DNA of 64,000 bases, from contig CM057149.1 of assembly GCA_029964075.1 (NCBI GenBank), positions 38,150,900 to 38,214,899 on the forward strand, written 5' to 3'. The notes below the pieces were generated by a model. It saw only the letters and a program-made list of their open reading frames with translations, did no database searches and was not told the DNA's origin. This DNA comes from Patiria pectinifera (taxonomy: Eukaryota > Echinodermata > Asteroidea > Valvatida > Asterinidae). This document shows, one piece after another, positions 1 to 64,000 of the stretch (position 1 is the stretch's first letter; the number at the start of each line of letters is the position of its first letter). Both the position numbers and the translations under genes were made by a program.

Positions 1-217
1 AGTGACATCCTGCAGCAGTGCGGAGGATTTCAAGTACTTAATTTATGCAAGGCTGAGCATAACAACACAAGGTCCTGCCCAAGAACTTAACACAGTGCGT
101 CCTCCGAAATCAGCAGCGCACTTTTGCCATGTAACCTCAATTCTGCAAATTCCTCCAATTTTGGAGGATTTGGGATGGTTAGGATTAATGTCACTCACAG
201 CAGACCGAAAAGTCTAG
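1..217. repeat. Truncated copy of the GGATTTTGAAGGATTGAGG repeat family
   Basis: This stretch carries the same cctccaa / ttggagg motifs and subterminal layout as the better-preserved copies at 437-832, 37297-37711 and 53668-54085. It is cut by the window edge. It would sit in an ING3 intron or downstream of its exon 5. Confidence 0.5.
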
Positions 218-436
218 GTCAACTTACTTTCTCCCCTTGTCGGTGCTTGAAGCTGCTTCGCTGGGATGTCCAGCTCTAATGACCCTGTAACCATCATAAC
301 CAAATCATATATTACAATAAAATTACAGTTTTGACAATTATCTAAGAGACAGGCTATGCCGACTGTATAGCGATAGGTTGTGTTAAATACATCTAAGTTT
401 GTTCAACAAAAATGATACTTTGGGTTTTAAAGATAT

Positions 437-832
437 TAACCCTAGCCCCCTAGGCCCTTTTGGCTTGGAACAATCCTCAATCCTGCAAAATCCTCCAATT
501 GCCACCATGTAAACATTGGATTCAGCCTCAATCCTCCATATCATCCGTTATTTCTTAAATTTCTTCAGTGGAGGGGTGACCATTGCTTCAATCCTTCCAA
601 ATTTTTCAACAATCACTATTAATGGGTTGAGGCAGTGCGGATGACATTCAGAAGCAGTGCAGATGATATCGAGCATAATGCAGGACTGAACATAAACAAT
701 GCTGCATACAGCCTACAAACTCAACATAATGCATCCTCCAATACCAAACGACAATTTTGTGCCATTCAGCCTCAATCTTCCAAAATCCTCCAAAACCGCC
801 TGGTTGACTTTGGAGGATTGAGGGTTAGGGTT
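437..832. repeat. Inverted-repeat element, GGATTTTGAAGGATTGAGG family, copy 1
   Basis: About 396 bp, with ends reading ttaaccctag on the left and the inverse ggttagggtta on the right. Inside are many copies of a tcctccaaaatcc motif and its complement. The copy at 53668-54085 aligns in opposite orientation over its whole length, including the shared block around the words gaggggtgaccattg and ggtcacccctc. No coding capacity was seen, so it is a non-autonomous dispersed repeat in the ING3 intron or flank. Confidence 0.65.
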
Positions 833-936
833 ATGGATGAATACAGAAAAGTTTAATAACAAATTGACCTATATATTCTAGTAAAACTCATTGAAGTAAG
901 AATTTATCATCCAACTGTAACATAACATGGCCTTAC

Positions 937-2118
937 TTCTTTCTAAAACTTCGGTGATTCCCGCATTATCTGCTTCGAGTTCCATTTTGAACTTATTCAA
1001 TTCCTGGTCTAATTTCCGCAGGTAGCGATCGACCTGTAAAAAAGAAATGGTATCAGGAACAATTTAGATATTACAATATGGAACATTTAGGGTCAGATAC
1101 GATTGGATATTGACTATCATCATCATAATCATATCTGAAATATTCCTTTGATGCTAACCATTAACAGAAGAGTACATTTAAGTAAACGATCCCGCTAGGC
1201 AATTCAACATGTTCCAACTTTAAACATCGATTTTGCCAATTTATTTGATAGCAAATTCATAAAATGAATGAAAAGTTGCAAGCAGAATCACAAGGAGAAA
1301 AAAAGGAAATATCCCCACATTTTTTATTTTCTTACCAAATCGTAAACCTGGTTTGCCAGTTGAACCTTCTCATCACAATCTTCCAAAATCTTGTAATAAT
1401 CCTGCACATAAAAATATACCAAAAAAATAATCTGCATTTAAAAGCAATAACCTTGGTGTTTCAAAGTGTAAACATAAACTTGTTTATCAGTTAAACAAAA
1501 ATAACCTTTGAGGGGTGCTTTACTCTCAAGTAAAAATAGTTCAATATCAATTATTATCATTTTATTTTGTTGAAAAATTCTCAACATGCCAACTTCTCAT
1601 TGAGGGCAATACAAAACATGAAGACCTCATTTTAGTTTTCAACAGAAAGTCACAAATGGTGAACTCCCATGAAATCAAAAGGGCGCCCTCTCTAGTCACC
1701 TTTCTGATGGCCTCATAACTCTTTGACTCCGGTTTTGCAGAATTCGTTTTCTTTGCAGCTTCAAAAAACTTGCTTTGTCGCTCGTCCAGGTTGTCCATTG
1801 CATCTAAAATGGAAGAGGAAACATCAATTTCATGATTTTTTCACAAACAATACTTTAAAAATTCGCACAAGAAACACAAGAAACAAAAATTTGAGGACGT
1901 ACTTTGTACTTGGAGGTCCATCTCACGCATTTCCGTGAACCGCTCTCGCAGGTCCATCGGTAGCTGCTCGATCACTATCAAAAATAAACGCCAAAAAAGC
2001 CATGTTATTTAACTTTGAAGAGAATAAAACTTCAAAGAAGAGATAGTTGACTTCAATTTAATTCAAAAATTAACATAATTCCCTACTTACTCTCCAAATA
2101 ATCCTCTAAATACAGCAT
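937..2118 (-). CDS. ING3: ING3-like inhibitor of growth protein, N-terminal exons (3' part outside window)
   Basis: Five coding exons on the minus strand at 2118-2091, 1974-1903, 1803-1700, 1401-1336 and 1033-937, joined by GT..AG introns with continuous phase. The protein starts MLYLEDYLE and continues IEQLPMDLRERFTEMREMD, then VQLANQVYDL, DRYLRKLDQELNKFKMELE and ADNAGITEVLER, which is the ING N-terminal domain as known from ING3. In that family this helical domain binds partners within the NuA4/TIP60 histone acetyltransferase complex, and a C-terminal PHD finger reads H3K4me3. The PHD exons are not present; they must lie beyond base 1, since the last exon ends in phase 1 with a donor at 931-936. 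The start is chosen at the family-typical MLYLEDYLE. The gene is head to head with the makorin-like gene at 4632. Identification is strong; the exact ends rest on splice consensus only. Confidence 0.93.
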
Positions 2119-4631
2119 TTTGGGCGATAACTTTTACAGCCAACCGCGAGGAGAAAATATTACATCCCCTAAGCTAATGTAACAGTGCCTGTGATTGGCT
2201 GAGGGATTATGGTAAAAACTGTCCATTTACTCTTTAAAATTTAGTTTTGAAAACAAGCCAATCTAAATATAACTAAATCAATTTAATAATTGATGTTCAA
2301 TACGTTTTAGTTGTGTGTATTTTGAGTAAATAATTAAAATGCCAGGAAATTACACTGAAATATTATTCTGTCGTGGACCAATTAAGAGGGGTTTTTCATG
2401 CATACACGTACACTGTGGTCCACCATTTTGTTGGCTGGTGCCCGGCTAACTGTCGCAGCGAAAGTGATGCGAGCACGGCGCGGCGCGGCCGGGGGATGGC
2501 AGCCGGGGACGATCAAGCGAAAAAAGCGGCACTGTCTTCGCCACGCGGTCGGGGCACAGGATGACGCTGTATATATTTCGTTTATGAGAGTTTCACCGAA
2601 AAATAGATTTTATTCACAAATTACTGTTTTTCTAACAATACAAACGTTATTTCTCTTTTGGATGAGACATTGAACGAAATAATCCGCCTTTGTAGTTATG
2701 GGATAATCACTTCAAATTTTGAATTAATTTGGGGCGAATAATTCCAGATAGGCATACTAAATTTGAACTTAAGAGGCGCAAAAGCAACCCAGAACTAGCC
2801 TCTTACAGAATTGCAGCACCCCAAACAGACAAACAAAGTAGGTTTTATTTTTATCGTTACATTAAAATATGAAAAGTCTTTACAGACAAAATAAAATCGA
2901 TCGGACAGTATCTTGAAGTTGAAAGGGATGCCAGTGGACCTTGCTGCCTTTTTGTGGTCGTATTTTTTCAAGTTGAGCACGTCATCCCGAATAAATTTCT
3001 GAAATCTGAATAAAAGACTAAACGTTCGAGCTAGCTCTCACTTTCCGAGGTTATATGGGCTTTTCCATTAATGGAATAACAATTTCAAAATAAATGGGAG
3101 TTTCGTTTTAGAGTGCCGTACGTCCCAAACGCACTTTAATTTATTCATTGTTTAAAAACAAAATTTAAAGTTCGCAAGCAGACGTTAATTGCTTTAATTG
3201 GTTTTGCAATTGGTTTTGACAAAAGACATAAATAATAATTTCTCGATTTTGTTGATGCGAGAAAATTAACGACTAATTTAGAAAAAAAGGCCTGATGCCA
3301 TTACAAAAAATTACGAGTAGTCACGGTGAAAAAAATAATGACATCATGAATTATACTTTTCATGACCAGTCATGAAATTTGTCACGTCTAGTCGTGAAGA
3401 GTTTCACACATTTTTGTTGGGATAACCGTGTTTTTTTGTCCCGCATCATGAAATTGTTGTTAATGTTATTTGCACGCTACAACATTAACGACTGGTTTTT
3501 AAAGGGGGGGATGGGGACGCGATGTTCTTCGTTGATAATGTTGTCGTGCTTGAACACCGTCTGTTCCAACGATGTTTTTAACGCCGGGTCAGTAACTTGA
3601 TAAATGAAAACTTCAAAATTTCGTTAGGCCGCTGTTTTCTTTATTTTATGTTTTACGATAAACACGCACGCAATACGTTTATAGGCCTTCAATCTTTTGA
3701 AGGTAGATGGGGAAGCACGTAGTTACTGTAGTGTGATGTATTATTCTGTTCGTTGAACAAAAATAATAAGTTTATATAAATAATTTAATTGACAACATGG
3801 AGAAAGAAAGCAATCATTTAATTCTGAAAACAATTACCCCAGCTAGACCACTGCATTCCGATAGAAACTGTATTTTATTTTCTTCAAATAATGGATGGTG
3901 TATCCTTTTTTGACGTCATGTACTAGCAAGTGTACAGCTACTCGTTTTTAGATGCGGCACGCCCATGCTGCAGCCGGCAGCGCCTAACTGAACTCGATCT
4001 GTCCCACCATGCAGTAGGACCGTGATAGACGCTTTGAACACTACTGCAAAGGATAATCCGATGTTTGTTTACTTTTATTGTTTCCGCTAGCGCTCGGACA
4101 AGACAACGGGAACTGACCATGTTTGACAACCGATGTAGTGAGTTTATTGCCGGCGAAATATATCGATCAATCGATCGATCAATTACGTTTCACTGGTGAC
4201 GGTAAACCACGTCGTGTTGTCACATGCAGATATCCATGATCTTCAGCGCGTGTTGAATGAATGAAGTCACAACCTCAGTCCCAGAGTCTACTTCCAACCT
4301 TGAAGCAATAGTAGACCCCGGAAGGGTGGGGAACTTACTTAATTCTTGTGTCTGATTCGATCCCGTGATATGATCAACTGACGGTTTTATATCGTGTACT
4401 TGGTGGTTTTATTAACATTCATTGTGAATTATTACGGCCAATCCTCCTCGAAAACATTCACCCTTTGCATTTTGCTTTTAGTGAAATACTGCATGTTGGA
4501 TGTTAGGAGCGTACTGCTCCACGCCATGAAGACAAGGTTGGAATGAAGTCACAATTTGATGCACCGGGCACCAGCGATTTCCCTTCTAGCCTAGCATGCA
4601 GCGCACGCAGCAGCAGCTCCATCGGTACAAG
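2119..4631. promoter_or_regulatory. Divergent intergenic region between ING3 and the short makorin-like gene
   Basis: A 2.5-kb spacer between two divergent start codons, so it should hold both promoters. A CpG-rich patch lies near 2450-2560 (repeated cggcgcggc words). A perfect cAMP-response-element octamer TGACGTCA lies at 3911-3918. A small run of cgatcaat words sits near 4160-4180. I see no convincing gene, and the small open frames here lack family signal. Promoter function is inferred from gene orientation only. Confidence 0.35.
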
Positions 4632-7208
4632 ATGGCTGCTGCCAGTAATGCGCCGTCTGGGCCCGGGCTGTCTAGCGTGCAAGGCATGCCAGGACAGGGG
4701 CGCGGACCGAACAACGGCGCAGACTGGCGCAAAAACATCGCTTGCAGGTTTGTCCGTCATTTCACCGCCATCTGTGCGGTGTTTGTGACTTTTTTTTGTG
4801 CGGAAATGGGGTTGGGCGTTGCGATCGCCGGCCGGTGTGTTTTCGTGCGTTGTCGTTGGTAGACGTAACATGACATACGCAATGCATGTGATTTGTCATG
4901 CGACCAAATGGCATGACTGGTATTTTGTATGCGTGTTACCATACTGTGTATTGTCATTTGTGTAGCAAGTTATTGTGAAATCAAGATAAAAACAAAATCA
5001 TTAGTCATGATCATAACGATGTGACCACGATTTGATTGTGTTCTTGACTAGACTTAAACGTTAATGAAAACAATGGAGAAAGAAGTTGAATATTATAAAT
5101 AGCCTAGGGCAAGCCTACAAACATGTGTGGAATTTATTGGTCTTGGCATGGAGGAATAAGAACATGTGTTCTTCCTCCATGGACTTGGACATGACACATG
5201 TTGGAAGAAAATTTCAAGCTTGTCATTTCTATTTTCTTTTTAATCCCATGGAATTTGAAAGATTCCTATATCTGGCCATCACTAATTTATCCCTACAAAT
5301 AGTACAAGTGATGGCCAGATATGGGAATCTTTCCCAAGCGTTTTTCGCTTAAATTAAGGAAATAAACAACTGAAAACAAAGGGGGAAAGAATGTAGTATC
5401 CTGACGCCACTTCAGCGGTTGTATACAAACTCTATGGAGAGTCAGCAGCATTTTCAAAGTATTTTCTAACAAAATTAGAAATGTTTGGAAAGATTTCCAT
5501 ATATACGAAGTTCACTCAACACTCTGTGTACAAACCCTATGAGAGTGGACTGAAAAATTCTAAGTGTTTTCTAAGAAAATGCTTGTATTTTCTCACTGCT
5601 CAAATTGACTTTGATGACATGAAATTGCTATCTGGGGGCTTGTTAGTCAATACAGAGGAAAATTAGTGAACTTCGCATATGGTAATCTTGTCAAATGTTT
5701 CTCAGTCCCAGATTCGTGTCTTTTCAACATTTTTGCAATGACCATGATGACTGACCTTCATTGAGATGATATATGACGAAAAAGTGGTGTAAGGATGCAA
5801 CATTTTTTTTGCAGAAAGGGGAGCCTAGAAACTATTTAAAATGTAATCCTGTTTAATTGGTCAATGGACATCACAAATTTTTCCCTGAAGTGACTTATCA
5901 GTATCAGCCATCAGAAAGCGATAACATGTCCTAAAGTAAAGGTCAAATTTAGCAGGGAAAATGTGGAAGCAATCACTGAGAAAACACTTCTTTCCTCGTG
6001 TTTTTGTTCATTATGTCACGACGAGTATAAACATAAAATAGTTGCTCATCTGAGCTGAGCTTTTTGAAAAAATGAAGGAGGCAGGCATCTTTTCTCTCTT
6101 TTTTTCTTAAGATGGCATTTTTTCCAAGATGGCAGATTGGTTCTTCCATTTTCTCAACTCTTTTTCTGATGCAAAGTTGAGTCCAAAGGAGCCATAACCC
6201 TTTCTTCATAGCTACGGTTTTGTTAAAAACAAATTATTAAAACAAACAATATATTTCTACCTCTACTTTGTTAATACTGGCCTCATGGTATTACCTACCA
6301 ATAGATGAAGTTTAACAGCTGTATTTTTTTACTTGGCCTTATATTCAACTATTCAACATATATATTGAAATAGTGTATTAGATAACGTTGAATTGCATGT
6401 AAACAAAAATAGAAAGTGTCTCTTAACTACCAAATTACTTACCTGCTAAACTTTTCAAGAAAATAAAAAATAAATTCCACTTATTTTTTTTGGATTCACA
6501 CATAATCTGTGACCAGATTTACTAGGGTTGCCTAGTCTGGTTTCAACATCTGCAAAAGTTGTTAATGATCATCAAACCTCTAAGCTTCTCTATGAAAGAA
6601 CATAGTTTAAACAATTTCATTTTCTATCTTGTACGCCATGGCAGATATTTCATTCATGGACTCTGCAGGGCAGGGGACAACTGCAGATACGCCCACGACC
6701 GGGCCGGCAAACCTTCCACACGTTGCAAGTTCTTCTTACTTGGGACCTGTCGGTATGGCAACCAGTGCAAGTGAGTACATAACCTTACAGGTTTTGTTTT
6801 TGTCTCTGAAACTTCTTAGATTAAAATCGCTGGATGTTGTTCAGCGATCCAGTGGGTATAGAGAGCTTGTACAGAGCGCCCTCAATGTGGACAGGGCATG
6901 ATTTACTGGTCTGGCACCTAGACTTCTTGCAAACTGGTTCTTAGATTTGGCCCCTTTTTTTTTGCACTTCCAGGTTTGACCATGACGTCCCAGGTGCGCC
7001 CGTCCAGCCCATGAGTATAGCGCCCCCTACCATGATCCCCATGGCCCAGAACATCAGCTGGGGCCAGCCCCCGATCCACCCCATGTACCAGCCGGTCATG
7101 GCTGCTGCGTACTACGCCCCTCCCCACATGGTCCAGGTGCCCCAGCGGACCGACATGACTGTGATGCCTGACGGATCCCAGGTGACTGAAGAGAGGCGAG
7201 GTTATTGA
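4632..7208 (+). CDS. Short RING-less makorin-like protein with two CCCH zinc fingers
   Basis: Three exons at 4632-4747, 6645-6770 and 6974-7208 give 158 residues. Start codon chosen: MAAAS after a good context, matching MAAAE of the downstream makorin. An in-frame upstream ATG at 4596 would add 12 residues. The fingers are C38-x7-C46-x5-C52-x3-H56 and C66-x7-C74-x5-C80-x3-H84, preceded by DWRKNIAC; the downstream makorin has DWQKNITC and nearly the same fingers. Exon 3 does not resemble makorin. It encodes a tail of 77 residues rich in Pro, Met, Gln and Tyr (MIPMAQNISWGQPP, MAAAYYAPP) ending at TGA. There is no RING and no makorin Cys-His motif, so ubiquitin ligase activity is not expected. 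RNA binding through the fingers is the likely role, by analogy with makorins. A donor-like CAG|GTGACT at 7182 could extend it to further exons. Exons 1 and 2 are secure; the 3' end is less so. Confidence 0.75.
5257..5334. repeat. Small inverted repeat (hairpin)
   Basis: The left arm gaaagattcctatatctgg and the right arm ccagatatgggaatctttc are near-perfect complements around a short spacer. A related half-copy lies near 50220-50245. It is in intron 1 of the short makorin-like gene. Confidence 0.55.
5387..5812. mobile_element. Inverted-repeat element, CTGACGCCAC family, with a nested insertion
   Basis: The left end reads aaagaatgtagtatcctgac and the right end gtggtgtaaggatgcaacat, the inverse of the family's other terminus. 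Two more family members lie at 42357-42546 and 50252-50450. This copy is longer because a second element is inserted at 5487-5692. It has no coding capacity. Confidence 0.65.
5487..5692. mobile_element. Nested 206-bp inverted-repeat element with 8-bp target duplication
   Basis: AAATGTTT occurs at 5479-5486 and again at 5693-5700, directly flanking the insert. The ends are inverted repeats: ggaaagatttccatatatac on the left, and the complement of catatggtaatcttgtc on the right, followed inwards by cgaagttcact on both sides. The family copy at 50252-50450 lacks the insert and so shows the empty site. An 8-bp duplication is typical of hAT superfamily elements. A related sequence lies at about 33940-34140. 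Confidence 0.75.
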
Positions 7209-9295
7209 GTTGCCGCCTGAAGTAGGTTGCGGGAGTTTGATTTGCAACAGGTAAATAGTTTACAAATATTGACTGCTTTTAAGTGGTATAGTACAACTAT
7301 ATTCTAGAGGGTGATCCCAACAGCATTTTAATTTCCAGAGGTGCAGCCAAAGGAAAATGTAATACTTCATGGATCACCAAGGGAGGCTAGTTTTACAACA
7401 GCAGGGATGTGATTTCTCCGGTGTTTTTTTCTCAGAAATCCGGTTTTTTTTGGGCCTCAAAAGTCCACCAACGTGAATCATGTGAATCCGTTGAGAAAAT
7501 AGTGGGGTAGAATGTGCTAATTAATTATTCTTAATGAGTTTTGCTTGCCGAAATATCCAAAATTTACTTACGGACATTACTTCGTTGATCGATATATCTT
7601 TTAACGCACGCACATATTGAATACCCAATGTGAGAATGAAGTTGAAGACCATGCGTTGCCGTTTAGCGCGATCATGTGATTTTTCGCTTGGGTCCGAGTT
7701 TGTGATTATTTTAGGTCTAGTTCCTGTGTCGGTACTTGAGATGCGTGTGTTGCGCTGGTCAGGTGTACAGACTAATATTACTCAGCGAAGCTAGCGCGCC
7801 GGCAGGTTCCACACACACACACGCAACGTGCACAATAGACCAATGAAATTACAGTATCCAAGCACACGATTTAACAATGGCTCATGACAAACTTTACTTA
7901 CATGTGGAATTTGTGTTTTCCCCTTGCAGATTATTGATGTACATCCATGCACCATAGAGCAGGACCGAAAACACCTCAGATGAGTTCCCAAGTAGAGTAT
8001 TTGTCAATGTTTTTGTTTAACCACAGAACAAGAAAATCTACAGTTTTCTAATATACTCAGTAAAATTATGTAGTCAACTTGATTATGCATGTGTGTGTGT
8101 GTTTGTAGTGACTTGAATTGCTGCAAAACATGGAACTTGCCTGTAACAGACCAAAGTGTAAAGTTTGAAGATCATTTTGTTTTGTACTTGATTGTCAAGA
8201 AATAGTCACATTTCTTAAGAAGTGTCCACATTCAATTTTCAGGTGTATTTCTGAAGGCAGTTTAACAGAAAAGACCCCCCTTAAAAAAAGGGAATAGGAT
8301 TAGTTTTGTGTTTTGTAGCATATCTTGAGTCTGTCTTCTATCCTGTTCTTGATGCATTGTATATGTATTACACCAATAACCAGAGAAGTGGTCAAGTGGA
8401 ACACTTCACTGCAAACATTGCAGTTTACTCCCCAAGCAAGAATGATCGGCCTCGTTTCCTTCCACGAGCCTCTGAGATGGGTCACAGATAGAGGGCGCTT
8501 TCCACCTGCCCTCCCATCTGTACGATTGAAACAAAGATGTTGTGATTAACGTTAATTGTAAGTTGGGTTGTTTTTTTAACTGAAGAACCGTACAAGTGCA
8601 AGCAATGTTGTAATTTAACTTTTTATGGGGTGATTATGTAAACTTGACTGATGTACCCAGTTAATCTGAGGTTACTTGGTCAAAAAACACTTTTTCCTGA
8701 AATTCTGCTTGATCCCTACTGAAAACGAAGCAGAGTTGAAGAAAAAATATAAATAGATTGAAATGGGGGTTATATCTACGACAGAGATCGAACTTTTTTC
8801 TTTTTTTTACGTCTGTGTACATGTACTTTTAACTCAATTTTGTCTGTCTTTGATCACCTGATTGTTTATCAGAAATAATTTATTACTTTTAGTAAACAGA
8901 TGGCCAACAGTTGAGGGGATGAAAAAAAATAATAATAATCGGAGCAGAAGGACACAATAATCTAAAGACTTGGTAATATGCAACCAAAGTTTTTATTATA
9001 AATGCAGAACAGAGTAGTGAGAAGAGAATGAAAAAAAAATTGAGAAAACTCCTTGCCTTACTATTTACAAACTTTTTCTCTAGGGAAAATCAAAGATTTT
9101 CACGGGGATGTAAATTTTTCCCATTGATTTTGAATTCAATGGGAAATGCCTTTCTAACATCAATATGTTTAAAAGATTAACTTTTCTTGCAAGAGCAACA
9201 ATCTGGGAGTGTCCTGAAAATGAAAATGCATGTTAACACACATTTATTATAAATTCAGGCACTTTTAAGTTTGACTGGTATCTATCCAATATTTT

Positions 9296-9511
9296 TAATC
9301 CTAACCCCCTAGGGTGATTTACTAGGAACCTTCCTCATCCTTGCAAATCCCAACACCATATGGTAAACTGTGCACATAAACAGTTGGACTCTGTTTTTTT
9401 GTGGTATGTCTAATCCCACGTAAAGTCAGTTTACTAGTACAGTACTCATCCTAACAGATTCCAACAAACCCTGATGTTGGAGTTTGGCTGGTTGGGGATC
9501 GTTAGGGTTAA
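9296..9511. repeat. Internally shortened copy of the GGATTTTGAAGGATTGAGG family
   Basis: The ends ttaatcctaaccccctaggg and gttagggtta match the termini of the copies at 437-832 and 53668-54085, but the interior is only about half length. Confidence 0.5.
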
Positions 9512-10373
9512 AGTATAGGACAAATAATTAGGCAAACAAAATTTGTTGAAGTTTTATTTCATTTAATAATTTATTTTCAGTTATTTGTTGTTTGAAAATG
9601 GCGTGTATTCTTGAAATCAGAATCAGCATTTTTAATATTACACAGCCTGCCGTGTCATAATTGCAAATATTATCATAATTGTTCATAACCACAGTCGATT
9701 TGACTTTTATACAATCTTGCAAAAATAAACGAGAGACTTTTATTTTTTTTTCCTATATGAGTAAATGTTGTCTGACGTCCGTGTGTTTAGGAAGTGCATC
9801 CATTTGTAATGTCAGAGGTCAATGTCCGAGGTCAAAGGTTGAGAGATGCAAATATGTACAATTTATTGCATGCAGTGTCAGCCTCCTTTAGGGCGCTTGG
9901 CTTTACCAGATTTTAAAGTAGTTTGGTGTTTTACTTTCAGGTAAACTAGATCACTGTGTGAGATAACACTAGTAATGAGTATTTTATACCAATGTCTATA
10001 ATGGAGGACCAGTAGTTGATGTCTGTGATGTTTTGTTCCTCCTTTATCTTGCTGCATAACTGTATGAGTTGATTGTTTGAAGGGATGCACCATCTCACGT
10101 GAGGAGTCTTAAGGTCCTAGTCTATGACAGTGTTTTGAGTTTTGTGCCTGGTTGTGTAGGTTAGAGTTTAGATATAGGAGTATGTCAAGTTAGATCAATA
10201 ATTATATACATATCAGTGGGCAGCTTTCAGTAACAAATACAATGGAGATACTTATCGATGTATATTCATTTATGCAGGGACCTAGTTAAAGTTATTGACT
10301 CTGATTGGCCATGAGTTGGTCACATGAGTATGCTCAAACAGATGATTGGCTCACCTGATTATGCAGCAGTGAT

Positions 10374-10517
10374 GTAATCGAGTCAGTCACAAGTTACCTA
10401 GTCACAAGCTATTGAACCGAACTGTGACAAGTGCATGTCTTTGTTACTGTTCATCCCCTGTTACTTGTGATCAGACTTGTGATTAACCTTAACCTGACTT
10501 GTGATGGGCTCGACTAC
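10374..10517. mobile_element. Compact MITE with ACTTGTGAT subterminal units
   Basis: The terminal inverted repeats are gtaatcgagtcagtcacaag on the left and cttgtgatgggctcgactac on the right. The interior contains gttcatcccctgttacttgt and further tcacaag / cttgtga words. Fragments of the same unit recur at 43146, 48585 and 56871. It is the shortest, most complete member seen, with no coding capacity. Confidence 0.6.
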
Positions 10518-11159
10518 AACACTGTTATGCAATACAGGTTGAAATCACATGAAGCACATTCAAACTTCTATCAACAACACAGTTTTTATTGACATTTTCT
10601 TTGAGTTTGGCATCAGTTCACATAGGCACTTCACTAATACGATCACACTGGCCTGTCCATGTGAGTCTGTGCAGCGCCGTCAATGGACAACGCGCAAAGG
10701 GGATAGGTGCCTAGATATAGCAATTAGAGTCAATGTCCTTAGGACGACGACTGTGGTCTGAGGTTTTATTAACTATAATGTGCACTTGATGTATATATAG
10801 TTCTTTATGTAAGTCAAGGATATCTATGGAAAAAGCAAAGGCTTGTCATTCATAATAGTCGAAAGATATCTGTGAAGAAATTCACGAACTGATATCTTGT
10901 GACATGAAATAAGGCAGTGGAACTTTCCAGGATTTTAGCTGTCTCGCGTTTCTGGTGTTGTTTTTGAATAAAAAATTAAAGAGAAAACTCATTTAAGAGT
11001 AGTCAAGAATACTGAGCAAAGTAACTGCAACAGTACGAGAGTACGTTTTAGAAAATGCAAACAAATGCATTTCAGAAACAAAGGCATGACATTTGGGCAA
11101 GGTGTATATAATTTTCATGACACAGGAGAACCAAAGTAACATGGATTTGTAGACAAAAT

Positions 11160-11411
11160 GGGTTATTCTATAAATTTACGGTCCAAAGTAAGACATTTTT
11201 CCTGTCTCCATTACCTCTGAACTTTGGAATTTGCCATTCAAGTATCATTAAAAATGACTGCAAATGCTTTTTTTATTTGTTGGGTAGGTATTTTGCTTTT
11301 CGTAGTCACTCTTGGAGGACGACTGCATTAAGGAGTGCATCTGGAATTATAAAATCATAGATTTCTGATGTTACAGGGAAAAAAGTGGACCCCAAATTTA
11401 TAGAATGACCA
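11160..11411. mobile_element. MITE, GGGTCATTCTATAAATTT family, copy 1
   Basis: About 252 bp with near-identical inverted ends: gggttattctataaatttac on the left, and the complement of aaatttatagaatgacc on the right. The copy at 34591-34846 aligns throughout, including the shared internal word ggatgactgcattaagg with one difference. Possible 4-bp target duplications are imperfect (aaat / acat). Confidence 0.75.
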
Positions 11412-12211
11412 ACATGTATTTCCTGTCATTTTGCTGACGACGTTACTGCTGTGCATTATGTGTGCCAGCCTGTTAGGATTGAACACATTGGAATTTGTTG
11501 GGGGGGGGGGAATGCAAACTTTCATTTTTTTTTTTTTTAAGAAATGTGTTACTGAAGGGCTTGCTTGCTGCCATGGTCACTTTAATTGATGGTATATGTA
11601 ATAAACTTCCAAAAGTGTTCGTGCAGAGAACATTTTCTGCCGTTAATGCTGATAGACCCTCCCTGCCTGTGAATCAAACTACATATTGACCAATTAGATC
11701 ACAAATTTTGGTCAGGTGACCACGGTAGCCCAATCAAACTTGGTCACATGCACTGTGAGGAATGTACACAAACCAAAGATGGGCGGGGCTAATGGGCGGA
11801 GCTTAGTAATCTGTTTATTACGGTATTTTGTAAAGATGTTCTTAGTAGTACCGTGTGTTGAGATACAGTGGATAAGATTTCATGTAATTGAATATCGTTT
11901 GTCCATCTGCATGACTACAAGATAGGAGCTCATTGAGTAATGCATGAGTACTAAGTTATGGGTGATTCCCTTATGCTAATAGACCAATCCATTTAGCTCC
12001 ACCCCATCGTGTTTTGACCAGTCGCAGCTGTGATGAATGTCATGTGTTCACAGTGGGTGGGACCTAATGGATCGGTCCATTTTCCCTGCAGGTAATCGGT
12101 AATGGTATGATCTTAGAATTTGAGGGTTTAGTTCCAGAAGTATTTTTCTCTGTTCTGAAGTGTCGTGGGACATTAGTTTTACAGCGCATGTAGAATGTAG
12201 GCTGATGTATT

Positions 12212-12306
12212 TGTGCTGGTCCCAGAGCGCCAGCCTCGTGTCCTCTTTGTAACTATCTCACTGACTGACTGACTATCACTTGTGAGCCGGGCAGTGCTAT
12301 TGTTTA
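12212..12306. repeat. Dispersed repeat with ctgactgactgac core, short form
   Basis: It begins gtgctggtcccagagcgcca, has a core of atctcactgactgactgac and ends gggcagtgctattgtttagg. The same blocks in the same order occur at 25398-25914 with extra DNA in the middle, and at 59146-59225 in partial form. Confidence 0.5.
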
Positions 12307-14250
12307 GGATTGTACCGACCCTCAGCACCGGATAGAAGTTTTACATTCTTCCACGTGGATGTGTACTGCATGGTGTGTGTATGGGATGATGTGCTCTGTA
12401 AAGTGGGGGAAAAAATCCCTTTGGCCATATCCATATTTGGCTTTTTGTCTACAACCTCTTTGTTTTTGTGCCATTTGTGTATAACATTCAGTATCTATAA
12501 CTGTAGACACAAAATGCCTGAATTTGGATGTGGCTCTTATTTAGGTCGGGATTATTCACTGTAATGTCAAAAGCGTAAAATAGTTATTTACAAACTTGTA
12601 CCACTCTTTGTAACGAACAAGTAAGTCCTCACACTTAAAAAAAGCCATTGAAAAATATCATTTTGCAACACTTCTAATTGCAAGAACTTTTTTATTTGAA
12701 AGAATTTTTGTTGAAGTTCAGATGTATGAACCCTTTTCATTACAGTGGACGAATCATTTCGAGTTACCTAAATGTTGTCATGGTGTTAGAAGAATGTTTG
12801 AAAAATATGTTCTAACTTTATTTAGTGATTCTTCAATGCAAGGGGTCTTTTTAACTAAACACAAAATTGTATATCAAGTCCAGGGATCGGATGTCACCGT
12901 AACAGCAGTTTTGAGATTCTTTTATTTAAGGTTTTTAATTGACATTTTGTTCTTTATTGTGGTTTTGAGTTGTGATGATTTCTTTGTGTGCAGAGCAATA
13001 AGATAATTGGAACACAAGTGTCTAATAAGGTTGCTCTGCTGTGATTAAGTGAAAGTGCATAATGTTAAATTTATTTCAACTATCTGACCTTTTTCACGTA
13101 CAGTAGCCACTTGATTTATATTTAGTTTCTAATTTTATATTTTAACCATCTGGTTATTTTGTTACTAGTAAAAACAAATTGTTTCTGTAACCTTGGTTAC
13201 ACTGCCTGTATCTAAACCAAAATGTTTATATTAATGTGTGTATTGTAAAGTAGCATAAGTATGAGATTTTGTTTTATTTAAGCGGGGTCGTCCTATAAGA
13301 TAAGAACCAAATAGTTGGCATGGTGTTTTTTCTTCAATTTTTTTGGGGGAGGAATAAAAGGAAGTGATTGCATATTGTGTCCGTCTACTCTGAAACCTTG
13401 TCTGTGCCTCAAGTTATTAATCTGAGTCCTCATTGTGTTATTTCAATGATCACGCCGATATATGAGCCTGATTAACGGTAGAGGATTTCATGCCTTCTGT
13501 CTTGCTCATTTCATTATTTATTGGAACGGTTAACAGTTCAACTACTTTTTTGGGAAGTATTTCGAATTTTTATGATGCTATAATTAAAGTCCAACAGTCA
13601 GTTCAAACTGAGTTGGAACTGAGGGTAGGCCCACTGATTTTCCATGGCTGTGACAAAACTTTACATAAAATCTTAAACTTTTGTGAAAGGCCCGCCGTCC
13701 GGCCGTTTACGCAAAGTAACTCTCTCAAAGAAATACTAAATTGGCCAAATATTTAAGGTCCTGTATGCACAAAACCAATGCTTGCAAAGGTTTTGTGCGC
13801 AAGTTTTTATTGATATTACTACAAATCCTTGCTTCCAAACACTTCAGCTGCTCCAATTGGCTGGCTATTTCACTTTCCGTCGTTCCTTTATCTCTACCTA
13901 ATTGTCGTATCTCCGGGGGAAAAATTGTTGAAAATTAACCTCAAAAAATGAATTAAATATTTGGTGTTTTTTTAAAGAACTCATTTAAGTCTTCTTGTCA
14001 TCTGTATAATTATTTGTAGGTATGTTGCTGTTTTGTTGTTTATTTAAAACCATTCACCACAAGAATATAACATAAATAGTTAAAAGTCCTACCTTGTTAT
14101 CAGTTAATTTACAAAAGAAAGTTGCTCATAGTTTTTAAACTCCTGCCGCGCCTAGCGTGCGCCTCGTGTGCTGCAGGTGTCGTCTGCTAGATGGCGCGCT
14201 TTTGCTTTTCACCAATTCACCAAATAAATACTGACTGACGAGTTTACAAG

Positions 14251-17200
14251 ATGGCCGCTGCGGAGTCGCCAGGTCCGATCACCGACTGGCAGAAAAACAT
14301 AACCTGCAGGTTCGTTATGGGTGCGATCGCTCAATTGTAGCTGGCAATGGGTAGTCTGATATGTATTGCTGAGGATGATTTCAAGTACAATTTGTGATTA
14401 GTGTGGAAAAGGGTCGAAATCACGCACATCATTTTCCCGACCTTGCAAGTTGCATGCAACGTAGGCAGCGTGATTACGTTTATCGTACCCGGGTACCGTA
14501 CGTATTCAATATGTGCAGTTGGGCCTATCAAATACTGGACTTCCTCCGTATAGCTTGGCCACACGCTGGTGATAGGCTTTGTGCGAGGAAAAGTTGTCTT
14601 TGATGAAATCGGAATTGGGACTGTTTTTTTCTTCACTTGAATGAATACAATTAAGGACAAGTGAAGTGTACATGACTGGCCTATCCCTGAAAAAAATACT
14701 GCAATCTTTTTTGGATTCATACCATGGTCATGGATAAACAAGGCAATTAAACTTCAGTGTTTAGGCCTATACGTTGGTGGTTTGATAAACTTCAGCCACA
14801 CATTTGTAACCTTATTGATTAGGCTTATGTATTATTAAGCCCTACAAAGTACAAGGGCGCGATCGTTGGATCTGCGCAATTGGTAGATCGTGCCATTGGC
14901 ATTGTCGATCAATCGTGCCCCCATAAGCTGATCACCTTTTCTTTCTAATTCACGGCTCAGGAGGATTGTTTTGAAAAAGGGAAGTAGGCCTAAAGTCTGA
15001 TATTTTGTACAGGATCGACCGATAATGCAAATTGTTTGTGTATTTCTGCCTGAGCGAGTGATGTCTGGGACCTTAAGCATGTTAAGTGCTCAAAACGATG
15101 CAAAAGAAGATCAGGCCAACTTGTTAAATACTTACTCTTTAGCCAGCAAATTTCTCCAAAAATTTCATTGGGTGAACAAAAGGTCCTCAGTGTTTCACCA
15201 ACCATTCAATTTGTTAGAGACTTTTCTTCAATATTTGGCAGTGGCTTGCACATGAGAGGGAAGTCTAGTGAGGCTAAAGACTAGACTTGTACATCAATTT
15301 ACTCAGTGTTATTTAAAGTGGGTCGTCATTAGACATGTTAGAGGCTTTTCAAATTATTTTGTTTGTGTTTACTAATTTTTAGACCCCATTTGTTATATCT
15401 CCTTAGATCTCGAACCCGACACAACCCAGAATTTGCATTAAAGGAGCTTGTCCAACTGTTTGACAAGACAGACTTCTTTATCTATTCATTTTCATTAGTC
15501 TGGTGCTTGACTGTGGAGAAATGTGTAGAAATAGAGACCTAGTACCCGACATCCTAGATATTTCTTTTGGCACAGTCAGCTGACAGTTGATTGATGCAGT
15601 ACTGAAGAGTTGTTGGACTGGTTGTTTCAGATGTCAGTCTATTTTCTGGTACTGCATGTTTTCAGTACCTTAAGTTTTGGGACTTTCATACACAGTATTG
15701 AGAGTCCCAAATTTTCGGACTAGCAAAGACCCACCGATCGTGCCAAACACACACAAGAAATGGCAAGATATCCGAGCAAATACTGCAGTAATCCTGCAGT
15801 GGGCCTAGGCCAACTTTGATTTTTACCCTAAGTTAAACAGGCCCATAGGCAGGAGGAGGGGGGGGGGTGTCGTGAGGTCCACTTTCTCTTTGCTATTGTC
15901 ATTTAAGTTTTACTCAAATGTGTATTTCCATGCGTAATCAACTGTTTAGTAGATATGAAAAGGTCCACTTCCTGGTAAAAACGACCCTTCCCTTCCACCA
16001 GGCTGGCTACCGCCCTGTAAAAGGGATGCAATCATCTTTGAAAACTTCTTATGTCATGGTTAAACTTCCTGGACTTGAAGCCGTGCGATTAGAAAAGAAA
16101 GCTTTGTATTTGTAGGCCGTATTTGTAATTTAAATCACTTTTTTGCAAACCGCTAACACACTACTAGCCTACGCTATCAGGACTTGTACTGAAGCCCATT
16201 GTGGACATGGCTTAAATAAAGAGAATTTTCAAAACTTAAAAGTGAAAACATACAAACGTTTAGCCCCATAAATGTTAGCCCCGTCCTGATGCCAAGATAT
16301 AGGTCTACCTCAGTAATGAGACGGAGGAAGTCCGGTATTTGAGCAACATTGATGGGGCTAACAGATGTGAAGTGTTAAATTGTTGAAAGGCTAAACAATT
16401 TTCAATACATGAGTAAAAACACTTAGGCTGACATTTCTTAGACAGGAAGACCAACTCAACTGAATGGCAGAGAGATGGGGAAAAAAAGATATATTTTTCT
16501 GTTCTTAACCAAAAGAAGCTGTTGTGATGAATTATTTTGTTCTCATCTCCTTCCATCTAGGTACTTCATCCACGGTGTTTGCCGGGCAGGCGACAACTGC
16601 AGATATGCCCACGACAGATCAGGGAAAGACGCCAATATTTGCAAATTTTATCTAGGCGGAAACTGTCGCTTTGGTACCAATTGCAGGTAGGTAGAAAACG
16701 CATCATAACACCATTTTGTTTTTCAATGACCACTAATACTGTATTTTTTTAAAATTCTTTTGAGGAAAATTCTCAATAAATTCTTGAATTGAAGTTCCGT
16801 TCTTTTTTTGGAATGTGTGACTTTTGTTTGTGTTGTTCAAAATGATTGAATGGTGCTCAAAATGATTGAATTGTCGTTCTGACTGAGTTATTTGTTTTGT
16901 ATTTTGCTTGATTGTGGTTTTATTCACATGTTCCTGACTTTAAAGGCACACTTAAATGGGAGACAAAACAGTTTTGAAATAAGATAACAAAACCCTGTGT
17001 AATATGTTAAAAAGTTTTACTTAATATTACAAAGAAAACATATATAGTGAAGTCAGGACGACTGAAGAAAATGACAACTATAAAAAAAAATCACAAAAAT
17101 CTTTTGCTTCGTACAGATTCGATCATGTGAAACCAAAGTCAAAGACCTCACTGAAAAAAACCAACAAGACAACCTCGCTCGGCTCCGCCCACAAAGGTAG

Positions 17201-20200
17201 CATGTCTATCAGTGCACTTGAGGATGCTCCCAGTAAGATGGTGACGCTACAGAAGGGCGTGGCTAACCAGGGAATGGGGGAGGATCAATTGAGCCCACTC
17301 AGTAAGGTGCGCATGGAGGATCTGGTTGGTGCTGCAGAATTTGTGCCTGGTCAACTGTACATAGGCTCCGGTAAGTGTGGCCCTTCCTGCCTTTGTGCAT
17401 TGACCAATTAGATCATGATTTTTAGTCAGGTGACCACAATGGCACATGAGACTTTTAGGTTTGCATGGTGGACATGAATAAAGTATGGAAGAGTGCAGTA
17501 ACACCTTGTGAAATGTATGTCTTTTGAGTTGTGTGGTTTTGAGAAGATCCAGTTGTTTTAACTGAACATTTTGAACAGTGTGCTGTGTTCGTCATCAGGA
17601 GACACACTATTCGAAACGTCAAAGTAACCACTTTGTGCCGGGATTATTTTGGGGAAAAATTTCGCTTTCGCAAAAAAGAAACAATTTCCAGCCAACTTCT
17701 GGTGTACAGAATACTGATTCGCAAGAGTAATTACAACAGTATTTGTACGATATTTCTTGCAGAAACCTCATGTTTCATTACTCCGGGGTGTGCACTGGAG
17801 CGTAAATTGTAGAACAATAGGCCGTGCACAATGGCCAATTCAAAATCAACACACGGTCTGCCTCCACAGACTTCACGGACTTTGTGTGTGTGTACAAAAG
17901 GCACGAAAGATTAGCTTGTTTAGACGTCACCCGGAGGCGAGTTGAGGCAATCTTGACGTCTTAACCCGTCAGCCGTGCCTGTGTATAAAAACAGCCAGTG
18001 CGTGTTATCATGTCCTCCGATGAGAACTGTTTAAAACAACTGGTTCTTCTCAGAATTACACAACTCAAAAGAGATAAAATTCACATGGTGTGACCACTAA
18101 CCGTCCATACTTTGTTCACAATAGCACTGATACACTCAGTCACAAGCACTGTGAGAATGTACACTAGTTAACATGGGCGTCGCAAGGGGGGGGGCAAGGG
18201 CAAAAAAAAAACCCCCAAAAAAAAAAAAAAAAAAAGAAAAAAAAAGAAAAGAAAGAAAAGAAAAAGAAGTAAAAGAAATAGTGGTAAATTTAATGGGTTC
18301 CCTGCTCTCCCCTCTACTGATATAAAAAGGAATGTGTTGAGAAATACAAGCATTTTTTTTTTTTTTTTTTTTTGCCTCTAGAAAAAAATCCGCGGCGCCC
18401 CATGCTAGTTAACCAAAGGTTGGAATGCGGAATAGTCCATAATAATAATTCGGTATTCTAACTGCCAATGTGTACATTAAGACTTTACAGCTTTCCTGTC
18501 AGCGAAACGAGTGCCATGTGGCTGCACAATCACGGAAAGCTCTAATGGAATTGAAGAAAATTACTCTTTGAGAAAGAATCAAAGCAAATTTCTCACACAA
18601 TTCTGGACAACACACCATGTTTTACATTATTGTACATATGTGTAAGTAAAGTCTGTCACGAGCCAATATAGCCCATCAGGTCGGCGTTTATCTCTGGTTT
18701 CCTTGGCATGAAACAACTGAGAATATTTCTGTTCCCCCTGGATGGGATGCTGGTCCATGGCAGGTAACTCCCCAGCTAATTCTGGTACCCATTTATACTC
18801 CTGGGTGGAGAGGGGCAAGCGGGGGTGAAGGGGCTTGCCCAAGGACACAACATTTGGCCAACAGCTTGATTTGAACCCCTGACCCTCTAATCATGAGTGA
18901 CGAACCCTAACCACTAGGCCACACCCCCACCCCAGTATCGTACATGTGCTCCAACTTTTACTGTGCAGGACCCCTCTACCACTTTCTTCATCATGCAACT
19001 TATAAGGGGCTCCTATTCATGGGCATTGCTAGGCCAATTTGAATGGGGGAAGGGGGTGGGTGTCAACAAAGTTACTGATGCAACAGTTTTGCGCTGGATG
19101 GTCTAGCGCAGTGTGTTTAGTTTGTTGGTAACCAGGAATGTTTTTCTGGTCATCCGGCTGCAGCAAAAGCAAAAAGTTGGGTGGGGGCGACTTCGTGGCA
19201 GCACATTCCTGGTGGACATCTGATTTTGCTTACTGATATGTTTAATGATGTTTCTATCTTTGTACTGAACAGTGCCACCAACGTACTCAGCTGCAGCACT
19301 ATCTGGTGTGGGCCCCGAGAACGTAGAACCTGGCCTGACCGCTACCAGTCAAGACGAGGCACGGTATAGTGAGGACATGCTGTGCCCGTTTGCGCTGCGA
19401 GGGACGTGCCGTTACGGCGAGAACTGTAAGTTCTTGCATGGTGAGGTGTGCGACATGTGCGGATCAGCCTGTCTCATCACCAACGATCCTGCACAGAACA
19501 AACGTCACCGTGAAGTAAGTACTTCAGATACATACATGAATGTTTATGAGTGCAATGCTGAGAATATTTTCATGATTTGAAAGATTGAATATTCCATTCA
19601 ACGAGGCGAAGCATTCCATCTTTCAACGAATGAAAAAATACTCACCATTGCACGAATGCAAAGCATTCATTGTTTGTTTTATATAACATCCAAGTAGATC
19701 TTTGTCATTCGATTGGAGGATAAAACTTTAAGAACAAACAAAACTTACAAAATTGTATCATATCCACTACTTTTTTCAGCTTGTTCAAGGCTAACAAAGG
19801 TTTAAAAGTCAAATCATTGACAATAATGAAAATAAACATTGTAAGTTCTTAAAACAATGCCAAAAAAAATCATCAAGGCAACTGCATCAACTTCAAAGAC
19901 AAGTTTTGTACTGCCATAATGCACGATGTGGTCTAAATAGAGCAAAGTTTGTATAGCGCCCTTCTGCTGCGCATCTTAGCATGCGCACGGCGTGCAATAG
20001 ATCAAAAGGGATGGGACAAAAATGCACAGTGAACGGAACCTAAAATGCATGGTTATGACGTAGGCCATGCAAAGGTAACTGCATCAACTTCAAAGGCAAG
20101 TTTTGTACTGCTATAATGCATGATATGGTCTAAATAGTGCAAAGTTTGTATAGCGCCCTGCTGCTGCGCATCTTAGCATGTACGTGGCGTGCAATAGATC

Positions 20201-22526
20201 AAAAGGGATGGGACGAAAATGCACGGCGAATGGAACCTAAAATGCATGGTTATGACAATAATTTCGTCAGTTTCTTTTTGGATAGCTGCAAATGATCAAC
20301 TCTCTACCTTTAATTTCCAATTTTTTTAAATTATTTAATTAATTTCCAAATTTTGATATTTTTTTTTATTACAATTTCCAAAATTTAAAAAAACCAATTC
20401 AATTACAATTTCGAAATTTTGAAAAACAAATTCAGTTACAATTTCCAAATTTTCCCATTCCAAATTTCTTAATTTCCAAATTTCCAAATTCCAACATTCT
20501 AGCTTTCCAAATTTCCAAGTTTCAAAAATAATTTCGTCAGTTACTTTTTGGATAGCTGCAAATGACCAACTCTACCTTTAATTTCTAAAAAAAATTAATT
20601 ACAATTTCCAAATTTTCAATTTTTTAATTTTAATTTCCAAATTTTCAATTTTCTTTCAATACAATTTCCAAGTTTTCGCTTTTTCATTTTATTTCCAGTT
20701 ATGCTTAGCAGCGCACGAGAAGAGCATGCAGGAAGCGTTTGCATTCCAGCACAGCAGGGAAGTCCTGTGCTGCATCTGCATGGAGGTGATCCTAGAGAAA
20801 TCACCCGCCAAGGAACGCAAGTTTGGTCTCTTGTCAAACTGCAACCACCCCTACTGCTTGTCTTGTATACGCAAATGGCGCAGCGCCAAGCAGTACGAGA
20901 AGAAAGTCGTAAGGTGGGTGTCAGGGAATGAAAAAGTGCCTTCTCCTTAACGTGGATAATTCAAAGATAGGAGTAGAAAGATCTCTAAATTTCAAATTCT
21001 TTCCAAAACATCTGTAGTGCTTCACCTTCGTTACATTTGAAAATGTCTCTGTTTTTACAATTATTATCACAGTTTGATTTGCCATACTTGCCATAGTTTC
21101 TTCGTTTTTGTTACCTTAAATTATATTTAGCATGGTAGGATATCAGAATGTTTCTGAGCTTATTTATGCATGAAATTTATATCTTTTTGTGTATTTTATT
21201 TCCTACCCAGAGCTTGTCCAACTTGCCGTGTACCATCACCGTTTGTTACACCGAGTGATTTCTGGGTGGACGAACCAGAAGAAAAGAAGCGAGTGTTGGA
21301 AAGATACAAAGAAGCATTAAGGTATTTGTTCGTTACGTGATTACCACACTTATGTGTCCGACCCTTTTGGTGTAAAAAGTCAAGTCTGAAAAAAAAAAGT
21401 TTCAATTAATGTTGAACCGACAAGCGACCTGTAACAATAGATAGAGTTTTAATGGAGCAAATCACAAGTCATCAACATGTTGAGGAAACCATTCATGTTT
21501 GCATATGAACAGTTGCCTTATTACAGTTTCTAAGTAGGGTTACAGAATTTGCTGTAATCCTTAACCCTTAGTTGTCCGGAAAATGTGGAAATTTTTTTAA
21601 TGTTTAAAGAAGCGCGCTTTTCAGTAAAATTAACCAAAAATGGGATGTCAAATAGTTTGATACATATAAGAAGAGTAGAAAGTTGCACAAAATATGTTCC
21701 TAAGAAGAATTCACTTCATGTACCCTTTAATTTATCCTTGAAGGGACAAAGTTTTTCTTTTTTTTCCGTTTCTTAATATGGACCTGCCAAAAGAGCACAC
21801 CAGAAACACTAGCAAAATATATCTAAGGAATAATAACAGCAAGTGTTAAAAGACCCAAACCCACTATAAAGCGTTAAGAAATAAATGGAAATAAAACAGA
21901 ACAAACTAAACTGATCACTTATTAATTGTTGTTTGATATTTTTTCATTGCAGTAAAAAAGAGTGCAAGTATTTCAAGCAGGGTTTGGGAACATGTCCATT
22001 CGGTGCAGAATGCTTCTACCTCCACGCCTACCCTGACGGAACGAAGGAAGACCGTACAAAAGCCCGTCAGTTCACCGGCGGAGACGGCAAGGTCAAGACT
22101 CACCGCTCCTTCTCGCTCTGGGAGTTTTTCGAAGAGCGGGAAAGCCGTTTCATGGACTGGGACAGTGATGATGATGACGACTGGTTCCTGTACTACGATT
22201 GGTCAGATGACTTTGACTTTAGCGACGTTGAGGACCATGGACTCTGGAGCGACTATTTAGAGTTCTTCGGCTCAGGCGAGAGCTCGGATGAGTACAGCGA
22301 GGATGAGGAACGGGAGGTTGCAGATAGTGTGCATGTTGCCACGCCAACCATTGCCATGGCGGCAGCATCGATACAAGGCGCGGCCGCCGCATCGTTGGAA
22401 ACCGATGAGGAAGGGGAGGCGGGAAGTGGTTCAGGTGAGAAGGTGTATGGCGCCATTGCCGTAGCCGTTGATGATGACAAAGATGATTATGATGACGATG
22501 ATTCGGATGATTCTGATTCATTATAA
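14251..22526 (+). CDS. MKRN1: Makorin RING-type E3 ubiquitin ligase with CCCH fingers
   Basis: Seven exons (14251-14309, 16561-16686, 17117-17370, 19273-19514, 20699-20913, 21211-21321, 21953-22526) encode 526 residues in continuous phase. Domain order is that of makorins. CCCH fingers start at C19, C47 and C184, each ending in H. A Cys-His motif follows (C206, C209, C213, H225 region, H233). The RING spans C251 to C304 (C251, C254, C275, H277, C280, C283, C301, C304). The fourth CCCH finger is C340-x9-C350-x5-C356-x3-H360. A PAM2-like poly(A)-binding-protein motif DLVGAAEFVPG lies at 130-140. Family members ubiquitylate substrates and bind RNA. After residue 361 runs a 166-residue tail dominated by Asp, Glu and Ser, longer than the short acidic tail of vertebrate MKRN1. 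MKRN1 is the best name, but an ancestral MKRN1/2/3 orthologue cannot be excluded by eye. The donor of exon 1 (GTTCGT) is weak. Confidence 0.93.
17474..18122. mobile_element. Long-TIR element in makorin intron 3
   Basis: Left arm about 17480-17580 and right arm about 18015-18120 are inverted copies over roughly 100 bp; compare cttttgagttgtgtggtttt with the complement of tacacaactcaaaag. The element interrupts an older repeat that also occurs near 11690-11790: its left half (gaccaattagatca, caggtgaccaca) lies at 17400-17445 and its right half (cactgtgagaatgtacac) near 18148-18165. The interior of about 430 bp shows no transposase. Confidence 0.6.
18355..18374. repeat. Homopolymer-rich stretch next to a GGGCGTCGC end
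   Basis: A long A tract (18205-18245) and this T tract lie between catgggcgtcgc at 18174 and gcggcgccccatg at 18391. The arrangement suggests a small element with inverted GGGCGTCGC-like ends. Similar words occur at 61877 and 62098. No target duplication was resolved. Confidence 0.3.
18650..18930 (-). mobile_element. tRNA-derived SINE-like repeat, reverse orientation
   Basis: On the minus strand the 5' head carries tRNA promoter-like boxes: A-box-like ggcctagtggttagg and B-box-like gggttcaaatc. These are followed by the body word ccacccaggagtataaatgg and an end near gtctgtcacg. The same body occurs in plus orientation at 34540-35005 and, in another subfamily, at 33498-33787. Confidence 0.65.
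19880..20256. repeat. Two-copy tandem duplication, period 197 bp
   Basis: Copy 1 is at 19880-20059 and copy 2 at 20077-20256. Both run from aactgcatcaacttcaaa to aaaatgcatggttatgac with a few percent divergence. It lies in makorin intron 4. Confidence 0.8.
20290..20690. repeat. AATTTCCAAATTTT low-complexity tract
   Basis: About 400 bp of imperfect aatttccaaattttc repeats fill makorin intron 4 directly before exon 5. A dispersed word ttggatagctgcaaatga flanks it at about 20280 and 20550, and recurs near 30450. Confidence 0.7.
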
Positions 22527-25397
22527 TATGGGTTGGTTCCTTTCTGCTTGTGACAGAGGATTTAAGAATTGAGAATACTTGTAGCGTAGTATATTGCATG
22601 ACTCTAACATTATGCAAAAACAGAGTTAGGAGCTGGCTGTACTAATGGGTGCTTTCGATCAGCTCACCAAGATCGACTCGGGTCAGCCCCATGCCGTTGG
22701 ATTAGCTCTGACGTCATTCTCGGGGCTCACCTGGGTCAGCCACCACACACAGACCCTGCTCGTGGAGCAGAGTCAGTGGTGGAAATACGTCACACGCATG
22801 CATTGTTCATTCCAAGAAACGAATAATATGGTGGCCGGACAGCGGAAATCTCAAAAACTCAACTTTAATTTAAGTCTAAAGGTAATTATTTATTTACTTC
22901 ATTGTGACTTTAGAGGCTATAATTCCAGCCCAATTTTTTGAGTTTTGTACCGAAAAGCAGTCAATCTTAAACTAAGACCCAGTCGGAAACGGGCGTTTTG
23001 TCAGTGGCTACGACCGCGGCTACGGACATGACGTGAGGATTGTGATGGCTCGCGGTTGAGCATTCGATTAGCCCGGCCGTCGTGGCTAACCGGTCTGCCT
23101 TGGCTAACCTGTCTGCCTTTACCCTCGATCTGGGTGAGCTACTGGAATACACCCAAGATTTGACAATAGTCACTCGTTCGTGTATATCATTCCTTGAAAA
23201 ATATGAATTGAAACATGTTACTAATGATCACATGGTTTCAACTTTAAATCTATTGGAGGTTGGATTTCCCTTTCTGACTGGTCACTAACCATTAAAAATG
23301 TAGAGGTTTTTAAGTTTTGGATAAGAATACAAACAATTTATGTTTTACAAGTTTTGCACAATTTTTTTTTTACTCTAGTAATTATGGTGCTTCCATATGT
23401 ATCTCAGGACAAACAAGTCATTTGGTAGCGGCTGATTCCCTCTGCGTATTCTATTATTATTTTATTTTATTGGTAAATCATAGAGAAAAGTCACTAATCA
23501 ACATGCTCTGACATTGTGGAGAAGTGGAAGTGAACATGCATACCTTAATGACAATTTAGTTTTAATAAAATCACAATTATAATACCGGCAATATTCTTCT
23601 CGGTATTGTCCACACAAAAAAAGGTATATGCTGTCTTTTTTTTCAGATTTTGGGTATTGTGCAGTTGAACATTATATAGACCATTTTACGCTTTGCATTT
23701 TTTCCCCGCGTGAATTCAAATTCCAAAAATGATTATTACAAGTCATATTTGTGTTTGCTTTTTTTATTTGCATCTTTCATTTGACTGCAGAGCATGCCCG
23801 ATTTTTGCACCGCACGTCAGACCCATCTCGCCCAAGCAAAGACTGCATATACCTTTAAAAGTAGCATTTCTTGGTGAAGGTGGTGAGTTATTAAAAAATT
23901 TACAAAACTGACTTAGAAATGTTCAACTTGAAATAGAACCAAGCAAGATTTCAGACATGAGCCAAACGTAAATGTGAAAATGATTTGAAAATGTTCAACT
24001 TATGACATTTCAGTCGATTGTTGGTTCAATGCATGTGGGGCATCAGATTCACCAAATGTGAGACTAATGTTCTCTTTTCTTTAAATCGTAACTGATGCCT
24101 CCCACCCGAGACACTTGCATGATACCAGTGACAAGTAAAATTCAAGGAAGGAGACAAAAATCGCTAGTGACCTCCCGAAATCTGTAATGTTAACGACATT
24201 TATAGGAAGAAAGTGCATAGGTTTAGAGATGAAGCTTGTGGTATGTAGACTTATGTAAGTATGGTTGTATCAGAATGTGTACCGATTAAAAGATTGTATG
24301 CTAAATCAGATCAGCAGGTACATTGTATCAAACATTTTGTGGTTTATCTGACTGAATATTAAAAAGTGTCCTTTTCTAGAACTGTACCCCTGATTAAATC
24401 AGTACAAATAGGGAATGGCTGTTGATGTTAGTGCATGACCAAAAACTCTTAAAACGTCTGACTAGTTTGAAAAAAGCAAATTTTCTGACCTTTTCGAATT
24501 GCTCAATTTTCAAACTGGTACTTTTTTGGTACTTGGTGATGACTTACGCGCCAACAATCTTTGTTTAAAAGAGGCGAACATTTTCAATTTTCGGCAGCTG
24601 AAATCAGGAATGTTGTTTTTATCGGATTATTAAACTTGACATGGACAAATGCATAACCTGTCTAAAACATTCGTCTATCTATAAAAAAAGCTTCAAATTG
24701 TCAGCAACGTGTCCAGATTGTCTTGAGAAATAGCAAGAACAAGATTGCATATGAAAATCAATGACAATTCCGTTTCATTTGATTTTCTCCTCTGAAAATC
24801 ATTGTGGGTTGAGGTGTTAAATGTGTGAGGAAATTAAAGGAAGTTTTTGTAATGTTGGAATTATAACTTGTCTACTCACAATTACAGTCCTAATTCTGAC
24901 TGCTTTTCTCTGAATTTTTTTTCCCCTGATATACGATAATTAGCCCAATTTCCTTGTAAAAATTGCGGAAGAATGTTTTCAGAACTGTGGTATGAAGCAG
25001 CAACCTCTTTTTTCAAACCATTAGACAAAGAAAACTTAATAAGTTGTGGTTTCTGGAGGTGGTGTATGTAAAACAAAAATGTTTGGACAACACAATGTCC
25101 ATTGTGCATTATTACTTCAAGATTAGAATGAATTGAATGTAGGGCTGAAACTCTTTGGTATGTGGTATGTTAAGTTTAACGGTCATATACGTCTTGGGAT
25201 TTTATTAAAATATTATATTATTATGTATTACTGCAGCCATTGTGCACTTGTTATATACAAATCCTATCCCAATGAATTGTTCATTATTTGATTACAATTT
25301 AATAAAATATTAATCTATAACTTACAAAGCACGAGCTGGCTGCATCTGTATGTGGTTATTAATTGTGTGGATGTCAAGTGTGTCGCTGTTGTTATTT

Positions 25398-25914
25398 GTG
25401 CTGGTCTCATATAGGGCCAGCCTACGAATCTTTTTTTTCCCAAACGACATCTGCTTCCAATCTTCTGATTGGTCCATTACATGCATATCTAATGCCTTGT
25501 TCTCCACAACACAAACCCAAGATAGGCTTTACGTCTTGTGAGAAATGTTCCTTCCTCACTTTAGTTATTTAAAAGGTAAAATGAGAAGAAGTGAAAAACG
25601 CTCACTGAGATTCGAACTCGGATCACCTGATTAGAAGTCAGGACTACTTCCAACTAGTCCACGAATCAGCTGCCAATCGTCGGTGCAGTTATTCCTTGTT
25701 ATATACCTTCTTCTCTAAAGCCCTGGACATATCATGAATATGCATAACGCAGAGAGAGCGCCCTCTTTTGATATTGTCCGATCTCGTTTGGGGAAGAAAA
25801 AAAATCGCGGCCAGCAGAGCGTCTTCTTTCACCTATCTCACTGACTGACTGGTTTACTGACTGTCATTGCGACTTCGACCAGTATGAAGAGAGCTGGGCA
25901 ATGCTATTGTATAG
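25398..25914. repeat. Dispersed ctgactgactg repeat with a tRNA-like insert
   Basis: The outer blocks match 12212-12306: gtgctggtctcatatagggc at the left, and atctcactgactgactgg plus gggcaatgctattgtatagg at the right. They are separated here by about 420 bp of extra sequence that includes the tRNA-like segment at 25605-25680. Confidence 0.45.
25605..25680 (-). pseudogene. tRNA-Arg(TCT)-like sequence
   Basis: Read on the minus strand, the anticodon arm is a perfect 5-bp stem (CCTGA/TCAGG) with loop CTTCTAA, giving anticodon TCT. The D arm pairs GACT/AGTC. The T arm CCGAG-TTCGAAT-CTCAG pairs at four of five positions. The expected acceptor-stem halves (TGATTCG and TGAGCGT) do not pair, so I read it as a tRNA-derived pseudogene or SINE head, not a working tRNA gene. 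Confidence 0.5.
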
Positions 25915-27814
25915 GATTACTCTGTAACGCAAATTAAGTTTTGTGTATTCTTGGACTAGCTTGACCAGGCTTGCCGTGACTTGTTAAGCATAATCCATCA
26001 GTAGTACCAAATTTTATGGCTTGGAATGGTTTTCAAGTTATGGACTCTTGCTAGTCCTGGGCGAGTATTGCAGAATGCTCGGGTAGAGATTACTCATTGA
26101 GTAATCAAGCACACACAAGTAGTTCCGTATACCCCCAAAAATGTACAATACACACTTGCCAGCAGCGGATGTCGAGTGTGAATGGGGGAGGGTGTTCTCC
26201 CCCCCCCCCCCCCTTGTTCAGCTGCTGACTGATGTTATGAAACTAGTCAAATGCTGGGGGCCAAAAATAATAAATGGAATGCTGAAGTTTCTAAAGATAT
26301 TCTTGAATTGCCGTAGAATGCAGGAGAAATCTTCATAGATTTCAAAATGTTCCCAGGGGGCATGGGCATGCCCCCAGACCCCCTAGCAGGGCCTGCAGTT
26401 AGCACACCTTGGAACAAAACACCCATCCCCCCTTTTATCACCCCCCATTTCCCTGAAGCTAGACCCGCCCCTGCTTGTGTGTTGAATACAGAGTAACATT
26501 GTATACCTACAATGTGCAAGTCAGAAGTTCTGCATGAATTTGGTATCCTCACTGCAAGTGTGTTTTTTGTACACATGATATACCTAGGGATAGACCCTGT
26601 GCACAACTACTCCCTCACTTCTGACGGAGAGATTTAGGAATTTCAAGATCTACATGACGATACAGATTTATGACTTTGTGACGCTGAAAAATGATTCAAA
26701 AACAACACACAAAAGCTTTCATTGCAAAGTGTTATTTTTACTGTCTAAGATTCTGGAATATCTATACATCATATCCTCATTTCTATCAAGTATGTACAAT
26801 GTCCATAAGTGCTCCCACAAAGAAAAGAGCAGAGGTTTGAAGTCATATTTGATATTAATTTAATACACATTTAACAAAATGGGCGCCCCCCCCTAGAAAA
26901 AATCCTGGCGACACCCATGTTGACAACCAGAAAATTTCTGGGTTTTTTTTGGGGGGGGGGCACTGAGAATTTGTGGGGGGCACATTCCCCAGGCCAACAG
27001 TGGCATAGCAAGGTCCTTTTTGGGGGGGGGGGTATAAATTTGTTGAAAAGGGCACTTGCGCATCTGTTCTGAAAAGTAGACATGTATTTTTCTCCTTACA
27101 CTCGGCCTCTGTAAATCAAATAGTGTAATAATGTGGGGCTGGGGGAGGGTGAGGGGGCTGGCTGGTACCATCTGTCAATGGGGGCGCTGTTCAAAACCGA
27201 CGATTATGCACACTAACGGACAATGCCATACATGCATGAAATTAAAAAATAGGGCACCCATAACGGCACAAAAAGGGCACAATTTTTTTTTAAAAGGCCA
27301 CTTGCTCAGAAAAAAAAATTGTAAACAAAAGAAGGGCACTCTTTACATTGGGGGGGGGGCCTAAGCGCTGGTGAAAAAAGGGCATCTGAATGAAAAATGG
27401 CAGTCTTTTCAAAATATTGGGGGCGGGGGTAAATACCCCCTTAAACATTAGCTTTGTATTGTTTGAAAGAATTACCAATCCCACTATGTACCCCCTCCAG
27501 AAAATACTGAGCCCCAAGTGGCCCCCCCCCCCCCCCATTTCCTACCGCAGTAGCAGATTGAGGGATGGGGAAGTTCATCCGCCAACTTATGTCACGAAAA
27601 TAGAAAAATTGGGCTAAAAATAATAATTTGAATGCTTAAGTTTAGGTTCCAATTTTCAAATTTCCTTAGAATGCACGAGAAATCATCATAGATTTCAACA
27701 AATTTTACCGGCAAGGCATGCCTTCAGCTTGCCTTCAGCTTCACTCAACGCTCTCCTCCATACTCGTATCAACCCTTCCGTTTCCTAAAATCTAGATCCA
27801 CCTGTGCCCAGTTA

Positions 27815-28202
27815 GCGTAATTTTTATTCCTAGGAGGGTTAGGGGCAATGTCATGAATAATTCATGTTTATCCATGAGAACGGACAATGACATCAACAGC
27901 ATTGTTATTAGTTACTCAACTAGTTACAATACATTAAAGCATTTTAAAGAACGGTTGTCGTCGAGCTACCACGCAGTAGCCTAGTGGATAGCGAGATGAG
28001 CTATGGATACAAAGATCCCTGGTTCGAATCCACGTCGTCGCTGCTCATTTTCATCAGCTATTTTTCTTCTCCAAATTTATCACTGAGATAATTTTAAATT
28101 AAGGGGAAAATAGAACGAGAACCTAAGTCTTGCAATGATTCAAAGGAAAAACTGAATTATTCATGACATTGCCCCTAACCCTCCTAGGAAAAAAAAATAC
28201 GC
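27815..28202. mobile_element. 388-bp TIR element with 9-bp target duplication and a tRNA-like core
   Basis: GCCCAGTTA flanks the element on both sides (27806-27814 and 28203-28211). The inverted ends are about 50 bp long: gcgtaatttttattcctagg on the left, and the complement of cctaggaaaaaaaaatacgc on the right. Both continue inwards through agggttaggggcaatgtcat. A 9-bp duplication with long ends is typical of Mutator-like elements. The centre (about 27970-28045) carries tRNA-style internal promoter words, tagcctagtggatag (A box) and ggttcgaatcc (B box), but the acceptor stem does not pair. No transposase is present. Confidence 0.8.
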
Positions 28203-28420
28203 GCCCAGTTATGCTCCTGAACGTCGCACTTGTTGCTATAAACATGCCAATATACAACTAGTAGATATTTTGGATGCAAGTTTGCTTAATCTGACATGCG
28301 CAATGTATAATTGTCATGCATTTATTGTGTGCTTGGATACTGAAGTTTCTTTCATTGTAAGCTTATTCCTCCATGGTTACAATGTACAACCATTTATCTT
28401 TTGATTTATTGGTATGATTA

Positions 28421-28573
28421 TAACAAAACAATTGTTGACTGCTGTGATGTGGGATATATGCTGTGTTTAACCCCCTCCTGGTGCATAGCACCCTCGGCTT
28501 CACCTCAGGTGCTATGTACCCCTTAAGTGCTAAAAACGTCATATCCCACACCACAGCAGTCAACAATTTGTTA
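28421..28573. repeat. 153-bp inverted repeat
   Basis: The left arm ttgttgactgctgtgatgtg is matched by the complement of the right arm cacaccacagcagtcaacaa. A smaller inner hairpin pairs ggtgcatagcacc with ggtgctatgtacc. The sequence just before it, near 28385 (caaccatttatctt), recurs near 48316 beside another tRNA-like segment. Confidence 0.65.
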
Positions 28574-29017
28574 ATATACACAGCTAAACACCCCACAAAT
28601 GTAACGTGACGGAGCAAACCTTTATCAACCGTGAATAAGTTGAAAACTTGTACAAAATGTGTACGTATTTTTCTTCAGTGAAACAAAATTTACCTTATTT
28701 TCACACAAAAAACGGATTGTGGTTATGTTATTGAAACCTCACGGCAGTAAAGTACAAAAAAACAAAAAAAACAAAAAAACTATTTAATTAAAGAAAAAAA
28801 CACTTTTTTATATTTTGAGATATTTTGCTGCAATTTTCATTGGCTGGCTAAAAAGTCTACTCACATTTCTTCAGTCCTCATGCCTTTATTTTTTTCCTTG
28901 CAATTTTCAAAATTTTTCTGGGTTAATTTACATAATGAGTTTGTACAAATGGCTTTCCACCACACTTATAAAGGAATATTTCTGTCTAAGAAGAAAGATA
29001 AATACACTGCAAATTTT

Positions 29018-29478
29018 TAAAGAGGTTGTGGAATGCTCGAAGACATTTCTGTCATTTTTCGGGTATATGTAGCCTAAGGTGTGATGAAATAAAAACGACT
29101 ATTGTTTCTGTCATGAAATGAGTACAAAAGGTACTTTTGAGAGCTGTTTTTCAAGTCCTGTCATGCCTGTTTCGACCCGAACATGCAATTTGTGTAAATG
29201 TCGTCGTGACGTAATAAACAGGACTCCCGATGCAGAGTAGCATAAACGAGTCCTGTTTATTACGTCACGATTTACTGTGTTTTGTTTGCTGCCCGCAACG
29301 ACGACTTTTACACAAATTGCATGTTCGGGTCGAAACAGGACCTGAAAAATAGCTCTCAAAAGTAACCTTTGTACTCATTTCATGACAGAAACAATAGTCG
29401 TTTTTGTTTCATCACACCTTAGGCTACATATACCCAAAAAATGACGGAAATGTCTTTGAGCATTCCACAACCTCTTTA
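29018..29478. mobile_element. Foldback element, near-perfect 461-bp palindrome
   Basis: The left arm starts taaagaggttgtggaatgct and the right arm ends with its complement agcattccacaacctcttta. The arms stay paired for almost 200 bp (for example catgcaatttgtgtaaa against tttacacaaattgcatg). The loop holds a second hairpin, cgtgacgtaataaacaggac against gtcctgtttattacgtcacg. As RNA or single-stranded DNA this would form a very long hairpin. It has no coding capacity. Confidence 0.8.
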
Positions 29479-30317
29479 ACTTTTGGCTAATATCATGCTA
29501 GACTGTAACTGGGAAAAACTAATAAAACAAATGATTTCCATATACCTATATAGAAGGGTTTGAATATAAGAGTTTTAAAATGATAAAAAAAAATTTCCTA
29601 TATAAATGATTGATCCTGATTTGACAGTTTCATGTAATTATTCTTAACTAATTTAACCATTTTAATATATTTCACCATATATTCTATAATACCGGCTTTA
29701 AACAAAATTGACTTCCCTTTATATGGTTTTTATCTGATTTGCTCTCAGTAATTCAAATTAATATAAATTGAAATATCTTCTTCATTTTATCTTTATCATA
29801 TATATACATATATTGTACAGTATACTTTCATAGGTTATTTTTATGTATTTACTTGCAACTGGGAGAAAGTTTGATTGGTAATCGTAAGTGACCAGTGGTT
29901 GCTTTGTGACGTAATTTACGTTGCACACTTATTGTAATGCGCAAATGTCTTTCTAATCAAACAATGGTGAAGGTGGAATGGACCATTTGTAATTTGTGCA
30001 TTTTTTTTGTTTGATGCAACAAAAGTGCTCAAAATCTTAAGATGGGTGCTTAACAACTAACCTGACAAATTTTAGCTCTGTGCATGTTGTGTATGTCAAT
30101 TTCAATTCCAAAGTTGGCGAATTATATTTTGAAATGCGCTCTCTTGTGACACAATTCCGAAATCAGCATTAGGGACATGATTCTCATTCAGCTGGTTGCC
30201 ACCCATTCACGGATTCTTCAAATTACAAACCAACTGCAAATTAGACCACATGGGGACGGTCTTCCCAGAAATTAAAAAAAAATATGTCACTTGACATATC
30301 TTTGGAAACGACCTTCT

Positions 30318-30323
30318 TTTATT
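30318..30323 (-). terminator. Candidate poly(A) signal for TBK1
   Basis: The plus-strand TTTATT reads AATAAA on the minus strand, about 360 bp after the TBK1 stop codon. It is assigned by position and hexamer only. Confidence 0.3.
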
Positions 30324-30685
30324 GTTTTCTTCAAAATGACAGCATGCTAGAAGCAGTGATTTCACAGGGAGCTTAATTAGTGTCATTAGTGTTCATTATC
30401 TTTACACTATGTAAGTTTTTCACAGTAATTTGGTTGGTAACTTTTTGGATAGCTGCAAATAGTCCACTCTACCTTTAAAAAATCGTTATGAAACATCTTC
30501 TTGCTGTGCATTATGATTTGCACAGCCAAAACAACCGACTAGTCTAGTTGAACTGTAATTGACTAGCCTGGCTTTGGGCGAAAATAGTCAAACTTATGGT
30601 TAATTATAGTTCTAGCTGAAACATGCTTTCTTTTTCCAAAGTACCACCACTTTGACTTGCCCTATTTTGTGACAGCCACTTACAG

Positions 30686-31334
30686 CTACTCGCCATTTGT
30701 AAGTTGGGGACTTTGACGACCAAACTGACCAGTGCCTTTATCTGTCAGTCGTTGGCTAGGCTCTGGCATAAACTGGTACCCGCTGTCTGGTGTCTGATTC
30801 TTGAACCGACTTGCTTCCTCAAGTGACGATCGCTGACTAGGTTCAGGCATGTACTGAAACCCACTCACAACTGGTGCCTGGTCACTTAACTGGCTAGCGC
30901 CCTCATGTGGCAATCGCCAACTAGGATCTGGCATGTACACCACTGGTGTCGGAGTGTTGAACTGACTAGCATCCCCATGAGGTAATCGTTGGCTAGGTTC
31001 CGGCATGAACTGGTATGCACTCACAACCGGTGTCCGGTCCGTGGTATAAGGAGCTGCATCACGTGACATTCGTTTGTGCGCTTCTGCTACCATATTCTGG
31101 TACCCGACCACTGGTGTTGGTTGGCTGCCAAGCTGACTGCTGCCCTCGCTTGGTAAACGTTGGCGTTGGTCTTGCCGAGTCCTGCTATCGCCTGCGAGTG
31201 ATGCGTGACCGCAGCGAGGGCAAATACCCTCCTGTTCCATTGACAGTGACATCTGCTGCATTGCCGCCATTTTTTGTCGTCCACTTTCCATCTGCTCAGT
31301 GACCAAGTCAATTTCTTGTTCCCAAGCCTCAAAC
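30686..31334 (-). CDS. TBK1: TBK1 exon 17: coiled segment, CxxCxH motif and tandem repeats
   Basis: The exon encodes residues 768-983. First comes a helical stretch ([20 protein letters not shown]) that could be the equivalent of the vertebrate C-terminal adaptor-binding coil. A CPRCGH motif follows at 806-811. From about 827 to 975 there are five to six imperfect repeats of about 24-30 residues, with consensus RLPxEGASQFxxQTPVV followed by [10 protein letters not shown]. The MPEPSQ or MPDPSW core is seen four times. The stop codon is TAG at 30688-30686. The repeats are not part of the TBK1 structure I know, and their function is unknown. Confidence 0.85.
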
Positions 31335-34300
31335 CTGCAAGTAGCAAAACACAATATACCATGAACAAGCTCGATCGGATCTTGGAAGCTGTGGGCCAAT
31401 GAATGTGTGTTCATGCATGAGTCAGGTGAGTTTTGGAGTGTTTTGAGTAACAAAATCAGAAGGAATTTTTTGAGTAACAAAATCAGATTTTTGACCCCAG
31501 TGACCTTATGATGACCTTTGACCCCAGTGTAGTCATGTGACATGTTGGGGCTGGGCTACTGATAATTTGACAAAATTTGGTTGAAATCGGTCAAAATATG
31601 TAGGAGCAATAGACAATGTCAACGTTTGTTACTAACTAACTAACTTAGTAATGGACTCTGTAATCCAAAAGCAAAAAAGAAGAGTTGGGGGAAAATCACT
31701 GGCAGGGATATTAGAATGCATATTGAGGAAGACACCAGACACATAAAGTTATGTATATGCCATGTGTACAAGAGGCGGGGGTTCTAAAAATGTCCCAATT
31801 CACTCACATTGCCTTGACATCCTTGGGTACAAGGATGTACCCATTACTGTCCATAGGTAAGCCTGCAAGTTGCTCTGAGATGGAGGCAATCTGTTCCGGG
31901 GTAACCTCTTGCTCCAGCACCTTGGGGTCTGATTGGGCGAGACCACTGAGTGGAGTAAACTAAAACACAAACAAACAAATGGCGGAGCATTATAGAATAA
32001 TTAGACAGAATGCAGTAAGCATTGTAATTTGTACGTTTGTTAAAACACATGAGGGGCAAGTTCGCGCAACAACCATTAGTCAACTAATGGTTGCGTGGTT
32101 GATGTCAAACAGTGCGCATGCGCTGAAACATTCAAGTGCGAACGACTCTAGTCAAACCTTTGTCAATATATAGTGAACATGAGTATGTTTGGATTATTGT
32201 TTACATTCTATCGTCAAGGCCCACCATATACCAGTGGGTAATACAACTCACTACATTTAATCTCTTGTTAATGGTTTCCTCTGCATGTAAGTAACAAAAT
32301 GAGGCTACTGATCACCAGGGATGCAACCAACCCCAGTAAGCTGGTTCCAAATAGTCCACAAGCATAGTCTAATCATCGTCAACTAGACAGAGTTCAGGCT
32401 ACCTTAGTCAAACTATTGTTAACAATAGTTCTTGCGCAAAGCTGCCCTAGGGTTTAAGCCGTACATTGTCATGAGGTGAAAAATTGCTCAAAAATCCTAC
32501 ACACATAAAACTTAACCTTCTAAACTTTCATCTCAGTCGATGAAATACATTTTAAGAAAACAAAAAAATATGTTCAGTGCTTCTCAGGTCTTGGTAGTGG
32601 ATTGCGTTGCTAACGCATGCTAAAAAGTGTGTCCCCTGGGCGCTGGTAACCTATTGATCTATCGCCGTTTGCGAGTTAGCCACGCCCCTTAGACAACCCT
32701 ATGGAAGTTTTGAACATTCCGTTTTGTTTGTCTCAGATTTTGCACGTTCTGCGTCCATTTGTATATCATGTTATTGGACAACATTTCACAGCTGCTTTAA
32801 CACGATTCTACCGCGATAGGTTAATTATGAAACCACCTTCAATGTGAGTTTTCCACCAAACAATACCATATTTTCAATTTATCAGGGGTGTAAGTAACCA
32901 CTGATAAAAATAGATGAAAACAGCTGAAAAAGGTGCAAAAAAGCTGAACTTTGGAAATCTCCTATACTTTTGTACACAGCAAGTGAGGGAAAAAGCTGAA
33001 AAAATCTGAAATCCAAAACAAAAAAAGCTGAAATCAGCTTTAAAGCTGAGATTTCACACCCCTGATTTATAGTATATGAGTATTAGATACCAGTCCTATC
33101 TGCACTTTGAGCATCAAATCGGTAGGTACTTTTCCGGGTATTTTGCAAATGATCCTACGTGGGTTTATAACCAGATGCAACTAATTTAAAAAGCGTTCAA
33201 GGGAATAATCTGTACCGGATCTGTGTTAGTGCCTACATCCACTGGTCTCCGAGGAGTCTTAGGTGTTGCTCCAAAGGCCATCAAACTATCTTGAAGTGTG
33301 TCTTCGAATTCTAAAACAGGTGGCTGTACATCTGTATCCAGCTGAATTGTGGATAAAAATAAGGAAATGTGAGGCGTTCTGGCAAAATGAGACAGAACTG
33401 GGCAGAAGTTGAAATGAGGGTTTGTGGGTATTAGGAAAGAGAATAAATTTCTCCTTACAATACTGTTGTTGCACTCCATACTGTTTGTTGCACTAGAATG
33501 CCATGGTCCAGTGGTTATGGTGTTTGACTCATGTACAAAGGTTTTGTGGGTTCGAACCTGCCAGGAACATGGTGTTTATGCCCTTGGGCAAGACACTTAA
33601 CTACAATTGCCTCTCTCCACCCAGGAGTATAAATGGGTACCTGTGAGGGTCAAGGACCGATTGAGCGCTGATATCGGCTGCCGCGTGGTCCCATGGCCTG
33701 ATGAACGGGGTAATAATTGTAAAGCGCTTTGAGATCGTTGATACGATGGAAAGCGCTATATAAGCACAATTATGATTATTTATTATTACAATCAGACATT
33801 TTACTGACAAGTTATGGCTATTTTGACACGTAAACATTTAAAAAAAAAAAAAAATACTAAGAAAAAGGCATTTACAGCTTCAAGTTTTGTATTTGTGGAA
33901 ATGAAATATGCCAATATTCTTTCATAAAAAAAAATTACGGAAAGAGTTCCATGCTTGGACACCCTATGCACAAACCCTATGAGATTGGTCTGAAAAGTTC
34001 CAAGTCTGTTCTCAGTAAATGCTTCAATATATTCCCTGCTAAATTTGATTTTTTACGACATGTTATCGCTTTCTGATGACTGATAGGTCACCGCTGGGAA
34101 AAAATTGTGTTGTCCATGGATGGAATTCTTCCAAAAAACACTTTTATTCCACTTTTTTTTAATACTATTTCATTAAAATATGTGTAGTAGACATATCAAA
34201 GATTACAAATATCAATAAATCTGACAATCTAAAAAAAAATTCCCACTTTTTATTTTTTTTGCAATTTCTCCATTACGGCCTATGCCCAGTTGCGTCTCAG

Positions 34301-37300
34301 TTTGCCAGAACCCCTTACCAATATCAGACATACAAGAGCCGTGGTCAGCAGCGAATGGACAAAATTCAAAATGCACAATGGTGTTACCCAGGGTAGAGTC
34401 AGTCCAAAACTTACCATGTGAACTTCCTGTAACAAGACCTGGTAGTCCCGAACTAGCTGAGACAGTGTTTTGTCGACTGAGCGAACCTGCTGCCGGAACT
34501 GATGAGCGATTCTGTAGCAAACGATAATCAAGTATTTATGCTGACCATTGGTGGGGGAGTGTCCTTGGGCAAGCCACTTAACCTCCATCTGGGTCATTCT
34601 ATAAATTTAGGGTCCAAAGTGTGACATTTTTCCCGTCCCTGTTACCTTGGTACTTTGTAATTTGCCATTCAAGCATCATTAAAAGTGACTTCAAACAATT
34701 GTTTATTTGTTGGGTAGGTAGTTTGCTATTCATAATCACTCTTGGAGGATGACTGCATTAAGGAGTGCATCAGAATTATAAAATCATAGATGTCAGATGT
34801 AACAGGGACAGGAAAAAAAGTGGACCCCAAATTTATAGAATGACCCACCTGCCTCTCTCCACCCAGGAGTATAAACTAGTACCGGCATTAGCTGGGGGGT
34901 ATTTTTACCTACAATAGACTGGCATCCCATCTAGGGGGAATAAAAAGATTGTCGGTCATCTCATGTCAAGGAAACTGGATATAAACATTGGCTCATGACA
35001 GACTTTAATTTTTACATATTGACCATTATACAAAATGTTTCTAGATTCCATTTGAAGTTTATGTCAAGTTCCTGGAAGCCATGACATTTGATATTCAAAA
35101 GAAGTGTGAGTTATTTTGTGAGCCATTTTTATTTTGCATTCCTTGTTTTGCATTGTTCAGTGCAACTGCATGGTGATATGGTCATCATTTATTCTTAAAA
35201 AAAGGGTTAGAGTGGTTTTATTGACCAAGTGCTACAGAGGATTTTCCACAAATTGAACATTAATGCCTCAGACAGCACTGTGGTCAGGTAATCACAAGTC
35301 AAATCACAGTGTGGTGTTGTTTTTTTATCTGACTTCTGATTGCCTTCTGGCTTGTGATTTGTTTGAGATTGACTTGTGATTGGCTTGAGATTGGCTTGTG
35401 ATTGACTTGTGATTGTCTTGTGGTTTGCTTAAGATTGACTTGTGATTGGCTTGAGATGTGTTTGAGGTTGCGTTGTGATTTGTTTGAGATTGACTTGTGA
35501 TTTGTTTGAGATTGACTTGTGATTGACTTGTGATTTGCTTAAGACTGACTTGTGATTGACTTGCGATTTGCTTAAGACTGACTTGTGATTGGCTTAAGAT
35601 TGACTTAGGATTTGACTTTTGTTTTGACCGATGACTGACTTGCAATTAACTTTTGTGTTTTGATCGACTTGTATCAGGCTTGGTACAAATACAAGTACAG
35701 TGCATCAGTCTTGTTACCAAATTGACTACTTACGTGTACCACTCGCTGAGCTTCTGATGGATAGTTTTCCATCTCAAATCACAATGACTCTGGCAAATTG
35801 ACATTGCCTGAGTGCTTTTAAGATTCAGCTTTTCTCTATCAAAGCAAAAAAAAGAACATGGGGTATTAGTATAAGTTATTAAAACAATTTGGTATTCAGT
35901 TTTGAATGAGTATTTTAAAAATCACCGAAATTTGACTGAATGGAAACAAAAGAATGGAATGTAAACTTACTTGTCCATTTTGTGAATCTGTTCTTCATTG
36001 TATGACAAATGTTTCTTCTGTTTTTCTTTCTTGAACTGGGTGTAGATTTTGTGCGCTTCCTCCGTAAAAATTGCAAACCGTTTTAAACTGTAAAATACAA
36101 ATTCTAAGTCAGAAACAAAAACACACACTCGGTTAACATATTTTCTGAGATACTGATTCCAGATATTTTTTTTTTATTAATGTAAGCATTGGACTGAAAA
36201 GCTTTCATTACTGAAAGCCATTTGTGTATGCAAACTTGTATAAATACAAAAAGGCCTAAATTTTGAGTGAAAATCAGGTAAGTGTTCTTTCAGCAAAACG
36301 AAAACAAATCACATAGGGATGTGTGTGAATTGTTTTTGTTTTGCTGAAAGAACGCACACCTTTTGTGTGATCTGTGGACAGAACTTTAACACGGTGGTTG
36401 TGTTTAAAATTCCGTAATTTGAAAAGTACATGAGTGATTTGAATGATTCTTGTACTAAAAGAAAGCTTACAAATTGGGCTTTCATATCCTACATTTTTGA
36501 AAGTGCTACATGAAAAATTTCACTAAAACAATAGTCCCGACATTTGGGTTGTTTTTTTTTTACTCCAAATTCTATCACACAAGCCAATGGTTGGTGTACC
36601 GGGTATTTTCATTGTGAATCTTGGGATGAGGTAAAGCCACTGCTGCTGACAATGCCACAGTTTCGTAAATTCTCATTCTATATTCATACCACACATAACA
36701 TGGTTTCAGTGCCTCTTCTGACGCGGCCCATTTCTTTGTCAGCTGGTCTTCGTCAATCAGATACTTCATAAGACCTTCCAGCTTTTTCTTCACACCGTTG
36801 TATGAATTGACCATCTAGTTCAAGGAAATTATTAGTGCTATCTTCAGGCGGTGGTCTTCAAAATTACATGAATCAAACTTGATAGATGCTTTTGTAGTGT
36901 AACTGCTAACGGTTTATGTTTGCCTCTAGCCAAAACTTAAATGTAAATTACGATGTTTAAAATCAACAGTCAGTGCTTTTAATGAATTTGCTGTTACTTT
37001 GTCTGGATATTAACACTGAAAAGTCCTGTTGAAGCACTTTTGTAACTTTACCTAAATCTAAACTAACAAGATTGTAAAAGTGATTTTTTTTTAGCAGTAG
37101 CAATATGTGAGCTTTTCCTGAGCCTTGAATATCTGTTTTACGCCCCAACGACGTTATTATAATGCTCACATTCATTGAAGAATAAGGCAGATTCCATATT
37201 GAATTGATGTGTTATGAAAATTCTAGACCAAAAGATCGTTGAAGTTTTATCAGAATCAAAATGCTAAATGTCTTAAAATTAAGATCATTTGGAGAGTAAA

Positions 37301-40300
37301 CCCTTACCACCCTTAATCCTTCAAAACCCTCTTTGCCAAAGTGGAGGAATTTGGAGGATTGAGGTTACATGGCAAAAGTGTGTTACTGATTTTGTGGGAT
37401 GCACTTTGTCAAGGTCTTGGGCCGGACCTTGTGTTGTTTTTGCTCAGCCATGCATAAATATAGGCCTGGATTATGCTTGAAATCCTCCGTACTGCTCCAG
37501 GATGTCACTGGCCAAGCCTCAACATATTAACAGTCACTGCCGCAGGATTTAGGCAGTGGTCACCCCTCCACAGACCATATTCAAGGAATAATGGAGGAAT
37601 TTGCAGGATTGGGGCTATATGTTTTTTTTCCCCATGAGGCCAATTGGAGGATTTTGCAGGATCTAGGCTACATTTTAGCAAAAAGGCCTAGGGAGTTACC
37701 GGTAGGGTTAATACAATTTTGGTTTCAAAGGAATAGAAAAAAAACACACATGAATAAGCACTCACTGGAGCTACTTTTATCCTGATCCTGGTGACTATAT
37801 CTTGAATGCTCTGTAACCGCACACCGAGAGAGTCTTGGTCGGGTATCCTGGAGAAGACTGATGCTGATACAAGAGGCGAGGGCAGTGTTTGCTCGACGCA
37901 CAGAAGTCGCGTGTCAACCTCCACGATGCTGGCGTGGAGCTTGACGCAGTGGTAGTCTAACTGCCTCACCTCGGCTTTCAGAACACATCTGCGAAAAGGA
38001 GAAAGATACCATGCTAGTCTTTGTCCAAGTCTTGATTTGGCTTTTTTCCCCCTCATACAGCCCAGTCCCTTCCCCTTGGAAGTACGGTCACGTTGCCTTG
38101 GCAACAGACCTCATTCACAGTGAAGCCATTTTTATTGTGTTCCCCGAATGTCGCACGTTTTTAAATATACGCTCAAAACAGTGAGCACGTTTACAGTGTT
38201 ATAGCTCGTGCAATACGTTCTTGTATCCCCGTCAAAGCCATCCAATACTTTATAAATATGTTCCTAGAGGCTGTTTGCCATAGTGACCGACAACCACATT
38301 ACATACTTACACAATTGCCTTGGAGACCGTTGTCATGAGCTCTTGCATAAAGGTGAGGTTCTGTAACCATGCCAACATGTAATACAACACAGCCACTGAC
38401 ATCTGCAAAACACAAATGAATTGTTATAACCGCGGTTCTGAATGACTACAACAGCCAATCGTTTAATGTTATGTTCAAAAATTGAACTTTTCAAGCATTT
38501 GAATTCAAATCTTCGGAATAACTGCGACTGAATCTACTTCTCACAGATGTAGGGCCCAATTTCACGGCGCTGCTTAACAGTTAGCAGAAAAGGTGTGCTT
38601 AGCATAGCAGAAAAAATTTGCTAACCTTAAGCACTATTTCACGGCGTGGACGTGCTAACGGTCGCGCGTGCATGGAGATTTCTATTGTTACGTCACTAAG
38701 TTAAGCAAATCTTTCCTCTGAAGTAAGCATGCCTTTTGCAGTGTTTATGCTTACAGTCTCCATGAAATAGACGGAGGCTCTGTTAGCAGAAAATCATGTG
38801 CTAAGCAGCGCCGTGAAATTAAGCCCCAGTGTTGACTGTCAATCCCTAGCAAAGTCTTCAGCCATATCTGAATTGATCGGCTATGACTAGGAGTAACATG
38901 TGTCTCTAGAAGTGGCTGTGTCTACTTCCCATATACATGTGTGTCAAGGCTAGCCGTGGCTAATTAGCCATGGCTAATTAATTCTGGACACAGTCTTAGG
39001 CTGCATCCAAATTACTTAACTACGGCTTGCAATAACACATGCTCGAATGGTAGCCACAGCCACTGAATTGTACTTCCCATGGAAATGTGTGACACTGATA
39101 GCCAAAGTCGAGGAATTTTGGACGTAATCTTACCTTGGCCATGTTGGCGTCTTTGTCAAGGTCATAGGTCGAGGACATCTTGGGTAACTTGGCTGTGTGT
39201 CAAAGCGATGGCAATTTGGGGTCAGGATCGGCGTGGCAATCATTTAAAATTAAAAGGAACAAAATGTGACTGACATGTAGAATGCTTGGAGTTATAAATA
39301 GCAATACCCTGAAAAAGTTGCAGGTTAACGTGACACCATGCTCACGCGCAGTTGGCACACACGTGCTGGTTGCTCCTTTGACCAATTGGGTTTTCAAACG
39401 AGGCATGCACCTCACATTTAGAGGCACGACTCGGTGTTGTAAATACTGATCACCAGATTGGTTTATGCTTACGTTGAGAAGGTGTCTCCACACGTGGAAA
39501 ATCACTCCTGCCCACCTCCAACAGAATCACAGGGTTCTGAGGAGTCGTCTCTGGGTAGGACTCGCATTTGAGCGAAGCGTCCGGGCAGAAGCAGTCTCGG
39601 TCCCAGACCAATGCCTGGGTCGTGGCTTGGACGCCAGTCTGCTCGGCAACGGCCTCTTGGAACTCTGCCAACGTGCCGCGCGGCTCCGCGTAGATCTTGA
39701 GACATTCCGACTTCGAGACGTGGAATAGGTCGACCACCTTCATGGCCAGTAAGACTTGGACTTCGTCAAAGAATTGGTTGAAGGTCCACATTCGCTCCGG
39801 GTTGCACTCCAGCAGGCCACGCAGGATTTTGGTCAGCAAAATTTTCAGACCACTTTTGTAGTAAAGGGGGGGGGGGGAGAAATTGCATGAAAAGCAACAA
39901 TAATAACGGGAAAGTATCACATTTTGACTCTAACAAATTTTTGTGAATATTGGGTTGAGGGAGGGTTGTACATTCCTCAATAATTGTTTCTGTTAGCCTT
40001 TAAAGCCCCAATCAGCATACGAGCCATTAACTTAATACCACGGGGTCCCGCCCCCCATTTTGGGGGCAAATATACCATAATAAATAATACAACCTAAGTC
40101 AAATACAACTTAGCAGTAAATATCTGGCTGATACCATTAAGTAGTTGGTCCATACTAGATCTGCGTTACTCACAAACACAAAGGACTTGTATCATACTCA
40201 ACATTTTGAACTAGGTCTCAAAACTTAACTCAAAAGACAGATCAGTAGTCGTAATGGTTGGCTCTTGCGTTCCTGATTTGAAGGAACCTGCGCTCCAGGA

Positions 40301-43300
40301 ACATCAATTTCTATAAACCAAGGCCAGACACTAGAAGTATTCTTCTAACTGACTCCAAAGCAAGACATGAAGCCTCACCCCAAGCTGAAGCCAGGTTTCA
40401 AAAACACCCATAATATATAAATGGTCTGTTACCCGGACTTTCCACCTACCGTGACAGTCTGCATGTGTTGGGTAGCTCCGAGCTCCACTCTATAGGCCCA
40501 TTCATGGAATCTTTCTGCACTCCAGAAATTACACCGGACTTTTTCTTAGTAGTTATGTGAAACCTGAACGAAAAAAATCCCGGAAATATGCATCAGCAAA
40601 AAGATCGAATTAGCGTCAGAATAACTTGTGAAAGTCCAAAGATAATTCAATTAGTTGGAAAGTGACACAAAATTAATGGGTAATTCAACAAGAATATTGA
40701 CTGGTTTTTTTGTTTGTTAACAACTTCATATTTACCACAAACTTAACAAGAAGAAAATTTGGTGATTTTACGAAAACGACAAAAAAGTCTTCTAATTCTT
40801 ATTCAAAACTAAAGAAAATCTATCCACTTTACATTGTCTCCCTGTTTTTTCTGCCACCAAATGGTCTGAAGGGAAGTACGCCGGTCGCGACGTGGTAGAA
40901 CGTAATGCCGATACTCCAGAGGTCAATACGAGCCGAGAAGGTTTTGCCTGTTGGTTGTCTCAAGACAGCACGCTCGTATAAGTCTGGATGCTGAAAGCCA
41001 AAGCAAGATACAGTTATAAAAGAAATATATGACCTTCCAATCAAAATTGGGGGAGGGGGGAGGAGGGGAGTGATATAACATCTCTTGTTAGAACTTGATT
41101 AAATAACTACTGAGCCAACTTGCTGTACCCTATGTAATCCTGCTGCCTGCATCCACTTTCGTGCACAAATCTACAGCAAGCTCGAAATTTTGTGCGGCTT
41201 TTGTACAGATACTTGCATATTAGCGTTTGTATTTGTGTATGAAGCTGATGCGCACAAAACTGAAACACAAGCACAAATTTAAATGAGTGCTTTAATTCGC
41301 TCCGCGCAAACAACGCACAAGAGCATTTACCTGCTTCCGACAATTTTGTTCATACTGAAACTGCACATCTGAAATTCCATATTCTCTATGTTAACTCTCG
41401 CGTGGCGATTTCAAGAATCGTCATCACTGCTGCAATTCCAAATCCTCCAATTTTAAAAAATTAGGCCAAAAGTCCTTTGAAGGCCTGTCTTTTAAAAAAA
41501 TATTTATTTGATAAAAAGTTTATTGTTAATAGTAGATTGTGTGTAAAAAAATTGTGCACTACAGTTGTTTGTTTGTGTTTTGTGTCATTTTTTTTGTGTC
41601 ATTTTTTTTGTGTTGTTCACAACAAAAAAAACAAACATAAATGAGCTTTTTTTTAGAGAGGTTTTATAGTCATTGTGTTTAAATGGTGATATTCTTTGAA
41701 CGGTTTGAGCAACTTAAGTAATTTTTTTCATCTGAAAGTAGGTTATGAAATTGGCTTTCTAGTCATTATTATTACGGTACTACATATTTTTTAAAATATG
41801 AAATATATATTTTGGGGGTTTGGGTTCCGCTTTTTTTTTTTACTCACCTTGTATGTTTTACAATCAAAATGTCTGCGTCCAGGCTTAAGAAAGCATCTTA
41901 CGCGAAAGATTGAGAAGTTAGTGCTCATCATAATACATAAGGTGACACCCTATGAACTTACCAAATACTCTTCAGTTCCATATAGAGACATGAAGTTCTC
42001 GTCATCTTGCAGCTCCCGCGCCGCACCAAAGTCGGCGAGTTTGTAGACCGAGCTGCCGTCATCACCAGTCACTATCATGATGTTACCTGGCTTGATGTCG
42101 CGATGGACAATGTCCAGGTCTCGCAGATGCTTCATGCCTGCACCTATTGACCGGGAACCAAATAGACAGTCAAACCAACAAACAAAACAAAACGACAATC
42201 AAATATTCCAGTGTTCTCTATGTAAACCATTCAGAGCATGTATCACTGTACATTCGTGGAGGCCCCCGTCAATGGCGAAAGCATCATGTCAACTTTTGTG
42301 CAAAGCAACTGCCCCATATGATGGATTATCTGAACAAAGGCTGGCAAAGAATGTTGCCTCCTGACGCCACATTTTTCATCATATATTATCTCAATAAAGG
42401 TCAGTCATTGCAAAAATGTTGAAAAGACATGAATTTGGGACAGAGAAACATTTCCAAGTTTGTTAGGAATACTTAGAATATATGCACTTGACTCTCCATA
42501 GACTTTGTACACAACCACGGAAGTGGCGTCAGATACTACATTCTTTCCACTGGCCTGATGCTTTGCTCACTGAAGGGGGCCACCGTGGGTGTTTTGCCCG
42601 GAATGGTCTACATTGAACATCCCAGTTTTTAACCATACAATGAAGTCCTAGCAGATATTTAAACACGTGCAACACACAAATTAGCACAGAAAACAAACAA
42701 AAACGAACCAAGTGTATGCACAAACGAGGTGTATGCACAAACAAACCAGCCCACACAGGAAACCCTTTCTATTACCAAATGTTACAAATTCTCTCTCAAA
42801 TTCAGCCCAAAAACCATGTGCAACTGGAGTTACCTGCAGGTGACTGGCTGGCAGCACAAATAGACAAACACACAGACCAACAAAGGTGAAAGACTCTTAC
42901 AGACATCTCCCAAGACTCGCTTAAACTCCACCTCCTCCATCCCATAAGAGTTCTTTGGGTCCTCCAGAAGACTATAAAGACTTCCCCCGGAGCACAGCTC
43001 CATGATGATGACTGGATTCTTGCTGATTTGCTACAAAACCAAAAAATCAAACAAATATCGACTGTTTCAGAGCAACATTTCACAGTCCCTTTTGACAACA
43101 TTATTATAAAGATTTAAAATAACATTGCAAATTGGGTCAAACATAACAGGGGATGAACAATGACAATGGAATGCATCATTCATTGGGATAGCTTGTGATC
43201 ACTTGTGATGGCATGTGCTCGACTTGTGTTGACTTGTGATGACATGCGATGACTTATGGTAACTTGTGATGGATTATGCTTGACTTATGCTTGTCTTGTG

Positions 43301-46300
43301 ATGACTTGTGATGACTTGTGATGACTTGTAATGACTTGTGATGACTTATGATGACTCGTGATGACTTATGATAACTAGTGAATGACTTGTGATGACTTGT
43401 GAATTGTGATTGACCTGTTATGACTTGTGATGATTTGTGATAACTTGTGATTGACTTCTGATTGGCTTATGACTTGTGATGACTTATGATGACCTGTGAA
43501 GTAATGATGACGTGTGAGGGACTTGATTACAATCGTTCCATGTTAGCAAGTTAAACACAATCTTCTTTGAGATTGTCCACTGTGCTCAACTTACGTCTTG
43601 TTCAATGTCAAACAGCTTGACGATATTTCGATGGCTGAGTTTGAGCAAGACGTCAAACTCTCTCTGCTGAACACTCTGCGGTCGCATGTAGCTGAGACTG
43701 TTGAAAGCCTTGGCTGCCACCAACTCACCCGTTTTCTGGATATATACAGAAAGAAGAAGGGTTATAGGCTTAAAAAAAACCCGAGTCTGTAGCGAAAATA
43801 CATGTACCTGTACATACATTTGCACGCCTCTGCTAACTGAATGATCCAATTTGTATACAACTGCTTTAATTCTATTATATCATTTTAACCATTTCACGTT
43901 TGGGGACATGTAAACACGATCCGGCAATGTTCATTTGCAGGGGGGGGGGGTGACACATTAAATCGTCAAGCGGTGGACGTGTATACACTTCAGTGATTCC
44001 CATTGGTTTTGAACACACCATGTTTTGAACTTGAACTTGGCCACTGTACAAGGCCTGTTGTCGAAGCAAATATCAGAGTGTGCCAATCATGTTACGGTGA
44101 GAAGTATCGTACACATTTTGTACAAAAGAGTCAGTACTTGTGTTGATTGACTTAATTTTATCTTGTCTTATTCAAAAATGGTGTTTTTCCAGCCAAAAAT
44201 AATCCTGACAGCAAGTTGTTTGAAGCATTGGCATTGCTTAGTGTATTACATGTATATTCATACTAGACCTAAGTTTTTTACAGACACATTTATGAGAAAT
44301 TTAATGTCTAATGAAACAGAAGTGAAGAGGCTTCCATTTGAAAGCAGGTAAAATTATCCTGATGCGACTTTAATTTAATGAAAACATAAATGCATGTCTC
44401 TTTACAAGTCTTAATCTGAAATGCTGGAATTACACATATTTTCTTTGGTTTTCTTTGGAAAACCTGTAGTTGTGAACAGTTACCTGTTTTAGGGGAGAAT
44501 TTATAAAATAAACACAATTGCCATTTTGAAATAGAATTGCGTAGATTGAAAACAATCAATGTTAGGGTACAAATAGGATTCTTCACATAGTCTTTTATTA
44601 ATAAAGAGTTTGTGGGTTTCTTTTTTGGAAGAAAATTTGTGAGAAAATGATATCCATTTGAAAAAATAAGTTGTAACTGACTTTGGGCAGTTAGGAGATG
44701 GCGATATTCTAAAAGGTACCAAAATGGTGCTTATCGCATTTTGGGAATAAAACTCTTCATTTGTACAGTCATTTCCGGCTGACACACAAGCCAGATAAGA
44801 CATAGAAATGAGGGCTTTACAGTAAATTATCATTGTTGGAACAGAAACTTGTTTGATTGACTGAAATATACACAAATATTGAACTTTAATCTTTAATTTG
44901 TATGTACAAAGTTAAAGGTTCGTTTATATACATAGCGCACACGGGGTTAAAGTTCCCAACACTTTTTCAACATGAAATTGTTAAACGTGTCCAGTAACAC
45001 GAAATCTTAGAATTAAACTATATTATCTAAAAGGTAAAAAAGTATGCAAACTGAACTACATAAACATGAAAAACTGTTGTGTAAAAAATAGCATTTTCCA
45101 TTATGACAACTACATGTTCACATTTAGTTATCCAACCAAATTTAACACTTAAAAAATTGCACATATATTTCTTTTAAATACATGTACATGATACAATTTC
45201 TCAGCCCAGACAGATTATTGTCATACATAATGTATGTGTGACAGTGGCGAGTCCAAGGGGTGCAGAGGCATGCCCCCCCCCCTTACGTGACTCAAAAGCT
45301 GGGAATTCCCCTATAGCACGCAACATACTGTATGTATACATGTTACTCATGTTGGATGAGCATGTACTATGTACAGTATTTAGTACACGTTTTGAGCTAT
45401 AAATAGAGGATTTAATTTGGATAAAATTTACAGCAGGATGAAAAAAAGGGGAAATTCAGTTCCTTGCAACTTTCAGGAAAAAGTTTGCGGACGAGAAATG
45501 TGTACTGTGCAATAACGTAATGTGTACAAATGGTAAGACAGAAGTATAAGAAATTTAAACAAGTGTGTAAGATTACATAATGTATCCTGCTCCTATTACA
45601 TAATTTGCATGTGAATAAACTTAATTGTTTGTGTGTTTATTTCCTTTTACGGGTCCCCACTGTGTATGTACCGACTATATCCTGGTTCAACTACTTCCTC
45701 AACTATGAAAGTTGTGAAATTGTCCCTGAGGTTCAAGGAAATTGAAGAAGAAAAAAAAATATCAACCCCCCAAAAGTTCATTAAACAAAACAGAAGTACA
45801 ATGGAAACTTATGATAATAAAGGAAACCATTCAAAGTTAGTGAATGACAACAAAATGCAGAGTCAACATAACACAGAGATTTACTACCAAAGGGAGTACT
45901 GCTTGAATGTACCAGTACATTGTGCAATGCATAAATACAGCGAATACTTGACTGGTTTTATTGTATGGATCAATGGTATTGCACACAAGTACTATCAATA
46001 GTCACTATCTGGGGAATTCCCTTTCTGTTTCCCAAATTTACCACAATGGGCGGTCATAGCTTTTTTTATGCATTTATCATGTGATTCGTGCATATTGCAA
46101 ATAGACTTTACAGATTGCGCATCAAAGTAAAGAATCATTAAGCAACAACTAAGTCACATTGGATAGGTTATTGAATACGCAGGCAAAAATGTTTCCATAT
46201 GTTTAACTTTGTCATATTCTGATTATATAAATACACATTTGCAATACACGTAACGTTGGGTCATAAGTTATCCTTTTGATTTCCTGCTCACAGATCCCGG

Positions 46301-48859
46301 TTTCAAAACCTGGAAACAATGATATCGAAAGTGCATTCTTTCATAGAATGTCTCTGAAACATGTGACCAAAATGATGAACGGGTAATTCTCTTGGATTTC
46401 TCCAAACCACTTCTCTTTTCAGAGTAATACGTCACTTTCCTTGGCATTGCCAGACTAACTTGTGAGGGAAGGGGATGCAGGATTTTGACTACACAATTGT
46501 CGACCTACAGTTATGGGCAGTAACAAAGCCACAAAAACTTTCTCTGAAATTTGCCAACCGCTGGATTATAACAAGAAGAGAGCAAAATTCCATTCAATTG
46601 ATTCAGAATAGCTTTTCACTGGAAGTATTTCCACGTATCCGGTCTGTTGCAATGAGCCGGATGGAGCCCATTCATTGGAATTGTGGGGTAATCCTATGAC
46701 CGTCATCCGTTCCGAATACCACAAAACCTTTGCGTGTTTACACGTCATGCGACGTGAACTGTTTATACCGGCCAAGTACATATTTATTTCCATCCATAAA
46801 TACACTCTCGATCAAATAATCAAAAGTTCTCGGTCCAAAAGTCAAAACAAGTCAAAAATTATAAATTTCCTTGAACGATTTTATTCAAAAATTTTACCTC
46901 ATGTTTTTCGGGACACCCCTCTGGCTATATTATGGTATGTCCATTCTTGCTAGTGTCGTAAACAACTCCTTTTATGGAGATTGGTGTGCGCGTCGGGCGT
47001 ACTGTGCGATGTGGCACACAACGCAGCTGTGCCGGGGTATTGTGAAGTTAGGACTATGAAATTCTGACTCACTGTTAGTATTGCGCATGCAGGTTTCGTG
47101 AGGATTGTGAACGTTCAACCAATAAAACGGTAAAAGGCACCGGATTTCATAGGAGTCCAAATTTCATGTGATACTGGAAAAGTGTTTAAGACCAGCCAGC
47201 CGGTCTTTATCAACCATTTAAGACCGGCTTCATGATGGGCTCTGGAACAATAGGAATGGGTAAACTGTGACCCCAGACTGGACTCGAACCCACAACCTGC
47301 AGAATTGCCCACAGACCACGAATCCAATGCTCCAGACCACTAGGCCATGGCACTCCTCGGCTGGCCAGTTAGTAATGGTAGTCTAAAGTGGATGTCTAAG
47401 TTTTATACTTAAATAGATTTATGTAGTTGAGTAAATTTTATACAAAAATGGTGTAGGGTCAGGGTGGCCAAAACACACCCATCGCCCTTCTTGTTAAAAT
47501 CTGGGTTCTGAAACTATGGAAGCAGTTTATGCTACTTGCTAGCCACTTTTTCCAAAAGTAACACAATTTTGCCATAAAGAATGATAGTTTTTCCAACATA
47601 AGTAAGATACAAATATAACATGGTTTGAGGGTGGATACTCGATTTTAACTCCCAAGGTATTGGAAGTTGACAAACTAGTTCCAGATGTGAACCCACCCGA
47701 AATAAACCATGTTATATTTGTTTTATTACATCTCATACATAATCAGTTGCCGAATTTTCCCGTTGCAGTACGCACCTCGGCATAATCTTCAGAGGAAATC
47801 GTCCAGCTCGCCAGAAGAATATTGCTCAACCTCAGAAAAGTTCATTTTTCTGCAATACGGTAACTCCTAAGAGTTTTACCGCTTGTGAGCCATTTTTTTA
47901 ATAGAGGATGCATCTTTATTATTAGCCTCAATATATTCTCCACTTTGGCATCACTGAGCTAAGGGAAACAATGGTTATTTTGAGTGCCGGTATCGCTTCA
48001 GGTGTAGCTAGGGTGATGTTCACACATATGTACTACATTCGTGCGATAGTTCCAGAATTGCTTCGCAAGGCGCATTATTTACCCCGTGCATGAATACTCG
48101 CATGCGAGGCTTGTGCGCATGGTAAACAGCAAAATTAGCGGCTGGCGCATGATGGTGAATGGACAAGTGAGAATCCGGCTCTTGATCATGAATATGTATG
48201 AGGTATAGCTCGCCACTGAGAACTTGAAGTGCTCAGTCTCATGTCCGGCAGGAAAGCCTGCAGTTATCAAAGGTCACACGGCAGTGATTCAATTCATTTC
48301 TCAGAAAGTAAGTTACAACCATTTATCTTGTTGACTTATTGGCACGATATAACAGAACAATTGTGAGAAAAAATCACTCGGGTGGGACTCGAACCCACGA
48401 CCTCCTGCTTACTAGTGCAGACATCTTACCAACCACCGAGCTTGCCAGGATCGGCTGGCTGGTTCGAATCAGATACAGCAGCAAGTACCGCAATAAAACA
48501 ACAATTGTTAAATGTATTACCAATTTGACAGTCGAGGTAATTCTGATGGATTAACTTAAAAGTCATCACAATTCCACCACAAGTCATGCAGTCACAAGTT
48601 TTTTTCAAATGAACTGTGACAAAACCATACTTATGTTATCGTTTATCTGTGCTTTACTTGTGACTGGACTTGTGATGAACTTGTGATCTATCACAAGAAC
48701 CTTGTGATCCTTGTGATCCATCATAAGTACCTTGAATTCACCACTGTATATTACCTTGTGCCGGCCCCTGTAGACAGTACTGGTTGCACCTGTGCCAAGG
48801 ACATCATTCAAGTACCAAAGGTACGACTTGGTGCTTCGGATCTGACTGGAAGCAGCCAT
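30686..48859 (-). CDS. TBK1: TBK1/IKK-epsilon-type serine/threonine kinase with repeat-bearing C-terminal tail
   Basis: Seventeen exons, 5' to 3': 48859-48755, 43735-43595, 43030-42901, 42143-41962, 40990-40833, 40563-40450, 39852-39473, 39192-39134, 38402-38311, 37988-37766, 36814-36690, 36087-35971, 35835-35734, 34511-34415, 33341-33216, 31959-31808, 31334-30686. They encode 983 residues in continuous phase. Visible: glycine loop [10 protein letters not shown] (21-30), lysine K44, catalytic HRD (D141), DFG (D163) and activation loop [10 protein letters not shown] with S178 at the place of human S172. The ubiquitin-like domain follows ([13 protein letters not shown]...), then the helical scaffold dimerisation region ([36 protein letters not shown]). 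In animals this kinase acts in innate nucleic-acid sensing and autophagy. Vertebrate TBK1 has 729 residues; the surplus lies in the last three exons. The family assignment is secure; TBK1 versus a common TBK1/IKBKE ancestor is not decided. Confidence 0.95.
32653..32825. mobile_element. MITE with TTGACCTATCGCC ends, copy 1
   Basis: It runs from attgatctatcgccgtttgc to gcgataggttaat and is the same element as 55556-55715, sharing gcgagttagcca and gtccatttgtatatcatg inside. It lies in TBK1 intron 15. Confidence 0.65.
32883..33064. mobile_element. 182-bp element with CAGGGGTGT ends and 6-bp target duplication
   Basis: ATTTAT flanks it at 32877-32882 and 33065-33070. The ends are caggggtgtaagt and the complement of atttcacacccctg. 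The larger element at 57905-59130 has the same termini. CAGGG-type ends suggest a hAT-related, non-autonomous element. It lies in TBK1 intron 15. Confidence 0.75.
33498..33787 (+). mobile_element. tRNA-derived SINE
   Basis: The head has A-box-like tggtccagtggttatgg (33505 on) and B-box gggttcgaacc (33548-33558). The body contains ccacccaggagtataaatgg. The tail has aaagcgctttgagatcg and gaaagcgctatataagc, and ends in tatgattatttattatt. Polymerase III boxes plus a short AT-rich tail repeat are the hallmark of tRNA SINEs. It lies in TBK1 intron 14. Confidence 0.8.
34540..35005 (+). mobile_element. SINE-like repeat body split by a MITE
   Basis: The left fragment contains gtccttgggcaagccactta and the right fragment cctctctccacccaggagta; in the intact SINE at 33498 these blocks adjoin. 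The inserted DNA is the MITE at 34591-34846. The 3' part (ggcatcccatctaggggg, tcatgacagacttt) matches the reverse copy at 18650-18930. Confidence 0.7.
34591..34846. mobile_element. MITE, GGGTCATTCTATAAATTT family, copy 2, inserted in a SINE
   Basis: 256 bp with ends gggtcattctataaatttag and the complement of caaatttatagaatgaccc. It aligns with copy 1 at 11160-11411. The flanks suggest a 4-bp duplication with one mismatch (atct / acct). It lies in TBK1 intron 13. Confidence 0.8.
35290..35660. repeat. GACTTGTGATTG minisatellite
   Basis: More than twenty imperfect 10-24 bp units of the type gacttgtgattggcttgaga occur in TBK1 intron 13. Just before them is the inverse word atcacaagtcaaatcaca, as at other ACTTGTGAT loci in the window. 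Confidence 0.8.
37297..37711. repeat. GGATTTTGAAGGATTGAGG family element, copy 3
   Basis: About 415 bp in TBK1 intron 10, with repeated ttggaggattttgcaggat words and the shared block cagtggtcacccctcca. It aligns in the same orientation as 53668-54085. Confidence 0.6.
38552..38827. mobile_element. MITE with AATTTCACGGCGCTGCTTA ends
   Basis: The left end gggcccaatttcacggcgct and the right end agcgccgtgaaattaagccc are inverted copies over about 28 bp. The interior holds further partial copies (gctaaccttaagcac, tttcacggcgtgg). It lies in TBK1 intron 8 and has no coding capacity. Confidence 0.75.
39473..39852 (-). CDS. TBK1: TBK1 exon 7: end of kinase domain and ubiquitin-like domain
   Basis: It starts [20 protein letters not shown], the end of the kinase C-lobe, and continues into the ubiquitin-like domain ([20 protein letters not shown]). 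It ends in phase 1 with donor GTAAG at 39468-39472. Confidence 0.93.
41962..42143 (-). CDS. TBK1: TBK1 exon 4: catalytic and activation loops
   Basis: It encodes [20 protein letters not shown], then [20 protein letters not shown] and YGTEEYL. All catalytic residues expected of an active kinase are present (H139-R140-D141, K143, N146, D163-F164-G165), as is the phospho-acceptor S178. Acceptor AG is at 42144-42145 and donor GTAAG at 41957-41961. Confidence 0.95.
42357..42546. mobile_element. CTGACGCCAC-family inverted-repeat element, copy 2
   Basis: The left end aaagaatgttgcctcctgac and the right end gtcagatactacattcttt are inverted. It aligns with 50252-50450 in the opposite orientation. It lies in TBK1 intron 3. 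Confidence 0.65.
43146..43530. repeat. ACTTGTGATG minisatellite grown from a MITE fragment
   Basis: It starts with taacaggggatgaacaatg, the complement of the MITE interior at 10450-10470. About 30 degenerate gatgacttgt units follow, up to about 43530. It lies in TBK1 intron 2. Confidence 0.75.
47180..47360 (-). mobile_element. tRNA-derived SINE-like fragment
   Basis: On the minus strand it carries gccatggcctagtggtctgg (A-box-like) and gggttcgagtccag (B-box-like). It ends near ggctggctggtcttaaac. It lies in TBK1 intron 1. Confidence 0.55.
47609..47721. repeat. 113-bp hairpin element
   Basis: The left arm acaaatataacatggttt is complementary to the right arm aaaccatgttatatttgt, with inner words gggtgg / ccaccc also paired. 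It lies in TBK1 intron 1. Confidence 0.65.
48352..48490 (-). pseudogene. tRNA-Ser(AGA)-like repeat module
   Basis: On the minus strand there is an A-box-like segment ggtggttggtaagatg, the anticodon-loop-like word cactagtaagc, and the B box gggttcgagtcccacc. The same module, with loop word ctagaaa as in tRNA-Ser(AGA), occurs at 54835-54905 and about 57090-57165. It lies in TBK1 intron 1, close to exon 1. Confidence 0.5.
48585..48745. repeat. ACTTGTGAT-family repeat fragment near TBK1 exon 1
   Basis: It contains cagtcacaag, aaatgaactgtgacaaaac and several cttgtgatgaacttgtgat units, matching the MITE at 10374-10517. It ends only about 10 bp from the TBK1 exon 1 donor. Confidence 0.6.
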
Positions 48860-49100
48860 GTTGATCGTCTTCGATGAATAAAGATCTGCACTGCAACATC
48901 ACAAAATGGTCAAACAAATTAGATAATGAAATTATGCAAAGGGAAGGGGAGTGGCTTACCATCCTTTCTCCGACTGCCCAATGTCAATTATGTACATACG
49001 GCAAAAAATTAAAAATAAACTTAAAATAATAAACAACGTTGTGTTTCCAGTATTTTAAACCTGACCTACCTCAGTGTATGGGGTGCGATTGGTGGATCTA

Positions 49101-49310
49101 AATTCTAAGTCCAAACCAACCACCCTGTTGGCGGCTACGAGGCTACGGAGTGGGAGTCCCCTTGAATATGCTTGAGAACGAAGCAACACAAAAGGAATGG
49201 GAGTTGCTGAAAAAATTCTAAGTCCAAACCAACTACCCTGTTGGCGGCTACGCGGTCACGAAGTGGGAGTGCAATGGAGCATGACGCATAGTACATACAA
49301 GTAGCGCTGA
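49101..49310. repeat. Direct duplication, period 113 bp, upstream of TBK1
   Basis: The block aattctaagtccaaaccaac followed by accctgttggcggctacg starts at 49101 and again at 49214, each followed by a word like aagtgggagt. It lies 240-450 bp upstream of the TBK1 start codon. Confidence 0.65.
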
Positions 49311-50251
49311 GAATGTTTATTGAGGTCAATCAACCGTGACCTCGTAGCCGGCTATGAGGTGGATAGATCGAGTGGCGGGGTATTCTGCAATTGTGCCTAC
49401 ACAGGGTCGGATGATTGCTCACTTGCTTTTCTGCACAATCGAGTGTTATATAGCGCATATCCACAGATCCCGTCCACCACATAAATACATTTGTAGTTAA
49501 TTGTACGTCATGACTCAAGTACGTAGCCCCGGCCTATTTTATTATATATATTAAAAAAAAACACCCTATTTACTACCAATGACAAATGAGTACCAACCAT
49601 GCAAACCCTTCCTGTTTTTAGGGGCAATCCCAATGTTACCGGGGAAAAAAAACATGGGTATGGGTTTTCAAGCTAACTCAACATCATCGATCATTCCACC
49701 AACCTCGACCACACTGAACACTTCCGTTCTGAACAAAGCTGAACCGGCCGACGTGAACTATTTTATTTTAAATCACTTAACACATGCACATTTCGGTGCG
49801 TAGAAGGTTGTAAAATGTAGCACTAGCAGTACCACTACTGACACCAAATGTTACATCATTTTGACGTCCTAACAATTATTGGTAGGAAAATAATCAAAAG
49901 AGCAATAATATTCATGATAAATTGCGCTATTTTCATCCGCAAGGGTAAGTCCCTCTAATTTGCGTGGAACAGCGCCCTCATTCTTGACTGTTCTATTACA
50001 ACCTACAAGACCGGAAGAAAATAAAAAGCGTCCACGTGGTTGGAAAACAGCACGAAAAGGAGTGGGGGTACGGCTACAAAGCATGTTAAGAATAAGAGGG
50101 TATTTAAAATATTATGTTTACTTCTTGTTATAAGAAGTCATGGAAGTTTGTTATGCTTGTCTTTACATTGTTCAAAGTGTTCAGACCAGTCTCATAGGGT
50201 TTGTGCACAGGGTGACAAGTGATGGCCAGATATGGGGGGAATCTTTCCGAA

Positions 50252-50450
50252 TTGTGCAACCTGACCCCACTTCAGCGGTTGTGTACAAAGTCTATGGAGA
50301 GTCAGAACATTTTCTAAGTACACATTTCCTAACAAAATTGGAAATGTTTTTCAGTCCCAGATTCATGTCTTATTATTTTTGCAATGACTGACGACCTTCA
50401 TTGAGATGATATTTGAGGAAAAAAAGTGGCGTCAGGTTGCAACATTCTTT
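50252..50450. mobile_element. CTGACGCCAC-family inverted-repeat element, copy 3 (empty-site copy)
   Basis: It runs from ttgtgcaacctgaccccact to gtggcgtcaggttgcaacat. The interior matches 5387-5812 except that the 206-bp insert found there is absent, the sequence reading straight through aaatgtttttcagtccca. Confidence 0.65.
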
Positions 50451-50671
50451 CGGGTTTTTTTTTAGATTTTTTTTCATGATCCATTCCTAGACAAATGGTA
50501 GAGGAAAGGGGGGAGGGGGTGTTTAATCCAAAGTACCCCTACCCCGCCCCTGTTCATGCCATGGTATTGTAAATAAATGGAATATTAAAAAAACAATACT
50601 GACATCATTCACTTTTAATGTCATACATACAGATCTCTGTCACCAAAACAGTGCTTTGATAGTGATGCAAA

Positions 50672-52212
50672 ATGGGTAAGACGGCAAGAAAAGCAGCACC
50701 AGAGAAGCGTACTTCAGCCGACGCGCACCGACTGAAGCGTAACATCCAGAAAGGGAAGTCAACGGCCAAGCATAGAAAGCCGTCCAAGGAAGTGAAGAGG
50801 GGTGCTTCTGCGTTGCTTAAAGGTGATCAAGCGTTGCAAGCAGTGGGAAAGAGATCAAAACTGAAACTGCAAGAAGCAGTTCTCAACGAAAGTAAAGATG
50901 TAGTCATTCGCAAGAGGAGACATGGTTCCGGTACTTCATCTAAGAAAGGAAATTTGGAAGTTAAGACTAAGAAGACAAGAAAACAGACGCATGCTCACAA
51001 AGACCCCCTCTCAGGAAATGTTCCCGGGAAAGATGATCCGAACGCCTCTGCCGGATGTATCTGGGAGGTCAACCCTTCATCAAGCGACACAGAGTTGAAA
51101 GATTCTACTCCAACATCCCCAAAAGATCTCAAGAAGGCCACTGTTGCGGAGGTGTCTGCCAAGTCTGAGAAAACAGCAATTCATGATTCTCCATCCATCA
51201 CCGTCGTGGACCTAGGCACGGATTTCAGATCCGGCATTCGACAGACTGTAAGCCTCGCCCAAACAAAGAGAGGAAAACGGAAGAAGAACTGGGAATCGTT
51301 TCCAAGGTCCCACCAACGAGGAGATGACGTGCAACCTGAAACAAGAAAGTTATGGACTTCAATGGAAGACATCTTTGTGCAAGGAGACAAACATGAAAGT
51401 TTCACGTCTGAGGAAAAGCCAATGCAAAGTGTGTTCATCGTTGATCTTGGTGTTAACCAATCACGTGGCGATTGCAGTAACACTTCACCAAGTCTTAAAA
51501 AATCTTCAAAGAGCAGATTAAATGCCAAGCCGACATCTGAGATCGTTTCTGCCGAAGCGTCTGGGAAGGGTTTCAAATCCATCAGTAATGGTTTGAAGCA
51601 ACACAAAGATCAAATTCAAAAAGATGAAAAAGCTGTCCAAGACATAGGAAATGCTACATGTACCCCTAAGAAGGGAGTGGCAAAACGAAAAGAGAAAAGG
51701 ACATCTTCCAAGAAAGCTGTTAAGAAATTGAAAAGGGGGCATCGTCTTGAAAACAACTCTTCGAGCGAGGAAGATAATGAGGCAGGGGCTTCTTCCAGTC
51801 CCATGAAGGAAGCAACAAAGAGAAAGACAAAAGCAAAAGAGGAAATTTCTGAAGGAAGTCTGATGCAAAAGACAGCAAAATTGTCCAAGACAGAAACTGC
51901 TCAGAAAGAAGAAGAAAATGACCAACAAGACGGAGACAAACAAGATGGCGTTGTTCACAGTGATTCCAGTCACGGCCAGTCGGTTGCGAACAACCAACCA
52001 GGTACTGCCGAAAATTCACCGGATGCCATTCGTTTGGAACCAGCTTTTAATGCAACCACAGAGGATGCTGTTGACTTAGAAGATGACAATGGTCGATCTT
52101 CTGAGAGCCCCATGGATGAGAGAGAAGGTGACGATGATGCAAGTCCTGTCGATCAGCCCCTTGAAACGGAGATGCAGTTTACTGACAAAGTCCAAAACCA
52201 GCTGTCCTACAG
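50672..52212 (+). CDS. NOL9: NOL9 exon 1: long basic, low-complexity N-terminal region
   Basis: It encodes 513 residues starting MGKTARKAAPEKRTSADAHR. Many KKxK and RKxK clusters could serve as nuclear or nucleolar targeting signals. Acidic runs appear late (SSSEEDNEAGASSS, DEREGDDDASP). Two similar short segments SITVVDLGTDF and SVFIVDLGVNQ lie about 85 residues apart. No folded domain is recognised. It ends with donor GTAATT at 52213. Confidence 0.85.
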
Positions 52213-55200
52213 GTAATTTCAAGCATTTCTTTTTCCTCATAAAGATTTTTTTTTTTTAATATCTTCGTAGTTTATGATACACAAAATGTGCCACAGGTTA
52301 TATTATTTGATGAAAGTGGTTCAAGCTCTGTAGTTTTCAAAAGAAACGTTTCTCAGATTAATCTTAGTGTTCTTCTCCACAGAATCATCAAGCTTTTAAA
52401 AAGTGATCAATGCCTCCTGCTGCTGCCACACCCAAGCAAGTTTAGTTTCCATGGCCGAGCACTGGTCCGCGCCCTTCATGGCAGCGTCACAGTTCTCGGT
52501 TTTCCAATCTCAGCCGACGCGGACCCCACCTTTTACCCGCTGTATTCCCCAAGTAGCTCTTGCGCACTCTGCTTGGAGACGATGCCAGGTTGCCTTGGCA
52601 ACATGGGTGAGACTTCATCCCGGAGCCTAACGGAGAGTCTTGAGGCATTCTTGGGAGCAGAAGACGAAACGACGGTAGCTTCAAGTCTTCAGGGTCTGGA
52701 GGAGTTTACAATCGCCCTCATCCTCAAGAAAACGCCAGAGGACCACGTCGTTGCATACGTGGAAAGCTTTCCTGGATTTGGGAATCTGTTCAGTAGTCCG
52801 GAACCCAAAGAGGTACAGTTTACAGTTACTTGACATAAGATTTTGCAAGTTGTCAAAACAGGGTCGTTTGAAGTTGTTTGTGGAGTGCCACCACTACCTC
52901 AGGGCTCATAGCTCAAGAACTTTCATTAGACCAGAAGTTTTGAAAAACAGTTGTTCCAAAAAGGGAAGGACACGTTTTAATTTTAAAGTGTAAAAATAAA
53001 CAACAGAGGGTGTTATTTTTATATCATATTCACGTAATTAAGTTTGTCACTTCTATTTCTCGTAACCTCAGTACACCCAGCCAGACGAATCTTGGAGCTC
53101 CAATCTTTCAGCAGCTGCAGCCGTGGGGATTCAACCCACCGCCCTCAACACTCCCGGCACAGTGTTTAGCACCCTCCTTGGCTACCAGACTGTTACCCAG
53201 TCATTAAACGCCTGGCATCGTGCCAGTCATTTCCCCACAGTGGTGCTGGTTTGTGGCTGGAAGAACACGGGAAAGTCAACCCTCTGCCGCTACCTTACAA
53301 ATTCAGTCCTCTCCAGGTATTGTTGATTCAAAGCTTGAAACTCGTCTTTTGTATATTAATTCTTCAATATCCTTCAAAAACCCTCCAAAATCCTTCAAAA
53401 TCTACTCTAAAAATTTTGGAGGCTTTTGAAGGATGAGGGAAGGTAGAGCCAAGTCACTGTTACTTTACAAAGAAATCAGTTTAAGTTCAAAGAGTTTTCC
53501 ATTGGTTTTCTGCACAATTTTTTTTTTCAGGATTCACAAAGCTTCCTGGCAAAAACATTTCCTGGAACATTTGCGTTGGGTTTGCATTGTTGCTGGGTAC
53601 CTTATGAAATCCTCTCAAATCCAATACAGGGTAGGAAGTTAAGTTTTGATGGCTGAGCTCTAACTTCTTAACCCTAGCCCTCCTCGATCCTCCGAAATCC
53701 TCTGGGCAGTTTTGAAGGATTTTGAAGGATTGAGGCTGTATGGTAAAAAAAATGTCGGTTGATTTTTAATGTTGCAGAGTGTCGAGTTCGTAGACTGTAC
53801 GTACCCTGCATTGTTTATGTCCAGCCATGCATGATTTGAGTCCTGCCTTATGCTCAATATCATCAGCACTGCTTTTGAATATCATCGGCACTGCCTAAAC
53901 CCATTAACAGTGATTGTTGGAGGATTTTGAAGGATTGAGGCAATGGTCACCCCTCTACTCAACAAATTCAAGAAATAACGGATGATTTTGAAAGATTGAG
54001 GTTGAATCCAATATTGAACATGGAGGCAATTGGAGGATTTTGCAGGATTGAGGATGGTTCCTATCTATAAAGGGCCTAGGGGGTAACTACGAGATCATCT
54101 GAAACCGCTTGTTGGATTATGAAAAATCTGTGAAACACCCTAGGAGAAAATCTGCTCAAGTATGAATGACACACTTGAGATTTTGTCAGTTACACGTGTT
54201 GATGTCTGTTATGATAAATTTCTGTCAACTTTTTGTTTTGTTCTGCATTTTTCAGTGAGGAAAGTGTTTGCTATCTGGAATGCGACATGGCACAGACGGA
54301 GTTCACAGCACCGGGCATACTGTCACTTCAGTGCATCTCACAACCGTTACTAGGTACACATCAATGTTAGCTAGCATTCAAATAGACTGAGCCATTAATT
54401 AACCCTCCTATGCAACTTCCATTTAAAATCAAGCAAGTGACTGTTTTCAACAGTTAAGAATTCCCAGCCCACATAAAGCAGGATTGACTGGCTGGGACTG
54501 TTAAAGTAACTTGATACAGCTGTGCTTTGACTCCAGGCGCATGATAAAACAGCTGTGCGTACAACTTGCCTGCTTTGTCTGTTGACCCAATTTGACTATC
54601 ACAGTGCTTGCTTGACATGTGATCTGACTGCTGGTGACTAGCCTTTGTTAAAAGTATAGCAGGGGAAGTGGAAGTGAAATTTGACTGTGACTGTTTAAAT
54701 AGCAGGAGGGTTAAGAATTCATAAGATGATTTTGCATTGGTGTAATGTAAATCAATATTAGGTTTGGCCCTTCACCGACGTATCAACACTGTATACTCAG
54801 TGTGTTGCCTCCTGAGTGAATCTTGGAAAAATTCACTGGGGTGGGACTCAAACCCACGACCTCCTACTTTCTAGTGCAGATGTCTTACCACTCGACCACC
54901 GAGCTAACGGGATCGGTTGGCTGGTTCGAATGTGATGTACACGTAGCAGCGGGTATCGCAATTTAGCTATTCAAAAGATGAATTTACGTCAGTGAAGGGC
55001 AAAACCTAAATATTGAGGATGGTTAATCCCTGCCCTATGATGTTTTCACCAATCACAGCCATGATTCATGTCCCACATGTGTGCACAAAGCTCCAACATG
55101 CGCGTATGTGTGCATGACGCAGGCAACTGGAACATGCAGTGTGGCATTGGAGGGATGCTTGTGTTGTTGCTCATGTGTGCGGTGGGCGTGGCTGAACAGA

Positions 55201-58200
55201 TCAGCCCATGTGTGCAGTGGGCGGGGCTGAACAGATCAGTCTATCACACATGGACCAATGGGAAGCCACTACATCCCATTCTCAGGCGTATGTTACTAGA
55301 TAATGAAAGGTTTGCGGAAACACCATGTGCGAATAATTTCTCAACTAAGAGAATGGTTTTGAAAAGAACCAGAGGTATAAACTCGACGTTCCGGTCAGTA
55401 TGCTCTGACCGTCTTCAGGAGAGTGCCTAAACTCTAAGAAAGGAAATAAGGAAATCGATGAAGTGTGAAGTTGCATCCTGTGTAGATGCCAAGTAGCTGG
55501 AATCCTAGAGCAAGCTTGGTGCCCACTGTATGTTACTGTTTGCTGTAGCCAATTGATTGACCTATCGCCGTTTGCGAGTTAGCCATGCCCCTTAGAGAAC
55601 CCTATGGAAATTTGTACGTATAGTTTTGTTTGTCTTAGATTTTGCACGATCCGCGTCCATTTGTATATCATGATATCGGACAATATTTCACAAGCTGCTT
55701 TGGCGATAGGTCAATTCAGACTTGGCCTTAGTTTTTCAGAAATTGGAAAGTATTTGCAAACTGTTTTACTTTGGAAAAGGGTACGTAACATTTTGCAACT
55801 GAACTCTCAATTTTGGTTTTGAAATGCAGGTCCGCCGTTCACACACTCCAGAAAAGCCGAAAAGTAAGTAATTTAGTGCATGCAGTGACCGTAAAAAAAA
55901 TTCTTAAAATGGCACCCCTCCCCCCCAAAAAAATTAACTTCATTACTTTTTAATGGTTTATATCAAGTTGTGGCAAAACACCGGTGACGTTTCATATGTG
56001 TTTGTGACTGTGATTTTATTTGAAGACCCTACCCAATTTTCGGCCTTTATTTTTTGTTTTTGCAGAGTGTTGTGTCATCAGTGTGTTCTTCAAAATCCTC
56101 TCCTTGTTTATCTTTGCAGGATGTGTTTCTATGGCGACGTGAATGTCCGTGGCGATCCTGAGTCCTATCTTCAGATGATCAAATATTTGTTCCAGCAGTA
56201 CCAGACTAGACATGCAGACAAGCCACTCATTATCAACACCATGGGGTGGATGCAAGGTACCAGACTATAATTCTATGCACAAAGTAGCCACTCTTTAAGT
56301 TTGTCGTGTTGGTGCAACAAGGTCGTATCACCTAAAATAGCATTTAAGGAAAACGCGAGTTTTAGAAAGTTAAAAGGTTGTATCTCGCTTAAATTAACCC
56401 ATATGTACACATGGATGTCGAGATACGATGTTGTTGCATGGAGCGTATTTGCTCGAGATTCAAGTTTCTTGCAGAATGGAGTTACCACCTTGTTTCACTG
56501 ACAAGACGAGTTGCACTTCCCAAAATCTCTGTGTTTGACCTAGATCTAATGCAGATATTTTTGAGCCCCTTTTACACTGGCAAGAATCCAACACAGCTTC
56601 TACATGGGTCTGGTTCTCCACTTGAGTAAAATCTAACCCTTGTTGAACCAGCGTTGACAGGCTCTAGCTACTTTGGTGGAAAATTCTAAAATCTACAGCT
56701 GACCGTTGAACACACTGTTGGCAGCGCAAATGGAGTGCCTTGCCTCCTCGTGTTGGATGAGACCGGTTCTGCTTATGGTGGACCCATGTTGAATCCAACA
56801 TGTTTGGTGAGACTGTAGTGTGAACAGGACAACAGAGAAAGTTGGGAGGAATGCTCACAACCTGAGCGATGTAGTCGAGTCCATCACAAGTCTTTGCAAG
56901 TCCATCACAAGTCGGGTTATCCAGTCCAAGTCAACTCACAAGCTATTCAAATGAACTGTGATGGACTAATTCATAAGATGACATTTTGTGTCGGGGTGAT
57001 GTAAATTTAATATAAGGTCTTGCTCTTCACCGACGTGTAAATGCTGTATACTCAGTGTGTTACCTCCTCAGTGAAAGTGAGAAACAATCACTTGGGAGGG
57101 AGTCCAACCCACGACCTCCTGCTTTGTAGTGCAGACGTCTTACCACCCGACCACCGAGCTAACGGGATCGGTTGGCTGGTTCGAATCTGATATTTTTTTC
57201 TCATTTTCACTCGGGGGGGTAACACACCGAGTATACAGTGTTTATATATCATTAAGACGTTTGCACTAGAAAGCAGGAGGTCGTGGGTTCGAGTTCTAAC
57301 CGAGTGATTTTTTTCTCACTTTCTCTCTGGGGTAACACACTGAGTATACAGTGTTTATACGTTAGTTAAGGGCAAAAGCTAATCTTGAATTGTAATGTAC
57401 TTGTGATGGACTTGTGATGGACTTGTGACAGATTTGTGATGGACTTGTGATGGTCTGTGATGGACTTGTGATGGACTTGTGACAGATTTGTGACAGATTT
57501 GTGATGGTCTTGCAACACCTGTTACAATTTTCTATCAAATCACTCACTTAGGCCTCGGACTTCAGTTGCTGATTGACATCATCCACATCACCCGGCCGAC
57601 TCACATCGTCCAGCTGTGGTCTCGCATCCAGCCCCGCCTCATCCAACGACTGACTCCAGAGTTTCTTGAGCAGACTGAGGGCTGGTGGCACCGACCGGCT
57701 GATGACGGGAGTGATGGGAATGCCGAGGGCAGAGACGGGGCACTCTGTCCCGATATACTGGAGGTTGATGTGCCAAGTGTTGGTGACCAGGCAGGGTAAG
57801 TGGATGGAACAGAATTGAGGGGGCTCGAGGGAGCTGGTTAAAGTTACTCAAGAATTTTAAATGTTTATGTTCTAATTTAACCCCCCCCCCCCAAAAAAAA
57901 GCCTCAGGGGTGTGAAATCTCCGCTATTTAGCGGATTTCCGCTTTTTTGTTCAGCGTGCCACATTTTGTTTTCCGCTTTTTTTCTTCCGATGGTCCAGAT
58001 TTCCCCCGCTTTTTCTCCCGCGCGGAAGCATTGATTTTATTTCCGTTTATTTTATTTTCCGCCGCCGCCGAATGCACGCGATCCGCTCTCTACAACATAC
58101 ACGTAGCTCTGGGATGGGGTGCGTGCAAGCGAGTATTCAATGTACATGTAGATGTACATGTACATGTACATGTACATTATACATACGTAGTATGTGTGTA

Positions 58201-61200
58201 CTATACGATGCCATGTGCATGCATTTTTCAGCTCGAAGCCGTGTGTGTACACAACGTGTAAACAGCATCCGGGGAACCAACAGTCATTGCGCTGTGATTG
58301 GCTGCAGATAAATATGAATATTCACACATACGCCATGAAGCTCGTTGGGACTCTTTGCGGCCATTCTTGTGTCTATGCATGTAGTGACACGCGATGATCT
58401 CCACAATAACTCGCTGTAAACATCGTCTTGTTGCAAATATAAAGCCTTGAAATAAGACTATTAAATTGTCGCCGTGCCGCGCCGTAGAGGGCATCATGCG
58501 GGGCAAAGTTCATGTGTGCATTATCCTGCTGCGTATTCCGCTGCATATATATACAGTACATCAGTGTGTCATTTCAGATGTTTCGAACGTATTTTTACAT
58601 TATTAATTCCGCAAGATGTTAGTGCAACACAAATGTGTTATTATCCAAAGAGGTTTGGAGTTTGATACGGACATTGACAAGACCGATCCTCAGGTTACGA
58701 ATCCATGGAAATGGATTTGGATGGAACACATGGTTAATGGGCAGAGATTAGGCGACTTGATCAGAAGCCGGGACACGCGATGACGATGTGTATCATCTGT
58801 AGTAAGGAGTTAAAATTTGGAAAACGCGGTCGAACTTCCCAGTTTTCTTATACAAGTTTGCCATTTAGGCAGTTTCAAGCCAATATGAAGGAAAGGTTAA
58901 CTTAAAAACGTGCATAAATTGCAAAACATTTTCGACCAATAGTTGGCCCAGGCATGCCAGGAGGCTTTAAAATGCACCACAGAGCATCTACATTTCAAAA
59001 AATTTTCGGGGCCCTTGGGCGGGCCCCAGACCCCACGCCGTAAGGGCTTCGCGCTTCCCGCTCGCAGGTTCGGTTATTTACAGGTTCAGCTATTTTCAGC
59101 TATTTTTTTGGGACTCCACTCACACCCCTGAAGCCTGTTCTTTGCTGGTCCCAGAGGGCCAGCCTAATGTCCTGTATGTACCTATCTCACTGACTGACTG
59201 ACTTATTGTCACTTGACTGAGATCAGCTTTACTAGGCTAGTTGGCCTAGTTTTTTTTTTTTTCAATTTTCGTCACGTCAGTGCAACAAGGTCGTAATTCC
59301 ATTCTGCAACAAAGTTGTATCTCGCACGAATACGCCCCCTACAACAAGGTCGTTTCTCGACGTCCATTAACTATGTGTGTACATCTGGGTTATTTTAAAT
59401 GAGATACGACCTTTTGGCATTCTGAAACTTTCGTTTCACATACGGCCCATTTTAGGAGATACGACCTGTTGCACGGACATGACATTTTGTGTATCTGCAA
59501 CCCTCTAAAAAATTTTATTGTTTTTGGTTGCTTTTGCATCATCAACACATAAAAATATGTGCCTAAATTATTGTTGAGTTGCAAATAATTCAAAATCTGA
59601 AAAGTAATTATTCCAAAACTAAATGTGGATGGACTTTTCATTTGATATCTCATTCAAAATTGAATACATTTTGTATTGCTAGAAAAATAAGAGTTAAAAA
59701 AAAATTGCTTATTGCTAGTGCTTATTGTTAAAGCTGTAAGCACATAATGGTTATCATTAACACAGATTTCTGTGGTTAGAAGAGATTTCTGGGTCTCAAT
59801 AGCACTAAAGTAATCGTACGAAATTTTTCCATCCAAAATTTCAGCACCAAGTTCAAGGCTTCGGACCACCGGACCATGGCCCTGCTGGTTTGTTTGAGCA
59901 AACTACAGCCCTCGCCGATGTCCCCTGCACCAGTTGCCCTGTCATCTCTGACCCCATTGGTGTTGCCGTGGAAATCTGTTGCTGTGCATGTGACCAATGG
60001 CCACGTCTCGCCAAGGCATGTCATGTATGCACTGAACGGGTGCATTGTGGGATTGTGCTGTGCTGATCCATCTTTGGTAAGTCTATGTAAACAGTCTGTC
60101 CCCTCATCTAAGGAATGATAAACAATGATTTCTTCAGCACATAAGTGTGCTGATTATGTCTTTAAGAACTTCACAGAATTTAGTGTCAAGCACAACCTGT
60201 TTGAATTCAAAATGCTTGGACATAAAAAGAGTTTTCTTTCATGTTTTTTTCCTCCACAGATGAGGTCTTTTTCTCCAGATCTCCCGAGAGTGTTTGACTC
60301 AACCCCTGTGTGTAACTGTCTTGGATTAGGTAATGTCACTCAGCAGCTTAATATTTGTCCCACCAATGCCTACCATCCTCCTTCAGAAATACTCTAGCAG
60401 CCACGTTTCTTCTTTTAACAAAACCAGTCCATTCCTTAACATGCCTTGATGTGGTCCTATTAGATTTGAGTAAAAGTAATCTATGATGGACTAACTTACA
60501 CCAGGAACAATATTCCCTTATGATGTCCATGGAGCTATAGCTCCATGTTATGTCTGACAAAAGTGTGTTTAGTACAACTCATTCTCACTTAATAACAAAG
60601 ATATGTCCAGCCCTTTTTAGCTTGGATCAATGCCAGCCGGCCCAGCCTGGCTGACTGGGATGGAAAGTCTGGCTAGACCCAATCAGACCCAGCCCTGCCC
60701 AGTTACCCCAGCCCTGCCCAGCCCTGCCCCGCCCATCTGAGTCGAGCTGTGCCCCACCTAGACCCAGCCCAGCCATGCAGCCTAGCATCAGTATCTGGCT
60801 AACTTGTTCTTGATTACATCGCCTTTCTGAAATGTTCAGGTATCATCAGAGGAATCGACCCTGTTCAGAAACTCTTCTACGTCCTGACAGGAGTGTCCCA
60901 GGATGCATTGCAAGAGGTCAACACACTTCTCAAGGGGTCACTCACCCTGCCTCAACCACTTTTGACACAGGTAAGGTTGGAAACAGAAACATTGAATCAT
61001 AAACCAGCAAACTATAATGATAGTGTTGCAGTCAATTTCATCACAAGTAAGTCACAGGTCACTTGATACTGACTTGCGATTAACATGTGACTGACATGTG
61101 ATTGACATGTGATTGACATGTGATTACTTTGTGATTAAATGGATTTCAACTCTGTCTTCCTTATTTCATCCTCTTTCCCAGGGTCATTGTGTCAAAGATG

Positions 61201-61289
61201 TTCCATACCTCTCTCGTGAGTTCTCATCAGTAGTCATTGGTTCTAGTGCAATCAAAGTACGTCGGAATATCAAGCAACGAGGGCGGTAA
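50672..61289 (+). CDS. NOL9: NOL9/GRC3 polynucleotide 5'-hydroxyl kinase
   Basis: Eleven exons (50672-52212, 52383-52812, 53072-53316, 54256-54353, 55830-55863, 56120-56256, 57552-57795, 59845-60076, 60260-60329, 60840-60970, 61182-61289) encode 1089 residues. The family phosphorylates the 5'-OH end of cleaved pre-rRNA in ITS2 processing, with LAS1L, in the nucleolus. Visible: Walker A GWKNTGKST (719-727), LECDMAQTEF (746-755), PLIINTMGWMQG, and the C-terminal domain words VTNGHVSPRHVMYALNG and STPVCNCLGLG. Exon 1 encodes about 500 residues of Lys/Ser/Glu-rich, probably disordered sequence. Human NOL9 has 702 residues, so this extension is unusually long. Exon 2 acceptor: the only pyrimidine-rich AG fitting the phase is at 52381-52382, although the frame is open upstream to 52288. 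The usual DxGQ motif reads DMAQ here. The start ATG at 50672 opens the long exon. Confidence 0.93.
53072..53316 (+). CDS. NOL9: NOL9 exon 3: Walker A (P-loop) exon
   Basis: It encodes residues 658-738, including FPTVVLVCGWKNTGKSTLCR, the ATP-binding P-loop of the GRC3/CLP1 kinase family. The acceptor cctcag and donor GTATTG fit; it ends in phase 2. Confidence 0.93.
53668..54085. repeat. GGATTTTGAAGGATTGAGG family element, copy 4
   Basis: About 418 bp in NOL9 intron 3, the best-preserved copy. It runs from ttaaccctagccctcctcg to gggcctagggggtaact. Internal words such as ttttgaaggattgaggc occur at least five times. A short relict of the same words lies at 53360-53440. Confidence 0.65.
54752..55016. 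mobile_element. 265-bp TIR element with a tRNA-Ser-like module
   Basis: The ends are tcaatattaggtttggccct and the complement of agggcaaaacctaaatattga, paired over about 31 bp to the words caccgacgta / tacgtcagtg. The centre (54835-54905, minus strand) holds gtggtcgagtggtaagacat, the loop word ctagaaa and the B-box-like gggtttgagtcccacc. It lies in NOL9 intron 4. Confidence 0.7.
55556..55715. mobile_element. MITE with TTGACCTATCGCC ends, copy 2
   Basis: The ends attgacctatcgcc and ggcgataggtcaat are perfect inverted repeats of 14 bp. It aligns with 32653-32825. It lies in NOL9 intron 4 just before exon 5. Confidence 0.75.
56312..56438. mobile_element. Element with GTGCAACAAGGTCGTA ends, copy 1
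   Basis: The left end gtgcaacaaggtcgtatcac and the right end gagatacgatgttgttgca are imperfect inverted repeats. It is related to 59271-59483. It lies in NOL9 intron 6. Confidence 0.55.
56871..57520. repeat. ACTTGTGAT-family repeat interrupted by a TIR element
   Basis: The left part (gtagtcgagtccatcacaag to gaactgtgatggact) resembles the MITE at 10374. The right part (57400-57510) is an array of about ten ggacttgtgat and gacagatttgt units. Between them sits the TIR element at 57007-57388. It lies in NOL9 intron 6. Confidence 0.6.
57007..57388. mobile_element. TIR element with two inverted tRNA-Ser-like modules
   Basis: The ends (ttaatataaggtcttgctct; complement of agggcaaaagctaatcttga) match the element at 54752-55016. 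The inverted match continues through ctgtatactcagtgtgttac. Two tRNA-like modules face each other: one on the minus strand at about 57090-57165, one on the plus strand at about 57255-57300 (cactagaaagcaggaggtcg, gggttcgagttc). Confidence 0.65.
57905..59130. mobile_element. 1.2-kb element with CAGGGGTGTG ends and 6-bp target duplication
   Basis: AAGCCT flanks the element at 57899-57904 and 59131-59136. The ends are caggggtgtgaaatc and the complement of actcacacccctg, as in the 182-bp element at 32883-33064. The interior includes a tgtaca microsatellite at about 58140-58180 and several short frames, but no recognisable transposase. It lies in NOL9 intron 7. hAT relationship is inferred from the ends. 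Confidence 0.75.
59146..59225. repeat. Dispersed ctgactgactgac repeat, partial copy
   Basis: It begins tgctggtcccagagggccag and has the core atctcactgactgactgac, matching 12212-12306. It directly follows the 1.2-kb element. Confidence 0.5.
59271..59483. mobile_element. Element with GTGCAACAAGGTCGTA ends, copy 2
   Basis: The left end gtcacgtcagtgcaacaagg and the right end acctgttgcacggacatgac are inverted copies over about 25 bp. Further internal copies of caacaaggtcgt occur. It lies in NOL9 intron 7. Confidence 0.65.
60650..60780. repeat. CCAGCCCTGCC simple repeat
   Basis: A degenerate GC-rich tandem array of cccagccctgcc units in NOL9 intron 9, ending about 60 bp before exon 10. Confidence 0.65.
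61018..61135. repeat. Small ACTTGTGAT / ACATGTGAT repeat tract
   Basis: It starts with inverse words (catcacaagtaagtcacag) and continues with four tgacatgtgat units. It lies in NOL9 intron 10 and has the same layout as the longer arrays at 35290 and 57400. Confidence 0.55.
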
Positions 61290-63816
61290 AGTCAGGACAA
61301 ATTCTGACTGATCTAGGAACCTACAGTTCTGCTGAAAGATTATACATTTTCAAAAAGCAGTTTCATGCTATTTGTCTTATCCGGAAGTATTCTTTAATCA
61401 GTTAATTCCAAATATGTTGGAAACTTATATCAGCTTTTATCAAGATATTTTGTCATGTAGGCCTTCTGCGCAGGGCTGTCTCTTTTTCCTTTTTTTTCAA
61501 TTTCGTTCAATTTTGGACGCCCATTTCGTTCAATTTTGTTAATTCCATTTGTGCCAAAAATGTCAGAATATCGTTGTAAACAGGCATTTAATATTTATTC
61601 ACAAGATGATTAAATATAACAATTTTATGAATTCACACAATTCTCAACTATAGTTCATGATAATTTATGTATAAAAATTGAAATTTAAATGTACTCAGAT
61701 ATTCAGAGGTATTCCTAAAAGATTTTGTTGTTAAAATTGGTTGCGTCCGCCTTTTCATTTTAAAATCAAATTATCTTGTATGTTGTATAATGTGGACAAT
61801 AAAACTCAAGGCTCCCCCTCCCCCATCAAAATGTTGTTTGCTTTGTTATACTTAGTAGGTAAGGTAGTCCAAAGGCATGGGCGTCGCCAGGATTCTAGGG
61901 GCAAAGCACATTATTTCCGAAAATCCTTGTACTCTCTCTAGCATTTTCTCAATTTATCAATTTTCGAGGGTGGGCGGGGGGATATTTGCCCATCCCATCC
62001 CCATTGACACCCCTGCGGACGCCCATTTTGTTACATGTGCATTAAATCAACAGACTTCGCCTCTCGTATTCTTGTTCCCCCTTGCCCCCTCCCCTTTCGC
62101 GACGCCCATGTCCAAAAGGTTGCAGGCTCAAACCCTGCTCTGTTCAATTTTTAGGTTGAGAACCTCAGAGAACGTGATTGTATTTCAATATAGTAGTGAA
62201 TATTTAGGTTAAAAGGAAGACTTTGAGAACATGCTAACTTAATTATGAACCCTTCTTCAGACTTTTTTTTATCAAAAATAATGTTAATCCAACCTTTATT
62301 TTTTGCTATAATGTTGAAGAACTATTTAAAATAAAACTTAGTATAAAATATATGCGTTTCAAAAAGCAGTACTATTCTTGGGCCGGAAGTTCCATGATAA
62401 TGCTTTGGAAACTTGATGGCCCGTTGAATTTAATTCGTCCGCCAGGCGGGTACCAAAAATACAAGTGCCGGATTATCTCCCAGTGATCGTGTAGGGCGCC
62501 ACCAGTTGTATTGTTTGTCTGTAAAAAAAAGTTTATGGGGGAAAAGTTTAGAAATTTTTGCCGCTCTCGCGTCGTAAATTTATTGGTGTCCCACAAAGTT
62601 GTCTTAATAGATAGAAGATGTATATTAATTGACGTTTTTCAGGAAACATCGTAACAACATCATTTTGATACAAGGGCAGATCCAGAACACATTTTTTTTT
62701 TGGGGGGGGGGGGGAAGGACCCAAACATTTATTTGGTCCCCGAAAAAGTGGGTCCCAAAAATTACGGCGTTGGATTCTGGCTTAAGGGCCCCGATTTTTT
62801 TTTGGATTCTAGATGCTCTGTGGTGCGATCTGAGGCTATTTCTGGCCACTTTAACCAAATCTTTTGGCGGAAAAAAAGATTATGGTGTACGCAGTGCCTG
62901 CCTTTATTGCGACGCCACTTATATTACAAACTTGGATCCGCCCTTGTTGATATGATCGTCCCACACCTTCGTGAAGAAAAAATACTGAGCTAGGCTACAA
63001 TCTCTACAGGAGGTACTTAAATACCACGGAGACTATATAGTCTAGAGTAAATGTTCCTCAAACAAAGAAAATATCCACTGTGGCTTTCCCGGCTCATCGA
63101 TATTGTTTGTCATGAATAGGACGGGGTTTTCCAAGCGCTTTTTTTTCTTCTTTTTTTTGGCGGTGGCATTTTTAATTAAACATCTTCCCGGACCGTCATG
63201 TCACTCCAGGCATTCGTCAAATTCCCATTCTTAAAAAATCTGTCCTGCTCGTGATGATTAGTAATTGCATCAGTCAACATCTGTTATTCCTCTGAGAAAT
63301 GAAAAACTAAATCTGGTTTGAATTTGTTTGTTTGTTAGTACTTTGTTTGTGGTTTGTTTATACATGCTTAGGGTAAGCGAGGGGGGGGGGGGGAGACGAA
63401 ATGTGAGACAGGTTGACTGCGGTTTAATCGAGAATTTACAGCAACCGTTTATTGCCTGGGTACGGGTGTGGTCCTGACGGCGCTATTGGCAAATAAACAC
63501 GCTACTTGCGAAATACATTAAATATTCCCGCCCAATGTGTTGTATTGTGAAATTTAGAACATGTCTACAACGTCACCACCATTATTAGGGAAACGAATAT
63601 ACTCGGTAAACAATTAAGTGAATAAACTTCTTTAAAATCCACTGGGAAAAAAATAAGTGGTCTCCGACAACACCGTTTTCATTTTGTATGCATGTGTCAC
63701 GCGTGCGCATTTTGTGTCGCACGCACGAGTCTCTAGCAGCCGCTCACGTCACAAATTTTCATGCCAGATAGCAGTGGAGTCGAATTGTACATCGTGCTCT
63801 CAAAAACCGCCCCAAA
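61290..63816. other. Intergenic region after NOL9
   Basis: AATAAA at 61798-61803, about 510 bp after the stop codon, is a plausible NOL9 poly(A) signal. A repeat with catgggcgtcgccagg at 61876 and the inverse gcgacgcccatg at 62099 spans about 235 bp. A G-run and T-run rich stretch at 62690-62720 looks like decayed repeat. No gene is recognised until 63817. Confidence 0.4.
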
Positions 63817-63877
63817 ATGGCAGCATTTACTCGGAATTTACCCGGTGTAACCGCTACTTTCAAGCCCCTTAGACATG
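63817..63877 (+). CDS. Probable first coding exon of an unidentified gene
   Basis: ATG in good context (caaaATGG) opens 20 codons, MAAFTRNLPGVTATFKPLRH, and reaches a strong donor G|GTGAGT at 63878. The peptide has no acidic residue and several Arg/Lys spaced among hydrophobic residues, so it could be a mitochondrial presequence. It is too short to assign a family. The CpG-containing sequence just upstream fits a promoter. Confidence 0.45.
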
Positions 63878-64000
63878 GTGAGTTGGTCAGACCACTTTTC
63901 AGTTTTGGATAAGACGTGTTCGTGGATTTTTTTTTCGGGGAAATGGAGTGATTTTTGTTGATGTGTTTTCAATTTTGGAGGCTGGGCAGTCTGGGCCGTC
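63878..64000 (+). other. Start of the first intron of the right-edge gene
   Basis: It begins with donor GTGAGT and no further exon is visible before the window ends. Nothing else is recognised. Confidence 0.35.

Follow-up and report, generated by a model that had tools for sequence, protein, structure and literature searches.

A TBK1-type kinase gene of the sea star Patiria pectinifera with a tandem repeat array in its C-terminal tail

The last exon of a TBK1-type kinase gene in the sea star Patiria pectinifera holds an intact open frame that encodes six tandem protein units, and this array matches no place in the genome other than its own gene. The gene resides in a 64,000-nucleotide stretch of contig CM057149.1 (assembly GCA_029964075.1, positions 38,150,900 to 38,214,899), which we call the window and to which coordinates refer unless noted otherwise. 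The central claim of the original prediction, a TBK1-type kinase bearing a C-terminal repeat array, is supported by matches to PDB and Pfam entries, by the gene model, and by the self-match score of the tail.

Our leading, if tentative, reading is that the tail serves as a disordered multivalent docking strip on one TBK1 copy. The predicted end helix would come first, followed by approximately 180 probably unstructured extra residues that end in the six units. Each unit may present one partner protein with a similar short linear motif (core [FY]MP[DE]PSxR in R2-R5, with [TSA]P close by). TBK1 dimerizes, and a dimeric kinase equipped with such tails could hold several partner molecules together and thereby gather at a signaling site. 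Binding of partners by the tail, and any effect of the resulting clustering, are parts of this reading that we infer rather than observe.

Results and discussion

A TBK1-type gene with 17 coding exons

A spliced model of 17 coding exons on the minus strand encodes a protein of 983 residues. All 16 introns have GT-AG ends and consistent phases, although the splice sites were picked by hand to preserve frame and homology, and phase agreement is therefore no independent test of the model. The gene and the domains of its protein are as follows.

48859..30686, minus strand: TBK1-type gene, 17 exons, 983 residues (hand-built model and domain homology)
48859-48755, 43735-43595, 43030-42901, 42143-41962, 40990-40833, 40563-40450, minus strand: exons 1-6
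39852-39473, 39192-39134, 38402-38311, 37988-37766, 36814-36690, 36087-35971, minus strand: exons 7-12
35835-35734, 34511-34415, 33341-33216, 31959-31808, 31334-30686, minus strand: exons 13-17
39822..48808, minus strand: protein kinase domain, residues 18-287 (Pfam PF00069, E 6.2e-46)
39516..39740, minus strand: TBK1 ubiquitin-like domain (ULD), residues 315-389 (Pfam PF18396, E 6.4e-13, 48.8 bits against a cut-off of 31)
34427..39184, minus strand: TBK1 coiled-coil domain 1 (CCD1), residues 407-671 (Pfam PF18394, E 3e-33, 115.9 bits against a cut-off of 25.9)
31810..34426, minus strand: linker, residues 672-767, comprising the end of exon 14 and exons 15 and 16 (gene model)
31334..30686, minus strand: exon 17, end helix and C-terminal tail, residues 768-983 plus stop

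Judged by its kinase similarity, catalytic motifs, ULD, and CCD1, the gene is an animal TBK1/IKK-epsilon-type kinase. The catalytic motifs are intact, with HRD at residue 139, DFG at residue 163, and an activation loop present. A PDB search, whose query was an approximate concatenation of open reading frame pieces, gave TBK1 as the best match (E 3.5e-113) and IKK-alpha as the next (E 8.5e-31). No IKK-epsilon chain is among the best 60 PDB matches, and so this ranking does not distinguish TBK1 from IKK-epsilon.

The protein exceeds vertebrate TBK1 in length (983 versus 729 residues) by 254 residues, close to the 250 or so originally proposed, but the extra tail itself accounts only for about residues 804-983. 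The alignment of CCD1 to PDB TBK1 reaches model residues 657-658, and the linker that follows is probably longer than that of human TBK1, as estimated from alignment coordinates on the assumption that the two end helices correspond. On the same assumption and in the same coordinates, the 254 extra residues would divide into about 168 for the tail, about 64 for the linker, and 22 that precede the linker.

Several other features were noted in and around the gene. Ahead of the end helix, the linker includes a Y-I-L-V stretch (in GYILVPKD; residues 758-761, window 31828-31839, minus strand) that is a candidate LIR-like motif. Two introns carry repeats (35207-35645 and 43254-43466, minus strand) that read open, with SQSQxNHKS-type peptides among them, and that are not coding evidence. 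A plus-strand gene (50672 to about 56270, its extent set by reading) stands head to head with the kinase gene, the start codons being about 1.8 kb apart; we take it to be NOL9-like, and it has a weak CLP1 P-loop match below the cut-off. Another plus-strand gene (19269-22526), presumably Makorin-like, lies about 8 kb past the TBK1 stop; its CCCH fingers are encoded in one open reading frame and its C3HC4 RING in another.

A predicted helix at the start of exon 17

The original prediction had exon 17 begin right after the helical segment at which vertebrate TBK1 binds adaptors. This proved wrong, as the first 34 or so codons of the exon themselves encode a predicted helix.

31232..31330, minus strand: predicted helix with coiled-coil heptads, residues 770-802 (AlphaFold2 and heptad score)

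AlphaFold2, run on exon 17 alone as a single sequence, returned a mean pLDDT of 55.6 and placed this helix at exon residues 2-34. Confidence is high over the first 20 exon residues (pLDDT 94), and past residue 30 it averages 45-60 per ten residues, a low confidence that is expected for any orphan stretch modeled from a single sequence. A second, low-confidence helix appears at exon residues 77-85 (residues 845-853 of the protein), within the first repeat unit. The heptad a/d pattern of residues 768-803 exceeds that of shuffled sequences (P 0.006), and their helical moment is barely above shuffles (P 0.048), with the best 28-residue window ranking approximately 120th of 955 in the protein.

Excerpts of one study give residues 677-729 as the adaptor-binding CTD of human TBK1 (PMC5027247). 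The helix predicted from exon 17 appears to lie where vertebrate TBK1 carries its adaptor-binding helix. Sequence homology between the two is not claimed, as their similarity is not significant against shuffles (P 0.66, 0.59, and 0.30); the human helix scores best against model windows that start at residues 518-536, inside CCD1.

Six tandem units in the tail

Beyond the helix, the translation carries the motif CPRCGH at the residues originally reported, followed by the repeat array.

31205..31222, minus strand: CPRCGH, residues 806-811 (read from the translation)
31073..31159, minus strand: R1, residues 827-855 (29 residues, second half degenerate; protein unit alignment)
30989..31072, minus strand: R2, residues 856-883 (28 residues; protein units and DNA repeats)
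30917..30988, minus strand: R3, residues 884-907 (24 residues, 4 shorter; protein units and DNA repeats)
30833..30916, minus strand: R4, residues 908-935 (28 residues; protein units and DNA repeats)
30752..30832, minus strand: R5, residues 936-962 (27 residues; protein units and DNA repeats)
30689..30751, minus strand: R6, residues 963-983 (21 residues, truncated last unit; protein unit alignment)

The expectation of five to six imperfect repeats at about residues 827-975 agrees with the six units of about 28 residues found here, except that the array runs to residue 983. The repetition is beyond chance: the best ungapped self-match of residues 811-983 scores 105, a value reached by none of 300 shuffles (maximum 47). 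At the DNA level, three repeat families (D1-D3) have copies 63-76% identical to their reference copy, at successive spacings of 72, 81, and 84 nucleotides, and of 156 nucleotides in D3; Tandem Repeats Finder, at a score of 30, listed no array in exon 17. The core [FY]MP[DE]PS[QW]R is kept in R2-R5, and every one of the six units has a proline preceded by T, A, or S.

The tail of about 180 residues is predicted to be probably unstructured, and disorder-promoting residues make up 62% of residues 811-983 versus 47% of the first 400 residues. A reading of CPRCGH as part of a classical zinc finger or ribbon was rejected; there is no second Cys/His pair after CxxC, no cysteine in residues 811-983, and no Pfam match to the exon.

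TBK1-like loci on the same contig

Searching the genome with the ULD model yields five places, namely the window gene and four others on the same contig, at 26.776, 26.847, 26.886, and 27.357 Mb; the match at the last of these contains two stops. These four matches lie within 0.6 Mb of each other and about 11 Mb from the window. We designate the corresponding loci A, B1, B2, and C (contig coordinates).

26771553-26783583, minus strand: TBK1-like locus
26844379-26856080, minus strand: TBK1-like locus
26879385-26890961, plus strand: TBK1-like locus
27357441-27376531, minus strand: TBK1-like locus

A tblastn search with the window protein recovers, at loci A, B1, and B2, the kinase followed by the ULD and by a portion of CCD1 (the CCD1 matches having E values of 0.005-0.015). 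Locus C shows later kinase exons and the ULD, its start probably lying outside the fetched stretch. Kinase exons and ULD are common to all four loci, and part of CCD1 to three of the four. Over the aligned kinase segment, loci A, B1, and B2 share 66.8-67.7% identity with the window copy and 60.3-61.6% with PDB TBK1, to which the window copy is 64.5% identical. Loci A and B2 have opposite orientations, and the 7.1 kb compared at the 3′ end of each show 98.4% identity. Locus B2 also carries an EVLVPK stretch similar to the GYILVPKD of the window gene.

A conserved stretch 3′ of CCD1 is common to A, B1, and B2, with A and B2 the same there. After TGCAG, one frame of this stretch reads LQ[ND]WQIRRPETQAIVKK. 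Its first 32 residues pair ungapped with the start of exon 17 at five identities (P 0.011 for B2 and 0.003 for B1 against shuffles, values uncorrected for the choice of frame, which was made partly for a shared Trp). Another frame is also open for at least 27 codons in both B1 and B2, and the upstream donor is not settled. We tentatively propose that the conserved stretch is the matching last exon in an array-less form. Unlike exon 17, this proposed exon would stop after 44 codons in B2 or 42 in B1, with no array in loci A, B1, and B2, the three read at their 3′ ends. A permissive tblastn search for the array region near the cluster loci gave only chance-level pieces, at E 23 or more.

Possible constraint on the repeat units

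It is a serious possibility, if short of probable, that slippage or unequal exchange simply lengthened a disordered tail behind the helix, and that the expansion is translated and tolerated with no specific partner. Such an origin fits the uneven lengths of the units (24-29 residues, with a last unit of 21) and their degenerate ends, as well as the three other TBK1-like loci that lack the array in the 3′ end read and the failure of any known motif to be retained in every unit. However, the frame is preserved across six diverged units, and the units differ from one another at the protein level less than neutral change predicts.

The latter point derives from a protein-guided alignment of R1-R5, with R6 and gapped columns dropped so that 24 codons remain, which was compared with simulated stop-free neutral change matched to the observed number of base changes. 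R1-R5 show 43 amino-acid differences from their consensus versus 51.8 (sd 3.4) under neutrality (P 0.0083), and R2-R5 show 30 versus 36.8 (P 0.0158); R3 with R4 alone shows 10 versus 12.9 (P 0.09). In 14 of 15 unit pairs pS is greater than pN (the exception being R2 with R6), an outcome towards which a protein-guided alignment is biased. The shortage of amino-acid differences modestly favors selection on the protein, and we regard selection on the units as supported, not proven.

For the reading of the tail as a docking strip, then, we weigh the gene model, repeats beyond chance, selection, disorder, the single genome match, and the three loci with no array in the 3′ end read. Against it we weigh the lack of a known motif kept in every unit, the modest signal of selection (as for R3 with R4), and an end helix not significantly similar to that of the human protein.

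Candidate docking motifs

None of the recognized docking motifs recurs in every unit, which counts against a docking strip. Residues 811-983 hold no match to TRAF6, LIR, SH3, 14-3-3, PPxY, NPxY, DP[FW], SxxxL, pLxIS, or STING-type motifs, and hold one TRAF2 motif (P 0.39) and one PxQx[ST] (P 0.31), both at chance. Other motifs occur within the repeated unit, such that shuffle tests overstate the enrichment of YxxM, SQ, [ST]PVV, and [PAE]xxS: there are three YxxM (residues 846, 875, and 954; P printed as 0.000 with 2000 shuffles), seven SQ/TQ (P 0.035), three [ST]PVV (above shuffles), and ten of the very loose [PAE]xxS pattern that we take to be USP7-type (P 0.005), the last two mostly or wholly within repeats. 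Six [ST]P are present and are not enriched (P 0.137).

YxxM motifs pair with SH2 proteins, among them the regulatory subunit of PI3K, and these counts raise the prospect that docking is regulated by phosphorylation, whether through SH2 proteins recruited by YxxM or through an SQ- or proline-directed kinase for which the tail is a target. We consider this improbable, given that the counts are those of a repeated unit and that R3 and R4 lack YxxM, while [FY]MP[DE]PS is kept in R2-R5. A PI3K-recruiting array would carry one YxxM per unit, and here only three units have the motif. A Pfam search for TBD (PF12845), the mark of vertebrate-type adaptors, gave no match in this genome and none in 14 control genomes, and is thus uninformative.

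Proposed splicing of exon 17

Exon 16 ends at 31808 ahead of the donor GTGAGT, and exon 17 opens with GTTTGAG behind the acceptor TTGCAG. As originally claimed, the frame is intact behind a proper acceptor, open through to TAG, and the phase (2) matches across 31808/31334. It is the only stop-free frame of six, the other five holding 5 to 16 internal stops each, and the GC content of the exon is 0.527 versus 0.395 in intron 16. Splicing of exon 16 to exon 17 is by these features supported, not proven. Past the stop, the following signal is present.

30318..30323, minus strand: AATAAA polyadenylation-type signal, about 360 nucleotides past the stop

A TGA lies directly past the exon 16 donor (31804-31806, minus strand), and retention of intron 16 would yield a protein of 768 residues that lacks both the helix and the tail. 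This immediate stop on read-through, together with hand-picked sites that deprive the phase agreement of independence, allows that the usual transcript retains the intron or uses another last exon. We judge this very unlikely in view of the canonical donor and acceptor with agreeing phases, the stop-free frame and its GC content, a predicted helix with a coiled-coil pattern at the point where one is expected in TBK1, and the similar exon start tentatively seen at other TBK1-like loci.

Uniqueness of the array

In searches of the 613.5-Mb genome at E≤0.001 and at E≤10, the only place matched by exon 17 or by the array is their own gene. Pfam returns no family for exon 17 at E≤10, a PDB search with the exon gives only matches at E≥2, and scans of viral and prokaryote contigs gave 2 and 55 pattern matches, respectively, with none confirmed, as expected for an animal gene. 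Fusion of TBK1 with a mobile element-like or newly duplicated sequence, or with a piece of another gene, is contradicted by these results in the sea star's own genome within the sensitivity of the search, and can be set aside as exceedingly improbable.

The proposal that the array is lineage-specific is partly sustained, in that PDB 6nt9 stops at residue 729 without an array, the array has its single match in its own genome, and three TBK1-like loci lack it at the 3′ end. Among the titles and abstract openings listed in literature searches, none reports a repeat tail on TBK1.

Comparison with known systems

TBK1 is a meeting point of DNA and RNA sensing, NF-kB signaling, and selective autophagy, and how it comes to cluster at the correct site is a central question. 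Vertebrate TBK1 (PDB 6nt9, 5w5v, and others, which we take to be human chains) has the same order of kinase, ULD, and CCD1, with an end helix after a linker. It differs in that the chain stops about 47 residues after that helix begins, versus about 215 in the window protein with its CPRCGH and array; 6nt9, on which the natural end is based, is the one TBK1 chain among the PDB matches listed that has both the kinase and that end.

Short motifs in flexible tails that recruit signaling proteins are familiar from the STING C-terminal tail and from IRS-type YxxM arrays, the latter presenting them several times over. The tail described here differs from both, as residues 811-983 have neither a STING-type TBK1-binding motif nor pLxIS, and YxxM occurs in three units.

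Among invertebrates, the scallop TBK1/IKK-epsilon CfIKK3 likewise has kinase, ULD, and CCD1, but comprises 773 residues rather than 983, and excerpts of its description do not mention a repeat tail (PMC9879056). A TBK1-like transcript is named in sea cucumber, according to excerpts of two reports (PMC4906609, PMC4264123). In oyster, STING knock-down blocks the rise in TBK1 expression, and an interaction in which TBK1 binds STING is reported as well (excerpts of PMC8218723). The TBK1-recruiting tail of STING is described, in the portion of one source consulted, as vertebrate-only (PMC6723221), and so recruitment in invertebrates must work otherwise. One TBK1 copy may have acquired a multivalent docking array of its own, in place of or in addition to the separate adaptors of the vertebrate kind, with tail-less duplicates assuming other duties, a scenario that we regard as speculative and rather unlikely. 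A TBK1 with its own repeat tail, in a genome that also carries seemingly tail-less duplicates, would nonetheless constitute a natural test of how recruitment of this kinase evolves.
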